From Corynebacterium camporealensis (GTDB lineage: Bacteria; Actinomycetota; Actinomycetes; Mycobacteriales; Mycobacteriaceae), in assembly GCF_000980815.1 (NCBI RefSeq), contig NZ_CP011311.1, positions 1,875,815-1,939,814 of the forward strand: DNA of 64,000 nt. The letters are read 5' to 3'. Of the stretch, positions 1 through 64,000 are shown piece by piece; within the stretch, counting starts at the first letter, position 1, and each line of letters starts with the position of its first letter. The position numbers and the translations under genes were made by a program. The notes under the pieces were generated by a model. That model made no database searches. It was not told where the DNA came from and was given only the letters and a program-made list of their open reading frames with translations.

Positions 1-944
<944 letters not shown>

Positions 945-969
945 TCGGGTCTTTCACTCGGGAGTAATA

Positions 970-991
970 AGCCCGCCAGATCCGGCGGGCT
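970..991 (-). terminator. Hairpin between the peptide transporter and clpX
   Basis: Perfect 8-bp inverted repeat AGCCCGCC / GGCGGGCT with a 6-nt loop. On the minus strand it is followed by TATTACT, a weak U-run that may also serve as the -10 region of clpX. Confidence 0.5.
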
Positions 992-1050
992 GGGACTAGT
1001 TCCACCTTAGTAAATCAACCCGACACGACCCATATTTGTTCCCGCGTGGC

Positions 1051-1086
1051 GATGGCCCGCCTCGCCTTACAGCGACGCGGGCCATC
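1051..1086 (-). terminator. Possible terminator of the peptide transporter gene
   Basis: Perfect 10-bp inverted repeat GATGGCCCGC / GCGGGCCATC starting 18 bases after the stop codon at 1104. There is no T-run after it on the minus strand, so it may be a 3'-end stabilising hairpin rather than a classic intrinsic terminator. Confidence 0.5.
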
Positions 1087-1103
1087 GGTCACAGGCACAC
1101 CGT

Positions 1104-2603
1104 TTAACGGAAGGTAGCGAACTTGCGCACCACCCAGCGCGAGAGCAGCAGCATAACGATGCCCAGGACAATCGAGCCCACACCCAGCGAGATAAAGAAA
1201 GTGTTTTCCTCTCCTGCGTCTTCTGGGTTGTAGAAACTAGCCAGCGAACCAGCTAGCGAAGTACCCATCGATACGGCCATCATCCACACGGCCATCATGC
1301 GCGACGGGAAGGCCACTGGTGCGACCTTGGTCGCCAGGGAGTTACCCACTGGCGACAGCAGCAGCTCGCCCATGGTGAACAGGAACAGAATCAGCACGAT
1401 GGCAATCATCGGCGTGGAGTTTGCACCCGTGCCGGCAAACGGCAGGAAGCCAAAGAGCGAGACACCAATGATGATGTTGGCAACACCGAACTTCACCGGG
1501 GTCGACCACTGACGGTCGCCCAGCTTCGTCCACATCGCAGCAAAGATAGCCGAGAAGATCACGATGAAGACCGGGTTGATGCTCTGAATCATTGACGGCG
1601 GGATTTCCCAACCGAAGATCTCGCGATCCAGGCGCACGTCCGAGTAGATGGTCAGCACGGTGAACTGCTGCTGGAAGATACCGAAGAAGAGCACACCGGA
1701 GATAAACATCGGAATGAAACCGAGCAGGCGACCTTTTTCTTCCTTGGTCACCAGGTTGGAGAAATACATCTGGCTCCACAGCACCACTGCGGCGACGAAA
1801 GCCACGACGGTGACGATGTTGGACAGCCAGTCCACCTTGATGATGTCGTTGGCAATCGCAAACACCAGACCAGCGACAATCACCAGCAGGATAATCAGGG
1901 CACCGAGAATCTGACCACGGGAGGCCGGGTTCGGAACCTCGTGGCCGGCGTCCTTGATGGTGGTCTTGCGCATCGCGGTGTACTGCACGAGACCTAAGAA
2001 CATACCGATGGCGGCAATGCCGAAGCCCCAGTGGAAGCCCTTCCAGCCCCACAGCAGGGTCGTAATCGCCGGGCCAAAGAGCGCACCGAGGTTCACGCCC
2101 ATGTAGAAGATGGAGAAACCACCATCGCGGCGCGGGTCATCGCGGCTATACAGCGAGCCCAGCACCACTTGGGCGGTGGTCTTTACACCACCGGAACCTA
2201 ATGCAATGAGCGCCAAACCAATGGCCAGGCCGGTCACTGCCGGAATGATGGCCAGCGCAATGTGGCCAAGCATAACCATAATGGCGGAGTAAAACAGGGT
2301 GCGCTCTGCACCGAGGGCGCGGTCAGCGACCAGGGAGGCCAACAGGCAGGCCATGTAGACCAGACCGCCATAAGCACCAACCACCGAAGTGGCCGCTGCC
2401 CTGTCCATGCCCAGGCCACCATCGGTGACGGAATAGTACATGTAGAGCAGGACAATTGCCTGCATGCCATAGAAGCTGAAGCGCTCCCACATCTCCACGC
2501 CGAAGAGGTTGGCAAGTCCCCACGGGTGGCCGAAGAACGTCTTTTCTTCGGCTGCGGCCGGTTGTGCTCCTGGCCGCGAAGTCTCTGTATTGTGAACTGA
2601 CAT
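1104..2603 (-). CDS. Proton-coupled di-/tripeptide transporter, POT (PTR2) family
   Basis: Proton-driven importer of small peptides in the cytoplasmic membrane. The 499-residue protein has about 12-14 hydrophobic segments. The family signature ERFSFYG, which couples proton and peptide binding, lies near residue 40, and the second PTR2 signature (FSIFYMGVNLGALFGP) lies near residue 165. Length is normal for bacterial DtpT-type carriers. It sits between clpP2 and clpX on the same strand, so the importer is next to the protein-degradation genes; a functional link is only inferred. A TGAACT hexamer lies 6 nt before the ATG, which could mean a leaderless transcript. A strong terminator upstream (2661-2690) isolates it from clpP2. 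Confidence 0.93.
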   Translation of the reverse strand: MSVHNTETSRPGAQPAAAEEKTFFGHPWGLANLFGVEMWERFSFYGMQAIVLLYMYYSVTDGGLGMDRAAATSVVGAYGGLVYMACLLASLVADRALGAERTLFYSAIMVMLGHIALAIIPAVTGLAIGLALIALGSGGVKTTAQVVLGSLYSRDDPRRDGGFSIFYMGVNLGALFGPAITTLLWGWKGFHWGFGIAAIGMFLGLVQYTAMRKTTIKDAGHEVPNPASRGQILGALIILLVIVAGLVFAIANDIIKVDWLSNIVTVVAFVAAVVLWSQMYFSNLVTKEEKGRLLGFIPMFISGVLFFGIFQQQFTVLTIYSDVRLDREIFGWEIPPSMIQSINPVFIVIFSAIFAAMWTKLGDRQWSTPVKFGVANIIIGVSLFGFLPFAGTGANSTPMIAIVLILFLFTMGELLLSPVGNSLATKVAPVAFPSRMMAVWMMAVSMGTSLAGSLASFYNPEDAGEENTFFISLGVGSIVLGIVMLLLSRWVVRKFATFR

Positions 2604-2660
2604 ATAAGCAGTTCACCACCAAAACTTATTAGCCACAAATTGATAACCCTTAAAAAGGGT

Positions 2661-2690
2661 AAAAAGAAACCCTGACCAGCGGCCAGGGTT
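2661..2690 (-). terminator. Rho-independent terminator of clpP1P2
   Basis: Read on the minus strand, the stem AACCCTGGCC / GGTCAGGGTT (one mismatch) is followed by TCTTTTT. It lies about 40 bases after the clpP2 stop codon. Confidence 0.85.
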
Positions 2691-2730
2691 CCGATTAGCT
2701 ACCTCGAATGAGGTTACGGAAACTGAACGG

Positions 2731-3354
2731 TTACCCGTTGAGTTTCCGGTACTCGAAGACGGTATCGATGATGCCGTACTCGACAGCTTCCTCGGCGGTG
2801 AGGATCTTGTCACGGTCGGTGTCGATGCGGACCTGCTCCGGGGTGCGGCCGGTGTGCTCGGCCAGGGTGTTTTCCATCAGGGTGCGCATGCGCTCGATTT
2901 CGGCGGCCTGGATTTCCAGGTCGGAAACCTGGCCCTGGGTGCCCTGGGTGGCAGGCTGGTGAATCAGCACGCGCGAGTTCGGCAGGGCGGCACGCTTGCC
3001 CGGGGCGCCGGCAGCCAGCAGGACAGCGGCGGCGGAAGCAGCCTGGCCCAGGCAGACGGTCTGGACGTCCGGGCGAACGTAGCGCATGGTGTCGTAGATA
3101 GCCATCAGCGCGGTAAAGGAACCACCCGGGGAATTGATGTACATCGTGATGTCACGATCCGGATCCTGGCCCTCGAGCACGAGCAGCTGCGCCATGATGT
3201 CGTTGGCGGAGGTGTCGTCGACCTGGGTACCCAGGAAGATGATGCGCTCTTCGAAAAGCTTGGAATAAGGATTGGTTTCCTTGGTTCCCTGTGCGGACTG
3301 CTCGATAAAGGAAGGCAGCACGTAGCGGGAGGTAGGCATTGCGGCTTTAGACAT
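2731..3354 (-). CDS. clpP2: ClpP2, ATP-dependent Clp protease proteolytic subunit
   Basis: Serine peptidase subunit that assembles with ClpP1 into the actinobacterial heteromeric barrel. The catalytic triad is Ser107 (in GQAASA), His132 (in IHQPA) and Asp182. I place the start at the ATG at 3354 (MSKAAMPT), 207 residues, because AGGAAGG lies 9 nt upstream; the frame also opens earlier at a TTG. It follows clpP1 by 14 bases and both are read from one promoter. A QGTQGQ stretch after the catalytic His lengthens the handle region by one residue relative to ClpP1. Product identity is certain; assigning ClpP2 rather than ClpP1 rests on gene order and sequence. Confidence 0.96.
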
Positions 3355-3368
3355 AGTATTCAACCTTC

Positions 3369-3968
3369 CTAGTTAGTGATCGGGCCGTTGACAGTTTCAA
3401 TCACGTGGTCGACCAGGCCGTACTCCTTGGCCTGCTGGGCGGTGAACCAGCGGTCGCGGTCGGAATCCTTGGTGATCTGCTCGAAGGTCTGGCCGGTGTG
3501 CTCAGCAATCAGCTCGGCCATCTCGCGCTTGGTCTGTGCGAACTGCTCGGCCTGGATGGCGATGTCCGCAGCAGTACCGCCGACACCTGCAGAAGGCTGG
3601 TGCATCATGATGCGTGCGTGCGGCAGGGCGAAACGCTTGCCCTTGGTACCACCAGACAGCAGGAACTGGCCCATGGAGGCAGCCAGGCCCATGCCGTAGG
3701 TGGCGATGTCGCACGGCGAGTACTTCATGGTGTCGTAAATTGCCATGCCCGCGGTCACGGAGCCGCCCGGGGAGTTAATGTACAGCGAGATATCGCGCGT
3801 TGGGTCCTCAGCGGACAGCAGCAGAATCTGGGCGCAGAGCTTATTCGCGATCTCGTCGTCGACCTGCGTACCCAGGAAAATGATGCGCTCGCGCAGCAGG
3901 CGCTCGTAGACGCTATCTCCGAGGTTCATGCCCGCAGCGGGCGACGTCATCTGAATCTTGTCAGACAT
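3369..3968 (-). CDS. clpP1: ClpP1, ATP-dependent Clp protease proteolytic subunit
   Basis: First gene of the clpP1-clpP2 operon; forms the mixed ClpP1P2 tetradecamer that degrades unfolded and tagged proteins with ClpX or ClpC. The triad is Ser98 (in GLAASMG), His123 (in MMHQPS) and Asp172. The start is the ATG at 3968 (MSDKIQ), 199 residues, with AAGGAGA 8 nt upstream; a TTG two codons earlier is in frame but poorly placed for that ribosome-binding site. A ClgR-like operator lies about 75 bases upstream, and the tig terminator is further upstream, so the operon has its own regulated promoter. Confidence 0.97.
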
Positions 3969-4042
3969 CAACAAGTCTCCTTGAAAACGGTTGTTTAACT
4001 AATGCCACCACACTACTGAATGTTGCCAGCACCGTGGGGTTT

Positions 4043-4060
4043 GTTCGCTCTCAGCGTTGC
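4043..4060 (-). promoter_or_regulatory. Probable ClgR operator upstream of clpP1P2
   Basis: On the minus strand the 18-mer is GCAACGCTGAGAGCGAAC. Compared with the corynebacterial ClgR consensus as I recall it (WNNWCGCYNANRGCGWWS), only the first base differs. It is a CGCT...AGCG palindrome about 75 bp before the clpP1 start, where an activator site would be expected. Confidence 0.7.
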
Positions 4061-4091
4061 ACCTGCTTTGCGATGCCCACAAGCACACCAA

Positions 4092-4119
4092 AGCCCCAGC
4101 GTTCCATCACGCCGGGGCT
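4092..4119 (-). terminator. Terminator of tig
   Basis: Inverted repeat AGCCCC / GGGGCT with extra inner pairs and an 8-nt loop, followed on the minus strand by TTGGTGTG. It lies 51 bases after the tig stop codon. Confidence 0.65.
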
Positions 4120-4169
4120 AGGGTTTGGCTTCGATATGGCTTTCGTAAGTTTACGGAGAAGCCGGAAAC

Positions 4170-5522
4170 TTACTCAGCGTCAGCGGAGGAGTTCTCCTCG
4201 TCGACCTCGCCGAAGTACTGCTCGACGTCGACGTCGTTGCCGTCTTCGTCCTTGACCTCAGCGCGGCAGATAGCGGCAGCCAGGGCCTTGCCACGGCGGA
4301 CGTCGGAGAACAGGTTAGCGATCTGGCCATTGGACTGGATCTGCTGGATGAACTGGTTCGGGTCCATGCCGTAGGACTGTGCGGTGTAGAGGATGTGCTC
4401 GGAAACCTCTTCCTGGGTCACCTCTGGCTCCTCGACATCGGCAACAGCGTCCAGGAACAGCTGGGTGCGCACGGACTCTTCAGCCTGCTCGCGGGTCTGC
4501 TGGTCGAACTCTTCGCGGCTGGTGCCCTGGGCCTCCAGCAGCTGAGCCAGCATCTTTTCGTCGTGAGCCAGCTGGCCCAGGATCTGGTGCAGCTGTGCGT
4601 GAACCTGCTCGTCGACGACGGACTTCGGCAGTTCGAAGTCAACATCGGCAAGCGCTGCCTTCAGGACCTCATCGCGGATGGAGGCGGCGTGCTCAGCCTT
4701 CTTGGTCTCCTCAACGCGGGACTTGGTGGACTCGCGCAGCTCGTCCATGGTGTCGAACTCGGAAGCCATCTGAGCGAACTCGTCGTCCATCTCCGGGAGC
4801 TTGCGCTCCTTGGACTGCTGGACGTGGACCTTCACGGTGGCCTCTTCGTCCTTGTGCTCACCGGACTGGATCTTGGTGGTGAACTCGTTGTCCTCGTCGG
4901 TCTTCATGCCGCGCAGAGCGGTGTCCAGGCCCTTGATGAGGTCATCGTCGCCGATGCGGTAGGACAGGCCCTCCGTGGAGATGTCCTCGAGCTTCTTGCC
5001 ATCAACCTCAGCGGTGATGTCGATAATGGCGTAATCGCCGGTCTTCATCTTGCGCTTGGTGTCCTTGAGCTCACCGAAGCGCTCAGCCAGGTCTTCCAGA
5101 GCCTTATCGACGTCTTCGTCGGTGGCCTCTACGGAGTCAACCTTGACGGAAATCTTGGAGAAGTCCGGAACCTCAATCTCCGGGCGTACGTCGACCTCAG
5201 CGGTGAACTCGACGAAGTCGTTGTCTTCAATCTTCGAGATATCTACGTCCGGCTGGCCGATAACCTTCAGCTCGTTTTCTACAACGGCCTGCTCGTAGCG
5301 AGAAGGCAGCATGTCGTTGACGACCTGCTCCAGGATCGGGCCGCGGCCAAAGCGAGCATCGATAAGCTGGCGCGGTGCCTTGCCCTTACGGAAACCAGGG
5401 ATGGAGACCTGCTGCGCAATCGCCGCGTAGGCCTGGTCGATTTCCTTGTCCAGCTCAGAGAAAGGAACGTTAACAGTGAGCTTGACTCGGGTATCGCTCA
5501 GCTTGTCTACGGTGGTCTTCAC
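4170..5522 (-). CDS. tig: Trigger factor, ribosome-associated chaperone and prolyl isomerase
   Basis: Binds the ribosome exit tunnel and shields nascent chains; also has peptidyl-prolyl cis-trans isomerase activity. The 450 residues include the N-terminal ribosome-binding loop GFRKGKAP near residue 44, an FKBP-type domain from about residue 155 to 240, and a long helical C-terminal arm region ending in a very acidic tail. Start is the GTG at 5522, with AGGAGAG about 10 nt upstream. It lies upstream of clpP1P2, a common arrangement in bacteria, but the hairpin at 4092-4119 and the ClgR box suggest separate transcription. Confidence 0.97.
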
Positions 5523-5559
5523 GAGTAACTCTCCTGTAGTTAAATCTCAGTTACAAACA

Positions 5560-5607
5560 AAATTGGGGGGTCTGGGATTCCATTGTAATGGGCTATCCCA
5601 GACCCCC
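5560..5607 (-). terminator. Terminator after tRNA-Pro
   Basis: Perfect 12-bp inverted repeat GGGGGTCTGGGA / TCCCAGACCCCC with an 18-nt loop, followed on the minus strand by CAATTTTG. It separates tRNA-Pro from the tig promoter region. Confidence 0.85.
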
Positions 5608-5612
5608 ATACG

Positions 5613-5686
5613 TCGGGGCGACAGGATTTGAACCTGCGACCCCCTGCTCCCAAAGCAGGTGCGCTACCAAGCTGCGCCACGCCCCG
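5613..5686 (-). tRNA. tRNA-Pro (anticodon TGG)
   Basis: The 7-bp acceptor stem CGGGGCG / CGCCCCG closes a normal cloverleaf. The anticodon arm is CTGCT-TTGGGA-GCAG with TGG at the anticodon, and the T-arm contains GGTTCGAATCC. 74 nt, discriminator A, no encoded CCA. Confidence 0.96.
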
Positions 5687-5800
5687 TATGTAGGCCACTA
5701 CAACTGTAGTCAGCTGTATTGCGTACTCGACCACTATAGCGGGTGGCTAAACCAGGGAACAACTTAGCCCTGGTTTATTGCGTTCCCGCAGGCCAGACGG

Positions 5801-6649
5801 CTAGAAATCGAAGCCGAAGTCAAACATGCCGCCGCCATCATCGCCACCGAAGAGGCCGTCGCCGCCAAAGAAGCCGCCATCATCGCCGCCTCCCATATCG
5901 CCGCCGCCCATGTCTCCGGCGTCACCGGCATCGCCCATGTCACCGGCGTCGCCAGCATCGCCTGCAGCATCGCCGCCGCCGTCCCACTCGCCGGACTCGG
6001 CTGCAGCGGCAGAGTAATTCACGCCGGCCATACCGGCGAACATGGCGTTAAACATCATGGAATAACCCATCATCCACACACCGGTGGTCAGGGCGTCGGC
6101 CCACCACGGACGGGAGTACCAACCGGCCGGAACCGGACGGCCAGCCACGGTGCCACCCGGGTAGTAATTCGGCGTTTCATCCGAGGCATAAGGCGAGGCC
6201 GTGAGCTGCTCACCGTTGGCTTCCACGGTGCGCTTTTCGGTCACCTTGCCGGCCTGGCGCTGGCCTTCCAGCGGCGGCAGGTCCGGGCCTGGGTTCATGC
6301 CCATAATCTCGCGCGCAGCGTTAACGTAATGCATGCCTTCCAGCGCGGATTCGCGCGCCAGCTTGGCCTGCTTCGTGGTCTGTGCCTGCGCAATGGCGGA
6401 ATTAGCCGCGGTAAATCGCTCCGATGCATCGGCCATCGCCTGCTGGGATGCGGTATCGATGCCACTAATCTGCATCACCTGGCCACCCAGGCGCTCGATC
6501 CAGCGGCGGGCGTCGGCTTGGGCATCGGCAAGCTCTTGCGCCGCACGCTCCTCTTCCCTCTTCTTCGAATTGCGCGAAGACAGCCACCAGACGCCGCCGC
6601 CTGCAATGGCCAGTATCAACAGAAATTCCACGAGATCCTTCACTTTCAC
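5801..6649 (-). CDS. Membrane-anchored protein with Gly/Asp-rich tail (possibly DUF1542-like)
   Basis: Function unknown. The 282-residue protein has an N-terminal hydrophobic segment (about residues 7-23) followed by basic SSRNSKKREEE, so the rest probably faces the cytoplasm. Residues 30-115 are a charged helical region rich in Ala, Gln and Glu. A second hydrophobic stretch rich in Trp and Met lies near residues 170-205. The last about 70 residues are low-complexity repeats of GDAGDMG and GGG(D) type ending in MFDFGFDF. From memory, proteins like this near tig in corynebacteria are filed as DUF1542; a profile search would settle it. It is read with GTG as start and stands alone between two tRNA genes. 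Confidence 0.75.
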   Translation of the reverse strand: MKVKDLVEFLLILAIAGGGVWWLSSRNSKKREEERAAQELADAQADARRWIERLGGQVMQISGIDTASQQAMADASERFTAANSAIAQAQTTKQAKLARESALEGMHYVNAAREIMGMNPGPDLPPLEGQRQAGKVTEKRTVEANGEQLTASPYASDETPNYYPGGTVAGRPVPAGWYSRPWWADALTTGVWMMGYSMMFNAMFAGMAGVNYSAAAAESGEWDGGGDAAGDAGDAGDMGDAGDAGDMGGGDMGGGDDGGFFGGDGLFGGDDGGGMFDFGFDF

Positions 6650-6763
6650 ATAGCGTGACCTTTACTACCTTCAACGATAACGCGTCTGCGTAAGTTCCCA
6701 CCTTGCGGTTTTCCATTTTTCTTAGCCTGCGCTAGAGTTGTTGCCACGCTCTTTTTGAGCTGT

Positions 6764-6835
6764 GGGAATGTCGTATAGTGGCTAATACCTCAGCCTTCCA
6801 AGCTGAAGACGCGGGTTCGATTCCCGTCATTCCCT
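6764..6835 (+). tRNA. tRNA-Gly (anticodon TCC)
   Basis: Acceptor stem GGGAATG / CATTCCC, anticodon arm TCAGC-CTTCCAA-GCTGA with TCC, and T-arm GGGTTCGATTCCC. The terminal CCA is encoded at 6836-6838. Confidence 0.96.
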
Positions 6836-6840
6836 CCACT

Positions 6841-6870
6841 AGCTAGTCACTTCGGTGGCTAGCTTTTTTC
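6841..6870 (+). terminator. Terminator of tRNA-Gly
   Basis: Stem AGCTAGTCAC / GTGGCTAGCT (one G-U pair) closed by a TTCG tetraloop and followed by TTTTTTC. Confidence 0.9.
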
Positions 6871-6953
6871 ATTTGTCAAGGGTCAACTTCGACTTGAGGC
6901 CATCCTGTGGAAATTATTGTGGCAAAAGTTGGCCTTGGGGCAGGGTGGACAAG

Positions 6954-6962
6954 TTATCCACA
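6954..6962 (+). promoter_or_regulatory. Perfect DnaA box (TTATCCACA)
   Basis: Exact match to the DnaA consensus TTATNCACA, 54 bases before the HNH nuclease gene. The surrounding 15-mer AGTTATCCACAGGCT recurs in inverted orientation at 31634-31648. Confidence 0.55.
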
Positions 6963-7015
6963 GGCTGAAAAATTATCTCTAGCATTGCTTGACGATGCCC
7001 CCTTAATCTGCACCC

Positions 7016-8023
7016 ATGACCTTCCTAAAGGATTACTTGGCCAGTCTTGGCCCGGGCATCGACATCGTTGCTGATGCCCAGGGCCTTACTGGCACGCAGC
7101 TGCACGAGGCCGGGGCGCCAGACGCCGTGGCCTACTCGCTGCTGCAGTTGTGTGAATCCTTTTATGGCAAGTGCGCATTCTCGGCGATGCAGCGCGATGC
7201 TGTGTCGGCTGCGCGTCGCAATGGGCATTCGTTGCCGGCTTTGGAGGTCATCGATAGGTTTGCCCGGCGTGCGCCCAACCAGCGCGAGGGTTGGTTGCTG
7301 CGTTTGCAGCTGTGCCGGACCAAGGCGGATGTGAGCGTGCTGGAAAAGATGGCGCGCAAGCGTCTGCGTGCGCTGCGCAAGCCGCCAAAGATTGAAGAGG
7401 GCGTGAAGATTAAACGCCGTAAGGATCAGCCGTGGACGCTGTCAATTACAGGTTCTTCTGCCCTCACGGCTGATCTTTATGCGGCGATTCTTTATGCGGC
7501 GATTCCGAATCTGAATGCCGCACGCCGGGTCCTTCAAGGCCAAGCCGGTTCGACGGTGACGACGACCAACGTCATCATCAACTTGGATGAGTTGGACAAG
7601 ATCATCGACGGCGATGGCGAGGAAATCCAGCTGCGCATGACCAATGGTGCAACGATTAGTGGCGCCGACTTGGTCGCCCGCCTGTTGAGTGAACACGGTC
7701 TGGTGACCCTGGTGCACCCTTATGAAGGTCCAGTAAACCTTTATCGCACTCGTCGGCTGGCCAACGAGAAACAGCGGCTGATGGCCAAAGCCGAAAATCC
7801 GGTTTGTCCGGGCTATAAATGCCGCGCGCCTGCCGATGAATGCCAAGTCCACCACATGGAAGCCTGGAAACAGGGCGGCATGACCAACATGAATAACCTG
7901 ACGATGGCCTGTCGCTTCCACAACGGATTCAACGACGACGATTCGAATGCTCCGCCCAAGAATGGTCGCTTCGAAAGACGCAACGGCACCGTTCGATGGC
8001 TTCCGCCCTGGGCGAGTCGCTAA
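7016..8023 (+). CDS. HNH endonuclease domain protein, actinobacterial 13E12/DUF222-like type
   Basis: The C-terminal third carries an HNH nuclease fold: Cys-x4-Cys (CPGYKC), then the HH pair in VHHMEAWKQGG, Asn in MNNL and a late His in CRFHNGF. The N-terminal about 230 residues resemble the variable domain in front of HNH motifs in actinobacterial 13E12-type proteins, whose biological role is unclear. Length is 335 residues. A TAATCT box ends 6 nt before the ATG, so the message is probably leaderless. It lies alone after a terminator, with a perfect DnaA box upstream. No methylase or integrase accompanies it, so I do not call a restriction system or mobile element. Confidence 0.8.
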   Translation: MTFLKDYLASLGPGIDIVADAQGLTGTQLHEAGAPDAVAYSLLQLCESFYGKCAFSAMQRDAVSAARRNGHSLPALEVIDRFARRAPNQREGWLLRLQLCRTKADVSVLEKMARKRLRALRKPPKIEEGVKIKRRKDQPWTLSITGSSALTADLYAAILYAAIPNLNAARRVLQGQAGSTVTTTNVIINLDELDKIIDGDGEEIQLRMTNGATISGADLVARLLSEHGLVTLVHPYEGPVNLYRTRRLANEKQRLMAKAENPVCPGYKCRAPADECQVHHMEAWKQGGMTNMNNLTMACRFHNGFNDDDSNAPPKNGRFERRNGTVRWLPPWASR

Positions 8024-8097
8024 ATATCACCGCAGGCAGCAGACCGGAAAAGGTCTACTGCCGCTTAGGTGATCCGTTTTTAGTTAAGCTGGGCGCC

Positions 8098-8925
8098 ATG
8101 ACTGTTGACAAGATCACTCTCAACGACGGAAACGACATCCCCCAGCTCGGCTTTGGTGTATTCCAGGTCGACCCGGAGAAGACCGAGGAATTGGTCGCTG
8201 AGGCCCTGCGCGTGGGCTACCGACACATCGATACCGCTGCCATCTACGGCAACGAGGAAGGTGTCGGCCGCGCGATTGCTAATTCCGGCATCCCGCGCGA
8301 GGAGCTGTTTGTCACCACCAAGCTGTGGAACGACCGCCAAACCGATGCGGCTGCAGCTCTCGATGAGTCCCTGGAAAAGCTCGGCCTGGACTACGTCGAC
8401 CTCTACCTCATCCACTGGCCGTGCCCGGACAACGGCAACTACGTCGAGGCCTGGAAGCAGCTCATCGAGCTTCGCGATGCCGGCAAGACCAAGTCCATCG
8501 GCGTCTCCAACTTCGAACTCGAGCACCTCGAGGAGATCGAAACCCACACCGAGGTCCGCCCGGCCGTCAACCAGGTCGAGCTCCACCCCTACCTGCAGCG
8601 CTGGCGCGAGCTCGACGGCTTCCGTGACCAGAACATCCGCATCGAAGCCTGGGGCCCGCTGGGCCAAGGCAAGACCGATCTTTTCGATCAGCCCGAAATC
8701 GCCGATGCCGCCAAGGCCCACAACGTCTCCCCTGCCCAGGTGATTATTCGCTGGCACCTGCAAAACGGCATCATCGTCTTCCCGAAGTCCGCAACGCCGG
8801 AGCGCATCGCCGAGAACTTCGACGTCTTCGGCTTCGAGCTTTCCGATGACGAAATGACCGCCATCACCGCCCTCGACCGCGGCGAGGAAGGCCGCGGCGG
8901 CACCCACCCGGCCGACATGAACTAG
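8098..8925 (+). CDS. Aldo/keto reductase (2,5-diketo-D-gluconate reductase-like)
   Basis: NADPH-dependent reductase of carbonyl compounds, TIM-barrel fold, 275 residues. The family tetrad is intact: Asp45, Tyr50, Lys75 and His106. The C-terminal IVFPKSATPERIAEN segment is the usual NADP-binding loop. I start at the ATG at 8098 because TAAGCT ends exactly 7 nt before it (leaderless) and the family begins at this point; the frame opens earlier at 7996 inside the preceding gene. The physiological substrate cannot be told from sequence. A bidirectional terminator follows. Confidence 0.92.
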   Translation: MTVDKITLNDGNDIPQLGFGVFQVDPEKTEELVAEALRVGYRHIDTAAIYGNEEGVGRAIANSGIPREELFVTTKLWNDRQTDAAAALDESLEKLGLDYVDLYLIHWPCPDNGNYVEAWKQLIELRDAGKTKSIGVSNFELEHLEEIETHTEVRPAVNQVELHPYLQRWRELDGFRDQNIRIEAWGPLGQGKTDLFDQPEIADAAKAHNVSPAQVIIRWHLQNGIIVFPKSATPERIAENFDVFGFELSDDEMTAITALDRGEEGRGGTHPADMN

Positions 8926-8965
8926 CGAACTAGCGCAAGCGCGAGTTCAGCGGCCAATAGGGACA

Positions 8966-9012
8966 CAAAAAGAGCGCGTGGAGAGCAACTTGCTCAACCA
9001 CGCGCTTTTTTA
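8966..9012. terminator. Bidirectional terminator between aldo/keto reductase and rpiB
   Basis: Stem GAGCGCGTGG / CCACGCGCTTTTTT with A-run on one side and T-run on the other, between the two convergent stop codons. Confidence 0.9.
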
Positions 9013-9030
9013 AACGGCTAACGGAAGTTC

Positions 9031-9507
9031 CTACTGCGCTTCGGGAACCTCCGGGGCGATGCCGGTGCGCTCGTACTCGGCGAGGATGTCGATGCGGCGC
9101 TGGTGGCGCTCGGCACGGGACCACTCCTGGTCCAAGAAGGCGTCAACGATGGCGAGTGCCTCGGACTCGGAGTGCATACGGCCACCGATGCCGATGAGCT
9201 GGGCGTTGTTGTGCTCACGCGCCAGGCGGGCGGTTTCTTCCGACCACGCCAGTGCGCAGCGTGCGCCCTGCACCTTATTAGCGGCGATCTGCTCGCCGTT
9301 GCCGGAACCGCCCAGCACGATACCCAGCGCGCCTGGATCATCCACGGTGCGCTGTGCAGCTTCAATGCAAAATGCTGGGTAGTCGTCTTCGGCGTCGTAT
9401 TCGTGGGCGCCGCAGTCAATAACTTCGTGTCCCTGTTGTTGCAGGTGCTCGGCGATAGCATTCTTCGTCTCGAACCCTGCGTGGTCTGCTCCTAGATAAA
9501 CGCGCAT
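9031..9507 (-). CDS. rpiB: Ribose-5-phosphate isomerase B
   Basis: Interconverts ribose 5-phosphate and ribulose 5-phosphate in the pentose phosphate pathway. The 158-residue protein starts MRVYLGADHAG, the typical phosphate-binding start of RpiB. The active-site loop reads GGSGNGEQIAANK: in the actinobacterial type the base is the Glu in GNGEQ, not the Cys of the E. coli enzyme. The ATG at 9507 is preceded by TAGGGT with a 7-nt spacer, so the transcript is probably leaderless. It is divergent from the small membrane protein gene at 9554. Confidence 0.95.
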   Translation of the reverse strand: MRVYLGADHAGFETKNAIAEHLQQQGHEVIDCGAHEYDAEDDYPAFCIEAAQRTVDDPGALGIVLGGSGNGEQIAANKVQGARCALAWSEETARLAREHNNAQLIGIGGRMHSESEALAIVDAFLDQEWSRAERHQRRIDILAEYERTGIAPEVPEAQ

Positions 9508-9553
9508 GGCACCAACCCTACCCGCTTAAAGCGATTTAAGTAGTCTAGGCCAC
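9508..9553. promoter_or_regulatory. Divergent pair of leaderless promoters (rpiB and 9554 gene)
   Basis: The 46-bp gap holds two -10 boxes: TAGGGT (9520-9515, minus strand) and TAGTCT (9541-9546, plus strand). Each lies exactly 7 nt from its start codon. Their -35 regions must overlap or interlock in the remaining 20 bp. Confidence 0.6.
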
Positions 9554-9919
9554 ATGCGAACCAGGCACAGACTCCTCATCGCCACCATTGTCAGTGTGGT
9601 GCTGTGCATCGTGCTGGGGATGCTGCCATCATTTCTGGCCAGCCTTATCGGAGCACTCATCGTCACGATTACTCACATCGTGGTCTTTTGCTTCTTCCTC
9701 AAGGTAGAACTGCCCCGCACAAAATTCACCGGTCTCTTCTTCGCTGCCCTAGCCGTCGCATCCTGGGGCAGCTGGACGATGGCCGCCTGGGAAGAATTCC
9801 AAGCCCAGGCCTACCTGCCAATTATCAACATTGCAGGCCTCGTCTCCCTCCCGGCGACCATCATTCTGTGCGTCGTTCTTGGTTCCCGCGGCTACTGGCC
9901 CCAAGAACGCAAGCGCTGA
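9554..9919 (+). CDS. Small four-helix membrane protein, unknown function
   Basis: 121 residues with four hydrophobic segments at about 7-28, 33-51, 60-78 and 88-108 and a basic C-terminus (SRGYWPQERKR). I recognise no family signature. The start is supported by TAGTCT exactly 7 nt upstream. Its stop codon TGA abuts the stop codon of the convergent DsbA-like gene with no gap. Possibly a small permease or membrane stress protein, but nothing in the sequence decides this. Confidence 0.75.
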   Translation: MRTRHRLLIATIVSVVLCIVLGMLPSFLASLIGALIVTITHIVVFCFFLKVELPRTKFTGLFFAALAVASWGSWTMAAWEEFQAQAYLPIINIAGLVSLPATIILCVVLGSRGYWPQERKR

Positions 9920-10537
9920 CTACACCTGCGGCTTCTCGGTACGGGTGCGCTTGAGTTCGAAGAAGTAGGGGAACTCGGCGAGTTGGACGGAGGCATCGAA
10001 AAGCTTGCCTGCATCCTCACCGGTAGGAACGCGGGTGATAACCGGGCCGAAGAACGCGGTATCGCCGAGCTTGACCACCGGGGTGCCGACTTCATCGCCG
10101 ACAGCAGAAATGCCGGACTCGTGGTACTCGCGCAGCTTCTCGTCATAGTCCTCGGTGTTCGCTACCTCGGCGAAAGACGCCGGCAGGCCAACCTTCTCCA
10201 AAGACTCGGCAATGATGTCGTCGTAAGCACCAAAGCCCTGCTTGCCGCCTTCGTCGTTGCCGTGGATGCGCTCGCCCATCACGGTGTAAAGCTCATCGAC
10301 CTTGGAAGGCTCCTCAGCGGCGACCTTGGCAAAGACTCGCGCGGGACCCCAGTTGGCCTTCATTGCCTCCATGTAGTCCGGGTCGAGGTCGCGGCCGTCG
10401 TTCAAGACGGACAGGGACATCGGCAGGAATTCCACGGAGATCTCGCGGACTTTTTCTACTTCCTTAATCCAGCGGGAAGTAGCCCACGCAAACGGGCAGA
10501 CAACGTCGAACCAGAACTGTACTTTTTGCTCACTCAT
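9920..10537 (-). CDS. DsbA-like thiol oxidoreductase, mycothiol-dependent nitroreductase (Rv2466c) type, with CPFA active site
   Basis: Thioredoxin-fold cytoplasmic protein of 205 residues. It resembles the mycobacterial mycothiol-dependent reductase Rv2466c along its length, including SRWI(K/L)EV near the active site, VGTP in the cis-Pro loop and the C-terminal FFELKRTRTE. The active site reads Cys14-Pro-Phe-Ala17 rather than CPWC, so only one thiol is present; a monothiol mechanism using mycothiol is inferred. The ATG at 10537 has GGGGGA upstream; the frame opens a few codons earlier at a GTG. It is divergent from pepN and abuts the convergent gene at 9919. Confidence 0.85.
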   Translation of the reverse strand: MSEQKVQFWFDVVCPFAWATSRWIKEVEKVREISVEFLPMSLSVLNDGRDLDPDYMEAMKANWGPARVFAKVAAEEPSKVDELYTVMGERIHGNDEGGKQGFGAYDDIIAESLEKVGLPASFAEVANTEDYDEKLREYHESGISAVGDEVGTPVVKLGDTAFFGPVITRVPTGEDAGKLFDASVQLAEFPYFFELKRTRTEKPQV

Positions 10538-10602
10538 GTCCCCCACCCTAGACACGGGACTAGGGTATATGCAGGAAACTATTCATCGATAAAGGAGAAC
10601 AC

Positions 10603-13107
10603 GTGACTTCTACGAACCTCACTCGCGTTGAAGCAGCGCACCGCTCGCAGCTTCTCGATGTCGCCCACTACGACGTCACCCTCAACCTCCACGACGCCGA
10701 ATACTTCGATACCCGCACCGTCGTGGATTTCCAGGTCAAGCAGGCAGGTTCGACCTTTATTGACCTTCGGGCAGACAAGCTTATCGATGCCACCCTCAAC
10801 GACACCGCCCTTCCCACCGATTCTTATGACGCGGAGGCCGGCATCCAGCTGGAGGACCTGGAGCCGGGCGACTACACCCTGGTGGTCAACGCAAAGGTGA
10901 AGTACTCGCGTACCGGTGAAGGCTTGCACCGCTTTGTCGATCCGGCCGATAACCAGCCTTATCTCTACACCCAGTTCGAAACGGCGGATGCCAAGCGTGT
11001 GTTCGCGTGCTTCGACCAGCCGGATTTGAAGGCGACCTACTCGCTGCACTTCGATGCCCCGGCGGACTGGAAGCTCATCACCAACTCGCCCGTCGAGGAG
11101 CGCGACGGGCTGCGACACGCCGAGATTGATGTGCCGCTGTCGACCTACCTGGTGGCGCTGTGCGCGGGCCCGTACCACGAGGTGCGCGATACCTGGCGCG
11201 GTGAGCTGACCGAGCACCCAGAAAACGGCACCGAGGCAGGCCAGCTGGAGGTTCCGCTGGGTCTGTACTGCCGAGCATCGCTTGCCGATGCCCTCGACCA
11301 CCAGCGCCTGTTTACCGAAACCAAACAGGGCTTTGACTTCTACCACCGCAACTTCGGTTTTGCGTACCCGTTTGGCAAGTACGACCAGGTCTTCGTGCCG
11401 GAATTCAACGCCGGTGCGATGGAAAACGCCGGTTGTGTGACCATTCGCGACGAGTACGTGTTTAGCTCCCAGGCCACCCACTACAAGTACGAGCGCCGCG
11501 CCGATACGATCCTCCACGAACTGGCTCACATGTGGTTCGGCGACCTGGTCACTATGGACTGGTGGGACGATCTGTGGCTCAACGAGTCCTTTGCCACCTG
11601 GGCTGCCGCGATCTCGCAGGCGGAGGAAACCGAATACGACACCGCGTGGGTGACCTTCGCCAATGTCGAGAAGGCCTGGGCCTACCAGCAGGATCAGCTG
11701 CCGACCACCCACCCGATTTCCACCGACGCCTCCGATATCGAGACCGTGGAGCAGAACTTCGACGGCATCACCTACGCCAAGGGCGCGTCCGTGTTGAAGC
11801 AGCTGCAGGCCTACGTCGGTCGCGAGAACTTCTTTGCCGGTGTGCGCCGCCACTTCAAGGCACATGCCTGGGGCAATGCGACCTTCGCGGACCTGCTGGG
11901 TCACCTCGAGGAAGCCTCGGGTCGCGACCTGTCCTTCTGGGCACAGCAGTGGCTCAAGACCACCGGTGTCAACACCCTGCGCATCGAAACCGAAGAAGAC
12001 GGCACCATCACCGCCGCGAAGCTGGTTCAGACCGGCGATACTCTGCGCCGTCACCGCCTGGCCGTTGGCGGCTACAGCCTGAGCGGCGACTCCGTGGAAC
12101 GCGTGGAGCACTTCGAGCTCGATATCGAAGGTGCAGAAACGGAGCTGCCGCAGCTGGTTGGCAAGCAGCGCCCGGACTTCCTGCTGCCTAACGATGACGA
12201 CCTGACCTACTGCCTTATCGAACTGGATGAGGCGTCCCGGGACTTTATGGTCGGGCACATCGATAAGTTTGCCGACCCGATGGCACGCACCCTGTGCTGG
12301 TCGACTGCCTGGGAGATGACCCGTGCCGGAAAGATGCGCGCCCGCGACTTCGTCGCGCTGGTCGCTCGCGGTGCGCAGGCCGAAACCGAGCTGGCAGTAC
12401 TCGAGCGCGTGCTGCTGCAGGCACGCAATGCGCAGAGGAACTTTGCTGCGCCGGAGTGGGCATCGCACAGCACTATGCTTGCCGATACCCTACTCCACGG
12501 CGCCCAGAACTCCTCCCCGGAGCGCGCGATTATCTACACCGAAGCACTGGCCAAGTTGCCATTGACCAACGGCACGCGCGACTACCTGCAGTCGGTGTTG
12601 GATACCTCCGATGATGCTGGTCTGCGCTGGTCCGCGGTGGCGGCACTGGCTGCGGATGGGGCGATTGAGGATGTTGAGGAGATCGTCGCTAAGCAGTTGG
12701 ATCTGGATAACTCTGCCACCGGACACCAGTTTGCGCTGCGTGCGAAGGCTGCGGTCAATACTGCGGAGTCGAAGCAGGCGCTGTGGAACGAGCTGGTTGC
12801 AGGTCAGCTGGGCAATCGTGAGATGACCTCGAAGCTGGAGGGCATGGTCTATCCGGGTGCGGATGACTACCTGCCGACGGCCAAGTTCTACGAGGTCGCC
12901 GAAGACATCTGGGGCGCTAAATCCCACGAGGTCGCCTTGACCACGGTGACGGGGCTCTTCCCGTCCTGGGATATCAGCGAAGAAGGCATTGCGCGCGCCG
13001 ATAAGTTCTTAGAGCGCGACCTGCCGGGTGGTCTGCGCCGCACCATCGTCGAGCAGCGCGACCGTGTGGCCCGCGCGCTGCGCAACCAGCAGGTGGATGC
13101 GGGTTAG
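10603..13107 (+). CDS. pepN: Aminopeptidase N, M1 family
   Basis: Zinc metallopeptidase that removes N-terminal residues from peptides in the cytoplasm. The 834-residue protein carries the exopeptidase motif GAMENAG and the zinc site: His305, Glu306, His309 in HELAH and Glu328 in LWLNES. The C-terminal half is the helical ERAP1-like domain. Start is GTG at 10603 with AAAGGAG 5 nt upstream. Its TAG stop overlaps the stop of the convergent gntR gene by four bases. The neighbouring CPFA thiol protein is divergent. Confidence 0.96.
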   Translation: MTSTNLTRVEAAHRSQLLDVAHYDVTLNLHDAEYFDTRTVVDFQVKQAGSTFIDLRADKLIDATLNDTALPTDSYDAEAGIQLEDLEPGDYTLVVNAKVKYSRTGEGLHRFVDPADNQPYLYTQFETADAKRVFACFDQPDLKATYSLHFDAPADWKLITNSPVEERDGLRHAEIDVPLSTYLVALCAGPYHEVRDTWRGELTEHPENGTEAGQLEVPLGLYCRASLADALDHQRLFTETKQGFDFYHRNFGFAYPFGKYDQVFVPEFNAGAMENAGCVTIRDEYVFSSQATHYKYERRADTILHELAHMWFGDLVTMDWWDDLWLNESFATWAAAISQAEETEYDTAWVTFANVEKAWAYQQDQLPTTHPISTDASDIETVEQNFDGITYAKGASVLKQLQAYVGRENFFAGVRRHFKAHAWGNATFADLLGHLEEASGRDLSFWAQQWLKTTGVNTLRIETEEDGTITAAKLVQTGDTLRRHRLAVGGYSLSGDSVERVEHFELDIEGAETELPQLVGKQRPDFLLPNDDDLTYCLIELDEASRDFMVGHIDKFADPMARTLCWSTAWEMTRAGKMRARDFVALVARGAQAETELAVLERVLLQARNAQRNFAAPEWASHSTMLADTLLHGAQNSSPERAIIYTEALAKLPLTNGTRDYLQSVLDTSDDAGLRWSAVAALAADGAIEDVEEIVAKQLDLDNSATGHQFALRAKAAVNTAESKQALWNELVAGQLGNREMTSKLEGMVYPGADDYLPTAKFYEVAEDIWGAKSHEVALTTVTGLFPSWDISEEGIARADKFLERDLPGGLRRTIVEQRDRVARALRNQQVDAG

Positions 13108-13880
13108 TCGAGTTGTGAGGCGGGGTCATCGCCAAGCGTGACCTCCACGTTGGCTGCATCAGAGCGCAAGGTCTCTTCCATGTAGCACATGACCTGCCCC
13201 GTCGACAGCTTCGCGATGCGCTGCAAACGCAACATCGGGTAAGAACGGCTCACGCCTAGCAGGCGCTGTTCTTCTTTGCGGGCGTTGGCAGCGCAGACGG
13301 TCTCGCGCTTAAAGACCGGACGCAGCCCGTAGCTGGCCATGACGTCTGCGAGGGGCTGGTTGAGTTTTTGCTGGTCCAGGTCCGGTGCGAGGTCAACGGG
13401 GATGACCAGGCTGGAAACCAGCAGCGGGTCGTCGCCGTCGCAGACGAGGCGCTTGACCTCCCAAACTGCGGTGCCGTCTTCGACGCCGAGTTTGGCGCCG
13501 ATGTTTTTGAGCACCTCGGCTTTGACGCAGGAGACGAGTTTGATCTCGATGTCCTCACCGCGCTTGTCCAGCTGGCCAATAACACCTTCTGGGCAGGTGA
13601 GGTCGAGAGTCGGTGGGATAGCGCGGACGAACGTGCCACCGGCACGGCCGCGTTTGCGGTCGATGAGCCCTTCAATCTGCAAAATATCGAGAGCTTGGCG
13701 CACCGTCATGCGGGCTACGCCAAATTCTTGTACTAGTTCGCGCTCTGTGGGGAACCGCTCTCCCGGCTTCAGCTTCTGCTCAGCAATCTGGCTGCGCAGC
13801 GAGTCTGCGATGACGAGATAGGCAGGTCGGCGCCTCGAGGGGGTATTCACGAGGCCTGATTCTAACGAATCTGTCTTCAC
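13104..13880 (-). CDS. GntR-family regulator, HutC/FarR (UTRA) subfamily
   Basis: 258 residues: N-terminal winged helix-turn-helix (about residues 19-86, FPTERELVQEFGVARMTVRQ) and a C-terminal UTRA-type effector-binding domain from about residue 105. It is the last gene of the seven-gene operon that begins with the ABC substrate-binding protein, 26 bases after the SDR gene, and is likely a local sensor of the imported or oxidised compound. GTG start at 13880. The stop codon overlaps that of convergent pepN. The effector is unknown; HutC-type members often bind amino acid, sugar or fatty acid metabolites. Confidence 0.9.
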   Translation of the reverse strand: MKTDSLESGLVNTPSRRRPAYLVIADSLRSQIAEQKLKPGERFPTERELVQEFGVARMTVRQALDILQIEGLIDRKRGRAGGTFVRAIPPTLDLTCPEGVIGQLDKRGEDIEIKLVSCVKAEVLKNIGAKLGVEDGTAVWEVKRLVCDGDDPLLVSSLVIPVDLAPDLDQQKLNQPLADVMASYGLRPVFKRETVCAANARKEEQRLLGVSRSYPMLRLQRIAKLSTGQVMCYMEETLRSDAANVEVTLGDDPASQLD

Positions 13881-13906
13881 AAATACAGCCCTGGCATAAC
13901 AATTAC

Positions 13907-14578
13907 TTATTTCACCCGTTGGTTTAGCTCAATACGGGGTCGCACTTGCACGTCTGTGAGCTGCGTCGTTGCGCCTGTATCGACCACAAAGCGAATCGCG
14001 CGGGCAACTTCTGCGGGGGCAATAACATGTGCCGGATTGTAGTCCTGCAGGCCTTGCAGCATCGGTGTATCGGTCGGCCCCGGGGCTACCGTGGAGACGC
14101 GAATGTCCTGCTCAGCTAGGCGAAGGCCGTCGGCAAGCGCGTAGAGGGCATGTTTGCTGGCTGCATAGACAACATTGTCGCCGTAGCTGGTACGCCCTGC
14201 TCCTGAATTGATAAAGACAACTATTCCGCCTGCAGCGCGTAATTTTGGCAGCAAAACCCTGGTCAGCTCCGCCGGCGCGTGGACATTTAAGTCCATGTGG
14301 GCGCGCCAATCCTCCACGCTGGCGGAGTCGACGGAGAACTTCTCCGCAACGGCTGCGGCGTGGACAAGCACGTCGACGCGGTCGAGTTCGGGAAGCTCAA
14401 TGCCCTCATCCAGCCCGGCGCGCAGGTCGCCCGGTACGGGTGTGACGTTGTCGAGGCCCTCCAGCTCCGCGGCGCGACGTCCCAGCGCGTAGACGTGGTG
14501 GTCGCGCGCCAGGCCGTCGATGATTTCCCGGCCCATTCCGCCGGTTGCTCCAGTTACTACTGCAATCTTGTCGCTCAT
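13907..14578 (-). CDS. Short-chain dehydrogenase/reductase
   Basis: NAD(P)-dependent oxidoreductase, 223 residues. The nucleotide-binding motif is TGATGGMG near residue 9, the catalytic Ser lies in FINSGAG and the YxxxK pair in YAASK. It starts 9 bases after the stop of the CMD/AhpD gene and precedes gntR, so it belongs to the same operon. It probably reduces or oxidises an intermediate derived from the imported substrate; that is inferred from position only. Confidence 0.88.
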   Translation of the reverse strand: MSDKIAVVTGATGGMGREIIDGLARDHHVYALGRRAAELEGLDNVTPVPGDLRAGLDEGIELPELDRVDVLVHAAAVAEKFSVDSASVEDWRAHMDLNVHAPAELTRVLLPKLRAAGGIVVFINSGAGRTSYGDNVVYAASKHALYALADGLRLAEQDIRVSTVAPGPTDTPMLQGLQDYNPAHVIAPAEVARAIRFVVDTGATTQLTDVQVRPRIELNQRVK

Positions 14579-14587
14579 AGCCCCAGG

Positions 14588-15769
14588 CTAACGAAAACGG
14601 CGCGGCACATCCGGTGCGCCGAGAGTCAGCATGAGGCGGTTTGCCCAGTTGAAGAAGGATGCGGAGTTAATCACGTCGATAATCGCAAGCTCGTTCAGGC
14701 CGACGTTGCGCAACTCCTCGACGTTCGTTTTATCAAATCGAACTGGCGTTGCGGTGAGGTCCAGGGCGGCATCGCGCAGGGCGTTCCAGGAGGTGGTGCC
14801 GAGGTCGGCTGTGGGGCCATCGGCAAGCAGCTTATCGATGGCCTCCGCATCCCCACCCTCTTCCTTCGCGCGGGCCTGGTGGACCGAGGCACAGTACTCG
14901 CAGCCGTTGTAGCGGGAGGTGACGGTGGCAGAAAGCTCGCGTTCGGCACGGCCGAGGCCGCCGTCGGTGTTGTAGAAGATATCCAGGTCGGTGCGAGTGC
15001 GCGCCAGCAGAGCGGCTGGGTCACGGGCGAGCAGGCGGAAATACGGCATATCGATGCGCTCCGGCTTGATGAGTGAGTCTTTTTGCGCCTCGGTCATCTC
15101 GTCTTTGGGTACGGCGGGTACCCAGGGGCGCCAGCCGAGTGGATGGGCGACGAAGCCTTGGGGTGCGACGACATCGGGAAGCTCAGTGCGCGGGCCAGGC
15201 TGCCAGTTGGGGTTGGATTCTTTAGCTTCGCAGGCCTCCGGGGTCGCGATCTCGGCGCCGCCGAGGACGTTGAGTCCGTGGATGACGCGCAGCTGGAAAG
15301 CCAGGAAGGAAATCAGCTGGGCCAAGCTCACGATGTCATCATCCGACCAGCCGGCCTCCTGCAAATGACCAATCGCGCCCGGGGTGGCGTCCTTCGGGTG
15401 GAAAATCAGCAGGTGCGCAAAGTCGAAGGCTGCGGCGAGGCGCTCACCGTAATCCAGGACGCTGAAGGTGACGAACTTGCCGTCGTGGTAGGGGCCGGCG
15501 ATGCGGCCGCGGGTGATGGCGGGTTGAAGGTTGAGGGAGGAGTCATCGGAAAGCAGTTCTGCGTAGAACTCATAGGCGCGGGTGTCCTGGGTGATGCCAG
15601 CGATGAAAGCGGCGACGGCGTAGCGCTCGGTGTAGGTAAACGTGCCGGGGTTCTCAGGTTCGAGCAGTGCGCTAAACGATGCCTGCGCATTCTCCTGCGC
15701 ATCCGCCCTCCGCGCGCGCAGGTCAAGGATGTCCTGTGGTGCGGTGGAGAGGTGATTGATGATGTCCAT
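14588..15769 (-). CDS. Two-domain CMD/alkylhydroperoxidase (AhpD-like) protein
   Basis: 393 residues. The C-terminal half (about 220-393) is an AhpD/carboxymuconolactone decarboxylase domain with redox pair Cys290-Glu-Tyr-Cys293 and His297, the peroxidase-type motif. The N-terminal half is a second, divergent CMD-like helical domain without Cys pair. As I recall, such halves exist as separate families (Avi_7170 and Avi_7169 types) that occur with a peptide-type ABC transporter and flavin monooxygenases in other bacteria; here they seem fused. GAAAGGAAATC precedes the ATG. It lies between the transporter ATPase and the SDR. Likely role: peroxide or organic peroxide handling linked to oxidative breakdown of the imported compound (inference). 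Confidence 0.8.
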   Translation of the reverse strand: MDIINHLSTAPQDILDLRARRADAQENAQASFSALLEPENPGTFTYTERYAVAAFIAGITQDTRAYEFYAELLSDDSSLNLQPAITRGRIAGPYHDGKFVTFSVLDYGERLAAAFDFAHLLIFHPKDATPGAIGHLQEAGWSDDDIVSLAQLISFLAFQLRVIHGLNVLGGAEIATPEACEAKESNPNWQPGPRTELPDVVAPQGFVAHPLGWRPWVPAVPKDEMTEAQKDSLIKPERIDMPYFRLLARDPAALLARTRTDLDIFYNTDGGLGRAERELSATVTSRYNGCEYCASVHQARAKEEGGDAEAIDKLLADGPTADLGTTSWNALRDAALDLTATPVRFDKTNVEELRNVGLNELAIIDVINSASFFNWANRLMLTLGAPDVPRRFR

Positions 15770-15800
15770 GATTTCCTTTCAGTTGGCTTTGGGGCTTTGA

Positions 15801-17396
15801 CTAAAGGCCCAGATTGAGGTCGCCGCCGCGGTAGCGGGAGCCGGGGATGGCGGTGATGAGTTGCTGGGTAAAAGGTGATTGGGGGTTGCTGAAGACGTCG
15901 CGGGTGGGGCCGTATTCGACTTGGTTGCCGTGGGATAACACAGAAACGGTATCGGCGATTTGGTTGACCACGGCGAGGTCGTGGGAGATGAAGATATAGG
16001 TTAAGTCGAGTTCGCGTTGGAGGTCGTCGAGCAGGCGGAGGATTTGGGCCTGAACGGTGACATCCAGGGCGGAGACGGCCTCGTCGAGGACGACGAGTTC
16101 GGGTTCCACGATCATCGCGCGCGCGATGGCGACGCGTTGGCGTTGGCCACCAGACAACTCGCGGGGGCGGCGGTCGTAGTAGTCGGGGTCGAGTGCGACG
16201 AGTTCGAGGAATTCCTTGGCCTTGGAACGGGCAGTGGCTTTGTTGGCGCCGCGCAGGTTGCGCAGGGGTTCAGCGATGGTGTCGCCGATGCTGCGCCGCG
16301 GGTCCAGCGAGCTATAGGGGTTTTGGTAGACCAGCTGGATGTTGGCGCGTTCATCGCGAAGCTTGGCGCCGCGCAAACCGACGACGTCGCGGCCGCCGAC
16401 GCGGATGCTGCCCTCGGTGGGGTTATTAAACAGCGCGACGCTGCGGCCGGTGGTGGTCTTGCCGGAGCCGGACTCCCCTACCAATGCGTGCGTAGTGCCC
16501 TTGGCCACCGTGAAGGAGATGTCGTTGACGGCGGTGAAATCGCCGTAGCGCTGGGTGAGGTTGTCGACCTCCACGAGGGTCTCGGCGTTGCGATGCCGGC
16601 GGGGTGGGATGGTGCTGAGTGAGGGGGCATCGGCAAGCAGGCGCTGCGTGTAGGCGTCCTTGGGGTTGACCAGGACGTTGGCTGCCAGGCCGGATTCGCG
16701 GACCTCGCCGGCTTCCATGACGACGATGTGGTCGGCGCGGTCACCTGCCACAGCCAGGTCGTGGGTGATAAACAGCAAGCCGATGTTGTTTTCGGCGCGC
16801 ATCTCATCAAGCAGATCGAGGATGATTTTCTGGACCGTGACGTCGAGGGCGGAGGTGGGCTCATCGGCGATGATGAGGTCCGGCTCGAGTGCCACGGTGG
16901 CGGCGATGAGCACGCGCTGTTTCATGCCGCCGGAGAGCTCGTGCGGGTACTGGGCGTAGCGGCGCTCCGGGTCGTCGATGCCGACGCGGTCGAGCAGCTC
17001 GATGGCGCGCTGGCGGCGGGACTCGGGCGTGCCGACGTGATGGATGGCCAGGCCTTCTTCGACAGAGGCGCCGATGGTTTTTAGCGGGTTAAGCGAGTTG
17101 TTGGGGTCCTGCGGAATCAGGCCGATGCGCTTGCCGCGCAGCTGGCGCCACTTGGCGTTGTCGAAAGCAGTGACGTCCTGGCCTTCGAAGTGGAGGGTGC
17201 CGGCGTCGATGGTGGCGTTGTCCGGCAGCAGGCCAATCGCGGCCATGGCGGAGGTGGACTTGCCGGAGCCGGACTCGCCGACAATCGCGGTCACCTGGCC
17301 AGGTTGAACCTGCAGGCTCACCCCGCGCACGGCGGCGACGGAGCGGTTGCCGGAGTGGTAGGACACGCTGAGATCATTGATGTCGAGCAAAGACAT
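15801..17396 (-). CDS. ABC transporter ATPase, fused DppD-DppF type
   Basis: 531 residues with two complete nucleotide-binding domains of the oligopeptide/nickel importer type. The first has Walker A GESGSGKST, signature LSGGMKQR and Walker B LIIADEPTSALD; the second has GESGSGKTT, LSGGQRQR and LVVLDEAVSALD (Glu followed by Ala instead of Pro). The fusion replaces separate DppD and DppF subunits. It starts directly after the DppC-like permease stop (adjacent bases), indicating translational coupling. It powers import by the permease pair at 17397-19207. Confidence 0.94.
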   Translation of the reverse strand: MSLLDINDLSVSYHSGNRSVAAVRGVSLQVQPGQVTAIVGESGSGKSTSAMAAIGLLPDNATIDAGTLHFEGQDVTAFDNAKWRQLRGKRIGLIPQDPNNSLNPLKTIGASVEEGLAIHHVGTPESRRQRAIELLDRVGIDDPERRYAQYPHELSGGMKQRVLIAATVALEPDLIIADEPTSALDVTVQKIILDLLDEMRAENNIGLLFITHDLAVAGDRADHIVVMEAGEVRESGLAANVLVNPKDAYTQRLLADAPSLSTIPPRRHRNAETLVEVDNLTQRYGDFTAVNDISFTVAKGTTHALVGESGSGKTTTGRSVALFNNPTEGSIRVGGRDVVGLRGAKLRDERANIQLVYQNPYSSLDPRRSIGDTIAEPLRNLRGANKATARSKAKEFLELVALDPDYYDRRPRELSGGQRQRVAIARAMIVEPELVVLDEAVSALDVTVQAQILRLLDDLQRELDLTYIFISHDLAVVNQIADTVSVLSHGNQVEYGPTRDVFSNPQSPFTQQLITAIPGSRYRGGDLNLGL

Positions 17397-18236
17397 TTAA
17401 GCCTCCACCTTCAGGTTCTGGGACAAGCGGTTGGCGGACATGACGACGGCGACAATCGCCAGGCCAGGCAGAATGATGAGCCACCAGGCGGTGGTCATGA
17501 AGTCGCGGCCTTCGGCGATGATCAGGCCCCATTCCGGCGTGGGCGGCGGGGCGCCGTAGCCGAGGAAGCCGAGGATGGACAGCTGCAGGATGGCAGAACC
17601 GAACTGCAGGGTGGCCAGGGCGATGACCGGGGTCAGTGAGTTGGGCAGGATGTGGCGAAAAAGCACCTGCATGCGGGTGGAGCCGGCACCGTAGGCGGCT
17701 TCGACGAAATCGGCGTTGGCAACGGTGATGACCTGGGAGCGGGCCAGGCGCGCGAAGGTAGCCACGGAGGTGGCGCCCACGGCGACGGCGGCCTGCAGAG
17801 AACCGAAGCCCAGCACGATGATGATGGACAGCGACAGGAGGATGCCGGGGATGGACAGCAGCACATCGACGATGCGCATGACGATGGTTTCTACCCACCC
17901 GCGCAGCGCACCCGCGAGCAGGCCAAGCAGCGTGCCGACGAGCAGGCCCACTGCGACGGCGACGACAGCGCCGAGTAGGGACTGGCGCGCACCGTAGACG
18001 ATGCGGGCATAGAGGTCGCGGCCGACGGAGTCGGTGCCCATGAGGTGGCCATCGCCAGGCGGGAGCAGGGCGACGTCGGTGCCGGCATAAGGGTCGGCGG
18101 AGGTAAACAGCGACGGGAAGAGTGCCGCGGTAAAAGCGATGACCAGCACGATGATGGAGATGATCGACCCCGGCGCAGTCCAGGGGTTGGTGCGCTGGCG
18201 CTTGCGCGGCTTGTTCAAGACGTTGGCGGTGGTCAT
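17397..18236 (-). CDS. ABC transporter permease, DppC type
   Basis: 279 residues, with an N-terminal cytoplasmic segment, one membrane helix near residue 24, then five helices forming the BPD transport domain. The EAA loop lies at DFVEAAYGAGSTRMQVLFRHILPN. It overlaps the upstream permease gene by four bases and abuts the ATPase gene. Together with the DppB-type subunit it forms the membrane channel of a peptide/nickel-class importer. Confidence 0.93.
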   Translation of the reverse strand: MTTANVLNKPRKRQRTNPWTAPGSIISIIVLVIAFTAALFPSLFTSADPYAGTDVALLPPGDGHLMGTDSVGRDLYARIVYGARQSLLGAVVAVAVGLLVGTLLGLLAGALRGWVETIVMRIVDVLLSIPGILLSLSIIIVLGFGSLQAAVAVGATSVATFARLARSQVITVANADFVEAAYGAGSTRMQVLFRHILPNSLTPVIALATLQFGSAILQLSILGFLGYGAPPPTPEWGLIIAEGRDFMTTAWWLIILPGLAIVAVVMSANRLSQNLKVEA

Positions 18237-19207
18237 GCCTTCACCTTCTTGTCTGCCTTGTCGGCGTTCTCGGTGTTGGTGGCGCGCAGGCGCACGTCCA
18301 GGACTGGGTAGAGCAGGTCCACGATGAGGTTGATGATGACGTAGGCGGTCGCGGCGATGAGCACGACGGCCAGCAGGACTGGGGTATCGCGGTTGGCGAC
18401 GGCCTGGGCGGTCATCTGGCCCAGACCGGTGCGGCCGAAGACGGTTTCGGTGACCACGGCGCCGCCGACGAGTTCGCCGAAGAGCAGGCCGACCATGGTC
18501 AGCACCGGCAACAGGGAGTTGCGTAGGACGTTCTTCCAGAAGATCCAGGTCTCGCTCGCACCGCGGGCGCGGACCGCCTGGACGAAGGGCTGGGATTGGG
18601 TTTCTTCCAGCGAGCGGTTGAGCACCTGGGTCAGCGGGGCGGTCATCGGTACGGCGAGTGTGAGTGTTGGAAGCAGCAGGCCCTCGATGGTGCCGGGTTC
18701 GATGACGCGGACCCAGCCGAGCTGGAAGGAGAAGAACTGGATGAGCAGGATGCCGATCCAGAAACCCGGCAGGGAGACCAGGAAGGACGGCAGCGAGCGG
18801 GCGAAGGTGCCAATCGCGCCGGAGCCCGGCAGGGTGGCCAGGAAGGCCAGCAGCAGTGCGACGATGATCGCTAGGCCTATCGCGCAGGCGGCCAGGGCCA
18901 GGGTGTGCGGGAGGGCATCGGCAATCAGCTGGGCGACAGGCGCGCCGGTTTGGGTCGAGTTGCCGAAGTTACCGGTCAAAAAGCCGACCAATGAGGTGAA
19001 GTACTGGACCACCAGGGGTTGGTCCACGCCCATGTCTTCGCGGATGGCGTCGATTTCGGCTTGGGACAGGCCGAGGGAGGGGTCGCCGTAGCGGGACTGG
19101 ACGGCATCGGAAGGCAGTGCGGACAGCAGCAAAAAGGCCACGGTGTAGGTCACCAGCAGCACGATGACTGCCTGGCCAATGCGAGAGAGAATCTGTTTCT
19201 TAGTCAT
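18233..19207 (-). CDS. ABC transporter permease, DppB type
   Basis: 324 residues, six predicted membrane helices, with the DppB N-terminal helix and EAA loop at FVQAVRARGASETWIFWKNVLRNS. The ATG immediately follows the stop of the substrate-binding protein gene. Ends in a lysine-rich tail (ADKADKKVKA). Part of the seven-gene operon. Confidence 0.93.
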   Translation of the reverse strand: MTKKQILSRIGQAVIVLLVTYTVAFLLLSALPSDAVQSRYGDPSLGLSQAEIDAIREDMGVDQPLVVQYFTSLVGFLTGNFGNSTQTGAPVAQLIADALPHTLALAACAIGLAIIVALLLAFLATLPGSGAIGTFARSLPSFLVSLPGFWIGILLIQFFSFQLGWVRVIEPGTIEGLLLPTLTLAVPMTAPLTQVLNRSLEETQSQPFVQAVRARGASETWIFWKNVLRNSLLPVLTMVGLLFGELVGGAVVTETVFGRTGLGQMTAQAVANRDTPVLLAVVLIAATAYVIINLIVDLLYPVLDVRLRATNTENADKADKKVKA

Positions 19208-20833
19208 TTAAGCGCCCCCGTTATCGCGGTCGATGGATACGCCGTAGAAGGACGGGCGGGCTACGGCCTCAGGCTGGAAACCCTCGACGGATTCCGCCAC
19301 GGCGTAGACCTGGGGTTCTTCAAACAGCGGCAGAACGTAGGCCTTTTCGGTGAGGTAGTCCTGGACTTCCTCGACGGCGGCTTCGCGGCCGGCATCGTCG
19401 GCGGTGTCGGTGACTTTCTCCAGCAGGTCCTGCAGGTGCGCATCAATCGGGTTGCCCTCAGAGTCCTGGTTGAGGAAGGCGTCGCGGTTGTTCAGCCCGT
19501 AGTAGGAGGTAATAGCATCGTAGTCGGCGCGGGCGACCATGGAGTGGTACATCTGCACCTTCTCCACGTCCTTGGCATCAGCGTTCTGGGTGGCCTGGTC
19601 GCCGGCGTTGACCTGGATGTCGATGCCGATGCGGTGCAGCTGGTCCTGGACCATGGTCATGACCTCGGCGGAACGGGGCTGCGGCAGTGCGATGTTGGTG
19701 CGCAGGACGAGGCGATCGCCGTCTTTGGTGCGGATGCCGTCGGGGCCGGGGGTCCAGCCGGCATCGTCAAGCAGGCGCTCGGACTGCTCCGGGTCGAAGC
19801 TGTAGGCAGCGGACTGGTCCTTGTAGCCCAGGCCGGTGGCGGCAACAGGGGCGGTGGCCAGCGGGTAGGACTCGGAGAAGAGCACGCGGAGGATTTCCTC
19901 GCGGTCGATGCCATGGATAATCGCCTCGCGCACGCGCTGGTCCTGCAGCCGCGGGTGGTCGAAGCGGAAGGCGAGCTGATTGTTCATGGAGTTGGTGCCA
20001 TGCGTGACGATGCCCACCCCCTGCTCCTGCAGCAACGGCTCCTGCGGCGCAGAAATCTGGCGCGCAATATCGGCCTGGCCCGACACGATGGCGCCGGTGC
20101 GAACGGATTCTTCCGGGGCGAGGATGTAGTGCACACCGTCGATGTCGGCGCGGCCCTGCTTCTCCATTGCTGGTGGGGCCCAGTCGTAGTCCTCGCGGGC
20201 GAACAGGCGCAGGTCGGTGCCGATTTCTTCGGATTCAATGACAAACGGGCCGGAGCCAATAACTTCGGTGGCATTGCCGGGGCCGAAGCCTTCGTTGTCG
20301 AGGGCTAAGGAGGCATCGGAAAGCAAGCCAGCGTTAAAGCTTGCGGTGGCCTGCAGAAAGCCCGGGGACGGGGCGGAGAAATGGAAACGGACGGTGTCGT
20401 CGTCGATGACTTCGCCGCGCTCGTAGTTGGCAATCTGCTCCGAGGCGGTCAGGGTGCGTTCCTCATCGCCGAGGCCGTAGAGGTCGAAGTTGGCCACGAC
20501 GTTCTCGGCCGTTAGCGGCGAGCCATCCGAATAGGTGACATCGGTGCGGATGTTGAAGGTGTATTCGGTGGCGTCGTCGTTGATTTCGGGCAGCTCGGTG
20601 GCAATCCAGGGCGAAAGCTCCAGGGTCTCCGGGTCCTGGTAGAGCAGGCGGTCGGTGATCTGGTTGACCACGCCGCCGTTGGGATAAAAACCGGCTGCCG
20701 GCGGGTAGAGGGTGCGGAAGAACTGCGGCTCGAGATAGGTGAGGACGTTTTCCTCCCCGTCTGCCCGCACCGCAGCCGAGCAGCCAGCCAATAAGCTGGC
20801 GGCGGCAACGACACTGACGAGTATGCGCTTCAC
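19208..20833 (-). CDS. Substrate-binding lipoprotein of a peptide/nickel-class ABC importer
   Basis: 541 residues of SBP_bac_5 type. The signal peptide ends in the lipobox LLAGC, so the mature protein is anchored at Cys18. It is the first gene of the operon. As I recall, it resembles the KPN_01854-type binding proteins that travel with CMD/AhpD proteins, which fits the neighbours. The ligand is unknown: the presence of a McbR operator 80 bp upstream suggests a sulfur compound. A possible -10 box TATCTA lies at 20872-20867 on the minus strand. Confidence 0.9.
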   Translation of the reverse strand: MKRILVSVVAAASLLAGCSAAVRADGEENVLTYLEPQFFRTLYPPAAGFYPNGGVVNQITDRLLYQDPETLELSPWIATELPEINDDATEYTFNIRTDVTYSDGSPLTAENVVANFDLYGLGDEERTLTASEQIANYERGEVIDDDTVRFHFSAPSPGFLQATASFNAGLLSDASLALDNEGFGPGNATEVIGSGPFVIESEEIGTDLRLFAREDYDWAPPAMEKQGRADIDGVHYILAPEESVRTGAIVSGQADIARQISAPQEPLLQEQGVGIVTHGTNSMNNQLAFRFDHPRLQDQRVREAIIHGIDREEILRVLFSESYPLATAPVAATGLGYKDQSAAYSFDPEQSERLLDDAGWTPGPDGIRTKDGDRLVLRTNIALPQPRSAEVMTMVQDQLHRIGIDIQVNAGDQATQNADAKDVEKVQMYHSMVARADYDAITSYYGLNNRDAFLNQDSEGNPIDAHLQDLLEKVTDTADDAGREAAVEEVQDYLTEKAYVLPLFEEPQVYAVAESVEGFQPEAVARPSFYGVSIDRDNGGA

Positions 20834-20913
20834 GTCTCGCTCTTTTCAGTAGGTGAGGAATAGGTTTAGATACGTGAATTTAACACATCCCGAACCAGGC
20901 GTTATAGTTAGAC

Positions 20914-20929
20914 TAGACAAAGAAGTCTA
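20914..20929. promoter_or_regulatory. McbR operator (TAGAC-N6-GTCTA)
   Basis: Perfect match to the operator of McbR, the master repressor of sulfur amino acid metabolism in Corynebacterium glutamicum. It lies between the divergent binding-protein and flavoprotein genes, just downstream of a candidate -10 box TATAGT (20903-20908) for the flavoprotein gene, where binding would block initiation. An extra TAGAC half-site precedes it at 20909-20913. Confidence 0.85.
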
Positions 20930-20976
20930 GTACTAGAGTGTTTTCTAGCCTCATCTGCGTTTTAAGGAAGAATAAA

Positions 20977-22848
20977 TTGTCTGCTATTGCCATCGTTGGC
21001 GCGGGTCCGCGCGGGGTATCACTCATTGAGCGCATCGCCGCGCACCTGCCTGCTGATAACGCGGCGTTGGATATTCACCTCGTCGACGATGCCCAGCACG
21101 GCGCGGGCCGAATCTGGGAAACGGACCAGACGCGCACGCTGTGCATGAACACGCTCGCCGGTGCGGTCACGCTGTTTACCGAGCCGGAGTCCACCATGAC
21201 CGCGCCGGTGTTGGAGGGCCCGACGCAGTACGAGTGGATTCAGCTACTGCGCGGTGAGGAAGATGGCATTAAGCCAGAAAAGGTCGCAACCTACCGTGCA
21301 CATCCGGCAGATCCGGCAGTCGCGGAGGCGTTCGCGGAGGAACTGAAGGCGTCGAAGCCGGAGTCGAATCCGTCGCGTGCGCTCTACGGCGCATACATCG
21401 AGTGGTTCATGGAAGTCGCACTGGCGCAGCTGCCGGAGAACGTGACGGTGCATCAGCACCACAGCCGCGCGGTGGGTGTGCACGAGCGCGGCGACCACGA
21501 CGTTATTGAGCTGGCTGATGGGACTGAAGTGCGCGCGGATGCGACGGTGCTGGCCTATGGCTGGCAGGTCCCGGGTCTGACCGAAAGCGAGGAGCACATC
21601 GCTGAGGCAGGCCTGCACTGGGTGCGCCCGGATAATCCGGTGGAGCAACCGCTTGCCGATGTCCCCGCCGACCAGGAAGTCCTCGTCCGTGGCTTGGGCA
21701 TGGGCTTCTTTGACGTCATGGCGCTGGTGACCGCGGGCCGCGGTGGACGCTTCGTGGAAGACGACTCCCCTGCCGGGCTGCATTACGAGGCTTCAGGCAA
21801 GGAACCGCGCTTGGTCGTGGCGTCGGGGCGCGGGTATCCGTTTATTCCGAAATCGGAGTACCACTCGCTGCCGCCAAAGGCGAAGCTGGTGCGCTTCAAC
21901 GCGGCGTTGGGTCAGCTTGGCGATGAAGTCGACTTCGGCGTCGACCTGTTGCCGGCGATTCTGCGAGATGCGTACGCGGAATACTACGAAACCCAAGCGC
22001 GCGTGGAGCCAGAGGCGCTGCAAGTTCCCCTCGAGAAAATCGTCGAGCGCATTGACGAGACGGTGGTCGACGGGGCGGACCTGAAGACGATGGCTAACCA
22101 GCTGCGCGACGCGTTGGAAGACGTGTCGACAGAACCGCTGGATTTGGCGCATTGGTCGGATCCGTTGGCAGATTTCGATGGTGAAGGATCGGAGGAGCTC
22201 ACTGCGTTTATTGCTAAGGGCTTGGCACGCGATATTCGGGAGGCTGTCGCGGCGCAGGATTCCCCGTTGAAGTCGGCGCTGTGGGCGGTGGCGTCCTCGC
22301 GCAAGCAGTCCTCGATTGCAGGTTCGGAAGGTCGGATGACCTGGGAGTCCCGGCAGGGTGCGTACCGGCAGTTGATGGCCTTTGGTCAGATGGTTGGTTC
22401 TGGTCCGCCGCTGTTCCGCACGCGACAGTTGCTGGCGCTCATCGAAGCGGGTCTGGTCCGCTTCGTGGGTGGGCGGCCGCGGTTGGGCATCGGAAAGCAG
22501 TTTGAGCTCCGCGGTAGTGCAGGCGAGGCGAGCTCGGACTGGCTGGTGGATGCGTGGATGCATCAGCCGGATATTCGGCGTGCGGCGGACCCGCTGGCGG
22601 TCTCGATTGCAGATCGCGTGCGGTCGTTTGTCGACCACGGCAACGCCACGGGTTCGCCGGAGACTACCTGGGAGAGGTTGGTTGTCCGGGGTGATGGGGA
22701 CATCGATAAGCGTTTGCACATCGTGGGCATCCCGACGTACGCGCAATGGCCGGATACGACGATTTCGCCGATGCCGGGCACAGACCCGCTGATGCTGCAG
22801 GAAACCGACCGGACGGCAGGCTCCCTGGTGCGGATCGCGCTGGGTTAA
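20977..22848 (+). CDS. FAD/NAD(P)-binding flavoprotein (FAD_NAD_binding_9 type)
   Basis: 623 residues starting MSAIAIVGAGPRGVSLIERI, a dinucleotide-binding Rossmann motif (GAGPRG) with the family's downstream ATG-like strand. Sequence resembles the HI0933/ornithine-monooxygenase-like group filed under FAD_NAD_binding_9; the reaction is not known. I place the start at the TTG at 20977 with AAGGAAG 6-7 nt upstream; an in-frame GTG at 20938 would put the McbR site too near and adds residues unlike the family. It is divergent from the transporter operon and shares its control region, so it may supply the oxygenase or oxidase step for the imported substrate. Its TAA overlaps the stop of convergent metB by four bases. 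Confidence 0.82.
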   Translation: MSAIAIVGAGPRGVSLIERIAAHLPADNAALDIHLVDDAQHGAGRIWETDQTRTLCMNTLAGAVTLFTEPESTMTAPVLEGPTQYEWIQLLRGEEDGIKPEKVATYRAHPADPAVAEAFAEELKASKPESNPSRALYGAYIEWFMEVALAQLPENVTVHQHHSRAVGVHERGDHDVIELADGTEVRADATVLAYGWQVPGLTESEEHIAEAGLHWVRPDNPVEQPLADVPADQEVLVRGLGMGFFDVMALVTAGRGGRFVEDDSPAGLHYEASGKEPRLVVASGRGYPFIPKSEYHSLPPKAKLVRFNAALGQLGDEVDFGVDLLPAILRDAYAEYYETQARVEPEALQVPLEKIVERIDETVVDGADLKTMANQLRDALEDVSTEPLDLAHWSDPLADFDGEGSEELTAFIAKGLARDIREAVAAQDSPLKSALWAVASSRKQSSIAGSEGRMTWESRQGAYRQLMAFGQMVGSGPPLFRTRQLLALIEAGLVRFVGGRPRLGIGKQFELRGSAGEASSDWLVDAWMHQPDIRRAADPLAVSIADRVRSFVDHGNATGSPETTWERLVVRGDGDIDKRLHIVGIPTYAQWPDTTISPMPGTDPLMLQETDRTAGSLVRIALG

Positions 22849-23993
22849 AGGGCGGCGAAGGCCTGCTCTAAGTCGGCGAGCAGGTCTTCGATGTCTTCGA
22901 TGCCGACGGAGAGGCGCACCAGGTCAGCGCCGGGCAGGAGTGCGGAACCTTCGGCGGATAGGTGCGTCATTTTGCGAGGGTGCTCGATGAGCGATTCGAC
23001 GCCGCCGAGGGATTCTGCCAGGCAGATAAGCCGGGTGTTTTTGCAGATTTGCTCGGCGTGGGCGGGATCGTGGAAGCGGATGGATAACATGCCGCCGAAA
23101 CCGCTCATTTGTTGCTTTGCGATGTCGTGGCCTGGGTGGGTCGGCAGACCTGGGTAGAGGACTTCGCTGACCTCCGGGCGGGTGGTGAGGTACTCCGCGA
23201 CGGCTTGAGCGTTCTGGCAGTGGCGATCCATGCGCAGGCCTAAGGTTTTGATGCCGCGGGCGGTGAGGTAGGCATCGAAAGGCGAAGAAACTGCGCCGAC
23301 GTTGCCCTGGAAGTAGAGCAGGCGTTCGTCCATGTGTGCATCGTTGGTGACCACTGCCCCGCCGAGGACATCGGAATGCCCGCCGAGGTACTTAGTGGTC
23401 GAGTGCAGGACATGGTCGGCGCCCAAGGCGAGCGGGTTTTGCAGGTAGGGGGTGGCAAAGGTGTTGTCGACGAGAATCTGGGCGTTACCTTTGTGGGCGG
23501 CAACCTCGGCGATGTCGGTGATGGTGGTCGCGGGGTTGGTGGGGGTTTCTAGCCAGATGAGCTTGGTGTTCTCGCGCAGGGCATCTTCGACTGCCTGCGG
23601 GTTGGAGGTGTCAACGATGGTGAGTTCTACTCCCCAATCGCCGTAGTCGTTGTGAAGCAGGCGGAACATGCCGCCGTAGGCGTCGGAGCCCAAAATGATG
23701 TGGGCGCCGGGGCGCAAGAGGATGCGCAGGACGGTGTCGACGGCAGCCATGCCGGAGGAAAAGACGCGGGCGTAATTGGCGTCTTCTAAGGCGGCGAGGG
23801 TGTTTTCTAGTGCTCGCACCGTGGGGTTAGCCACGCGGCCGTATTCGAAGCCGCCGCGCAACTGTGCCAGGCCGTCCTGGGCGAAGGTGGTGGAGGCGTA
23901 AATCGGCACGTTGATGGAGCCCATGTGGGAATCTGGCTGGTAGCCAGCATGGATGGAACGGGAGGAAAATCCTGTGACACGCTTCTCACTCAT
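22845..23993 (-). CDS. metB: Cystathionine gamma-synthase
   Basis: PLP enzyme of the transsulfuration route: joins O-acylhomoserine and cysteine to cystathionine for methionine synthesis. 382 residues. The PLP lysine lies in HSTTKYLGGHSD, and the upstream Tyr/Arg phosphate-binding pair in FEYGRVANPT. The family could also contain cystathionine gamma-lyase or O-acetylhomoserine sulfhydrylase, but length and sequence favour MetB. GAGG is close before the ATG and TACACT ends 8 nt before it, overlapping a McbR-like site (24006-24021). Position next to a McbR-controlled cluster fits a sulfur locus. Confidence 0.93.
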   Translation of the reverse strand: MSEKRVTGFSSRSIHAGYQPDSHMGSINVPIYASTTFAQDGLAQLRGGFEYGRVANPTVRALENTLAALEDANYARVFSSGMAAVDTVLRILLRPGAHIILGSDAYGGMFRLLHNDYGDWGVELTIVDTSNPQAVEDALRENTKLIWLETPTNPATTITDIAEVAAHKGNAQILVDNTFATPYLQNPLALGADHVLHSTTKYLGGHSDVLGGAVVTNDAHMDERLLYFQGNVGAVSSPFDAYLTARGIKTLGLRMDRHCQNAQAVAEYLTTRPEVSEVLYPGLPTHPGHDIAKQQMSGFGGMLSIRFHDPAHAEQICKNTRLICLAESLGGVESLIEHPRKMTHLSAEGSALLPGADLVRLSVGIEDIEDLLADLEQAFAAL

Positions 23994-24005
23994 GCTGCCT
24001 CAGTG

Positions 24006-24021
24006 TAGACCAAGCTGTTCA
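24006..24021. promoter_or_regulatory. McbR-like site overlapping the metB -10 box
   Basis: TAGAC-CAAGCT-GTTCA matches the McbR operator at 8 of 10 defined bases. It overlaps the probable metB -10 element TACACT (24007-24002, minus strand). metB is a known McbR target in C. glutamicum, which supports a degenerate but functional site. Confidence 0.5.
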
Positions 24022-24120
24022 TTTTTAATAGGGCGAGCGGGCTTTAAATTCACACAGGCTTCCTTAATCCTGGGTCGCTAGACTCTATGAGGTTCAATTC
24101 CCTACCGACAGAAAGTTGCA

Positions 24121-25128
24121 ATGACTGTAGAGACTCTTGCGGCCGCGTCCACTGCCGGACAAACCGCGGCCGAAACTGCCGACGCAGTACAGCAGTGGTG
24201 GCAAAGCGACCTGGCTCAGCGCTGGCTGATCGAAACCCCCATCGGCATCGGCATTACCCTGATCGTCGCTTTGGTACTGCACTGGCTGCTGCGCCGCGGT
24301 ATCACCAAGGTGGCCAACAACAGCATCAAAAACGGCCGCATCGACTCCGATAAAGCAAAGCGCCGTTCCAAGCGGCGCGGCAAGCGCGCCGATGAAACCG
24401 ACGCTCAGAAAAAGGCCCGTGAAGGCCGACGCGTCTCGCGTATTAGGACGCTGGCCGGTGTGGCCCGCTCAGCTGCGGCCATCGTCGTCTGGGTCTGGGC
24501 TGCGCTCGACATTTTGAGCAAACTCGGTGTCAACGTCGCGCCGCTGATTGCTTCTGCGGGTGTAATTGGTGTCGCCCTTGGTTTCGGTGCGCAGTCCCTG
24601 GTCAAGGACTTCCTTTCCGGTATCTTCATGTTGCTCGAAGACCAGTACGGCATCGGCGACACCATTGACTTGGGCGACGGCATCTTTGGTGACGTGGAGT
24701 CGATTTCCCTGCGCGTGACGACGGTCCGCGATATCGACGGCGCACTCTGGTATGTCCGCAACGGTGAGATTCTGCAAGTGGCAAACCACTCCTCCGACTA
24801 CTCCGTCGCGCGACTGCAGATCCCAGTCGGTCTGTCCAACGACACTGAAGCTGCCGGCAACGTCATCGAAGAAGCAGTCAAGCACGCCGCGAAGGATGAC
24901 AAGATTCGCGACCTGGTTTTGGCCGAACCACGCGTGGACGGCATGTCCAACTTCGAACCGGACTACGTTTCCTTCCGCGTGTCGATTCGCACCATGCCAG
25001 GCCGCCAGTGGGATGTTCAGCGCTTCCTGCAGTCCCGTATCCTCAACGTCATGAACGCACAGGGCATTACCACCCCGTACCCGCACGGCATCGGTATCCC
25101 TGACCCCCGCAAGGAAGAAGAGTTCTAA
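24121..25128 (+). CDS. Mechanosensitive channel, MscS family
   Basis: 335 residues. The first hydrophobic helix is at about 40-62; a highly basic cytoplasmic loop follows (KRRSKRRGKR near residue 82); two more helices at about 118-138 and 143-165 lead into the pore segment GVALGFGAQSLVKDFLSGIFML typical of MscS. The beta domain with DTIDLGDGIFGDVESI follows. It opens on membrane tension to release solutes on osmotic downshock. A TAGACT box at 24079-24084 gives a leader of about 30 nt with GAAAG before the ATG. The haemoglobin gene starts 4 bases after its stop, so the two are co-transcribed. Confidence 0.92.
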   Translation: MTVETLAAASTAGQTAAETADAVQQWWQSDLAQRWLIETPIGIGITLIVALVLHWLLRRGITKVANNSIKNGRIDSDKAKRRSKRRGKRADETDAQKKAREGRRVSRIRTLAGVARSAAAIVVWVWAALDILSKLGVNVAPLIASAGVIGVALGFGAQSLVKDFLSGIFMLLEDQYGIGDTIDLGDGIFGDVESISLRVTTVRDIDGALWYVRNGEILQVANHSSDYSVARLQIPVGLSNDTEAAGNVIEEAVKHAAKDDKIRDLVLAEPRVDGMSNFEPDYVSFRVSIRTMPGRQWDVQRFLQSRILNVMNAQGITTPYPHGIGIPDPRKEEEF

Positions 25129-25132
25129 ATAT

Positions 25133-25516
25133 ATGGACAGCGTGTTTAGCGCGATTGGCGGTGAGCCGACCTTCGACAAGTTAGTCGGCGGCTTCTACGA
25201 GCAAGTCAAAGACGACGACATCTTGGGACCTATGTATCCCGAAGATGACATGGACGGCGCCCACGACCGCCTCAAGTGGTTCCTCATGCAGTACTGGGGC
25301 GGACCACAACACTTCTCCGAAAACCGCGGGCACCCCCGCCTGCGGATGCGGCACGCGCGCTTCCCCGTCGACCGCGCCGCCGCCCTGCGGTGGTTGGAGC
25401 TCATGGAGAACTCGCTTGACCGCATCGACGAAGAAACAATCCCGCCAGCCTATCGGCACATGATCTGGGACCACATGCAAAGGGTGGCGGGAATGCTCGT
25501 TAATCGACCCGATTAA
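25133..25516 (+). CDS. glbO: Truncated haemoglobin, group II (GlbO)
   Basis: 127-residue two-over-two globin. The group II signs are YWGGP in the CD region, the proximal His in MRHARFPV and the Trp in LRWLELM (G8). It binds oxygen, and in relatives is linked to respiration or protection from reactive oxygen and nitrogen species. No ribosome-binding site is visible; the ATG lies 4 bases behind the MscS stop, so translation is probably coupled. Downstream lie the duplicated ald 3' hairpins that may terminate it. Confidence 0.93.
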   Translation: MDSVFSAIGGEPTFDKLVGGFYEQVKDDDILGPMYPEDDMDGAHDRLKWFLMQYWGGPQHFSENRGHPRLRMRHARFPVDRAAALRWLELMENSLDRIDEETIPPAYRHMIWDHMQRVAGMLVNRPD

Positions 25517-25528
25517 CGAGCGTTAGCC

Positions 25529-25583
25529 GGAAGGAACTAGTCCTTCCAATCGAAACTGGAAGGAATTAATCCTTCCAGTCGAA
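25529..25583 (-). repeat. Tandem duplicate of the ald 3' end, forming two hairpins
   Basis: Two 26-bp copies (25558-25583 and 25529-25554) separated by 3 bp. Copy 1 includes the last codons of ald, encoding FDWKD and stop; copy 2 encodes FDWKD and stop again. The only three differences are synonymous (GAC/GAT, GAT/GAC, TAA/TAG). Each copy folds into a GGAAGGA...TCCTTCC hairpin and may end both ald and glbO transcripts. Confidence 0.85.
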
Positions 25584-26657
25584 GGCCTTGCGGACCGGCT
25601 CGGAGATGAGCTGGCCATCGCGGGTCATGATGCCGCCGGCCAGGCCCGGGAAGCGCTCGACAGCAGCGTCCAGACCGCCAGAGGCGATAGCGCGGATGTA
25701 TGGCAGGGTGGCCGAGTTCAGCGCACGCGCAGAGGTGTTTGCCACAGCGCCTGGCATGTTAGCCACGCAGTAGAAGACGGTGTCGTGGACCTTGAAGGTC
25801 GGATCGTCGTGCGAGGTCTTGTGGGAGTTTTCGAAGCAACCGCCCTGGTCGATGGCGACATCGACAAGCACGGCGCCCTTCTTCATCTTCTTGACGGTCT
25901 CCTCACGGACCAGCTTCGGTGCGGCAGCGCCCGGGATGAGCACGGCACCGATGACCAGGTCAGCTTCCTTAAGCTCCTTTTCAATGGTGGCCGGATCCGA
26001 AATCATGGTGCGCACGCCGCCCTGATACTGGTCGTCGAAACGCTGCAGCACGTGCGGATCCAGGTCCAACACGGTGACCTCAGCGCGCAGGCCATGGGCC
26101 ATAGCAACTGCAGAAGCACCAACCTGGCCGCCGCCAATGACGACAACGCGAGCCGGCTGGGTGCCTGGAACACCAGAGACCAGCAGGCCGCGGCCACCCT
26201 GGGTGGACAGCAGGTGGTGAACGCCTTCCACCACAGCGAGACGGCCAGCAACCTGGGACATCGGGGTCAGCAGCGGCAGGGTGCCGTGGCGATCGGTGAC
26301 GGTCTCATACGCGATGGAGGTGGCACCGGAGTTAACCAGGGCATCGGTAAGCGGGCGGTCCGCGGCCAGGTGCAGGTAGGTAAACACCTTCAGGTCGGAG
26401 TGCAGGTACTTGTACTCCTCTTCCAGTGGCTCCTTGACCTTCAGCAGCAGCTCAGCAGCTTCCCAAGCATCCTTGGCGGTCGGCACGATGGTTGCACCAG
26501 CGGCCTCGTAGTCAGCGTCTGGGAAGGAAGCACCTTCACCAGCTCCGGCCTGGATGTAGACCTCGTGACCATCTTTTACCAAGGTTTCAGCGCCAGTAGG
26601 GGTAAGGGCGATGCGGTTTTCATTGTTCATGATCTCCGCAGGCACTGCGATACGCAT
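25566..26657 (-). CDS. ald: Alanine dehydrogenase
   Basis: NAD-dependent, reversible conversion of alanine to pyruvate and ammonia. 363 residues. N-terminal catalytic domain with Arg15 (NRIAL), Lys73-type residue in LLKVKEP and His95-type residue in YLHLA; NAD domain with VVIGGGQVG near residue 170; Asp in VDVAIDQGG. Strong ribosome-binding site AAGGAGG before the ATG. Regulation not evident. The 3' end forms part of a duplicated hairpin. Convergent with glbO. Confidence 0.95.
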   Translation of the reverse strand: MRIAVPAEIMNNENRIALTPTGAETLVKDGHEVYIQAGAGEGASFPDADYEAAGATIVPTAKDAWEAAELLLKVKEPLEEEYKYLHSDLKVFTYLHLAADRPLTDALVNSGATSIAYETVTDRHGTLPLLTPMSQVAGRLAVVEGVHHLLSTQGGRGLLVSGVPGTQPARVVVIGGGQVGASAVAMAHGLRAEVTVLDLDPHVLQRFDDQYQGGVRTMISDPATIEKELKEADLVIGAVLIPGAAAPKLVREETVKKMKKGAVLVDVAIDQGGCFENSHKTSHDDPTFKVHDTVFYCVANMPGAVANTSARALNSATLPYIRAIASGGLDAAVERFPGLAGGIMTRDGQLISEPVRKAFDWKD

Positions 26658-26798
26658 GGTTGTCCTCCTTGTGGGGTGTAAAGACTATTAGGACCAGGTT
26701 ATGTCCTTCCCAAAAGTGTGCCACAGAAATCCACGTCAAGAAATTATTTCACTATGACTAACCCCACAGGGGGCATACTTTGAGATATGCTCCCTGGC

Positions 26799-27965
26799 AT
26801 GCGCCCTAACCTCGAGATTTTGCGTAGCTTCGGACCACTCGGGTGGACCAGTTTTGGCGGTCCTGCCGCGCACTTAGGCTACTTCCGCGAAGAGTTCGTG
26901 CACCGCCGCGGTTGGGTCGGCGAAAACGCATATGCCGCGCTGGTATCGATGTCGCAATTCTTGCCCGGCCCCGCCTCGTCCAAGGTGGGCATGGCACTGG
27001 GCTATCACCGCGGCGGACTAGCCGGCATGGGGCTGTCTTGGCTGCTATTCACCCTGCCTTCTGCCCTATTGATGGCACTCGCAGGTCTTGCCTACCATCT
27101 TGGCGATGCCCCCGGCATCATCGCCGGCCTTCTCGCCGCAGCCGTCGCCGTGGTCGCCCACGCAGTCATCGGCATGGCCGGAAAGCTGCTGCGCACCGGT
27201 TTCGGGTGGGCGATCGCAGCGGTGACAGCTTTGGTGTTGATTCTGGCCGGTACGTCCTGGCAGCTGCCGATGCTCGCCTTAGCCGCCATCCTGGGCGCCA
27301 CGATCCTGCGAGGCAGGTTGGGTTACGAAGCTGCCGATGCCTCGAAGGAAACACCGTTGCGTGCAGTCTCCGCACGGCTGGGCGTGGGTTCCTTGGCGGC
27401 CTTTGGTGGCCTGCTGGTGGTGCTGCCAATACTGGCGCAGGTAATCGGTGGCTACTTCTGGGAGCGAGCCTCGGCCTTTTATAGCTCGGGCGCTCTCGTC
27501 TTTGGCGGCGGGCATGTCGTGCTGCCACTGCTGGAAGAGCGCTTTGTCATCACCGGCTGGGTCACCCAGGCGGAGTTCTTAGCCGGCTATTCTGCCGCGC
27601 AGGCCGTACCGGGACCGATGTTTACCTTTGCCTCCTACCTGGGCGCTGTGGATGGCGGCATCGGAGGTGCGGTGCTGGCCACGGTGTTTATCTTCCTCCC
27701 CGGCGCGCTACTGACACTCGCTGCGTTGTATTTCTGGAGCCGCTGGCGCCAGGTGGAATGGCTCCACAATGCGCTCGGTGCAGTCAATGCCGCCGTCATC
27801 GGACTACTGGTGGCCGCGTGGTGGGACCCGATCCTCACCCACGGAATCACCGGTTGGGCCACGGGGCTGCTCGCAGTAGTCGTCTTTGCACTTTTGCAGT
27901 GGACGAAGACGCCGGCATGGGCGATTGCGCTCGGTGCGGCGATTATGGGCGGATTGTTCCTCTAG
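26799..27965 (+). CDS. chrA: Chromate transporter, ChrA (CHR) family
   Basis: Membrane protein of two homologous halves, each beginning with a FGGP-type motif: TSFGGPAAHLGYF near residue 20 and VFGGGHVVLPLLEE near residue 230, with PGP motifs (FLPGPAS and AVPGPMF). Exports chromate in studied members; physiological substrate may be another oxyanion such as sulfate. The frame opens at the ATG at 26787, but the ATG at 26799 is preferred: TATGCT ends exactly 7 nt before it, as in other leaderless genes here, and the first ATG would lie inside the -10 box. 388 residues. Stop overlaps the convergent hypothetical gene by CTAG. Confidence 0.9.
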   Translation: MRPNLEILRSFGPLGWTSFGGPAAHLGYFREEFVHRRGWVGENAYAALVSMSQFLPGPASSKVGMALGYHRGGLAGMGLSWLLFTLPSALLMALAGLAYHLGDAPGIIAGLLAAAVAVVAHAVIGMAGKLLRTGFGWAIAAVTALVLILAGTSWQLPMLALAAILGATILRGRLGYEAADASKETPLRAVSARLGVGSLAAFGGLLVVLPILAQVIGGYFWERASAFYSSGALVFGGGHVVLPLLEERFVITGWVTQAEFLAGYSAAQAVPGPMFTFASYLGAVDGGIGGAVLATVFIFLPGALLTLAALYFWSRWRQVEWLHNALGAVNAAVIGLLVAAWWDPILTHGITGWATGLLAVVVFALLQWTKTPAWAIALGAAIMGGLFL

Positions 27966-28594
27966 AACAGGGATAAACGAGTGGAGTGGTAGACGCTGCC
28001 GAAGGGGGCATCGATACGCACCCAGCGCGATAGGCCGGACACGCGCAGGTGGCGTGGGATGTCCAGGGGTGCGGCGAAGCTTGGGATAAGGCCTAGGTTG
28101 GTGCAGGCGAAAATCATCCGCATGGGGATTTCGACTTCCTGCTTCGGGCCGGTAACCGTCACGACGGTCTGGTTGAGCAGACTCGATGGTGGGCCCATGG
28201 GCCCGGAGAATTGGCGGGCTAATTTTTGGCCTTCGTCGGCGAGGTTGCGGACGACATCGACAGGCAATGTATCGAGCAACTGGAAGCCCTGGGCAGGTGG
28301 CAGCGCACCGGGCCAGGACGGATCCCGGGCAGGGCCTAAGTCCAAGGTGGTGGCTTCGGTCTCGAGTGCCTGCTGGAAGGTGTGGGCGGAGACTACTGCC
28401 CCATCGCGGGAGACGGTGCCCTGGATGCGGCGGGAGGCAACGACTTCGAAGGGGGTGGTGACGAAGATGTCGACGGAGTCATCGTCAAGCTGGCGCAGCC
28501 GTGCTGAAGCCGTAGCGTCCAGACCAACTGCACGCGCAAGAAGGGCCCGCAACCCTGGTCCTCCACCTCGAACTTCGAGTGTTTCATTGACCAT
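27962..28594 (-). CDS. Conserved actinobacterial hypothetical protein
   Basis: 210 residues, no signal peptide or membrane segment, no motif I recognise. It lies 28 bases behind the thioesterase gene on the same strand and has AAGGAGGG about 9 nt before the ATG, so it is a real gene likely co-transcribed with the thioesterase. Its stop overlaps chrA. Sequence shows alternating beta strands (residues 40-90) and a proline-rich middle. Similar proteins of unknown function occur next to the thioesterase and ettA in other corynebacteria, from memory. Confidence 0.75.
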   Translation of the reverse strand: MVNETLEVRGGGPGLRALLARAVGLDATASARLRQLDDDSVDIFVTTPFEVVASRRIQGTVSRDGAVVSAHTFQQALETEATTLDLGPARDPSWPGALPPAQGFQLLDTLPVDVVRNLADEGQKLARQFSGPMGPPSSLLNQTVVTVTGPKQEVEIPMRMIFACTNLGLIPSFAAPLDIPRHLRVSGLSRWVRIDAPFGSVYHSTRLSLF

Positions 28595-28622
28595 GGCGCG
28601 GGCCCTCCTTAGTGTTTAAAAA

Positions 28623-29051
28623 TTACTCATCTACCGTAACAGCAGCGGTGTTGAGCAGGATGTCCTTCTCCTTGTCCGTGAGCGGACGCGGCAGCTGCGT
28701 GGCCTCATTGACCACGACCTGCACACACTCAATGACACAGGTAACCGTGCCCTGGGTGTCTTTGACCTCCTGGTAAACGGTGAAAGAGGTGTTGCCGACG
28801 CGGGTGACCTGGGATTCCACGGTGACGGTGTGGTTGCCATTCCAGATCAGCGGATAACGGAAGTCCACATCCAGGTGACGGACCACGGAAGCAAAGTCTG
28901 CGTCCTGGGACCAGAAGTAGTCCTTGGCGAACGCGAAACGCGCCTCCTGTGCCAGCTCAATGTAGTTGGCATTCATCATGTGCCGGTACATATCGAAATC
29001 GGACCAGCGCACCGGAATGCGGTGAGTATGAACGACTGATTTCTCTGCCAT
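28623..29051 (-). CDS. Acyl-CoA thioesterase, 4HBT hotdog family
   Basis: 142 residues with the hotdog-fold opening VRWSDFDMYRHMMNANY, where Asp in SDFD and the MNN-like segment are the 4-hydroxybenzoyl-CoA thioesterase-type active site (here H-M-M-N-A-N). Hydrolyses acyl-CoA; chain length unknown. GAAGGGAGA precedes the ATG. It follows ettA by 20 bases and precedes the 28594 gene, suggesting an ettA-led operon. Confidence 0.9.
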   Translation of the reverse strand: MAEKSVVHTHRIPVRWSDFDMYRHMMNANYIELAQEARFAFAKDYFWSQDADFASVVRHLDVDFRYPLIWNGNHTVTVESQVTRVGNTSFTVYQEVKDTQGTVTCVIECVQVVVNEATQLPRPLTDKEKDILLNTAAVTVDE

Positions 29052-29071
29052 GTGTGTTCTCCCTTCGCGAA

Positions 29072-30742
29072 TTAACGAGTCAGCTTGCGGTGGGTGACAC
29101 GGGAAGGACGGGCAGCTTCCTCACCGAGGCGCTCCACCTTGTTCTTCTCGTAATCGCCGAAGTTGCCCTCGAACCAGAACCACTTGCCTTCTTCCACATT
29201 GCCTTCCCAGGCCAGAATGTGGGTACAGGTGCGGTCCAGGAACCAGCGGTCGTGGGAAATGACCACTGCACAGCCCGGGAACTGCTCCAGAGCGTTTTCC
29301 AGCGAGCCCAGGGTTTCGACATCGAGGTCGTTGGTCGGCTCGTCGAGGAGGATCAGGTTGCCGCCCTCTTTCAGGGTCAGCGCCAGGTTCAGGCGGTTGC
29401 GCTCACCACCGGAGAGCACCTTGGAAGGCTTTTGCTGATCCGGGCCCTTGAAACCGAACGCGGACAGGTACGCACGAGACGGCATTTCGTTCTGGCCGAC
29501 GTGGATGTAATCCAGTCCACCCGAGACGACCTCCCACACGGTGGCCTCTGGGTCGATGTTCTCGCGACCCTGGTCGACGTAGGAAAGCTTGACGGTCTCG
29601 CCGACCTCGACGGTGCCGGAATCCGGCTCCTCGAGACCCACGATGGTCTTAAACAGGGTGGTCTTACCCACACCGTTCGGGCCAATGACACCGACGATGC
29701 CGTTGCGCGGCAGGGTAAACGACAGGTCCTTAATCAGGACGCGATCATCGAAGCCCTTGACCAGGTTCTTGACCTCGACGACCTTGTTGCCCAGGCGCGG
29801 CGGGGTTGGAATCTGGATTTCTTCGAAGTCGAGCTTCTTGTACTTCTCGGCCTCAGCAGCCATCTCCTCGTAGCGCTCCAGACGGGCCTTGTTCTTGGCC
29901 TGGCGTGCCTTCGCACCGGAACGAACCCATGCGAGCTCATCCTTCAGGCGCTTACGCAGCTTCGCGTCCTTCTTGCCAGCAACCTCGAGGCGCTCCTGCT
30001 TCTTCTCCAGGTAAGTGGAGTAGTTGCCCTCGTACGGGTAAAGCTTGCCGCGGTCGACCTCACAGATCCAGCCCGCGACGTGGTCCAGGAAGTAGCGGTC
30101 GTGAGTCACGGCCAGGACGGCACCTGGGTACTTTTCCAGGTGCTTCTCCAGCCACTGCACGGACTCTGCGTCCAGGTGGTTAGTAGGCTCGTCGAGCAGC
30201 AGCAGGTCGGGCTCGCTCAGCAGCAGCTTGGCCAGTGCCACGCGGCGGCGCTCACCACCGGAAAGGTTGTTCACCGGGGCATCGGAAGGCGGGCAGCGCA
30301 AAGCCTCCATGGCCTGCTCAATCTTGGAGTCGACCTCCCAAGCATCGGCAGCATCCAGCTCCTCTTGGAGCTTGCCCATTTCTTCCATCAACTCATCGGT
30401 GTAGTTGGTGGCCATTTCTTCCGCGATGGCCTCGAAGCGCTGCTTCTTTTCGAAGATATCGCCCAGGCCCTCTTCGACGTTCTCACGAACAGTCTTTTCC
30501 TCATTCAGCGGCGGTTCCTGCTGCAGGATGCCCACGGTGGCACCCGGATCGAGGAAAGCCTCGCCGTTGGAAGGCTGGTCCAAACCGGCCATAATCTTCA
30601 GGATCGAAGACTTACCAGCACCGTTGGGGCCAACCACACCAATCTTGGCGCCTGGGTAAAAGGCCATGGTGACGTCATCCAGAATGACCTTGTCACCAAT
30701 GGCCTTGCGCACGTTTTTCATCGTGTAGATGAATTCGCCCAT
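29072..30742 (-). CDS. ettA: Energy-dependent translational throttle A, ABC-F ATPase
   Basis: 556 residues, two ABC domains without membrane segments. Walker A motifs GPNGAGKSS near residue 39 and GPNGVGKTT near 355; signatures LSGGERRR and LSGGERNR; the arm and linker between them are rich in Lys/Glu. The C-terminal and arm features fit EttA, which gates the first elongation step according to the ATP/ADP ratio. AAAGGGG 5 nt upstream of the ATG. Leads an apparent operon with the thioesterase and the 28594 gene. Confidence 0.95.
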   Translation of the reverse strand: MGEFIYTMKNVRKAIGDKVILDDVTMAFYPGAKIGVVGPNGAGKSSILKIMAGLDQPSNGEAFLDPGATVGILQQEPPLNEEKTVRENVEEGLGDIFEKKQRFEAIAEEMATNYTDELMEEMGKLQEELDAADAWEVDSKIEQAMEALRCPPSDAPVNNLSGGERRRVALAKLLLSEPDLLLLDEPTNHLDAESVQWLEKHLEKYPGAVLAVTHDRYFLDHVAGWICEVDRGKLYPYEGNYSTYLEKKQERLEVAGKKDAKLRKRLKDELAWVRSGAKARQAKNKARLERYEEMAAEAEKYKKLDFEEIQIPTPPRLGNKVVEVKNLVKGFDDRVLIKDLSFTLPRNGIVGVIGPNGVGKTTLFKTIVGLEEPDSGTVEVGETVKLSYVDQGRENIDPEATVWEVVSGGLDYIHVGQNEMPSRAYLSAFGFKGPDQQKPSKVLSGGERNRLNLALTLKEGGNLILLDEPTNDLDVETLGSLENALEQFPGCAVVISHDRWFLDRTCTHILAWEGNVEEGKWFWFEGNFGDYEKNKVERLGEEAARPSRVTHRKLTR

Positions 30743-30831
30743 GATTCCCCTTTGCAGATTTTTGGGACATTTTTTATCACCACAAAGAGTACATCAAGTC
30801 CCCAGTTCCAGGGGCAATGCGCCCCGGGCGC

Positions 30832-31527
30832 CTAAGCAGTCATCTGCGCCGGACGCGGATTCGACGGCCGCTGCTGCGAACTACCGCTAGACTGCTGAGC
30901 CGACTGGGCATCGGCAGCTGTATCCTTCGCGCTATCCTTCGTCGCATCTTGCGCGGAGCTCTGCGACGCACCCTGCGCGGACTCCCCTTCCGCCGCTTCC
31001 TTCTCCGCGGCCTCAGCAGCATTGCTGAAGTCCCTATCCGGGGTCAGCTCGTCTTCCCTATCGCCCGGCAGCGGCAACTTCAGCGGGTTCATTGAGCGTT
31101 CGACCTTATGCGCGCCAATGACGAATTTATTCAAATCCAGGCCCACGAACTGCGCGCGGATTACCACCCGCTCGCGGTTCTTGCCCTGCTCATCGGTCCA
31201 CTCATAAGAGTTCAGCGCACCCATGACGATCACCGGCATGCCCTTTTCCACACAACGGCGAACATTAATGGCGAGCTGACCCCACATCTCTACTTCAATA
31301 AAAAGATTGTCAGTATCGCGCCAAATCGGTCCATTGGAGCTTTGCTGCGCCGCCTGCGGGTCCGCAGAATCCGGCGACTGGTTCTTCTTTTCCTTGTCGT
31401 CATTGCGCTCTACGTAGCGACGCGACGACGCCACGCGCATACGCGTTTTGAACTTATCACCGGCGTACTTCGTAAGTTCCGGTTCCTTTGCAACGTGGCC
31501 GTTAATAGTAATGGGTAGCTGGGACAT
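30832..31527 (-). CDS. ssb: Single-stranded DNA-binding protein paralogue
   Basis: 231 residues. N-terminal OB fold (about 1-140): MSQLPITINGHVAKEPEL, MRVASSRRY and the strand FIEVEMWGQLA are typical of SSB. The C-terminal about 80 residues are low-complexity Ala/Ser/Gln and end PAQMTA, lacking the acidic DDxPF tip that recruits partners. This fits a second, SsbB-like paralogue (competence, stress or recombination) rather than the main replicative SSB; the main one is not in this window. An insert of charged residues lies between strands at 45-65. GGAAGGAATCTC precedes the ATG. Two perfect DnaA boxes lie upstream. Confidence 0.88.
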   Translation of the reverse strand: MSQLPITINGHVAKEPELTKYAGDKFKTRMRVASSRRYVERNDDKEKKNQSPDSADPQAAQQSSNGPIWRDTDNLFIEVEMWGQLAINVRRCVEKGMPVIVMGALNSYEWTDEQGKNRERVVIRAQFVGLDLNKFVIGAHKVERSMNPLKLPLPGDREDELTPDRDFSNAAEAAEKEAAEGESAQGASQSSAQDATKDSAKDTAADAQSAQQSSGSSQQRPSNPRPAQMTA

Positions 31528-31637
31528 GAGATTCCTTCCTCAGTGAAGAGTTATCAAGTGCTGGCGCATCGGGTGATGTGCCTTAAGTGCATCATCGCCA
31601 AGCACTGCAACCCCCAACAAGCACAAAGCCGAAAGCC

Positions 31638-31646
31638 TGTGGATAA
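31638..31646 (-). promoter_or_regulatory. Perfect DnaA box upstream of ssb
   Basis: TTATCCACA on the minus strand, 111 bases before the ssb start. The 15-mer AGTTATCCACAGGCT around it is also present at 6952-6966. Confidence 0.5.
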
Positions 31647-31670
31647 CTACATGCAGCCAAACTAAAACGG

Positions 31671-31698
31671 TAAAAACCCGCCGTTTTCACGACGGGTT
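31671..31698 (-). terminator. Terminator of the CopD/CtaG gene
   Basis: On the minus strand the stem AACCCG / CGGGTT with extra inner pairs is followed by TTTTTACC. It lies 52 bases past the stop codon and overlaps the second DnaA box. A further hairpin GAAGCGCG / CGCGCTTC lies at 31706-31729. Confidence 0.75.
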
Positions 31699-31705
31699 AT
31701 CCACA
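31697..31705 (+). promoter_or_regulatory. Second perfect DnaA box upstream of ssb
   Basis: TTATCCACA on the plus strand, in inverted orientation to the box at 31638-31646 and 59 bases from it. Confidence 0.5.
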
Positions 31706-31749
31706 GAAGCGCGTCCTAGAGCGCGCTTCCGAAGCAAAAAGAGCGGCTC

Positions 31750-33813
31750 CTAATACTGGCGGAAGCTGGAATCATCGCCGCCGCGCATCTGCTGGAGCAT
31801 GCGGTTGTACTCCTCGAGCTCGGCGTCATCGTCAATGTCTGCCTTGGCGTCGTAACGCACGGCGTCGGCGCGGTCATCGCGAAGCCAGTCAATAAACAGC
31901 TTGGCAAAGACAATCACCAGCGGGAACTGGCCGAAGCCCCAGGCAATGCCGCCGCCAACGCGCTGGTCGATGCGCAGGTCCGGCTCCCACGGCAACTGCA
32001 GGGACTGGTAGAACTCCAAGCCCAGGATGGTCTGCAGCTGCATGAGGTATACGCCGGCAAAAAGGTGAATCGGCATGGAAATGAACAGCACCAGCAGACG
32101 AATGGGCGTCGGGCGACGGTTCGGCAGTGGGTCGGGGCCGATGACCTCCCAGAAGTACATGTAGCCAGAAATCAGGAACGCGAAGTTCATGATCAAGTGA
32201 CCGGCATGCTCCGAAATGGCGAAGTTATACAGGTCAGCAAACAGGTAGATGACGTAGAAGAAGAACAGGAACTGCAACAGGTTGACGATAGGATTCGTCA
32301 CAAAGCGCAGCAGCTTCGACTTCGTCAGTGCCTCAACCCAATCATGCAGGGTGGGCTTGCCTGGTTCGCCCGGTTCGAAGGCTTCCAAAATCAGAGTCAG
32401 CGGCGCGCCGAGTACCCAGAACAGCGGCACGACCATGGACAAAATCATGTGGCCGAGCATGTGATAGGAATACAGCGCCGGAATGTAGAGGCCAATGCCG
32501 GTGGACATGACGACAAACAGCGTCAGTGAGCCCAGCATGAACCACACGGTGCGGCCTACGGACCAGGTCAGGCCGCGCTGCTTCAGGCGGTAGAGGGCGT
32601 AGAGGTAGAAACCTGCCAGCAGCAGCGCGATGGTGCCGAACATGATGTCGAAGCGGAACATCGTCCAGATATTCGTCATCGTCGGTGCTTCCAGCAGCTC
32701 ATAACCCATGAGGATCTGCATGGAGTTCAAGTTCGGATCACGCGGTGGCGGTGGCGGGGTACGGCCCATGGTGCCGGCCACACCGACGGTGGCGGCCATA
32801 ACGAGGACCTCAACAATAGCCACGCGGATAAACAGCTGTGGCTTGTTTTTCAGCTGCGGCATAGTGATCTGACGATGCGCAAAGCCAAACAGCGCGAGTG
32901 CAATCGTCAACGCCGTCTTGGTGACGATGATGAGACCGTAGCGAGTGGTAAACCAATCGCCGAACTCAATACGGATAGCGGCGTTAATCAAGCCTGAGAT
33001 GGCCAGGCCGATAATCGCAAACAGCGCCACGTTGGAGTAACGACGAACCGCAGTTTGCATATTCGGGCCCAAACGACGCCCGTGCGCAATCAGTCCCAGC
33101 AGGCCACCCACCCACAGCACGATGAGCACCAAGTGCCACAGGAAGGAGTTGGTGCCGTAGTCGTGGTCACCACCGGCAGCGGAGTGGCCCTCCATACCGA
33201 GTGGAATCACCTGAGCCACGGCCAGAACGAACAGAATCGGCTGCATGCGCCAGTGCTTGCTCACCAAGCCCATAATGCCGACTAGCAGCGCAATACCGGC
33301 AGTCAGCAACCACACCTGCGCGGTAGGAATCTGCCCCAGCGCAATCGACATCATGTCAGGGCTAAAGGTCTGGAAGAACGGTGTACCAGTCAAGTCCGAC
33401 AGAACCAGCGGCACCTCGACCAGTGCCACCAGCGCCACACCCAGCGCTGCCAGGGCACCCGTGCGGGCTGCCAAGTGACCATCGACAGTCAGCGGCGCCT
33501 CGATGAGGCGCTCATTGTCCTTATCCGGCACATCCGGCGGAATCAGGAAAGCCGACACCATAAATGAGCCCACCGCCAGGGCCATCAGGATCCAGGCGGC
33601 GCCGCGGAAGAAGGGCAGGCCGAACGTCGTTAAGCGTCCCGGATCCGGAATACCCAACGCCGCAAGAGAGTCTGCCAGGAAAAACAGGGAGATGAACCCG
33701 GCGACAAAACCAGCCACCACCATCGCCGCAATGTTGATTACAGTCGACGACTTTGCCCTCGTGTCCTTGGCCGGTGCGGTGCTCTGCTCAGCAGAGTGCT
33801 GACTCAAATCCAT
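31750..33813 (-). CDS. Fused CopD copper-resistance and CtaG cytochrome oxidase assembly membrane protein
   Basis: 687 residues with about 16 membrane helices. The N-terminal half (about 20-345) is a CopD-type copper export/import domain; the C-terminal half (about 370-640) is a caa3_CtaG domain, with FRFDIMFG, His-rich helix starts (YHMLGHMILSM, SEHAGHLIMNF) and VGGGIAWGFGQFP. The fusion is common in actinobacteria and delivers copper for cytochrome c oxidase. The frame opens at 33897, but the ATG at 33813 (MDLSQHS) is preferred: TAGAAT ends exactly 7 nt before it, giving a leaderless message. The C-terminal tail is charged and cytoplasmic. Confidence 0.92.
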   Translation of the reverse strand: MDLSQHSAEQSTAPAKDTRAKSSTVINIAAMVVAGFVAGFISLFFLADSLAALGIPDPGRLTTFGLPFFRGAAWILMALAVGSFMVSAFLIPPDVPDKDNERLIEAPLTVDGHLAARTGALAALGVALVALVEVPLVLSDLTGTPFFQTFSPDMMSIALGQIPTAQVWLLTAGIALLVGIMGLVSKHWRMQPILFVLAVAQVIPLGMEGHSAAGGDHDYGTNSFLWHLVLIVLWVGGLLGLIAHGRRLGPNMQTAVRRYSNVALFAIIGLAISGLINAAIRIEFGDWFTTRYGLIIVTKTALTIALALFGFAHRQITMPQLKNKPQLFIRVAIVEVLVMAATVGVAGTMGRTPPPPPRDPNLNSMQILMGYELLEAPTMTNIWTMFRFDIMFGTIALLLAGFYLYALYRLKQRGLTWSVGRTVWFMLGSLTLFVVMSTGIGLYIPALYSYHMLGHMILSMVVPLFWVLGAPLTLILEAFEPGEPGKPTLHDWVEALTKSKLLRFVTNPIVNLLQFLFFFYVIYLFADLYNFAISEHAGHLIMNFAFLISGYMYFWEVIGPDPLPNRRPTPIRLLVLFISMPIHLFAGVYLMQLQTILGLEFYQSLQLPWEPDLRIDQRVGGGIAWGFGQFPLVIVFAKLFIDWLRDDRADAVRYDAKADIDDDAELEEYNRMLQQMRGGDDSSFRQY

Positions 33814-33905
33814 GCCCCGCATTCTAACGCCCCTGGTATAGGCAAACCTAAAGCTAACCGAGTTATCACCATCACGGCCGTCTGGACTAGAATGCATAGC
33901 CGCAC

Positions 33906-33979
33906 GCCTCCATAGCTCAGTGGATTAGAGCAGTGGGTTTCTACCCCATTGGTCGCGGGTTCGAATCCTGCTGGGGGCA
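33906..33979 (+). tRNA. tRNA-Arg (anticodon TCT)
   Basis: Acceptor stem GCCTCCA / TGGGGGC (one G-U pair), anticodon arm GTGGG-TTTCTAC-CCCAT with TCT, T-arm GGGTTCGAATCCT. CCA is not encoded directly behind it. A frequent kind of integration target; see the repeats at 34029-34060. Confidence 0.96.
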
Positions 33980-33988
33980 CCCAGGTCA

Positions 33989-34008
33989 GAAGGGGTTTTA
34001 CCCCCTTC
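33989..34008 (+). terminator. Hairpin behind tRNA-Arg
   Basis: Inverted repeat GAAGGGG / CCCCTTC with a 6-nt loop, 9 bases after the tRNA. No T-run follows, so termination or 3' processing are both possible. Confidence 0.5.
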
Positions 34009-34028
34009 GAACCTTGTCAACGTGAGCC

Positions 34029-34060
34029 TTTTGATCACTTTTTGACCACATTTTGACCAC
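34029..34060 (+). repeat. Three 11-bp iterons behind tRNA-Arg
   Basis: TTTTGATCAC (34029-34038), TTTTGACCAC (34040-34049) and TTTTGACCAC (34051-34060), each starting exactly 11 bases after the previous. The spacing is one helical turn, as in protein-binding arrays such as integrase arm sites. No integrase gene is in the window. Confidence 0.7.
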
Positions 34061-34101
34061 AATTTGCGCGAACTTACCGCGCAAGCACGGTCCCAGTAGG
34101 A

Positions 34102-34527
34102 CTACTCCAGCGCCTTCGCCACTTCCTCATCCTGCAGGCTCACCCTCTCCACGCCCCATTTCTGCGCGGACGCTAGATTCTCTACCGCCTGCAGCATGTC
34201 ACCGGATTCAGGGATGCTTTCCAAACCAATCACGCGCTCGCCTACAGCACTCCCAGAAACGACCAGCACAGTCAGCTCGGCACTATCCGTGGACTTCTCC
34301 ATGTCCAATACTGGGACGACGACTGCCTTATCTCCTTGCGCAAAATAGCGCCCCGCGGTCTCTCGCACTTCCTCAATCGAGGTATCCCGTAGCGCCGGAA
34401 CAATCACCAATGAATCGTCCTGGCCTGTCTCTTTCCGCAGACGCTCACCATAAGCATGCAAAAATCGACGGCACAACATAGCCGCACACACGCGGAGACG
34501 ATACTCCGGCAAGTTCTGTCTATCCAT
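34102..34527 (-). CDS. Orphan hypothetical protein
   Basis: 141 residues, soluble, no motif I recognise. The N-terminus is basic and helical (YRLRVCAAMLCRRFLHAYGERLRKE), followed by alternating beta strands (SLVIVPAL, KAVVVPVLDM, LTVLVVSG) and an acidic C-terminus. AAGGGAAA about 5 nt before the ATG supports translation. It lies between the tRNA-Arg repeats and the giant surface protein gene, within what may be an island. It could be a protein of the same accessory block; no function is claimed. Confidence 0.65.
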   Translation of the reverse strand: MDRQNLPEYRLRVCAAMLCRRFLHAYGERLRKETGQDDSLVIVPALRDTSIEEVRETAGRYFAQGDKAVVVPVLDMEKSTDSAELTVLVVSGSAVGERVIGLESIPESGDMLQAVENLASAQKWGVERVSLQDEEVAKALE

Positions 34528-34606
34528 GTCACTTTCCCTTCCTACACACAGCCTCTTTCATCCGGCATAGTAGCGAGGGCCCCGGACATCGCTGTAGAAC
34601 GCAGAA

Positions 34607-34638
34607 CGCCCCTCCCACTGTTTCCAGTAGAAGGGGCG
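34607..34638 (-). terminator. Terminator of the giant surface protein gene
   Basis: Stem GCCCCT / AGGGGC extended by CACTG / CAGTA pairing with a GAAA loop, followed on the minus strand by TTCTGCGTTCT. It begins 24 bases after the stop codon. Confidence 0.65.
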
Positions 34639-34661
34639 CTATGTCGTGCGCGGCTTAAGCC

Positions 34662-37600
34662 TTAAGCATCTTTACGACGCTTCGTCACCAGCAACAAACC
34701 AGCTGCAATACTCAGCAGCGCTGCCAGGGCAAGCCACAGCACGTTGGCACCAGTTTCAGCCAGGATGCCTCCCGACGAGGAATCCTGTGCATCCGAACCA
34801 GCAGACGGTGCGTCAGAAGCACCACCGCCCTGCTGCGGGCTGCCGCCAGACTCACCCGGCGCGACCGGTGCGGGGCTTACCGGCGCATCGCTTTCCGATG
34901 CCTCCGGCTCATCACCCGGCACCACACCCGACGTCTCAGTCGGTTCAGTCGACTCAGATGGCTGCGTCGGCTCCTCAGACTCCGACGGCTCGGTCGGCTC
35001 AACCGGAACACTCGGCTCCGTAGTTTCACTCGGCTCCGTCGTCTCGGTCGGTTCCGTTGGCTCACTCGGATCCGTGGTCGGCGGGACGATCGGCTCCTCT
35101 GGTTCGTCGGTAACGAAGCCGAAGTCAATGCCTTCTGCAACCTCATCGGATTCCAGAGTGATCTCGTACTCGAGAGCCTGAGTGCTGACAGGACCGTCCG
35201 GATCTGCGGACTGTCCGTCGAAGCCATCCGGGAACTCCACGACCACGCGGTAGGTACCTGGTTCCAGGTCGCCGACGCTGTACTGGCCGAACTCGTCGGT
35301 AGTCAGCGTGGCAACGACCTCACCATCTTCGTTGTAGACGGTCACCGTGACACCTGCGATTCCTGGCTCCATAGTCTTATCGCCATCGCGGTTGGTGTCG
35401 TGGAAAATCACTCCAGACAAACCAGCAGGCGGAATGACTACAGGTTCTGGCTCGGCATAACCGAAGTCCAGGCCGTCGAATTCGTCGCCGGCTTCAACCT
35501 CGATCAACTGCTCATTGCTCAAGCCATCACTTGGGTCGTAGTCAGAGACCAGCACCAAGTCTTCCGGTCCGTCTACAACGACCACACGATACTGACCAGG
35601 CTCAACATCCTCGAAGAGGTAGCCACCATCAGTGCCAGTGGTGACGCGCTGCACTTCGGTGCCGTTGTCGTCGACAAGCGCAACCACAACACCAGACAGG
35701 CGCTGCTCACCGTCATCGATGGTGCCGTCGCGATTATCGTCGCGCCAGATGGTACCGGAGATCGTCGCATCCTCGACCTCAGGTTCCGTCGTTGGTTCCG
35801 TCGGCTCCTCTGGCTCGCTGGATTCCTCGGTGGAAGTCGGTTCGGTAGGCTCTTCTGGCTCCGAAGGTTCCGTGGACTCCTCAGTAGTCGACGGTTCAGT
35901 CGGTTCTTCAGAAGGCTCGCTCGGATCCGTTGGCGGGACTGGCGGGTCCTCGGTCTCGCTTGGCTCTTCTGCAACCTCGCGGAAGCCGAAGTCCTGTCCC
36001 TCCTGAGTCTCACCGGACTCGATCGTCACAGTTACCTCGCGCGATGGGTTATCGGTTCCACTGACCGGGTCGGAAGTCTGCTCGAACTCACCCTCCGGGT
36101 TACCGATGCGCAGCGTGTACTCGCCTTGCGGGATGCCGTTGAACGAGTATTCGCCGTCTTCATTGGTCGTGGTTTCAGCGACAACATCACCTGCAGCATC
36201 GACCAGCTGCACGGTCACGCCGCTAAAGCGCTCAGACTCATCGGCGTCGATGGTGCCGTCGGAGTTATCGTCCTGCCACAGGGTGCCGGTGACTCCGCCG
36301 ACACCGTAGACAATTGCGTCGACGTTCTCAGCATTCTGACCTGCAGCCACGGTCACAGACGCCCGGACTGTGGTCTCGCCGTCTTCTCCACTGAAGTCGT
36401 TCAGACCGGACTCAGTGACGTCGTCGCTACCAGTTGTTGGCGAGAGTCGGAAGCCGCTCGGCAGGTCGAACTCAACCTGGTAGTCACCAGCGAGCTGGCC
36501 ACCGAAGGAGTAATTTCCTTCGGCGTCAGTGCGGGTGGTGATGGCGTTGCCAGTTTCGTCGGTGACGGGTTCACCTTCGGCGTCGAGCAGGCGCACTACG
36601 ACGCCTTCGACTCCGATCGTGGTTTCACCATCGGTGATGCGGCCGTCGCGCTCAGACTCAGCGATGATGCGACCGGAAATGCCACCCAGCTGGTGAACCA
36701 CTGCATCAACGTTCTCGACGGTGGAACCAGTGGTCACCTCGAACTCTGCGGTGGTCAGGAATTCTGGGTCGACATCGTTAAGCAGTCCTCCACTGATGTT
36801 GTCCGCATCGCCAGCCTGCGCGGATGGATGGTATCCCTCCGGCGGCGTGATGCGAACCGTGTAGCCAGCAACGGCTGGGACATCGGTGAACTCGTAGGCA
36901 CCGTTTTCATCCGTCATGGTCTCAGCGACGACATTGTCTTCACTGTCGAGCAGCTCAACCTTGACGTCTTCCAAGGTTGGAGCGTCTGCTTCAACCTGAC
37001 CATCGCGATCCGATTCGACGTAGACGGTACCGCTGACTGCACCGACGCCGTAGACAATTGCGTCGATGTTCTCGGCAGTCTCGTTGGGGCTTACCGTCAC
37101 GGTAGCGCGGTAGTTGTTCGCTCCTTCTGCAGCAGCGAAATCGTTTAGATTCGGCTCGGTGACGTTGTCTTCGTCTCCGGTAGTCGGCGAGGAACGGTAG
37201 CCATCCGGCATGGTGAACTCAACCTGGTAGTCACCAGCCAGCTGACCGGCAAAAGCGTAATTACCGTTCTCGTCGGTAGTTGTGGTGACAGGGTTGCCCT
37301 CATCATCCGTGACAGGGTTGCCGGCCGCGTCGAGCAGGCTCACCTCGATATTGGCTACGCCGGAGATAGCTTCGTCATCTTCGATGATGCCGTCGCGCTC
37401 GGACTCAGCGATGATGCGGCCCGACAGGCCACCAAGCTGGTGCACGACTGCGTCGACGTTCTCGACGATAGCGCCGGTAGTCACCTCGAAGGCAGGCGTG
37501 GTGCCGTTGTTCGGCGCCACGTCGTTGAGTCCTTCAGCGGTGATGTCGTCGGCATCTCCAGCCTGTGCGGACAGGTGGTAGCCCTCCGGCGTCGTGATGC

Positions 37601-40600
37601 GGACGCGGTAGCCGTCGCCGGCCACAACATTGGTGAACTCGTAGTTGCCGTTGTCATCGGTCCTAGTGAAGTCGATGACGTTGTTGTCCTCGTCCAGCAA
37701 CTCAACCAGCACAGTCGGCAGGGTTGGTGCATCGGACTCGACGCGGCCATCGCGGTCGGACTCGACGTAGACGGTACCGCTCACACCACCGACGCGGTGG
37801 ACGACCAGGTCGACGTTCTCTACGGTCTCACCTGCGGTGACGGTTACGCCTCGGATGATGCCATCTTCTGGCATGTCGTTGCGCAGGCCGTCGGTAAGCT
37901 CCTGCTCCTCGCCGGCGTGTGCGGAGATGCGGTAGCCAGCTGGGATGTGGAAGGTCAGGTCGTAGTCGCCGGCCGGGAGACCGGTGAAGGCGAAGGTGCC
38001 GTCCTCGTTGACGGTGGCGAAGACTTCTTCACCGCCGACAATGGTGGACACGCGAACTTCATCGATGCGCTCGTTGGTTGCGTCGACGATGCCGTCGCGG
38101 TCGCGCTCGAGGTAGAAGTGGCCGGTGATAGAGCCTTGGTTGTTGATGAAAGCATCAACGTTCGGCTTGTCCTCGCCAGCAACGGCGCGGATGGTGCGGG
38201 TGAAGCCGTCGGCGTTGGCGTCGTTGCGGCCCTCTTCAGTGATGTCGCCGCGGGTCTGAACCGGGGAGAACACCGTGCCCTCTGGGCTGATGAACTGCAC
38301 CTGGTAGCCGCCTGCGCGGGCAGGAATATCGGTGAAGGCGTAGTTACCAAGCTCATCAGTCTGAACAGCATCGATGCCCTCGATTGGCTCGCCATTCTGG
38401 TCGGTCAGTACGACGCGGATGTTGGCGTAGCTGCCTTCGCCCTCGTCGAGCAGACCATCGGCATTAGCGTCATTGACGACCGTGCCGGAGATGCTCAGGC
38501 GATTGTTGACCACAGCATCGACGTTGACCTGGTTCTCAGAACCTGACAGTTCAATGCCGGTGAGGCGACCGTCGGTTGGGTCGACATCCGAGAGGTACTC
38601 AGCGTCCAGGTTGTCCAGACCGCCGGCCTGCTCGGACAGAACGTAACCGCGTGGTGGCTGAATCTGCACGCCGTAGGTGCCCGGGGTCAGCCCTTCGAAG
38701 CTGTAGGCACCATTGGCGTCGGTGACTGCTGCGGCCAGCTGGCCGTTGCGGACAACGAAGTTGCCCTCTTCATCCAGCAGGTAGACGATCGCACCGGCAA
38801 CGGTTGCAGCGCCCTCTTCGACGCGACCATTGCGGTCATTCTCGCGGTAGACCACACCGGACAAGGAGGCAGTGTCCACCACTGGCACGTCGCGCTCAGT
38901 GGTCACGCCCCAGTCCATCTCGATGACATCGGAAGAACCGGTGGAGTTGTCCTCGATTTCGGCCTCCACGAGGTTGCCGTCGTGGCCGCGTGGGTTGTCG
39001 GTGATGCTCCAGCCTTCAGACAGATCGACCACGCGCACCTGGTAGTTGCCCGGCTCCAGGCCGGAGAAGGAATAAGTGCCGTCGGTGACTTCCTGGCTGG
39101 CGACAACTTCGCCATCCTTGAGCAGTTCCACGGTCACAGGATCCCCCATGACATCTTCGGTGGCGATGACTTCACCCTCGCCGTCCTGCTGGAAGCCGTC
39201 TTCGTCGCGGTCGTACCAGAACTTACCGCTAATCGTGCCGGCTTCGCCGCGCACACCGGCGTTGTAGCCCGGTCGGTTATCACCGGCACGGAGCTCAATA
39301 TCACCCGTACGCAGACGGTTCGGGTCGCCATCAACGCGGGTAGCAGCATCGGAATCCACCAGTGGATCGTTGCCCACGAGTGGTTCGACGAAAGGCAATC
39401 CGTCGCGGGTTTCAAACACAACCCGGTAGGTGCCTTGCATCAGGCGGGTAAAGGCGTAGTTGCCGTTGGCGTCCGTGGTCGTTTCGATCTCGGTGGCGAA
39501 GGAGCCATCGTCGTTAAGCACCGGCTCACCATTGGCAGTGACGAACGGAGCTGGGTCACCCTCGTTCCAGTCCACAACCTGCAGGATGACCTTCTGGCCG
39601 CCCATGCGAGCATCATCGCCGTCGAGGATATTGGCACCATCCGCATTGCCCGCCTGGGCGTCCCGGAAGTAGGTACCAGAAATCACGCCATCGCGGGCGT
39701 CGAGCTGTAGGTCAACCCCGTCGCATGCATCGGTGCTGTTTGGATCTGGGGTGCACTCAGCAGCTTCTGGCTCATCTGGATCCCAAGAATCCTGAGTAGA
39801 GATGCGCGCGAAGTTTGTGGTCTCGCCAGACGTCGCACCTTCGTCTGGTGGCAGCAGCCTGGTCACAATGCGCAGATGTGCCTGCTCACGCGGCTGCAGA
39901 TCGCCGACTTCCCAGTCGTAGAGGTTGACGCTCTCGTCCTCGGTGTCGAAGTGGAACTCATCCTCGCCGAGTACGCGGATAACCGCATTGTTGTTGTTCG
40001 GGTCAATCAGCTCGGCGCGCAGGAATTCCAGCTGCTTCGGCATGCGGTCGACGACCTCGACGTCTTCTGCGACGTAGCGGGTCGAGATGTTGCGGGCGTG
40101 GATAAGGAAGCTAACCTCCTCGCCGGCGGTGTAGCTTGGCAGCTCGTTCGGACCAAGCTCTTCGGCACGCTCTTCATCCAGGTCGATTTCCTTGTTCACC
40201 GATACCGTCGGGTTGAAGCGCGCGGCAGTCATGAATGGGCCGAGCGGTTCCATACGGGCATTACCCTGGAAGGAGTCGAACGCCACGTAGTTGTAGGCCA
40301 CGTCGGAACGACGCAGTGGCTCGCCGTCACGCGTGGACGTATCCGGCATATTCATCGTGTACGTGAAGTCATGCACACGGTCCACGCCGTGTTCGAAAGC
40401 GATGCGGATGGCCTTCACCGAAGCCCAATCGTCGCCGATTGCTTCCTTGTTCAGCCAGTTGGGATCGCATCCTGTTGAGTCAACGTCAGGAAGATTCGGG
40501 CGGCACGGATTCGAGCTACGGGAGTACTCAATGCGGACCTGGTCTTCCGGCAACGTTTCCGGGACCACCGGACCGGCCAAGGTAGGGATCAGGCCATTGC

Positions 40601-43331
40601 GCGGGAACTGGTTGTTGTCCAATTCAAGCTGGTTCTCGTAGCTCGAACCAGTCTTGCTGCCGCGGCTGAGATCATCATTGCTTGGCAGGAAGTCATACAG
40701 GTAGGCCTGGCTAAGCGGGATGGTGCCCTCCGTGCCAGCGCTGAGGCGATACTGGACGGTTTCTGCACCAATGCCTAAGTGATTATTGCGGTTGACGGAG
40801 TCATTCCAGAAGCCTGGGTTGTTCTCGTCGCCGAACGGGTGAGTCCACGTGCTCCAGTCCACCTGGGTCTTCCAGTGATCGTCGCGGTCGCCCTTGACTT
40901 CCTTGCGGACCACGCGGGCGTTAACGGCCGGGATAGTCACGCCATAGGTTGCCTGGTGCACCTTTGGTGCCTGCGTTACACCTGCTGGGTAGTCCGAGCG
41001 GGGGACCACACCGTAAGTGTCGCGCAGGTTCTGTTCCTTGGTCTGCAGGTACTCGTCTTGGTTGCGCTCCATAACCGTGATGGCGAACGCGGACAGGCGT
41101 TCGGTCAGATTAGCGCTGGTGTAGTTACCACCCATTAGCTGCACGTCAGAGTCCATATCGCGCAATACCTGGATGGAAAAACCACATTCATTCAGCCGGG
41201 CAGCTGTCGGGTTGGACACACGGGAAACCACCGGCAGGCCGTCCGGCTTAGTCTCTTCGTTAAGCTCGATGCGGTAGCGGTGTCCGCCGTTGGGGGATGC
41301 GCCAGCGTTCGTGATGATGAGGTCCTCAGTGTTAAGGACACACGCGTTATTGCCAGGGTTACGGCGCTGCACCGAGTCGGGGTTCAACATCAGACCAGGA
41401 GGCGTGGTCAGGTACGCCACCGGATCGGCCGCACCAGCGTTAGGGCCGGAATTGTGCAGGCCGAAGCTGATGCGCGCCTGAGGCACACCGGGGCCGCGCT
41501 CGCCGTCCGGCTTGAGACTTGCCAGCAGGTTCTCGCGGTTGCCTTCAAAATTTTGACCAGCCGGGCCGTCGCCAATGTTGACCCAAGGGTCCGGCGAAGT
41601 TGTCGTGATTGGCAGGTCAACGCAGCTGCGGGTGACAGGGGAGTTCGGAGTACTAGCGCCAGTCCGGTTTTGCAACACCCCGTTGATGCGGTACTCCGCG
41701 CAGTTTTGTGGACGGTAGTTTGCCGGCATGCCAGAGGAAGTCACAGCGTCCGTGATGATCGTGGCACTGTAGCGACCAGCCAGGGCATTCGGGATCTTCA
41801 TCTGCGTCTTAGTGACGCGAACCCGCGGATGCTCATCAGCGCGCGGATTAGTGAACACGTACCAGTCATTTTCAGCGGTGTATTCGGCCGGGACCTCGCG
41901 CGTCGTTTCGTCGTCGTAGGTGAAGACGGTGGTCAGTCCCTGCTTGGGTGCGGGAACCCAGCGGCCGTCGGAATCTTGCTCATAGTTGACCGGGAAGCCA
42001 CGCAGCTGAATGACTCTTGGCGAGAACGTGACCCTATCGTTGCGTGCCCACCGCTGCGGAATATCCGCGACCTCAAGGTCCGCACCCGCGGTCGGGTTGG
42101 AGAAGTCATGGATGAAACTGCGATCGGAGATCGCCTCCGACACTGGTTCTCTGTTGCTTCCCAGTCGCTTGTTGTTCTGGACTGTGCCCGACCCCGGGTT
42201 GACCGGGTTGTACAAGCGAACGCCTTGGTTCGCGGTCACAGTGCCGGATTGTTGGTCATCGATTGAGGTCCACTCAAAGTCGACCGTGTTGTTAATAACG
42301 GTGTTGTGGGTAATACCCAGTTCATTCAGTGTTTCGGCGTCCTCGACCTGCACCAACACGTCGATACCGATATTGCGCACACGCACGTAGTGCGCCGCAA
42401 AGTCCTCCGGAATCACCACGCGGATCTCACGCGTGTCCGGGTCGTAGCTCGGCTCGACGCGTAAGGTCTCACCCGTACGCGACAGCCTGTAGTTGGAGAT
42501 GTTGGGGCGTTCGTTGAACTGTAGGAACTTCAGTCCCGGAGGCAGCTTATCGACGAGCACTCCGTCGACTGCCTGGGTGCCCTGTGCCTTGTCGCGGTTA
42601 GCAAGCAGAGAGAAGCTAAAAATCTCGCCTGGACGTACCCAGTTGACGTCGTTGACGTTCTTCGTCTTCGATACGGTCGGCTTCGGTTCGCCATAGGTGT
42701 AAGCGAAGGTAGTGAATTCCCGCTCAGTGTCACCCAGTGTTGCCTCGACCGGCAGTTCTTCGGTGCCAGGGATAGAGGCATGCACGGAGGTGGGGAAATT
42801 GACGTAGCCGACGGCCGAGGTGCTGGTCCAGCCCTCGGTCACCGTCAACGTCACGGTGCGGTTAACCTCGTCGATTTCGGAAGTGAAGTAGGTCTTGTCG
42901 CCGGTGCGCAGCTCGAAGGATGGCTGCTGCAAAAGGCGTCCTTCGACGCCGGGCTGCAGGTCGGAATCCCAGCGGTAGGCTGCGTCCGGGATCTTCATCG
43001 TAATCTTCGCACCGGCGCAGTTCGTCTGGCCTGGCGGTGGAACGTCACAGGTGAAGTTCACGCGGTAGCGCAGGTTCAGCGCGCCACCGCCATTGAGCGG
43101 GCCGCCATCGCCAACACCAAGAGGCTGGCGGTTAGTCGCGCTCGCCTTAGTCTCGGTCGGTTGTCCATTCGGGCCCGTTCCGGTGATCACCTGATCAATT
43201 CCCAAACGGAAACGGTCTGGCCCGGACTGATGTGAGGTCGCCACAGGAGCCAGGGTGATGACGAGTCCTACGATGGCGATAATCGCCACGATGACCCACC
43301 AGACTGGCTTGATCTTGCGATTGCTGTGCAT
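34662..43331 (-). CDS. Giant cell-wall-anchored SdrD-like surface protein
   Basis: 2,889 residues. N-terminal basic segment and hydrophobic helix (residues 10-32) act as export signal. Residues 35-1200 form a large head with at least two DUF11-like domains (PTVSKTKNVNDVNWVRPGE near 215; YTAGEEVSFLIHARNIS near 1090). From about 1210 to 2740 I count 12 SdrD/Cna-B-like modules, each opening like SGTVYVESDRDG and containing DANGNYAF and GxYxV motifs; they are stiff stalk modules that often carry Ca2+ sites or isopeptide bonds. A Pro/Ser/Glu/Thr linker splits modules 10 and 11, and a second such stretch forms the wall-spanning part. The anchor LAETG (2857-2861), a hydrophobic helix and KRRKDA end the protein: a sortase substrate. 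Start is ATG at 43331; a GTG four codons earlier is possible. Probable role: adhesion. Confidence 0.9.
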   Translation of the reverse strand: MHSNRKIKPVWWVIVAIIAIVGLVITLAPVATSHQSGPDRFRLGIDQVITGTGPNGQPTETKASATNRQPLGVGDGGPLNGGGALNLRYRVNFTCDVPPPGQTNCAGAKITMKIPDAAYRWDSDLQPGVEGRLLQQPSFELRTGDKTYFTSEIDEVNRTVTLTVTEGWTSTSAVGYVNFPTSVHASIPGTEELPVEATLGDTEREFTTFAYTYGEPKPTVSKTKNVNDVNWVRPGEIFSFSLLANRDKAQGTQAVDGVLVDKLPPGLKFLQFNERPNISNYRLSRTGETLRVEPSYDPDTREIRVVIPEDFAAHYVRVRNIGIDVLVQVEDAETLNELGITHNTVINNTVDFEWTSIDDQQSGTVTANQGVRLYNPVNPGSGTVQNNKRLGSNREPVSEAISDRSFIHDFSNPTAGADLEVADIPQRWARNDRVTFSPRVIQLRGFPVNYEQDSDGRWVPAPKQGLTTVFTYDDETTREVPAEYTAENDWYVFTNPRADEHPRVRVTKTQMKIPNALAGRYSATIITDAVTSSGMPANYRPQNCAEYRINGVLQNRTGASTPNSPVTRSCVDLPITTTSPDPWVNIGDGPAGQNFEGNRENLLASLKPDGERGPGVPQARISFGLHNSGPNAGAADPVAYLTTPPGLMLNPDSVQRRNPGNNACVLNTEDLIITNAGASPNGGHRYRIELNEETKPDGLPVVSRVSNPTAARLNECGFSIQVLRDMDSDVQLMGGNYTSANLTERLSAFAITVMERNQDEYLQTKEQNLRDTYGVVPRSDYPAGVTQAPKVHQATYGVTIPAVNARVVRKEVKGDRDDHWKTQVDWSTWTHPFGDENNPGFWNDSVNRNNHLGIGAETVQYRLSAGTEGTIPLSQAYLYDFLPSNDDLSRGSKTGSSYENQLELDNNQFPRNGLIPTLAGPVVPETLPEDQVRIEYSRSSNPCRPNLPDVDSTGCDPNWLNKEAIGDDWASVKAIRIAFEHGVDRVHDFTYTMNMPDTSTRDGEPLRRSDVAYNYVAFDSFQGNARMEPLGPFMTAARFNPTVSVNKEIDLDEERAEELGPNELPSYTAGEEVSFLIHARNISTRYVAEDVEVVDRMPKQLEFLRAELIDPNNNNAVIRVLGEDEFHFDTEDESVNLYDWEVGDLQPREQAHLRIVTRLLPPDEGATSGETTNFARISTQDSWDPDEPEAAECTPDPNSTDACDGVDLQLDARDGVISGTYFRDAQAGNADGANILDGDDARMGGQKVILQVVDWNEGDPAPFVTANGEPVLNDDGSFATEIETTTDANGNYAFTRLMQGTYRVVFETRDGLPFVEPLVGNDPLVDSDAATRVDGDPNRLRTGDIELRAGDNRPGYNAGVRGEAGTISGKFWYDRDEDGFQQDGEGEVIATEDVMGDPVTVELLKDGEVVASQEVTDGTYSFSGLEPGNYQVRVVDLSEGWSITDNPRGHDGNLVEAEIEDNSTGSSDVIEMDWGVTTERDVPVVDTASLSGVVYRENDRNGRVEEGAATVAGAIVYLLDEEGNFVVRNGQLAAAVTDANGAYSFEGLTPGTYGVQIQPPRGYVLSEQAGGLDNLDAEYLSDVDPTDGRLTGIELSGSENQVNVDAVVNNRLSISGTVVNDANADGLLDEGEGSYANIRVVLTDQNGEPIEGIDAVQTDELGNYAFTDIPARAGGYQVQFISPEGTVFSPVQTRGDITEEGRNDANADGFTRTIRAVAGEDKPNVDAFINNQGSITGHFYLERDRDGIVDATNERIDEVRVSTIVGGEEVFATVNEDGTFAFTGLPAGDYDLTFHIPAGYRISAHAGEEQELTDGLRNDMPEDGIIRGVTVTAGETVENVDLVVHRVGGVSGTVYVESDRDGRVESDAPTLPTVLVELLDEDNNVIDFTRTDDNGNYEFTNVVAGDGYRVRITTPEGYHLSAQAGDADDITAEGLNDVAPNNGTTPAFEVTTGAIVENVDAVVHQLGGLSGRIIAESERDGIIEDDEAISGVANIEVSLLDAAGNPVTDDEGNPVTTTTDENGNYAFAGQLAGDYQVEFTMPDGYRSSPTTGDEDNVTEPNLNDFAAAEGANNYRATVTVSPNETAENIDAIVYGVGAVSGTVYVESDRDGQVEADAPTLEDVKVELLDSEDNVVAETMTDENGAYEFTDVPAVAGYTVRITPPEGYHPSAQAGDADNISGGLLNDVDPEFLTTAEFEVTTGSTVENVDAVVHQLGGISGRIIAESERDGRITDGETTIGVEGVVVRLLDAEGEPVTDETGNAITTRTDAEGNYSFGGQLAGDYQVEFDLPSGFRLSPTTGSDDVTESGLNDFSGEDGETTVRASVTVAAGQNAENVDAIVYGVGGVTGTLWQDDNSDGTIDADESERFSGVTVQLVDAAGDVVAETTTNEDGEYSFNGIPQGEYTLRIGNPEGEFEQTSDPVSGTDNPSREVTVTIESGETQEGQDFGFREVAEEPSETEDPPVPPTDPSEPSEEPTEPSTTEESTEPSEPEEPTEPTSTEESSEPEEPTEPTTEPEVEDATISGTIWRDDNRDGTIDDGEQRLSGVVVALVDDNGTEVQRVTTGTDGGYLFEDVEPGQYRVVVVDGPEDLVLVSDYDPSDGLSNEQLIEVEAGDEFDGLDFGYAEPEPVVIPPAGLSGVIFHDTNRDGDKTMEPGIAGVTVTVYNEDGEVVATLTTDEFGQYSVGDLEPGTYRVVVEFPDGFDGQSADPDGPVSTQALEYEITLESDEVAEGIDFGFVTDEPEEPIVPPTTDPSEPTEPTETTEPSETTEPSVPVEPTEPSESEEPTQPSESTEPTETSGVVPGDEPEASESDAPVSPAPVAPGESGGSPQQGGGASDAPSAGSDAQDSSSGGILAETGANVLWLALAALLSIAAGLLLVTKRRKDA
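36300..37790 (-). repeat. Two-module tandem duplication inside the surface protein gene
   Basis: Modules 6 and 8 (both SGTVYVESDRDG followed by EADAPTL or ESDAPTL) and modules 7 and 9 (both SGRIIAESERDG) alternate, so a two-module unit of about 745 bp was duplicated. Copies run about 37790-37045 and 37045-36300. Confidence 0.75.
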
Positions 43332-43574
43332 ATTTACGCCCACAATCCCCTCTTCACGGCTGCCGTCTGCCGCCGCACGAAAGGTAGACCAATCAGGGCT
43401 TTACATTTTATAGACAACAGCTAAAAATATACAGATACCCTTAATGGAACCTTATAGCTTTCAGTAAAAATACAATAATAGTTCAGTGATTATTAATGTT
43501 CGCCGCACCTAAAACCTACGTAGAGACATGCCTGCAGGTCAGGCCTACACTGGATACTGAATTAAGGAGAAGTC
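43332..43574. other. AT-rich intergenic region with divergent promoters
   Basis: No gene is seen. Bases 43400-43500 are much more AT-rich than the surroundings, with several TATA-like stretches that would serve the surface protein gene on the minus strand. TACACT at about 43549 plus ATTAAGGAGAAG serve the plus-strand gene at 43575. A small GCCTG/CAGGC repeat lies at about 43529. Confidence 0.5.
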
Positions 43575-44204
43575 ATGCCAGAAGAAATCACGCTCGCAAC
43601 GTTTAGCGGAACACCATCGTTGGCCCTGCATGGCAAGCGTTTCACCCGCACCTTCGCGCCGCGTCCGGACTATCCCAGTAATCGCCGCGCCACGTTGACT
43701 GGTCAGTACCCGCAGCGCGAAGCATTAACGACAATTTCTGCAATTTTTTCCAACGCAGGATGGCATACCACCGAGGGCCTGGATACCGAGGGCCCGACCT
43801 TTCGGCTGCTGGAAGAGCCGGATTCCTTACCTGACAGCGGCGTTATTGCCGTTGCCACCGGCTTGGCCACAGGCGATTGCGAGCTTTATATCTACTGGCC
43901 TGGTGTTGCTGAAGACGGCGAGTCTGCTGAGTTGGTCTCCCCGCTTGACCTGGCGCCGACGCTGGCAGCGATTGCCGGTTTGGATGTGCGTCCCAACGCA
44001 GCGCTGTCTTTCGATGGCCTCAACCTGGTTCCGGTGCTGCGCTACGGTGCCGATGGGCATGCCGCTCTCTTCTTCGACAATGGCATCCGCACCCAGGATG
44101 CATGGCTTATCGATGGCCACTGCTCCCACCCCGACAAGCACAAAGCCTTAGAAGATGAGTGGCAGTTGTGGAAGCAATTCATGGGATACGGGCCGCTGCA
44201 ATAA
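43575..44204 (+). CDS. Shortened sulfatase-like protein lacking catalytic residues
   Basis: 209 residues. Two blocks look like an arylsulfatase: the N-terminal DYPSNRRATLTGQYPQR aligns with the sulfatase signature C-x-P-S-R-x-x-L-x-T-G-x-Y-P, and residues about 130-165 (SPLDLAPTLAAIAGLD) match the C-terminal vDlaPTLldlaG block. The formylglycine Cys/Ser is Asp32, one residue is inserted before Arg, and the central about 200 residues with metal ligands are missing. The reading frame is intact with a good ribosome-binding site (AAGGAGAAG), so it is not simply decayed. It could be a binding or regulatory remnant. Directly upstream of cmrA. Confidence 0.6.
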   Translation: MPEEITLATFSGTPSLALHGKRFTRTFAPRPDYPSNRRATLTGQYPQREALTTISAIFSNAGWHTTEGLDTEGPTFRLLEEPDSLPDSGVIAVATGLATGDCELYIYWPGVAEDGESAELVSPLDLAPTLAAIAGLDVRPNAALSFDGLNLVPVLRYGADGHAALFFDNGIRTQDAWLIDGHCSHPDKHKALEDEWQLWKQFMGYGPLQ

Positions 44205-44270
44205 CGAGCCCCAGGGCAGTCGTCTAAGCTGGGCGCCTGAGTTAGACGCACACATATTAAGGAAGAATTC

Positions 44271-45083
44271 ATGGCTACTTCGAATGGACTGCCCTCCCCC
44301 ACCCGCAATTCCTACGCGCTGATTACCGGTGCTTCCCAAGGCATCGGCGAGGCTATGGCCAAGGACCTGGCCTCCCGTGGTCACAACGTGATCCTGATTG
44401 CGCGGCGTCGGGAAGTGCTGGAGCAGCTTGCCGATGACCTCAAGCGCACTCACGACATCGACGCCATCGCCTTCCCCGCTGACCTGTCCAAGGCCGAGGA
44501 CGTCGACCGTGTCATTGAGCTGATGGCCGAGCGGGAGATTTCCATCATTATTAACTCTGCTGGCATCGCTAGCTTTGGCAAGTTCATGGACCAGGACTGG
44601 GAGTATGAAACCAACCAGTTCGCACTCAACGGCACTGCGGTGCACCGCCTGACCCGTGCGGCACTGGATCAGATGCTGCCGCGTCGTCGCGGTGCCATCT
44701 GCAATGTGGGATCTGCTGCAGGTAACGTCTCCATCCCTAATAACGCCACCTACGTCTTCACCAAGGCCGGTGTGAATGCCTTTACTGAGGCCCTGCACTA
44801 CGAATTAAAGGGCACAGGCGTGACCTGTACCCTGCTAGCCCCTGGCCCAGTGCGCGATGCGGTGGTTCCGGAAGAAGAACAGTCCATCGTCGATAAGGTG
44901 GTGCCTGATTTCCTCTGGACCACCTATGAGTCCTGCTCGCAGGAAACCTTGGCAGCGATGGAGAAGAACCAGCGCCGCGTAGTGCCGGGACCTCTGTCTA
45001 AGGCAATGAACACCCTGGGACAGGTACTGCCCACCCCGGTGATTGCACCGTTGGTGGGCAGCTTCTACTCGAAGATGAGTTAA
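44271..45083 (+). CDS. cmrA: Mycolate reductase CmrA (short-chain dehydrogenase)
   Basis: 270-residue SDR: TGASQGIG near residue 20, NSAG, catalytic Ser in NVGSAAG, and YVFTK as the YxxxK pair. In mycobacteria and corynebacteria CmrA (Rv2509) reduces the beta-keto group of freshly condensed mycolate, the last step of mycolic acid synthesis. Assignment rests on sequence similarity and on the same neighbourhood: Rv2509 lies near orn (Rv2511), here one gene apart. AAGGAAGAATTC precedes the ATG. Stop overlaps the convergent symporter gene by TTAA. Confidence 0.82.
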   Translation: MATSNGLPSPTRNSYALITGASQGIGEAMAKDLASRGHNVILIARRREVLEQLADDLKRTHDIDAIAFPADLSKAEDVDRVIELMAEREISIIINSAGIASFGKFMDQDWEYETNQFALNGTAVHRLTRAALDQMLPRRRGAICNVGSAAGNVSIPNNATYVFTKAGVNAFTEALHYELKGTGVTCTLLAPGPVRDAVVPEEEQSIVDKVVPDFLWTTYESCSQETLAAMEKNQRRVVPGPLSKAMNTLGQVLPTPVIAPLVGSFYSKMS

Positions 45084-46579
45084 GCGCGGCGGTTCTTTTC
45101 GCGCTCTTCCCAGAAGTTCGCGTTCTTAATTCCTACTGCAGCAGGATCGAACTGCGGGTCCTTGCCAGCCTTCTTCTGTTTTTCGTAGTCGCGCAGCACC
45201 TTCAGCGCCGGGACCTGCAGGATGAGGATGGCGATGATGTTGAGCCATGCCGTAGCACCCACGCCGATATCGCCGAGGGTCCATGCAGCACCCGGGGTGG
45301 TGGTTGCACCGATGATGACCGAAACAATGATGAGGACGCGCAGGATCCAGACCAGTGCGCGGCGCAGACCGTGGGACTTAATCCAACGGTTGAAGTAGGT
45401 CAGGTTGGTCTCTGCCATGTAGTAGTACGCCAGCACGGTGGTAAACGCGAAGAATGCAATAGCCAGTGCGACGAAGGTCGGGCCAACACCGGAAGCAACA
45501 GAATCCAGGCCGTTCTGAACATAGCCCGGGCCAACCGCAACGCCTTCTGGCAGGGAGCCTGGGTAGACGACTTCGCCGTCTTCGGACTCACCGCGGTAGA
45601 CGGTGTACATGTCGGTGGAGATGATCATGAACGCGGTTGCAGAACAGACAAACAGGGTGTCGATGTAGACCGCGAAGGCCTGGACGAAGCCCTGCTTAGC
45701 CGGGTGGGACACCTCAGCTGCTGCTGCGGACTGCGGGCCGGTACCCTGGCCAGCCTCGTTGGAGTAAATACCGCGGCGAACACCCCACATGATGGCGACA
45801 CCCAGCATGCCGGAGAAGCCAGCCTCCAGGTTGAATGCGGAGCGGAAAATCAGACCGAAGACCTCTGGGATCTGGTTGAAGTTCATGAACATCACGATGA
45901 TGGACACCACGATGTAGATAACCGCCATGAACGGAACGACCATGGAAGCAAAGGTCGCGATGCGCTTCACACCACCGATAATGATGATGGCCAGGATGCC
46001 GGCCAGAACGAATGCGGACCAACCGACCTCGATGCCCCAGGCGTTGGACACTGCATCAGCCACAGCGTTGGCCTGGATGCCCGGCAGGAAGTAGCTAGTA
46101 GCCAGGATCATCGCGACAGCGAAGACCACACCGTAAATCAGCATCACAGGTGCTGCCTTGGTGTGCGAGTACGCCTTTTCGATGTAGTAAGCAGGACCAC
46201 CGCGGTACTCACCGGTGTCGCGGTCCTTCTCCTTGTAGACCTGCGCCAGTGTACATTCGATGAACGAGGTTGCAGAACCCAGCAGGGCCACTGCCCACAT
46301 CCAGAACACTGCACCTGGGCCACCAAAAGCAATAGCCGTGGCAACGCCCGCAATATTGCCGACGCCGACACGGCCAGACAGGGAAATCATCAGCGACTGG
46401 AAGGAAGAAACGCCGCTTTCAGATTTCTCACCAGAGGCAAGCTGGCGAATCATGTCCGGAATACAACGGACCTGCAGGAAACGAGTAACGATAGTGAAAT
46501 AGATTCCGGCACCTAGGCACAAGAACACCAGTGCGGGTGACCAGATAATGCCATTGAGACTGTCGAGGAAATCAGCCAT
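45080..46579 (-). CDS. Sodium:alanine symporter, AGCS family
   Basis: 499 residues with about 11 membrane helices. Signatures GRVGVGNIAGVATAI near residue 75 and GVRRGIYSNEAGQG near residue 280 are those of AlsT/AgcS carriers, which import alanine or glycine with Na+. The ATG at 46579 (MADFLDS) is chosen because TAGGAG lies 9 nt upstream and the first helix follows; the frame opens 26 codons earlier. Substrate (alanine, glycine or glutamine) is not decided by sequence. Confidence 0.93.
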   Translation of the reverse strand: MADFLDSLNGIIWSPALVFLCLGAGIYFTIVTRFLQVRCIPDMIRQLASGEKSESGVSSFQSLMISLSGRVGVGNIAGVATAIAFGGPGAVFWMWAVALLGSATSFIECTLAQVYKEKDRDTGEYRGGPAYYIEKAYSHTKAAPVMLIYGVVFAVAMILATSYFLPGIQANAVADAVSNAWGIEVGWSAFVLAGILAIIIIGGVKRIATFASMVVPFMAVIYIVVSIIVMFMNFNQIPEVFGLIFRSAFNLEAGFSGMLGVAIMWGVRRGIYSNEAGQGTGPQSAAAAEVSHPAKQGFVQAFAVYIDTLFVCSATAFMIISTDMYTVYRGESEDGEVVYPGSLPEGVAVGPGYVQNGLDSVASGVGPTFVALAIAFFAFTTVLAYYYMAETNLTYFNRWIKSHGLRRALVWILRVLIIVSVIIGATTTPGAAWTLGDIGVGATAWLNIIAILILQVPALKVLRDYEKQKKAGKDPQFDPAAVGIKNANFWEEREKNRRA

Positions 46580-46833
46580 AGTCTGTGAACTCCTAAGTTG
46601 TCGCCACTCACGGGTGCGAGAAGCTGATGAAAAAATCATGCCCCAGAACACAGCCATAGGTGAGACGAATCACGCATAAATCTGGAAGTGTTCAACAACA
46701 CGGATGAAAATTTATCCTTCAACCGGGGATTATTGGAGTCAAAGAAATTCCCCGCTCAACCACAGGATTTCGACAGATAACCAATAGGTTTACCCCCATT
46801 GAGGGGAAGGTAATACCGCGTAGAATGGTCCGC

Positions 46834-47472
46834 ATGTCTGACAATGAGATTCCCGCTAAATACGATCGCCTGGTTTGGATCGACCTGGAGATGACCGGTC
46901 TGGACCCAGACCGCCACGTCATCGTGGAGGTCGCCGCCGTCATCACCGATGGCGAGCTGAACATCCTGGGCGAAGGCATCGACATGGTCGTCCACGCCAC
47001 CGAGGAACAGCTCGGCGAGATGGACGACTTCGTGACCAACATGCACGCCAAGTCGGGCCTGGATAAGGAAATCCGCTCCTCTACCACCTCCATCAAGGAT
47101 GCTGAGGACGCTGTCCTGGAACTTATCGCCAAGCACTGCGATCCGGCCCACCCTGCACCGCTGGCGGGCAATTCCATTGCCACCGACCGCGCCTTTATCC
47201 GCGCCTACATGCAGCGTCTCGACGAAGCCCTGCACTATCGCATGATTGACGTATCCACCGTCAAGGAGCTCTCCCGCCGCTGGCACCCGCGCGCCTACTA
47301 CCACCAGCCCAACAAGGGCCTGGCCCACCGCGCACTACAGGACATCATCGAATCCATCCGCGAGCTGGACTTCTACCGCCGCAGCATTTTCCGCACCGAC
47401 GAGGGCCCCACCTCCGAGGAAGCAGCCACCGCCAAGGATGAATCAACCGCTGCCTACCAGGCGTTTTTGTAA
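46834..47472 (+). CDS. orn: Oligoribonuclease
   Basis: 3'-5' exonuclease of the DEDDh family that degrades RNA of 2-5 nt, including pGpG. Asp17 and Glu19 in WIDLEMTGL form the first metal site, with D in SIATDRAF and the H/D in [10 protein letters not shown] completing it. 212 residues starting MSDNEIP; the ATG at 46834 follows TAGAAT with a 7-nt spacer (leaderless), preferred to the codon three residues upstream. Neighbourhood with cmrA matches mycobacteria. Confidence 0.95.
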
Positions 47473-47520
47473 ATTCCAGAGCGTGCGTTAATCTTATCTC
47501 TGCTGCTTTCGAGCAGCGAT

Positions 47521-47594
47521 GGTGGCTGTAGTTCAGCTGGTAGAGCACCAGGTTGTGATCCTGGGTGTCGCGGGTTCGAGCCCCGTCAGCCACC
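47521..47594 (+). tRNA. tRNA-His (anticodon GTG)
   Basis: The extra G at -1 and acceptor GTGGCTG / CAGCCAC with C at 73 are typical of tRNA-His. Anticodon arm CCAGG-TTGTGAT-CCTGG contains GTG. CCA is encoded at 47595-47597. Confidence 0.97.
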
Positions 47595-47600
47595 CCAACG

Positions 47601-47634
47601 AACCCCCTGAGCTGCTACAACAGCCCAGGGGGTT
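47601..47634 (+). terminator. Terminator of tRNA-His
   Basis: Stem AACCCCCTGaGCTG / CAGCcCAGGGGGTT with a 6-nt loop, directly behind the tRNA. Nearly no T-run. Confidence 0.75.
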
Positions 47635-47643
47635 AACTCATAT

Positions 47644-47826
47644 CTAGACCATGTAGCTCTTCGTGTAGCTCTTGGTTCCGAAAACTACTAATTGTTCTAC
47701 TGCCTGTTGCCCGGACTCGACCTCACAACTGAGGCCGGAGCCAGCTTTCACTTTGAGCTTCTCTCCACCGTTTTTACATAAAAGCAAAAAGTGTCTTAAT
47801 TCACACGCTCCTGTGGCAGGGCGCAC
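47644..47826 (-). pseudogene. Possible DUF4333-like lipoprotein fragment
   Basis: 60-codon minus-strand frame. LCKNGGEKLKVKAGSGLSCEVESGQ has the Cys-x(about 16)-Cys spacing and KAGxxxxC of the DUF4333 domain of secreted actinobacterial proteins. Signal peptide and lipobox are missing and an 11-nt direct repeat (GTAGCTCTT-type, 47656-47677) lies near its end, so a decayed remnant is likely. Weak evidence. Confidence 0.3.
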
Positions 47827-47880
47827 ATACTGCCGCTAAGATTCTGCTTAAGCTCTTTGCTCCCGATTTCAGGATTACTC

Positions 47881-48531
47881 ATGCGCCAGAATCGACCGCT
47901 TGCCGTAACTACCGCCCTCGTCAGCACCGCAGCTCTTATCTCCGCCTGTGGTTTCTTCGACGACACTGACGATGCTCCCGAGGCCAACGAAGCACCCGAG
48001 ACTACGACCGTCACCAGCGAAGCCCCAGCTGCCGAAGAGTCCCAAGAAGAGACGGAAACCACCGAGGCAGAAGAAGACACGGAAACCTCTGAAGCAGAAG
48101 AGGATCCCGCCCCTGAAGAAGAATCCGATGACGCCCCAGAAGAGCGGGCACCCGTGGCAGAGAGTGTGAACCTCACTGCGCCAGCAGACCAGATCTCAGG
48201 TGAGTGTGGCACCATCGGACAACTTCGCTTCGGCGCTGACGGCGACGCATCGTGCGGCTTTGCCGCCAACGTCGCTAGCGCGGCTGTCCAAGCCGAGTTC
48301 CACGAGGTTGAGCGCGACCGTCATGCAAATCCCATCTCGAAGGCCACCGTGACGGCAACCAGCCCTATCACCGGTGAAAACTACGAAATGGACTGCATCG
48401 TTAATCCCCCCGGCAAAGGCACCACCTGCACCGGTGCTGATGGCGCCATCGTAGACATCTCACTGACTGAGCAGTCACATGGCCCGCTCGTAACCGGTGA
48501 ACGCCCCGGCCCGCTGTACCTCAACTACTAG
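47881..48531 (+). CDS. Putative lipoprotein, first of a tandem pair
   Basis: 216 residues. Signal peptide MRQNRPLAVTTALVSTAALISAC gives lipobox ISAC. Residues 25-95 are an acidic Glu/Thr/Ala/Pro spacer. The C-terminal domain holds CGTIGQL, SCGFAANVASAA, a DCIV motif and a TCTG motif: four Cys shared with the next gene, probably two disulfides. Ends LYLNY. Start is ATG at 47881 with AGGATTACTC before it; the same leader precedes the paralogue. Function unknown; similar architecture to small secreted actinobacterial lipoproteins. Confidence 0.8.
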   Translation: MRQNRPLAVTTALVSTAALISACGFFDDTDDAPEANEAPETTTVTSEAPAAEESQEETETTEAEEDTETSEAEEDPAPEEESDDAPEERAPVAESVNLTAPADQISGECGTIGQLRFGADGDASCGFAANVASAAVQAEFHEVERDRHANPISKATVTATSPITGENYEMDCIVNPPGKGTTCTGADGAIVDISLTEQSHGPLVTGERPGPLYLNY

Positions 48532-48648
48532 CCGCACTCCCATACGTGGCGAACAGCACTGTACTAGAGCACGAATTCCCATACCAGGACAGGTTTTTAG
48601 CACTAAAATCTTAGTAATCTCTCTACTCCCCTAACGAGGATTACTCTC

Positions 48649-49239
48649 ATGCGCCTGTCCCGACCGCTTGCGGTAACCACTGCCCTACTTGGCTCCACTG
48701 CCCTACTCGTTGCGTGCGGCTCAGACGATGCTGACGATGGCCCACAGACCATCACCGTTACCAGCACCATGTCCGCACCCGATGACTCCCAAGATGACTC
48801 GGAACCTGATGACGACTCCGATACTGACCAGGATTTCGAAGCAGCCCAGGACGACGCGCCGGCTCCCGTCGCAGCTGATCTAAATCTCTCTGCATCTGCC
48901 GACCAGGTTGGCGGCAATTGCGGCACGATTGGGCAGCTGTCTTTCAGTGCTAACGAAAATACGTCCTGCGGTTTCGCAGCTAACGTCGCTAGCGCTGCGG
49001 CCGCGGCTGAATTTTATATTTGGACGCCTGATCCAACGGTCACCGGTGTGCCTGCAGCCGACATTACCGCGACCAGCCCCACAACTGGTGAAACTTACGA
49101 AATGCGTTGCTTGATCGGCTCCAGCCGAGTTGCAGGTACTTGCTCTGGTGGCAATGATGCTTCAGTAAGCATTACGAGAAACTCGACCGGACCCCTCTCT
49201 AGAGGTGAGGACCCTGGTCCGATTTACCTCAACCCTTAA
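48649..49239 (+). CDS. Putative lipoprotein, second of a tandem pair
   Basis: 196 residues, paralogue of the preceding gene: same signal peptide (SRPLAVTTALLGSTALLVAC), acidic spacer (here Asp/Ser-rich and shorter), and the same C-terminal domain with CGTIGQLSFSA, SCGFAANVASAA, RCLI and TCSG, ending IYLNP. The leader also matches (ACGAGGATTACTCTCATG), and TAAAAT before it suggests its own promoter. The spacer has diverged most, so the folded domain is what is conserved. Confidence 0.82.
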   Translation: MRLSRPLAVTTALLGSTALLVACGSDDADDGPQTITVTSTMSAPDDSQDDSEPDDDSDTDQDFEAAQDDAPAPVAADLNLSASADQVGGNCGTIGQLSFSANENTSCGFAANVASAAAAAEFYIWTPDPTVTGVPAADITATSPTTGETYEMRCLIGSSRVAGTCSGGNDASVSITRNSTGPLSRGEDPGPIYLNP

Positions 49240-49261
49240 TGGCTTAGCGCCGGCGGGCTAG

Positions 49262-50470
49262 TTACTGATTCTCGTCGGCGTTGCCCTTGGACCACTGCTT
49301 CCAGGACATGTTCCAGTCGCCCAGGCCGTCTAATGGGTTGAGGGTGCCGCCGTTGGTGTTTTTGACGCGGACGATGTCGCCGCGCTTAACGACGTCCTGG
49401 AACCAGGCGGCTGCTTCGGTGGTGACGTTGATGCAGCCGTGCGAGGTGTTGGTGTTGCCCTGGGCCCAGACCGACCACGGGGCGGCGTGGACGTAGATGC
49501 CGGAGTAGGACATCTGGGTGGCGTAGTCGACTAGGGTCTCGTAGCCGCCGTCTTCTTTGGCCAAGCCGAAGGTCGAGGAGTCCATGAGCAGCTGCTCGTG
49601 CTCATCGCCGATGATGTAGCGGCCGTTCGGGGTATCCCACTGGCCATCGCGGCCCAGGGAGACCGGGATTTCGCGCAGCAGCTTCTGGTTACGGTAGACC
49701 TTCATGGTCTTGGTGGCATTGTCAACGATGCTGACCACGCGGTCACCGATGGTGAAGTTGGTCTCCGCATCGGAACCACCCATGACGCCACCGCCCAGGT
49801 CAGTGCCGTAGAGGTCAACCTTGACGGATACCTCGGTGCCCGGCTCCCAGTAGTACTGCGGGCGCCAGCGGACTTCCTGGCCATTAACCCAGTAGAACGC
49901 GCCCTCAACTTCCGGAGAGGTTTCGACCTTGATGGCTTCCTCGGCAGCCTCACGGTCGTTGACGTAGGCGCCAAAGCGCACGGCGATGACCTGGCCGACG
50001 CCGACTTCGGAACCTGGGGTGGGGGACAAGGCGACATCGGCAGTTGCGCTGGCCTCCATAGTGGAGAAGGTGATGTCCTTTTCCTTGCCGTTCTCATCCA
50101 CGGCGGTCAGGGTGTAGGTGCGGTTGTAGCCGAGCACTTCGTCGGTGCTCCACTCCATGCCGTCATCGGAAAGCTTTTCTTCGACGACATAGCCGGACTC
50201 ATTGACCATGGTGACCTCTTCCAGGCCCTCGCCCTGGGAAGTCACGGTTACTGGTTCGGATGGGTCGACGTCAGTGGCGCCGTCCTTAACGGAAATTTCC
50301 GGCGCCTTGTCCTTCGGCTTGTCCTGCGTCGTTTCTTCAGTCTGCTCTTGCTGCTGACCATCGTGATCTTCGGCAGCAGAATCGATCGTGCAAGCAACCG
50401 CTGCGATAGCCACTGCAGTAACAGTGGTCAGGGCAAGCAGCCGGCGGGTGAAGGAACGGGGATTAAACAC
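49262..50470 (-). CDS. lppS: L,D-transpeptidase lipoprotein (LppS/LdtB type)
   Basis: 402 residues. Signal peptide ends AAVAC, a probable lipobox. Charged spacer to about residue 55, then two Ig-like domains (about 57-150 and 151-245) and a YkuD catalytic domain with HAAPWSVWA and SHGCINV, the nucleophile Cys. Forms 3-3 cross-links in peptidoglycan; similar in layout to Rv2518c. GTG start at 50470 with GAGG upstream. Ends in a polar tail. Confidence 0.92.
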
Positions 50471-50740
50471 TCGAGGCCTCTTGTCGCGGAAGAGGGGCTG
50501 TTAAATATCCACAACAGACTAACGCCTGCCTACACGTAATGGCTAGACAAGACGCGCTTGTTAATCCATTCGTTACCCAGAAATACCCCTAGTGCTTACC
50601 CCACGTACCTCTGCTAGTTCATGTAGTGTTCATATGGCTGCAGAAATACGTTATGACCTGCCGATTTTACAGTTTTTAGAAGAGGGTGTTAAAGTTACAT
50701 CTCGTTGCACAGCAGGGCACACGCCGAAAGCTTGCAGCAT

Positions 50741-50813
<73 letters not shown>

Positions 50814-50819
50814 CAATAA

Positions 50820-50849
50820 TCCCAGGTAGATGAAATATTCTACCTGGGA
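50820..50849 (+). terminator. Terminator of tRNA-Lys
   Basis: Perfect 11-bp stem TCCCAGGTAGA / TCTACCTGGGA followed by ATTTTG. A second hairpin GTGTCTG / CAGACAC follows at about 50857-50879. Confidence 0.88.
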
Positions 50850-50890
50850 ATTTTGCGTGTCTGCATTGTTGCCAGACACGGGCTAAGTAA

Positions 50891-50918
50891 AGAAAAAGAG
50901 CGGCAGTAGGCTACTGCC
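50891..50918 (-). terminator. Terminator of glsA
   Basis: On the minus strand the hairpin GGCAG...CTGCC is followed by GCTCTTTTTCTTT, 27 bases behind the glsA stop. Confidence 0.8.
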
Positions 50919-50944
50919 CTACTACCGCCCCGGTGCGAGTTTCC

Positions 50945-52231
50945 TTAGTGGATGTCGATGGTCTCGCCGTTGATTTGGTAGTCCTCGTGGTCGCCGACGG
51001 GGACTTCGGTGCCATCGGACATGGTGCGGTTGCTCAAGATTTCGTTCGGGTCGATGACTGCAATTTCGAAGCCAGACTCGCGGATACGGCGCAGGCCTTC
51101 CTTGAGCATGCGGCGGCCTATGCGGTGGGTGCCGGCAACGTGGGAAAGCTCCAGCACGACGGTGCTGGTGTCGAAGTCGAAGTCGGCCAGCTCGTGCAGG
51201 ATGGTCTCCGCAGCGTTGAAGTTGAGCTGTCCCTGTAGGAAGAACACGGTGAGGTTGTCGTCCTGCTCCACGTTACGAATCGGGGCAACACCGTAGCGCT
51301 CTTCAGTAGACATCAGGTGCAGGCCCATGTCCTTGGACAGCATGCGGAACGCATCGACGCCGCGAACGGAGTTGCCTTCCTTATTCAGGCGTGGCGAGAA
51401 GGTTGCCACACCCATCTGGCCGGGCAGGAGACCAATCAGGCCACCGGAGACACCGGACTTAGCGGGAATACCGACCTCGGCCATCCAGCGGCCCGCGCCG
51501 TCGTACATGCCAGCAGAGCTCATCACAGCCAGGGTCAGGCGACAAACGTCGGCATCGAGAATCTTCTCCCCTGTTACAGGCTGACGGCCACCATTGGACA
51601 GCGTCGCCGACATCACGGCCAGGTCGCGCACAGTGACCACGATGGAGCACTGCTGCGTATAGGTGGCCACGGCATCGTGAGCTTCATCTTCGATGATGTC
51701 GTAATTGCGCAGCATGTGTGCCAGCGACAGGTTGCGGTCGGACAGGTCCAGCTCCGATGCGCAGGTGTCATTATCGATGTGCAGCTCCCGGCCAGCCAGG
51801 CGGGAGAAGAACTTGCGTAGGCATTCCACGCGGTCTTCTGGTTCCGAATCCACGCCATTAATCAGCTGGGTTACGGCAATCGCGCCCGCGTTAATCATCG
51901 GATTGACCGGACGGTGGTCTTCCTGATTCAGTGAGAGCTCATTGAAAGCCTCACCGGAAGGTTCCATACCGACGATTTCACGCACGCGGTCTAAGCCCAG
52001 CTCCTGCAGAGCCAGAGCGTAAGTAAAAGGCTTGGAGATGGACTGGATCGTAAACTCCACGTCATCATCGCCAGCGGAATACACATTGCCCGTGGTGGTA
52101 CACATGGCAGCGCCCAGCTTTTCCGGGTCGGCCTCGGCCAGCTCCGGGATGTAGTCGGCTACTTCGCCGTCGGTGTTGTCGCGGACGCGCTTGAGAATTT
52201 CTTCAAGGTAAAAAGGAATCGGAGTTTTCAC
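50945..52231 (-). CDS. glsA: Glutaminase with C-terminal STAS-like domain
   Basis: Hydrolyses glutamine to glutamate and ammonia. 428 residues. Catalytic Ser and Lys in SISKPFTY near residue 50 (serine-dependent beta-lactamase-like fold), then NAGAIAV, and the C-terminal KSGVSGGLIG block. Residues from about 310 form a STAS-like domain (NLTVFFLQGQLNF), as in some actinobacterial forms. Start is GTG at 52231 since TAGACT ends 7 nt before it (leaderless); the frame opens further upstream inside pncA territory. Confidence 0.92.
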   Translation of the reverse strand: MKTPIPFYLEEILKRVRDNTDGEVADYIPELAEADPEKLGAAMCTTTGNVYSAGDDDVEFTIQSISKPFTYALALQELGLDRVREIVGMEPSGEAFNELSLNQEDHRPVNPMINAGAIAVTQLINGVDSEPEDRVECLRKFFSRLAGRELHIDNDTCASELDLSDRNLSLAHMLRNYDIIEDEAHDAVATYTQQCSIVVTVRDLAVMSATLSNGGRQPVTGEKILDADVCRLTLAVMSSAGMYDGAGRWMAEVGIPAKSGVSGGLIGLLPGQMGVATFSPRLNKEGNSVRGVDAFRMLSKDMGLHLMSTEERYGVAPIRNVEQDDNLTVFFLQGQLNFNAAETILHELADFDFDTSTVVLELSHVAGTHRIGRRMLKEGLRRIRESGFEIAVIDPNEILSNRTMSDGTEVPVGDHEDYQINGETIDIH

Positions 52232-52267
52232 TCTCTTTAGTCTACGGAAAGAACTAGGCTTTCGTGC
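52232..52267. promoter_or_regulatory. Interlocked leaderless promoters of glsA and pncA
   Basis: Only 36 bp lie between the two start codons. -10 boxes TAGACT (52244-52239, minus) and TAGGCT (52255-52260, plus) each sit 7 nt from their start. Each -35 region falls on the other gene's -10/start region, so they should compete. Confidence 0.6.
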
Positions 52268-52813
52268 ATGAGTGCACAAACGCTAGTGGTTGTAGACGTT
52301 CAAAATGACTTTTGCCCAGGCGGTTCGCTGGGCACGGACCGTGGTAATGAGGTGGCTGCGGGCATCGCAAAGCTGCTGCCCGAGTATGAGACGGTCATTG
52401 CCACGCAGGACTGGCACATCGATCCGAAGGGGCATTTCAGCGAGAACCCGGACTTCGTCGATACTTGGCCAGTGCATTGCGTCGCTGATTCTGAGGGTGC
52501 GCAGATGCATCCTGCGCTTTCCGATGCCCCTTTCGCCGCCACCTTCCGCAAAGGCGAGTACACCGCCGCGTATTCCGGTTTTGAAGGCGAGTACGAGGGT
52601 GTCGGCTTGGCGCAGTGGCTACGCGAGCGCAACATCGAAGATATCGCGGTAGTCGGAATCGCCACCGATCATTGCGTGCGCGCCACAGTGCTGGATGCAC
52701 TGAAGGAGGGCTTCAACGTCGAGGTGTTAAGCGAATACTGCTCGCCGGTGAGTGAAGAGCGCGCGAAAAAGACCTTTGCCGAACTGCAAGAGGCAGGGGC
52801 AAAGGTCGTTTAG
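52268..52813 (+). CDS. pncA: Nicotinamidase/pyrazinamidase
   Basis: Converts nicotinamide to nicotinate for NAD recycling; activates pyrazinamide. 181 residues with intact triad Asp10, Lys95, Cys136 and metal ligands Asp48, His50, His56, His70, the same set as M. tuberculosis PncA shifted by one or two residues. TAGGCT exactly 7 nt before the ATG indicates a leaderless message. Divergent from glsA. Confidence 0.95.
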   Translation: MSAQTLVVVDVQNDFCPGGSLGTDRGNEVAAGIAKLLPEYETVIATQDWHIDPKGHFSENPDFVDTWPVHCVADSEGAQMHPALSDAPFAATFRKGEYTAAYSGFEGEYEGVGLAQWLRERNIEDIAVVGIATDHCVRATVLDALKEGFNVEVLSEYCSPVSEERAKKTFAELQEAGAKVV

Positions 52814-52858
52814 GCGATTACTCCGGAACGTCGGCTAACGGAGCGCTGCGTCGCGAAG

Positions 52859-53137
52859 TTAACGGCGTTCCGCGAGGAGGCGGCGCAGCTCCTTGAGGTC
52901 GTTGGAACGACGGCGGGAGCGGAAGACGGAGAAGGCCACGATGCCGGCGACAGCAACGCCGATGCCAGCCAGGGCCATCTGCACGTTCTTGTCCTGCAGC
53001 TTGACGGTTGCAGCCTGCTTGGCGTCTTCGGCCAAGTTCTGCGGCTTGCTGCGGTCTGCCAACTCATCCAAAGTACCGGCCAGCTGGCGGCGGGTGCGCT
53101 CGATGTCGCGCTGGATGTCGTCAATAGTGCGTGCCAC
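52859..53137 (-). CDS. DUF3618 membrane protein
   Basis: 92 residues. The N-terminal amphipathic helix TIDDIQRDIERTRRQLAGTLDELADR is the DUF3618 signature, followed by a single membrane helix at about 55-73 and a basic end. Found widely in actinobacteria; function unknown. CAGGAG 8 nt before the GTG start. It lies between pncA and bcp on the opposite strand, as in relatives, where DUF3618 proteins often lie next to bcp. Confidence 0.88.
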   Translation of the reverse strand: MARTIDDIQRDIERTRRQLAGTLDELADRSKPQNLAEDAKQAATVKLQDKNVQMALAGIGVAVAGIVAFSVFRSRRRSNDLKELRRLLAERR

Positions 53138-53290
53138 GTTAAAACTCCTGAATTGCTGAAAAGTTCACTTTTATGTTGGACAGTCTACAGTGCACGTGTA
53201 CCTGCGTGCATGACTTGGGTTAACTGTGTCTTGTCCGCGTCTTGCCCGAGCGCCGGAAGTGCGGCCGGGGAGCAATGTATGGTTGTTATC

Positions 53291-53761
53291 ATGACTGAAG
53301 CAACTCGTTTGGACGTTGGAGATACCGCCCCTGCTTTTGAGCTGAGCGATGACGCCGGAAACACTGTTTCTTTGAGCGATTACGCTGGCAAGCGCGTTGT
53401 GGTCTACTTCTACCCGCGCGCGAATACTCCAGGCTGCACCAAGGAGGCCTGCGATTTCCGCGATTCTTTGGGCGAGCTGAATGACCTTGGTATTGAGGTT
53501 GTGGGCATTTCCCCGGACAAGCCAGAAAAGCTGGCGAAGTTCCGCGAGGACCATGACCTCAACTTCCCGCTGTTGTCGGATCCGGATAAGTCTGTGATGA
53601 CTGCCTACGGCGCGTTTGGTGAAAAGAAGAACTACGGCAAGATCGTCCAGGGTGTTATCCGTTCGACGTTCTTGGTGGAAGAAGATGGCACCATCGGCAA
53701 GGCTATGTACAACGTGAAGGCCACTGGCCATGTTGCCCGCGTGATGAAGGGGCTTGCTTAA
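53291..53761 (+). CDS. bcp: Thiol peroxidase, BCP/PrxQ family
   Basis: Peroxiredoxin reducing hydrogen and organic peroxides. 156 residues with peroxidatic Cys49 in NTPGCTKEACDF and a second Cys54 five residues later, the PrxQ-type pair. TATGGT ends exactly 7 nt before the ATG at 53291 (leaderless); the frame opens far upstream but the family starts here. The regulator gene follows by 3 bases, so they form one transcript. Confidence 0.95.
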   Translation: MTEATRLDVGDTAPAFELSDDAGNTVSLSDYAGKRVVVYFYPRANTPGCTKEACDFRDSLGELNDLGIEVVGISPDKPEKLAKFREDHDLNFPLLSDPDKSVMTAYGAFGEKKNYGKIVQGVIRSTFLVEEDGTIGKAMYNVKATGHVARVMKGLA

Positions 53762-53764
53762 CCC

Positions 53765-54409
53765 GTGACCACATCCGACGATGCTGAGCTGCTCGTTCCC
53801 CGCCGCAGGCCTGCCCAGGCCCGCAGCCGGGAGCGTTTTAACCGGATCCTGCAGTCCGCACGCAGCGTGCTTGTCGATGTCGGCTTCGAGTCCTTCACCT
53901 TCGACGAAGTCTCCCGCCGCGCCGAGGTCCCCATTGGCACGCTGTATCAGTTCTTTGCGAACAAGTATGTGCTGATTTGCGAGCTCGACCGCCAAGACGT
54001 CGCGGACAACCTCGCGGAGATTGAGCGCTTTTCCCAGCATGTCCCGGCGCTGCAGTGGCCAGACTTCCTTGATGAGCTCATCGATCACTTAGCGCGTATG
54101 TGGCGTGAGGACCCGTCGCGTCGTGCGGTGTGGCATGCGGTGCAGTCCACCCCGGCCACGCGTTATACGGCTGCGGATACGGAGTTGCAGTTACTCCGCC
54201 CGCTCGCCGAAATTCTGGCGCCGTTGGCTCCGGATCAGGACTACGACCAGCGCCTGAAGCTGGCGGCATTTTTGGTGCACGCGTGCGTATCGATGCTCAA
54301 CTACGCCGTGACCGAAACCCCGGAAAACTTCGACCGCGTGGTCGCCGAAATCAAGCGCATGCTCATCGCTTACCTGTTCTCCGTGGCTACGGCCGAACCA
54401 GAGGTCTAG
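53765..54409 (+). CDS. fasR: TetR-type regulator, probable FasR of fatty acid synthesis
   Basis: 214 residues with an N-terminal TetR HTH (SVGFESFTFDEVSRRAEVPIGTLYQFF-like segment, about residues 25-70) and an alpha-helical ligand domain. In C. glutamicum the repressor FasR lies in the same arrangement between bcp and acpS; it controls fas and acyl-CoA carboxylase genes in response to acyl-CoA. The sequence alone would only support a TetR regulator. GTG start at 53765, 3 bases after bcp. Its TAG overlaps the stop of acpS by CTAG. Confidence 0.75.
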   Translation: MTTSDDAELLVPRRRPAQARSRERFNRILQSARSVLVDVGFESFTFDEVSRRAEVPIGTLYQFFANKYVLICELDRQDVADNLAEIERFSQHVPALQWPDFLDELIDHLARMWREDPSRRAVWHAVQSTPATRYTAADTELQLLRPLAEILAPLAPDQDYDQRLKLAAFLVHACVSMLNYAVTETPENFDRVVAEIKRMLIAYLFSVATAEPEV

Positions 54410-54816
54410 TAACTGAGCAGCACCGTTGCGGTAGCGTAGTCGCCATCGTGGCTAATGCTCACACTCGCCTCCCACTTTCCCAAGGTTTGGGATACCGCAC
54501 CAGCAATCGCGCCGTGCAACAGAATCTCCACCCGCCCCCACGCATCGGGGCGGGTTTCAATTTCCTCCCAGCGCACGTCGTGCTCCACCATGACGGGCGG
54601 TTGGCCGTAACGAGCCTGCGACCACGCCTTCAGATACGCCTCCTTGGCCGCCCAACGCCCCGCGAGGTGCTCTGCCCGGCGCGCACCCTTAGTCGCAGCC
54701 ACCCGCAACTCGAGCGGGCTAAAGACCTGCTCGAATACCGAACCGGGGCGTGCTAATTGCTCGGCAAAGCCTGGCACGTGAACTAAGTCCGTGCCCACAC
54801 TTATCCGCGGGCTCAC
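54406..54816 (-). CDS. acpS: Holo-ACP synthase
   Basis: Transfers 4'-phosphopantetheine from CoA to the ACP domain of the FAS-I encoded just upstream. 136 residues: Asp9 in GTDLVHV and Glu in WAAKEAYLKA bind Mg2+. The GTG start overlaps the FAS stop codon (GTGA), so translation of the two is coupled. Convergent with the FasR-like gene. Confidence 0.94.
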   Translation of the reverse strand: MSPRISVGTDLVHVPGFAEQLARPGSVFEQVFSPLELRVAATKGARRAEHLAGRWAAKEAYLKAWSQARYGQPPVMVEHDVRWEEIETRPDAWGRVEILLHGAIAGAVSQTLGKWEASVSISHDGDYATATVLLSY

Positions 54817-57800
54817 TGCTGGGCCTTCGGGTCGAGCACGCCATCGACCAGTCGTGCGTCATCCGACAGAAGCACTGCAGTCTCGCGCTCATCGACATCG
54901 CCAGCACCCAAGTTGCGGTCCGCTGGACGGCTGTAGAGGACTGGTCCGCCGTACATGGCGGCATCGATAAGCTGCTGCCCTGCTGCCTCACGACGCTTCG
55001 CCTGCTCACGCCACTGCTGCGCCGCTTCTTCACCACGGGCTTGCTTGAGTGCCTCATAGAAGGCCTGCGGATGGACAATGGCCACCAGCGCGGAAACGTG
55101 ACCAAAGCCCAACGAGGTCACCAGCCCTGCCTTCGGCGCAGTGCCGCGCAGGTCCAACGGCTGACGCAACCAGGTTAGATGGCTGTGTTGTTGCAGCTCC
55201 GGATCCACGCAGTCCAGCGAGCGATTCGGCGGAATAATGCCCTGGCGCAGCACCTGGGTCAGACCGATGACCTGGAAGGCCGCGGCACCGCCCTTCGCGT
55301 GACCCGTGAGCGACTTCTGCGAAATCACATACAGCGGATTGCCGGCACTGCGGCCCAGCTCCGCGGCGATGCGCTCGTGCAGCTTCGACTCGTTCGGGTC
55401 ATTGGCGTTGGTGGAGGTGTCGTGCTTGGAGACAATCGCAATGTCATCGGCACCCACACCCAACTGCGCCAGCGAGGTAGCCAGACGGGAGTGCACTCCC
55501 CCGCGCGCCGCCGACAGCGCGCCCAGACCCGGCGCCGGGATAGAAGTATGCGCACCATCAGCAAAGGACTCGGCAAAGCCCACCACGCCGTGGACCGGCA
55601 GACCGTGCTCAGCTGCGAAATCACCGCGGGCCAGCAACAACGTGCCACCACCTGCGGATTCAATGAATCCGCCGCGGCGCCGGTCATTGGCACGGGAGAA
55701 GTACTTGTGCTCAATGCCCTGGGCTTCCAGCGACGCCGAATCCGCCGTCGCCGCCATATCACCGAAGCCACCAATGCCCTCAATGGACAGGTCATCAATG
55801 CCACCGGCGACCACGAAGTCGGCCTTGTGCAGGCGCAGCTTATCGACGCCCTCTTCCACCGACACCGCCGCCGTCGCACACGCTGCGACCGGGTGAACCA
55901 TCTGGCCATAACCGCCGACGTAGGACTGCATGACGTGCGCTGCGACAACATTAGGCAGTGCTTCTTGCAGGATGTCATTCGGGCGGGCCTGGGCCAACAG
56001 CTTATCGATGTACAACGACCGCAGCGATTCCACACCACCCATACCGGTGCCCTGCGTCGACGACACGCGCGCCGGGTGTACCGCGCTGAGCAGCTCAGCC
56101 GGGCTAAAGCCCGCGGTCACGAAAGCCTCAACCGTGCACACCAGGTTCCACAGCGCCAGGCGATCCAAGTTGTCGAGCATGTCTGCCGGAATACCGTAGA
56201 CCGCCGGGTTGAAACCTTCGGGAATCTGGCCGCCGACAAAGCGCGTCATCGCTACACGACGCGGCACCCTAATCGGCGAACCCGCCGGGCGCACAACCTG
56301 CCATTCCTCACCATCAAAGTGCGCGCTGGCACCCGGTGCGGAATCCACGAAGGACTGTGCAGTCTCGGCATCGGCCACACTAAAACGCAGCTCTTCATCC
56401 AGATAGATCGTGGTCAATTCTGGTTCGAGGTTATCGACCATCGGCATGTGCGGACCGAAGTCATCGTGGAATCGACGCACACCAATTCGGCCCAAGACCT
56501 CATCGTGGTAGCGGTCGTAGATATCTTCCTCAGCAACCGCCTCATCAGATTCCACATCCACCCAGCTGCGCGTGGTCTCATCCCAGGTAATCAGCCCGGT
56601 CGTCCAGGCCAGCTCGACCACACCAGCAGCGCTTAAGTCACCGCCGACCTCAACTTCAAAGCGAGTACGCGACGAGCCCAGCGGGCCTAACTCGCCCGCA
56701 CCGACGATGACCACTATGTCCTCGAGGCGCTGAGTCAGACCACCAAAGTCCGGCTCGGTCTCCACGACTGCGGCACGCGGGCTCGGCAGTGCCTGCAAAG
56801 TCTGCGCGGGGACCGTGTCTTCTGGCTCGGAAGAAGCCTGGGCGTTCTCCGCATTTTCTGCTGCTTCGGCGGCGAGTTCCGGCAGGTTCAGGTTCGCCTC
56901 TGCCAGACCACCGGTGAAGTCGAGTGTTACTGGCTCGGAAGCAGCGCTCTCACGGGTGGAGGAGCTGGCAGCTTCGTTGACAAGGCGCTTCGCGATCTCT
57001 TCAGTGCTGTAGGTTTGCACACCGCGTTCTTCGACCAGGCCGACCAGTGGGTCGTTGCCGGCCATCAGGCCGGTGCCGCGCACCCAACCGATGTGCGCAT
57101 GCGCCAAGGTCGTGTTCGCCGACCAGCGTGGTTCCACACTCCAGCGATTAACCAGGGCATCGAGTGCGGCCTTGGACTCGCCGTAGGCGCCGTCGCCGCC
57201 GAAGATGCCGCGGTTCGGCGACCCCGGCAGCACCACATGCAGGCGATGACCCAGGTCAGTTTGACCACCCAGGGTGGATAGTTCAGCGATGAGCTTCTCC
57301 ACCGACCACAGCAGCAGACGCATCTGTGCCTCAGAGGGCGAACCGGCCTCGGCCAGGGTGCCGTGCACCGACGGTGCGGCAAATGGGTAGAGCAGGTCTG
57401 GAACCAGTGCAGGCTTGACGACCTTCGACGAGGCACCCACCGTGGTGGTCTGCTCGTTGCCAATCCACTGCGCAAGAGCCGACACGTCCTGGAAGGAATT
57501 CAGGTTGGCGGGTGCGACCCACAGTGCGGCCTCACCGACAGCATGCTCACGGTAGAGCTGCTTGTAGAACTCCAAGCGGTCATGGTTCAGGCGCGAACAG
57601 GTCGCGACAACCGTGGCACCTTCAGAGAGCAATTCGGCCGTGACTGCAGCGGCAATCGAACTCGGCGACGCACCAGTGACAACGGCAACCTTGCCGTGCT
57701 GTTCTAGCTCGCTCGCACTGCTGCGAGCCTGCTCTGCCAGGTCACCAAAGCCGAGATACTCGGCCATCGCGGCGACCTCTTCGCCGGTACCGCGCAGATC

Positions 57801-60800
57801 CAGCTCGGACGAATCGATAACACCGGCAGCGGCGCGGGCAAGGTCTTCGCGGGCAGAGGCCCATCGGTCATCGAGAAGCACTGCGCGCTTCTCATCGAAA
57901 GTAGGCGTGACCAACTGCGGCCAGTCCGGCCCCAGTTCCTGGGTGACCAGGTCCTGCAATGCATCAGCATCGGAAGTATCGATGCTCTCCTCCCCTGCCT
58001 GCTCCTCAACACCGAGGCGACGCAGCAGGGTGCGGGCGGTCTCCGCTAGGTCAGCCGTGAGATTCTCGCGCAGTTCGCTGAGTGCTGCGGAATCGACCAT
58101 GGCATCGCTGCTGGCACCCGCGCTAGGCAGGGTGACTTCGATGCCGACGCGTTGGCCGGCGGCGTGAACGGCGGCATCGATAAGTGCATCCAGCTCCCCG
58201 GCATTGCTTGCCGACGTCGGCAGCGTGGCCAGGTCACCACCGCGCAGGGATGCGCCGTCGCGGGTGCCCAGGAGGAGCTCCGCAGCAACGCGGTCAGCCC
58301 AACCGGAGTCCAGGCCCCAGGTTTGGGTGACGCGTTCGGTGATATAGGACGGCTTCTTGCCTGCCGGGCCAGTCAGGCTGCGCAAAGCCTCGCTGACCTG
58401 CGCGTCGAGGACCGGACCGAAGGCGGAATACCCCTTGGCCATCCCCTTGACAGTTTGACCCAACTGCGCAATCGGGGCGTCGGCGGCGCCATCGATGGCA
58501 CCGAGGCCGAACTCGCTGCCGACATCGAGAAGCAGCTGATTGCGGCGGGAGGATACGCCCTCGACGAGGGCTTCAATGGTGTCGGTCGGACCCATCTGGT
58601 CCAGGCGCACCTTGGTCCACACGGCGACGAGGACTTCGGTGGCAAAGGCGGCATCGACAGGCAGGTCCGTGGGGCGCTCGGCAGTAGGTGCGGCTGCGGC
58701 GGCCGGTGCGGTCTGCTGGACGACCTCGGTTGGGGTTTCCTCCGGTTCTTCGGTGGCCTCGGGGGCGTCGTCGATGACTTCTGTCGCCGGCGCATCGACG
58801 GCGTCCTCGGCGAAGACAATGCCGCGGTCGCGCTCGATGTTGAGCACCTCAATCGGGTGGCCATCGTAATGCGGCAGGCGCAGGGTCTGGCCGAGCATAT
58901 TTGCCAGCGTCGGGGAGCTGCCCACGCCGATTTCGACGAAGCGATCGGCGGCCACCTGAGTGCTATCTAGCAGCAGGTCCTGAGTTTCAATCCAGCGCAC
59001 CGGCGAGGCGAACTGCCAGGCCAGCAGCTCAATGAGCAGGGTGCGGCCCAGGCGAACCGGGTTGGCTGCGTGAGCACCGAAATCAGCCAGGATGTCGTTG
59101 ATGACCGGCGAATCGACAACGTCGGTGATGGACTCAACGAACTCGCGGTCCAAGGTAAAAGGACGGGCAACCAGGTTCGGGATGTAGCGGCCCACCAGCA
59201 CGTCCAGGTCAATGTCATCTGGGATGAGGGATTCGAGGTGTTCGCGGAAGTCCGGCACGCCACCGAGCAGGTGCGAGGAGTGGAAAGGCACGTCAATGCC
59301 CGGGATTTGGATAAACGTCCGCTTGCCCGGCGTGCGCTGCTCGGCCACCTGGTGCAGGGCTTTCAGCCCGGCGCGGGTACCGGCCACGGCGTACTGCACG
59401 CCGTCGATGTTGTAGTTCACGATTTCTAAGAACTCACCGGTGTCCTCGCTGAGCTTTGCGACGAAATCGAATACCTCAGCCGAACCCAGCCCCATCTTGT
59501 TCGGGCGCAGTGCGGCAAGGCCGTAGTTGGAGTTACCGGCCTCGTCGCGATCGACCAGGCGGTGCATGGTGAGACCGCGGCGGTAGACAATCTCGATGAC
59601 TGCTTCCAGGGAGAGCACCTGCGCGTAGGCGGCCAGGGCGTTGTACTCGCCGACAGAGTGACCGGCGAAGAAAGCACCGTTGACCAGAATGCCGGCTTCC
59701 TTCATTTCGGCGACCTGTGCGCAGCCGAGTGTCGCCATGGCGACCTGGGTAAATTGCGTTAAGTACAGCGCACCATCCGGGTGGGTGAATTCCTCGCCGT
59801 CGACGACCACGCGCGCCGGGTTGTTGCGCACGATTTCAAGCAGGCTAAAGCCCAGCTTGGCGCGGGTGTGCTTGTCAGCGCGGTCCCAAATATCGCGTGC
59901 TGCTGGCGATGCCGCATAGGCATCCATGCCCATACCGGGGTGCTGAATGCCTTGGCCCGGGAAGCCGTAGAAGGTCTTCGGCGCGGACATCGCGGCCAGA
60001 CCGCTGAGTACCGGCACACCATCGACGGTGGCGGTCACGCGGCGGACTTCCCCGCCGTGGGCATCAATGCCGACGCGGGTGACCTCATAATCCACGAGCT
60101 GGCCCGGCAGAACCGGGTTGAGCATCTGGCACTGCCAGGACTCCAACCCCGCACCATCGAAACCGGCCGCCAACTGTCCCAGCGCGGAGGTCCACATGCC
60201 GTGGACAATGACACCATCCGGCAGACCAGCCAGGCGTGCGGCATTGTCGTCGCGGTGAATCGGGTTCAGGTCACCACTCACGCGTGCAAAGGCATCCATG
60301 GTGCGCGGTGCGCGCACGGAGACCTGATGGCGGAATGCCGGTGGGGTCTCACGGGTGGTTTCCACGCTTCGTAGCGGTGCGGACGCAGCCTCCTTGCCGC
60401 CACGGCCGCGGAGCAAGAATCGTTCCTTCAGCGTGGCCAAGGATTCGCCATTAGCAACCAGTTCGACGTTAACGTACAGCTCACGGCCCATTTCAGTATC
60501 GTGGGCTTCACCCGCGGTGGCGGTGGCCTGTACTTCGACTGGCCCAGCGCTTAAGTCTGGAAGCTCGTCATGCAGGGTAAGACCGTGCTCGAGGTGAACC
60601 AGGTCCAGCAGGCCCTCGACGACTGGAATGCCATCCTTGGTCTGCGCATCAGCAATGACCGCGAAGACGGCTGGCCAGGCCTTGCCGACAAGTACGTCGG
60701 CGGCTTGGGCGCCGAGGGCAGCATCGGCAGGTACGCATCCTGCGGTCACCGCGTTGTAGCTGGTCCAGCCCGCGGTATCCAGGCTCGCGGTGCAGGTGGC

Positions 60801-63689
60801 CTGGTTGCCAGTGACCTCCGGCAAGGTGCCGCCAGCAGCCATCGCTGCGAGTTCGTGCATGGCAGCCGCGGCGTTGGTGACCTCCGGAATGCCACCCGGA
60901 ATGGTGGATTCTTGTAGTTCGAGGTTCAGCTCGCTGCCGGCCACCGGAACGCGCAGGGCGAAGGTGTTCTCGCCCGTGGCTTCCAGGGTTGCACCAGTCT
61001 CGTGTCCGAGCAGCACACGCGCCGGGTTAACGCGCTGCTTGCCTGCCCAGGTCACCGCTGGTGCAGCAGCGATGCGCTCGGTGGCATCTTCCTGTCGTTG
61101 TGGGCCGACGTCCTGAAGCTGCTGAGCCGCGGCGTCCTCGAAGCGGCGCAACAGGTCAGCGATGGGTTCGTCGGCGCTTTCGATGCCGGCCACGGCGGTG
61201 GTGCCGGGGATGATGCTGACTTCATCCGCCGCGTAGCGCTCGTCGTGGGCTTGCCAGAGGGAATCCTCACGCCAGCGGCGGCGGATTTCCGCGTCGATGA
61301 CCGGCACGAAGTTGGCAGGCTTGCCGCGGCCTTCGAGCAAAGTGATAAACCAGGCGACGTCGCCGGGGTGGACGGGTAGGTCAAGCAGGTGGCTGTAGGC
61401 ATCGGAAAGCTTTGCGATGCTTGCCTCCGGATCTTCTTCCTCCACCGTGACTGCGGCCTCGAACTCGCCATGGTCGACGGAGCTCAGGCGGGATTCGGTA
61501 CGGGCGACCATCTCCACGAAGCGGGTAAACCAGGAAACATCGACCCACTTGCCACGGAAGGAAAGCTCCAGGTAGCGCTCGAGCCACTCGCGGTAGGTCA
61601 TGTCAGCCACGTCGCCGAAGTAAGGCTTTGCGGTCGAGTTGAGGGCATCGATGATTTCGCCGCGGCGGGCTTGGATGGAGTCGGCATCGCCGGCGACTTC
61701 TTCGAGGAGGCGTCCGGTGCGTGCCCAGGCATTGTCGATTTCATGGAGGTCAGCGCCCAGCTGCGAGCGGCTGGAGACCACAGCGCCGGTGGCTTTGCCG
61801 GCCGGTGCCCAGCCGTGGTTGTCGCCGGCGGCGATGCCGGCGTTGGCCACCAGTGCCTGCTTGACGTCAGCAGACGCGGTGGATTCCTTGGCGGCCATGG
61901 CGGCGGTGCCGATCATGATGGCATCGACAGGCATGGCTGGGCGGCCGTAGGTTGTGGCCCAGGTGCCCAGCAGGTAGTCAGCGCCGCGTTCCGGACTACC
62001 GATGCCACCGCCAACGGCGAGGAGTACGTTGTCGCGCTCACGAATGTCGGCGTAGGTGGCCAGCAGGAGTTCGTCGAGGTCCTCCCAGGAGTGGTGGCCG
62101 CCGGCGTGGCCGCCTTCGACCTGCATGATGATGGGAGTATCGACCGCATCGGCGATGCGCAGGGTCTGCTCAATCTGCTGCACGGTGCCCGGCTTGAAGG
62201 CCACCCACGGGAAGTTGTCGGCGTGGAGCTGCTCGACCAGGGCGACGGCTTCGTCCTGCGGCGGGATGCCGGCGGATACGATGACGCCGGAAATCGGGGC
62301 ACCGTTGGCGCGGGCCTTCGGGATGGCGCGCTGGCCAGCAATCTGACGACGCCACTGCGCAGCCGAGAGGTACATCGCGTTGAACTGCGCAGACACGCCC
62401 GGTTCGAGCAGCTCAGTGAGCTTAGCCAGGTTGGCATCGAGGATGGACGCGGGGTTCTGGCCACCACCGGCCAGTTCCGCCCAGTGGCCGGCGTTTGCAG
62501 CGGCAGCCACGATTTCTGGGTCGACGGTGGTCGGGGTCATGCCCGGCAACATCACCGGGGAATAGCCGGTGACCTCGCTAAAGCGGCTGCGTAGACGACC
62601 GTTCTCTACGTGTGGGAGGAACTTCTCCCAGGTGCCAGGGCGTGCAGGAGCTTGGCCGGCATCGAAAAGCTGTGCTTGGCCTTCGGTGCTCGACAGCACG
62701 AGCGTGCCGATGCCGCGGCCTTCCACCAGTTCCTTGGTCAGCGGCTCGACGCCGTTGGCAGGGCCGCATTCGAAAATCAACTCAGCACCAGCATCAGCGG
62801 CTTCGGTGACCCGTGCCGGCCAGTCGACGAAGTCGGTGAGCACCGCGCGGGCGGCATGGGCTACGAGTTCGGAATCACGCTCGCACTGTGTGCCCCACTG
62901 CTCTACTTGCTGGACGGCTGCGGCCATGTCCGGGTGATGGTAGGCAGCGTGCACGTCCAGTGGGCTAAAGCGCGGGTTGAATGGGGTGCCGCCATGTTCT
63001 TTGTTTTCGACGGCCTTGGCGTCGGCTTGGGCTTGAGCTTCGAGGCGACGTCGAACCAGCTGGTTGCCCGCCGGAGCGCCGACGATGACGAAGCGATCCG
63101 CGCCGTTGCGCAGGCCGATAACCGCGCCGGCTTGAGTGAGCTGTTCTTCGCTAACACCGCTGACGGCGAGCATGGCAGGACCCTCGGAGGTGCTGCGCAG
63201 GCCGGTAGCACGAGCGTGCAGGCTAATCGCAGCGCCGATGAGCTGTGCAATGGCCAGCGATTGTGCCGGGGTGGCCTCGCCACGGGCAACGAGCGCGGCG
63301 AGTTCGCCTTGGGAGTGCCCGATTGCGGTAACGGCCTTCGAGGTATCCAGGCCTTGTCCCTGCAGGGATTCCACGACGGCGAGCTGAGCAAAGAGGATGC
63401 CCGGGGTGGAGATAGCGGGGGCGGCGGCATCGTCAGGCTCATCGCGGCGGGCCCACAGCAGGGGATCGAAACCCTGCGGGGTGGCGACGTCGATATCTGC
63501 TTGCACGGGGCGCAGGATGTCGGACGCCTCGGCCAGGTAGTTGGCCAATTGTCCACCCACGCCGGAGGCTAGGGCACTGCGCAGCGTCGGCAGCCACGGG
63601 TATCCCTGCCCGGAGAAGGACAGAGCGAAAGCTGGCTGGGAATCAATCAGGCGCTGGCCGTTAACCAGGGAATTCTGGGCACTATTCAC
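54813..63689 (-). CDS. fas: Type I fatty acid synthase
   Basis: 2,958-residue multifunctional enzyme making C16-C18 acids, which also feed mycolate. Domain order from N-terminus: acetyltransferase (Ser126 in GHSQG), enoyl reductase (about 365-800, opening VTGYSPVMLPGMTP), dehydratase (hotdog SGDLNPIHRDD near 1215), malonyl/palmitoyl transferase (Ser1345 in GHSVGEY), ACP (Ser near 1713 in EGVSSRRNQ), ketoreductase (Rossmann start VAVVTGAS near 2000) and ketosynthase (Cys2604 in AACATAAVS, later His residues in SKHDTS and LTGHAKGG). GTG start with AGGAG 11 nt upstream. C. glutamicum has two such genes; this locus, next to acpS, corresponds to its fasB, but I cannot tell if a second copy exists here. 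Confidence 0.96.
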   Translation of the reverse strand: MNSAQNSLVNGQRLIDSQPAFALSFSGQGYPWLPTLRSALASGVGGQLANYLAEASDILRPVQADIDVATPQGFDPLLWARRDEPDDAAAPAISTPGILFAQLAVVESLQGQGLDTSKAVTAIGHSQGELAALVARGEATPAQSLAIAQLIGAAISLHARATGLRSTSEGPAMLAVSGVSEEQLTQAGAVIGLRNGADRFVIVGAPAGNQLVRRRLEAQAQADAKAVENKEHGGTPFNPRFSPLDVHAAYHHPDMAAAVQQVEQWGTQCERDSELVAHAARAVLTDFVDWPARVTEAADAGAELIFECGPANGVEPLTKELVEGRGIGTLVLSSTEGQAQLFDAGQAPARPGTWEKFLPHVENGRLRSRFSEVTGYSPVMLPGMTPTTVDPEIVAAAANAGHWAELAGGGQNPASILDANLAKLTELLEPGVSAQFNAMYLSAAQWRRQIAGQRAIPKARANGAPISGVIVSAGIPPQDEAVALVEQLHADNFPWVAFKPGTVQQIEQTLRIADAVDTPIIMQVEGGHAGGHHSWEDLDELLLATYADIRERDNVLLAVGGGIGSPERGADYLLGTWATTYGRPAMPVDAIMIGTAAMAAKESTASADVKQALVANAGIAAGDNHGWAPAGKATGAVVSSRSQLGADLHEIDNAWARTGRLLEEVAGDADSIQARRGEIIDALNSTAKPYFGDVADMTYREWLERYLELSFRGKWVDVSWFTRFVEMVARTESRLSSVDHGEFEAAVTVEEEDPEASIAKLSDAYSHLLDLPVHPGDVAWFITLLEGRGKPANFVPVIDAEIRRRWREDSLWQAHDERYAADEVSIIPGTTAVAGIESADEPIADLLRRFEDAAAQQLQDVGPQRQEDATERIAAAPAVTWAGKQRVNPARVLLGHETGATLEATGENTFALRVPVAGSELNLELQESTIPGGIPEVTNAAAAMHELAAMAAGGTLPEVTGNQATCTASLDTAGWTSYNAVTAGCVPADAALGAQAADVLVGKAWPAVFAVIADAQTKDGIPVVEGLLDLVHLEHGLTLHDELPDLSAGPVEVQATATAGEAHDTEMGRELYVNVELVANGESLATLKERFLLRGRGGKEAASAPLRSVETTRETPPAFRHQVSVRAPRTMDAFARVSGDLNPIHRDDNAARLAGLPDGVIVHGMWTSALGQLAAGFDGAGLESWQCQMLNPVLPGQLVDYEVTRVGIDAHGGEVRRVTATVDGVPVLSGLAAMSAPKTFYGFPGQGIQHPGMGMDAYAASPAARDIWDRADKHTRAKLGFSLLEIVRNNPARVVVDGEEFTHPDGALYLTQFTQVAMATLGCAQVAEMKEAGILVNGAFFAGHSVGEYNALAAYAQVLSLEAVIEIVYRRGLTMHRLVDRDEAGNSNYGLAALRPNKMGLGSAEVFDFVAKLSEDTGEFLEIVNYNIDGVQYAVAGTRAGLKALHQVAEQRTPGKRTFIQIPGIDVPFHSSHLLGGVPDFREHLESLIPDDIDLDVLVGRYIPNLVARPFTLDREFVESITDVVDSPVINDILADFGAHAANPVRLGRTLLIELLAWQFASPVRWIETQDLLLDSTQVAADRFVEIGVGSSPTLANMLGQTLRLPHYDGHPIEVLNIERDRGIVFAEDAVDAPATEVIDDAPEATEEPEETPTEVVQQTAPAAAAAPTAERPTDLPVDAAFATEVLVAVWTKVRLDQMGPTDTIEALVEGVSSRRNQLLLDVGSEFGLGAIDGAADAPIAQLGQTVKGMAKGYSAFGPVLDAQVSEALRSLTGPAGKKPSYITERVTQTWGLDSGWADRVAAELLLGTRDGASLRGGDLATLPTSASNAGELDALIDAAVHAAGQRVGIEVTLPSAGASSDAMVDSAALSELRENLTADLAETARTLLRRLGVEEQAGEESIDTSDADALQDLVTQELGPDWPQLVTPTFDEKRAVLLDDRWASAREDLARAAAGVIDSSELDLRGTGEEVAAMAEYLGFGDLAEQARSSASELEQHGKVAVVTGASPSSIAAAVTAELLSEGATVVATCSRLNHDRLEFYKQLYREHAVGEAALWVAPANLNSFQDVSALAQWIGNEQTTTVGASSKVVKPALVPDLLYPFAAPSVHGTLAEAGSPSEAQMRLLLWSVEKLIAELSTLGGQTDLGHRLHVVLPGSPNRGIFGGDGAYGESKAALDALVNRWSVEPRWSANTTLAHAHIGWVRGTGLMAGNDPLVGLVEERGVQTYSTEEIAKRLVNEAASSSTRESAASEPVTLDFTGGLAEANLNLPELAAEAAENAENAQASSEPEDTVPAQTLQALPSPRAAVVETEPDFGGLTQRLEDIVVIVGAGELGPLGSSRTRFEVEVGGDLSAAGVVELAWTTGLITWDETTRSWVDVESDEAVAEEDIYDRYHDEVLGRIGVRRFHDDFGPHMPMVDNLEPELTTIYLDEELRFSVADAETAQSFVDSAPGASAHFDGEEWQVVRPAGSPIRVPRRVAMTRFVGGQIPEGFNPAVYGIPADMLDNLDRLALWNLVCTVEAFVTAGFSPAELLSAVHPARVSSTQGTGMGGVESLRSLYIDKLLAQARPNDILQEALPNVVAAHVMQSYVGGYGQMVHPVAACATAAVSVEEGVDKLRLHKADFVVAGGIDDLSIEGIGGFGDMAATADSASLEAQGIEHKYFSRANDRRRGGFIESAGGGTLLLARGDFAAEHGLPVHGVVGFAESFADGAHTSIPAPGLGALSAARGGVHSRLATSLAQLGVGADDIAIVSKHDTSTNANDPNESKLHERIAAELGRSAGNPLYVISQKSLTGHAKGGAAAFQVIGLTQVLRQGIIPPNRSLDCVDPELQQHSHLTWLRQPLDLRGTAPKAGLVTSLGFGHVSALVAIVHPQAFYEALKQARGEEAAQQWREQAKRREAAGQQLIDAAMYGGPVLYSRPADRNLGAGDVDERETAVLLSDDARLVDGVLDPKAQQ

Positions 63690-63795
63690 GATGCGTGCTG
63701 CTCCTCAGGACTTAAAAGAAAGTGCAGAAAAAGTTTCGCTTAGGAAAAATCTGAAACCCTAGCATGCCACAAAATCATGAGGGTTCCATCATCTT

Positions 63796-63987
63796 TTAGC
63801 CGCGCGGCGGCTTCTTACCCCCACCTGCAGGGGATTCCAGACCGTGCTTAATCAGCTCCCGCGCCTGCTGAAGGCGGGTTTCTTCGTCTTCATCGAAGAT
63901 CTGACAATTGTGATCTTTTTCTACCGCCGCGGTGGGTGAAATCCCCTTCTTTGCGGTGTAATCGTCGAAAAATCTGTCGATACTCAT
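63796..63987 (-). CDS. Small hypothetical protein
   Basis: 63 residues from the ATG at 63987 (a GTG one codon earlier is in frame). Acidic middle (FDEDEETRLQQARELIKHG, helical) and basic Gly/Lys/Pro end. No family recognised. Upstream sequence is beyond the window. It lies directly before the FAS-I gene with a 106-bp gap. Confidence 0.55.
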   Translation of the reverse strand: MSIDRFFDDYTAKKGISPTAAVEKDHNCQIFDEDEETRLQQARELIKHGLESPAGGGKKPPRG

Positions 63988-64000
63988 CACATCTGAGCCT

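What the first reader, a model, noticed from the sequence alone, without database searches (positions are those of the whole stretch)
13104..22848. McbR-linked import and oxidation cluster of unknown substrate
Seven tightly packed minus-strand genes (binding protein, two permeases, fused ATPase, two-domain CMD/AhpD protein, SDR, GntR) and a divergent flavoprotein share a control region with a perfect McbR site, and metB follows directly. Import, flavin redox, thiol peroxidase-like and SDR steps together suggest uptake and oxidative breakdown of an organosulfur compound, with the GntR protein as local sensor. I cannot name the substrate.
Basis: partly seen in the sequence, partly recalled or inferred. 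Interest (0 to 1): 0.72.

Follow-up and report, generated by a model that had tools for sequence, protein, structure and literature searches.

The report
Sulfur-scavenging operon with swapped oxygenase
A Corynebacterium gene cluster probably imports and oxidises a sulfur-containing molecule when sulfur is scarce, and compared with relatives in other bacteria it seems to have exchanged its oxygen-adding enzyme for an unrelated one from a family so far known for oxidising aspartate.

The parts
20914..20929 (.). McbR operator TAGAC-N6-GTCTA between the two divergent units
   Evidence: the consensus searched is recalled from work on C. glutamicum McbR
20880..20908 (+). promoter-like TTAACA-17-TATAGT for the flavoprotein, directly before the operator
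   Evidence: 1 found, mean 0.1 in shuffles
20977..22848 (+). flavoprotein (PF13454), FzmM-fold class B monooxygenase relative; proposed replacement oxygenase
19208..20833 (-). substrate-binding lipoprotein, TIGR04028 (823 bits, cut-off 468.5)
18233..19207 (-). Dpp/Opp/Nik-type permease B
17397..18236 (-). Dpp/Opp/Nik-type permease C
15801..17396 (-). fused double ATPase of the importer
   Evidence: two ABC_tran stretches
14588..15769 (-). fused TIGR04029 (CMD) + TIGR04030 (AhpD) protein; redox motif NGCEYCASVH in the second half only
13907..14578 (-). SDR oxidoreductase (NF006073 over cut-off); accessory
13104..13880 (-). GntR/UTRA (HutC-type) regulator; accessory, role untested
22845..23993 (-). 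metB, convergent neighbour, not part of the operon
   Evidence: NF005871 over cut-off

Best explanation
This is the corynebacterial form of a widespread organosulfur-salvage operon. Shown here: the genes, the conserved McbR palindrome, the exclusive distribution of two oxygenase types and the fold of the flavoprotein. Inferred: McbR represses both units when sulfur is plentiful (regulation was shown in C. glutamicum, not here). On sulfur limitation the TIGR04028 binding protein and its Dpp-like importer take up a peptide-sized sulfur compound, most likely an S-substituted cysteine or a peptide or N-acyl form of one. The divergent FAD/NADPH flavoprotein puts oxygen on it (probably on sulfur, possibly on the amine), doing the job that an FMN luciferase-type enzyme does in other phyla. 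The CxxCxxxH half of the CMD/AhpD protein reduces the resulting sulfenate or disulfide to a thiol, the SDR handles a carbonyl by-product, and the released sulfur enters cysteine/methionine metabolism. The switch from LLM enzyme to flavoprotein happened once, in the line leading to the corynebacterial clusters.
Against: No substrate, activity or growth data. 22 genomes of the typed list have the flavoprotein without CMD; in 18 of the 20 looked at no SBP hit lies beside it, and 6 of the loci have an SDR next to it, so it also serves without this importer. In G107 and G017 the transporter lies between two flavoproteins with no CMD hit (L201, L202), and G089 has CMD without flavoprotein. Corynebacteria have other LLM enzymes that could act in trans. 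The perfect site is missing in 11 of 24 intergenic regions, among them the C. glyciniphilum group. 10 of 17 annotated records show no plain sulfur neighbour; the Cmo-like sets are seen only in Pantoea, not in three Erwinia records.
Confidence: 0.6

Rival explanations
1. Plain peptide or methionine-peptide importer under sulfur control; flavoprotein and CMD protect against oxidative stress and do not act on the import.
For: Importer resembles Dpp/Opp/Gsi systems and the ATPase is over the cut-off of the dipeptide ATPase subfamily NF008453; AhpD motif; called a putative peptide transporter in PMC2807442 (table passage).
Against: SBP and permeases are below the cut-offs of the Dpp, Opp and Gsi models listed while TIGR04028 is far over its own; an oxygenase and CMD travel with the importer across phyla.
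Confidence: 0.15
2. Sulfonate or sulfone salvage: the flavoprotein releases sulfite like SsuD/SfnG.
For: Neighbours tauA, sulfonate SBP, and TauD beside a flavoprotein homologue; FzmM binds sulfate in the substrate site (PMC10404684 section 8).
Against: Importer type differs from SsuABC, of which the genome has a separate relative (below cut-offs); the AhpD thiol step fits thiol or sulfenate products better (inference).
Confidence: 0.15
3. N-oxidation route: the flavoprotein hydroxylates the amine of an imported sulfur amino acid, as FzmM does with aspartate, and sulfur is lost by elimination.
For: Closest solved relative is an N-hydroxylase.
Against: Residues aligned with aspartate-binding Arg276, Asn413, Arg416, Arg577 differ; the swap with LLM enzymes, several of which act on C-S bonds (PMC10863075; that those named there are LLM enzymes is recalled), favours sulfur as target.
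Confidence: 0.1
4. Nickel or metallophore uptake (NikABCDE/Cnt type).
For: ATPase is over the NikD, NikE and CntD cut-offs.
Against: SBP 120.9 bits against a NikA cut-off of 393, permeases below NikB/NikC cut-offs; McbR, not a nickel regulator.
Confidence: 0.03

Closest known systems
TIGR04027-TIGR04030 operon (Avi_7169/7170, KPN_01854/01858 families; function unknown)
   Same: SBP and both CMD/AhpD domains over cut-off; two permeases and a fused ATPase in the same order
   Different: No LLM monooxygenase TIGR04027; a divergent PF13454 flavoprotein stands in; SDR and GntR added; McbR site
C. glutamicum cg2678-cg2674 (McbR/CysR regulon)
   Same: Same gene kinds and regulator as named in PMC2580772 and PMC2807442 (passages)
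   Different: The passages seen do not mention the flavoprotein and assign no function beyond putative peptide transport
L-aspartate N-hydroxylase FzmM (8cp2/8cp5)
   Same: Full-length fold; Arg13, Trp51, Asn62 equivalents kept
   Different: Residues aligned with 276, 413, 416, 577 differ; sulfur-linked genomic setting
CmoO/CmoJ S-alkylcysteine salvage (PMC10863075)
   Same: Proposed logic: oxygenate sulfur, cleave, reduce sulfenic acid; Cmo-like gene sets lie near the operon in 3 of 4 Pantoea records
   Different: No acetyltransferase, deacetylase or LLM enzyme in this cluster

Membership tests
TIGR04027-04030 operon | TIGR04028 binding protein | tested here: met
   823 bits, cut-off 468.5
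TIGR04027-04030 operon | TIGR04029 CMD and TIGR04030 AhpD domains | tested here: met
   201.5 (cut-off 100.75) and 287.4 (cut-off 233.15) bits, fused
TIGR04027-04030 operon | TIGR04027 LLM monooxygenase | tested here: not met
   0 of 121 Corynebacterium genomes over cut-off; own best 70.3 bits against 412.9
McbR regulon | TAGAC-N6-GTCTA operator, conserved | tested here: met
McbR regulon | De-repression in an mcbR mutant | not testable with these tools
   reported for C. glutamicum genes only
FzmM-type aspartate N-hydroxylase | Fold | tested here: met
FzmM-type aspartate N-hydroxylase | Aspartate-binding Arg13, Arg276, Asn413, Arg416, Arg577 | tested here: not met
   read by eye off the HMMER alignment: R, S, K, S, M; the column of Arg276 follows a gap and is less sure
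FzmM-type aspartate N-hydroxylase | Trp51 and Asn62 at the flavin | tested here: met
   W47 and N58 invariant in 20 sequences
FzmM-type aspartate N-hydroxylase | Aspartate hydroxylation | not testable with these tools
   needs an enzyme assay
CmoO/CmoJ pathway | LLM sulfoxidase and C-S monooxygenase in the locus | tested here: not met
   no LLM in the cluster; a TIGR03860 LLM lies at another McbR site of the genome
NikA nickel-binding protein | TIGR02294 score | tested here: not met
   120.9 bits, cut-off 393
AhpD-type redox protein | CxxCxxxH motif | tested here: met
   NGCxYCASVH in 27 of 29 rows; in L073 the AhpD half is a separate gene and L064 is masked

The most novel reading that the evidence does not exclude
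Corynebacteria displaced, once, the FMN luciferase-type oxygenase of a cross-phylum organosulfur-salvage operon with a single-component FAD/NADPH enzyme of the aspartate N-hydroxylase fold. That fold thus contains a whole branch of sulfur-scavenging oxygenases, paired with cysteine-based thiol enzymes (CMD/AhpD or OsmC) and served by different importers.
Probability: 0.5. Interest if true: 0.68.

Novelty: new variant of a known kind. Interest (0 to 1): 0.52.

Why it matters
The TIGR04028-04030 system is spread over at least two phyla yet has no assigned function. The swap of oxygenases points to the core chemical step and gives two unrelated enzymes to assay for the same reaction, in a genetically easy host (C. 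glutamicum). If right, it gives a function to a whole operon family and adds sulfur oxygenation to an enzyme fold known for nitrogen oxidation.

Tried and rejected
Literature: the family names gave one paper, which holds KPN_01858 once and by its title concerns iron limitation (listing only, not opened); searches gave no function for these genes in what I saw of them (listings). The library is open-access only, so this shows no more than absence there. The locus tags searched for the C. glutamicum flavoprotein (cg2679-cg2681, NCgl2353-2355) were guesses and listed no bacterial paper. Nickel and glutathione transport were rejected on cut-offs, aspartate hydroxylation on active-site residues. 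TIGR04029 hits in other Actinomycetota were weak: 1 of 296 genomes over cut-off, the window's own, so that survey gave no LLM-type loci. Most of the 80 loci (L081-L136) are distant binding proteins (33% identity or less) and were left out of all counts. Flavoprotein homologues were found in 26 of 151 genomes of the family, 6 of them Corynebacterium; 12 loci of other genera were read with my query set: genus g4 shows LLM, TauD or rhodanese neighbours (L250-L252), the other nine no clear sulfur neighbour. The trees use no mixture model; the flavoprotein tree is a quick one with long branches, used only for the paralogue clade, whose members were picked by best hit. In the CMD alignment some frames were too long; residues were re-read. 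The second structure job was not used.

Full report
Observation. The gene list, order and strands in the finding are right. The seven minus-strand genes are spaced by -4 to 31 bases and look like one transcript. The binding protein scores 823 bits against TIGR04028 (cut-off 468.5), the CMD protein 201.5 against TIGR04029 and 287.4 against TIGR04030, both over cut-off. The flavoprotein has no NCBIfam match and one Pfam match, PF13454. Its start is most likely TTG 20977. The palindrome TAGACAAAGAAGTCTA lies at 20914-20929, right behind a promoter-like pair of hexamers, where a repressor would block the flavoprotein promoter.

Is the operator more than chance? The genome has 7 perfect copies, the reversed control 3, so genome-wide counts alone would not convince. 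In relatives the site recurs perfectly in 13 of 24 intergenic regions between binding protein and flavoprotein and within one mismatch in 15 of 24; random 200-base pieces of the same loci give 0.75% and 1.2%. Still, the perfect sites show five different spacers, six with the window's, so the half-sites are what is kept. The C. glyciniphilum group lacks the site.

What is already known. PMC2580772 (passage seen) lists cg2678-74 among McbR-regulon genes less transcribed in a cysR mutant; PMC2807442 (table passage) names cg2674 a putative carboxymuconolactone decarboxylase and cg2675, cg2677 and cg2678 parts of a putative peptide transporter, and marks them and metB McbR*; PMC6892785 (table passage) lists cg2678 with an M-value of 4.99 under total starvation. 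The link to sulfur control is therefore known; the function is not.

The same system elsewhere. Annotated plasmid records show TIGR04028 binding protein, permeases, fused ATPase, 'putative FMN-dependent luciferase-like monooxygenase' and CMD/AhpD (separate or fused) in one row in Allorhizobium, Sinorhizobium, Rhizobium, Roseateles, Pantoea, Erwinia and Agrobacterium (in some genes of the row are not listed). The Pantoea dispersa LLM is TIGR04027 at 544.4 bits, cut-off 412.9; I did not score the others. Paracoccus, Variovorax and Terrarubrum have at least the LLM-CMD-AhpD part. Of the 17 records with annotation 7 have sulfur-type neighbours: tauA and LLM enzymes (and its near copy 103), a sulfonate binding protein, a CysB-type regulator and an annotated sulfurtransferase, and in 3 of 4 Pantoea records an LLM, an amidohydrolase, a MsnO8-type LLM and a GNAT gene near the operon, the nearest of them within about 4 kb (not 52). 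In P. dispersa the first three are TIGR03860, TIGR01891 and TIGR03558. This set resembles the CmoO/CmoJ S-alkylcysteine pathway (PMC10863075, part 1 of 3 read), in which the substrate is acetylated, sulfur oxidised, the C-S bond cleaved, the sulfenic acid reduced and the acetyl group removed; that CmoO and CmoJ fall in those LLM families is my inference. The other 10 records, three Erwinia among them, show no plain sulfur neighbour. In Nesterenkonia a cystathionine gamma-synthase and NtaA/DmoA-type LLM genes flank a distant form of the transporter.

The swap. In one search, 19 of 19 corynebacterial loci (one labelled only Mycobacteriaceae) have the flavoprotein divergent from the binding protein and no LLM hit; 14 of 14 other loci (Agrococcus, Clavibacter, Nesterenkonia, Nonomuraea, Proteobacteria) have an LLM hit and no flavoprotein, the three Nesterenkonia ones only at 29-30% identity. 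TIGR04027 is over cut-off in 0 of 121 Corynebacterium genomes, best 179.6 bits; TIGR04029 is over cut-off in 54 of 121 and found in 56. In 53 of those 56 the flavoprotein is within 12 kb and on the opposite strand; one of the 53 (G049) is only a remnant beside CMD with no transporter hit. The other three: G075 (contig split), G008 (CMD apart from transporter and flavoprotein), G089 (no flavoprotein). The binding-protein tree, rooted on Nesterenkonia, has the flavoprotein loci as one clade (97/96; 98% of 200 bootstrap trees) inside LLM loci, next to Agrococcus and Clavibacter. One replacement is the simplest reading; the root depends on distant sequences.

A second copy. The genome has a 46% identical paralogue at 300075-302033, beside a perfect McbR site at 302088; nearby an OsmC gene and an SsuABC/NrtABC-like importer (below the curated cut-offs) diverge from another site at 297363. 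Such paralogues, picked by best hit, form one clade (100). In 6 of 6 fetched loci of other genomes an OsmC gene lies in the neighbourhood (L194, L199, L205-L208): within 1.3 kb in five, about 7 kb off in L208; the importer is seen in two of the six (L207, L208). So one oxygenase family goes with two different cysteine-type thiol proteins and at least two importers. This is the main ground for reading the flavoprotein as the oxygenating step and CMD/OsmC as the thiol step. In another genus of the family (g4) flavoprotein homologues lie by LLM, TauD or rhodanese genes.

Against. 22 genomes of the typed list have the flavoprotein without CMD. I looked at 20 of them: 18 have no SBP hit beside it, and in six loci an SDR lies next to it (L185, L187, L189, L193, L195, L196), so it is not tied to this importer. 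L190 has a weak CMD hit (37%) on the far side of a McbR site. G107 and G017 have the transporter between two flavoproteins and no CMD hit. Nothing here shows a substrate; the S-substituted cysteine proposal rests on neighbours in Pantoea and on the importer type. I give sulfur salvage as such about 0.85, displacement of the LLM about 0.6, S-substituted cysteine as substrate about 0.35.

Verdict. A real, conserved, partly known sulfur-regulated cluster. The new element is the exchange of oxygenases and the placement of an FzmM-fold family in sulfur scavenging.

Noticed in passing
L054:6748-12163 (genome 296747-302162): Second McbR-marked cluster: OsmC, SsuABC/NrtABC-like importer and a 46% identical flavoprotein paralogue.
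   Followed up: partly
L053:7574-12551 (genome 7574-12551): At two other McbR sites: NtaA/DmoA-type LLM, SsuD-like LLM, SfnB-like enzyme and a ROK regulator, a likely sulfonate/sulfone set.
   Followed up: partly
window 34662-43343 (-): 2893-aa repetitive surface protein with a C-terminal LAETG sorting-type signal; two near-identical one-mismatch McbR-like matches inside it (36307, 37051) look like repeat copies.
   Followed up: no
L201:13403, L202:5309, L075:9801: Loci without a perfect McbR site carry another palindrome around ACAGATCTGT in the same intergenic region, perhaps a different regulator's site.
   Followed up: no
L209:8271-9511: Decayed locus in G049: CMD gene beside a 42-45-residue flavoprotein remnant, no transporter hit.
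   Followed up: no
P0125, P0143, P0208, P0218: Public records name this flavoprotein 'exopolyphosphatase', most likely a misannotation.
   Followed up: no
L254:2230-2880, L257:2123-2773: Erwinia records annotate a Qnr family pentapeptide repeat protein and a site-specific integrase upstream of the operon.
   Followed up: no
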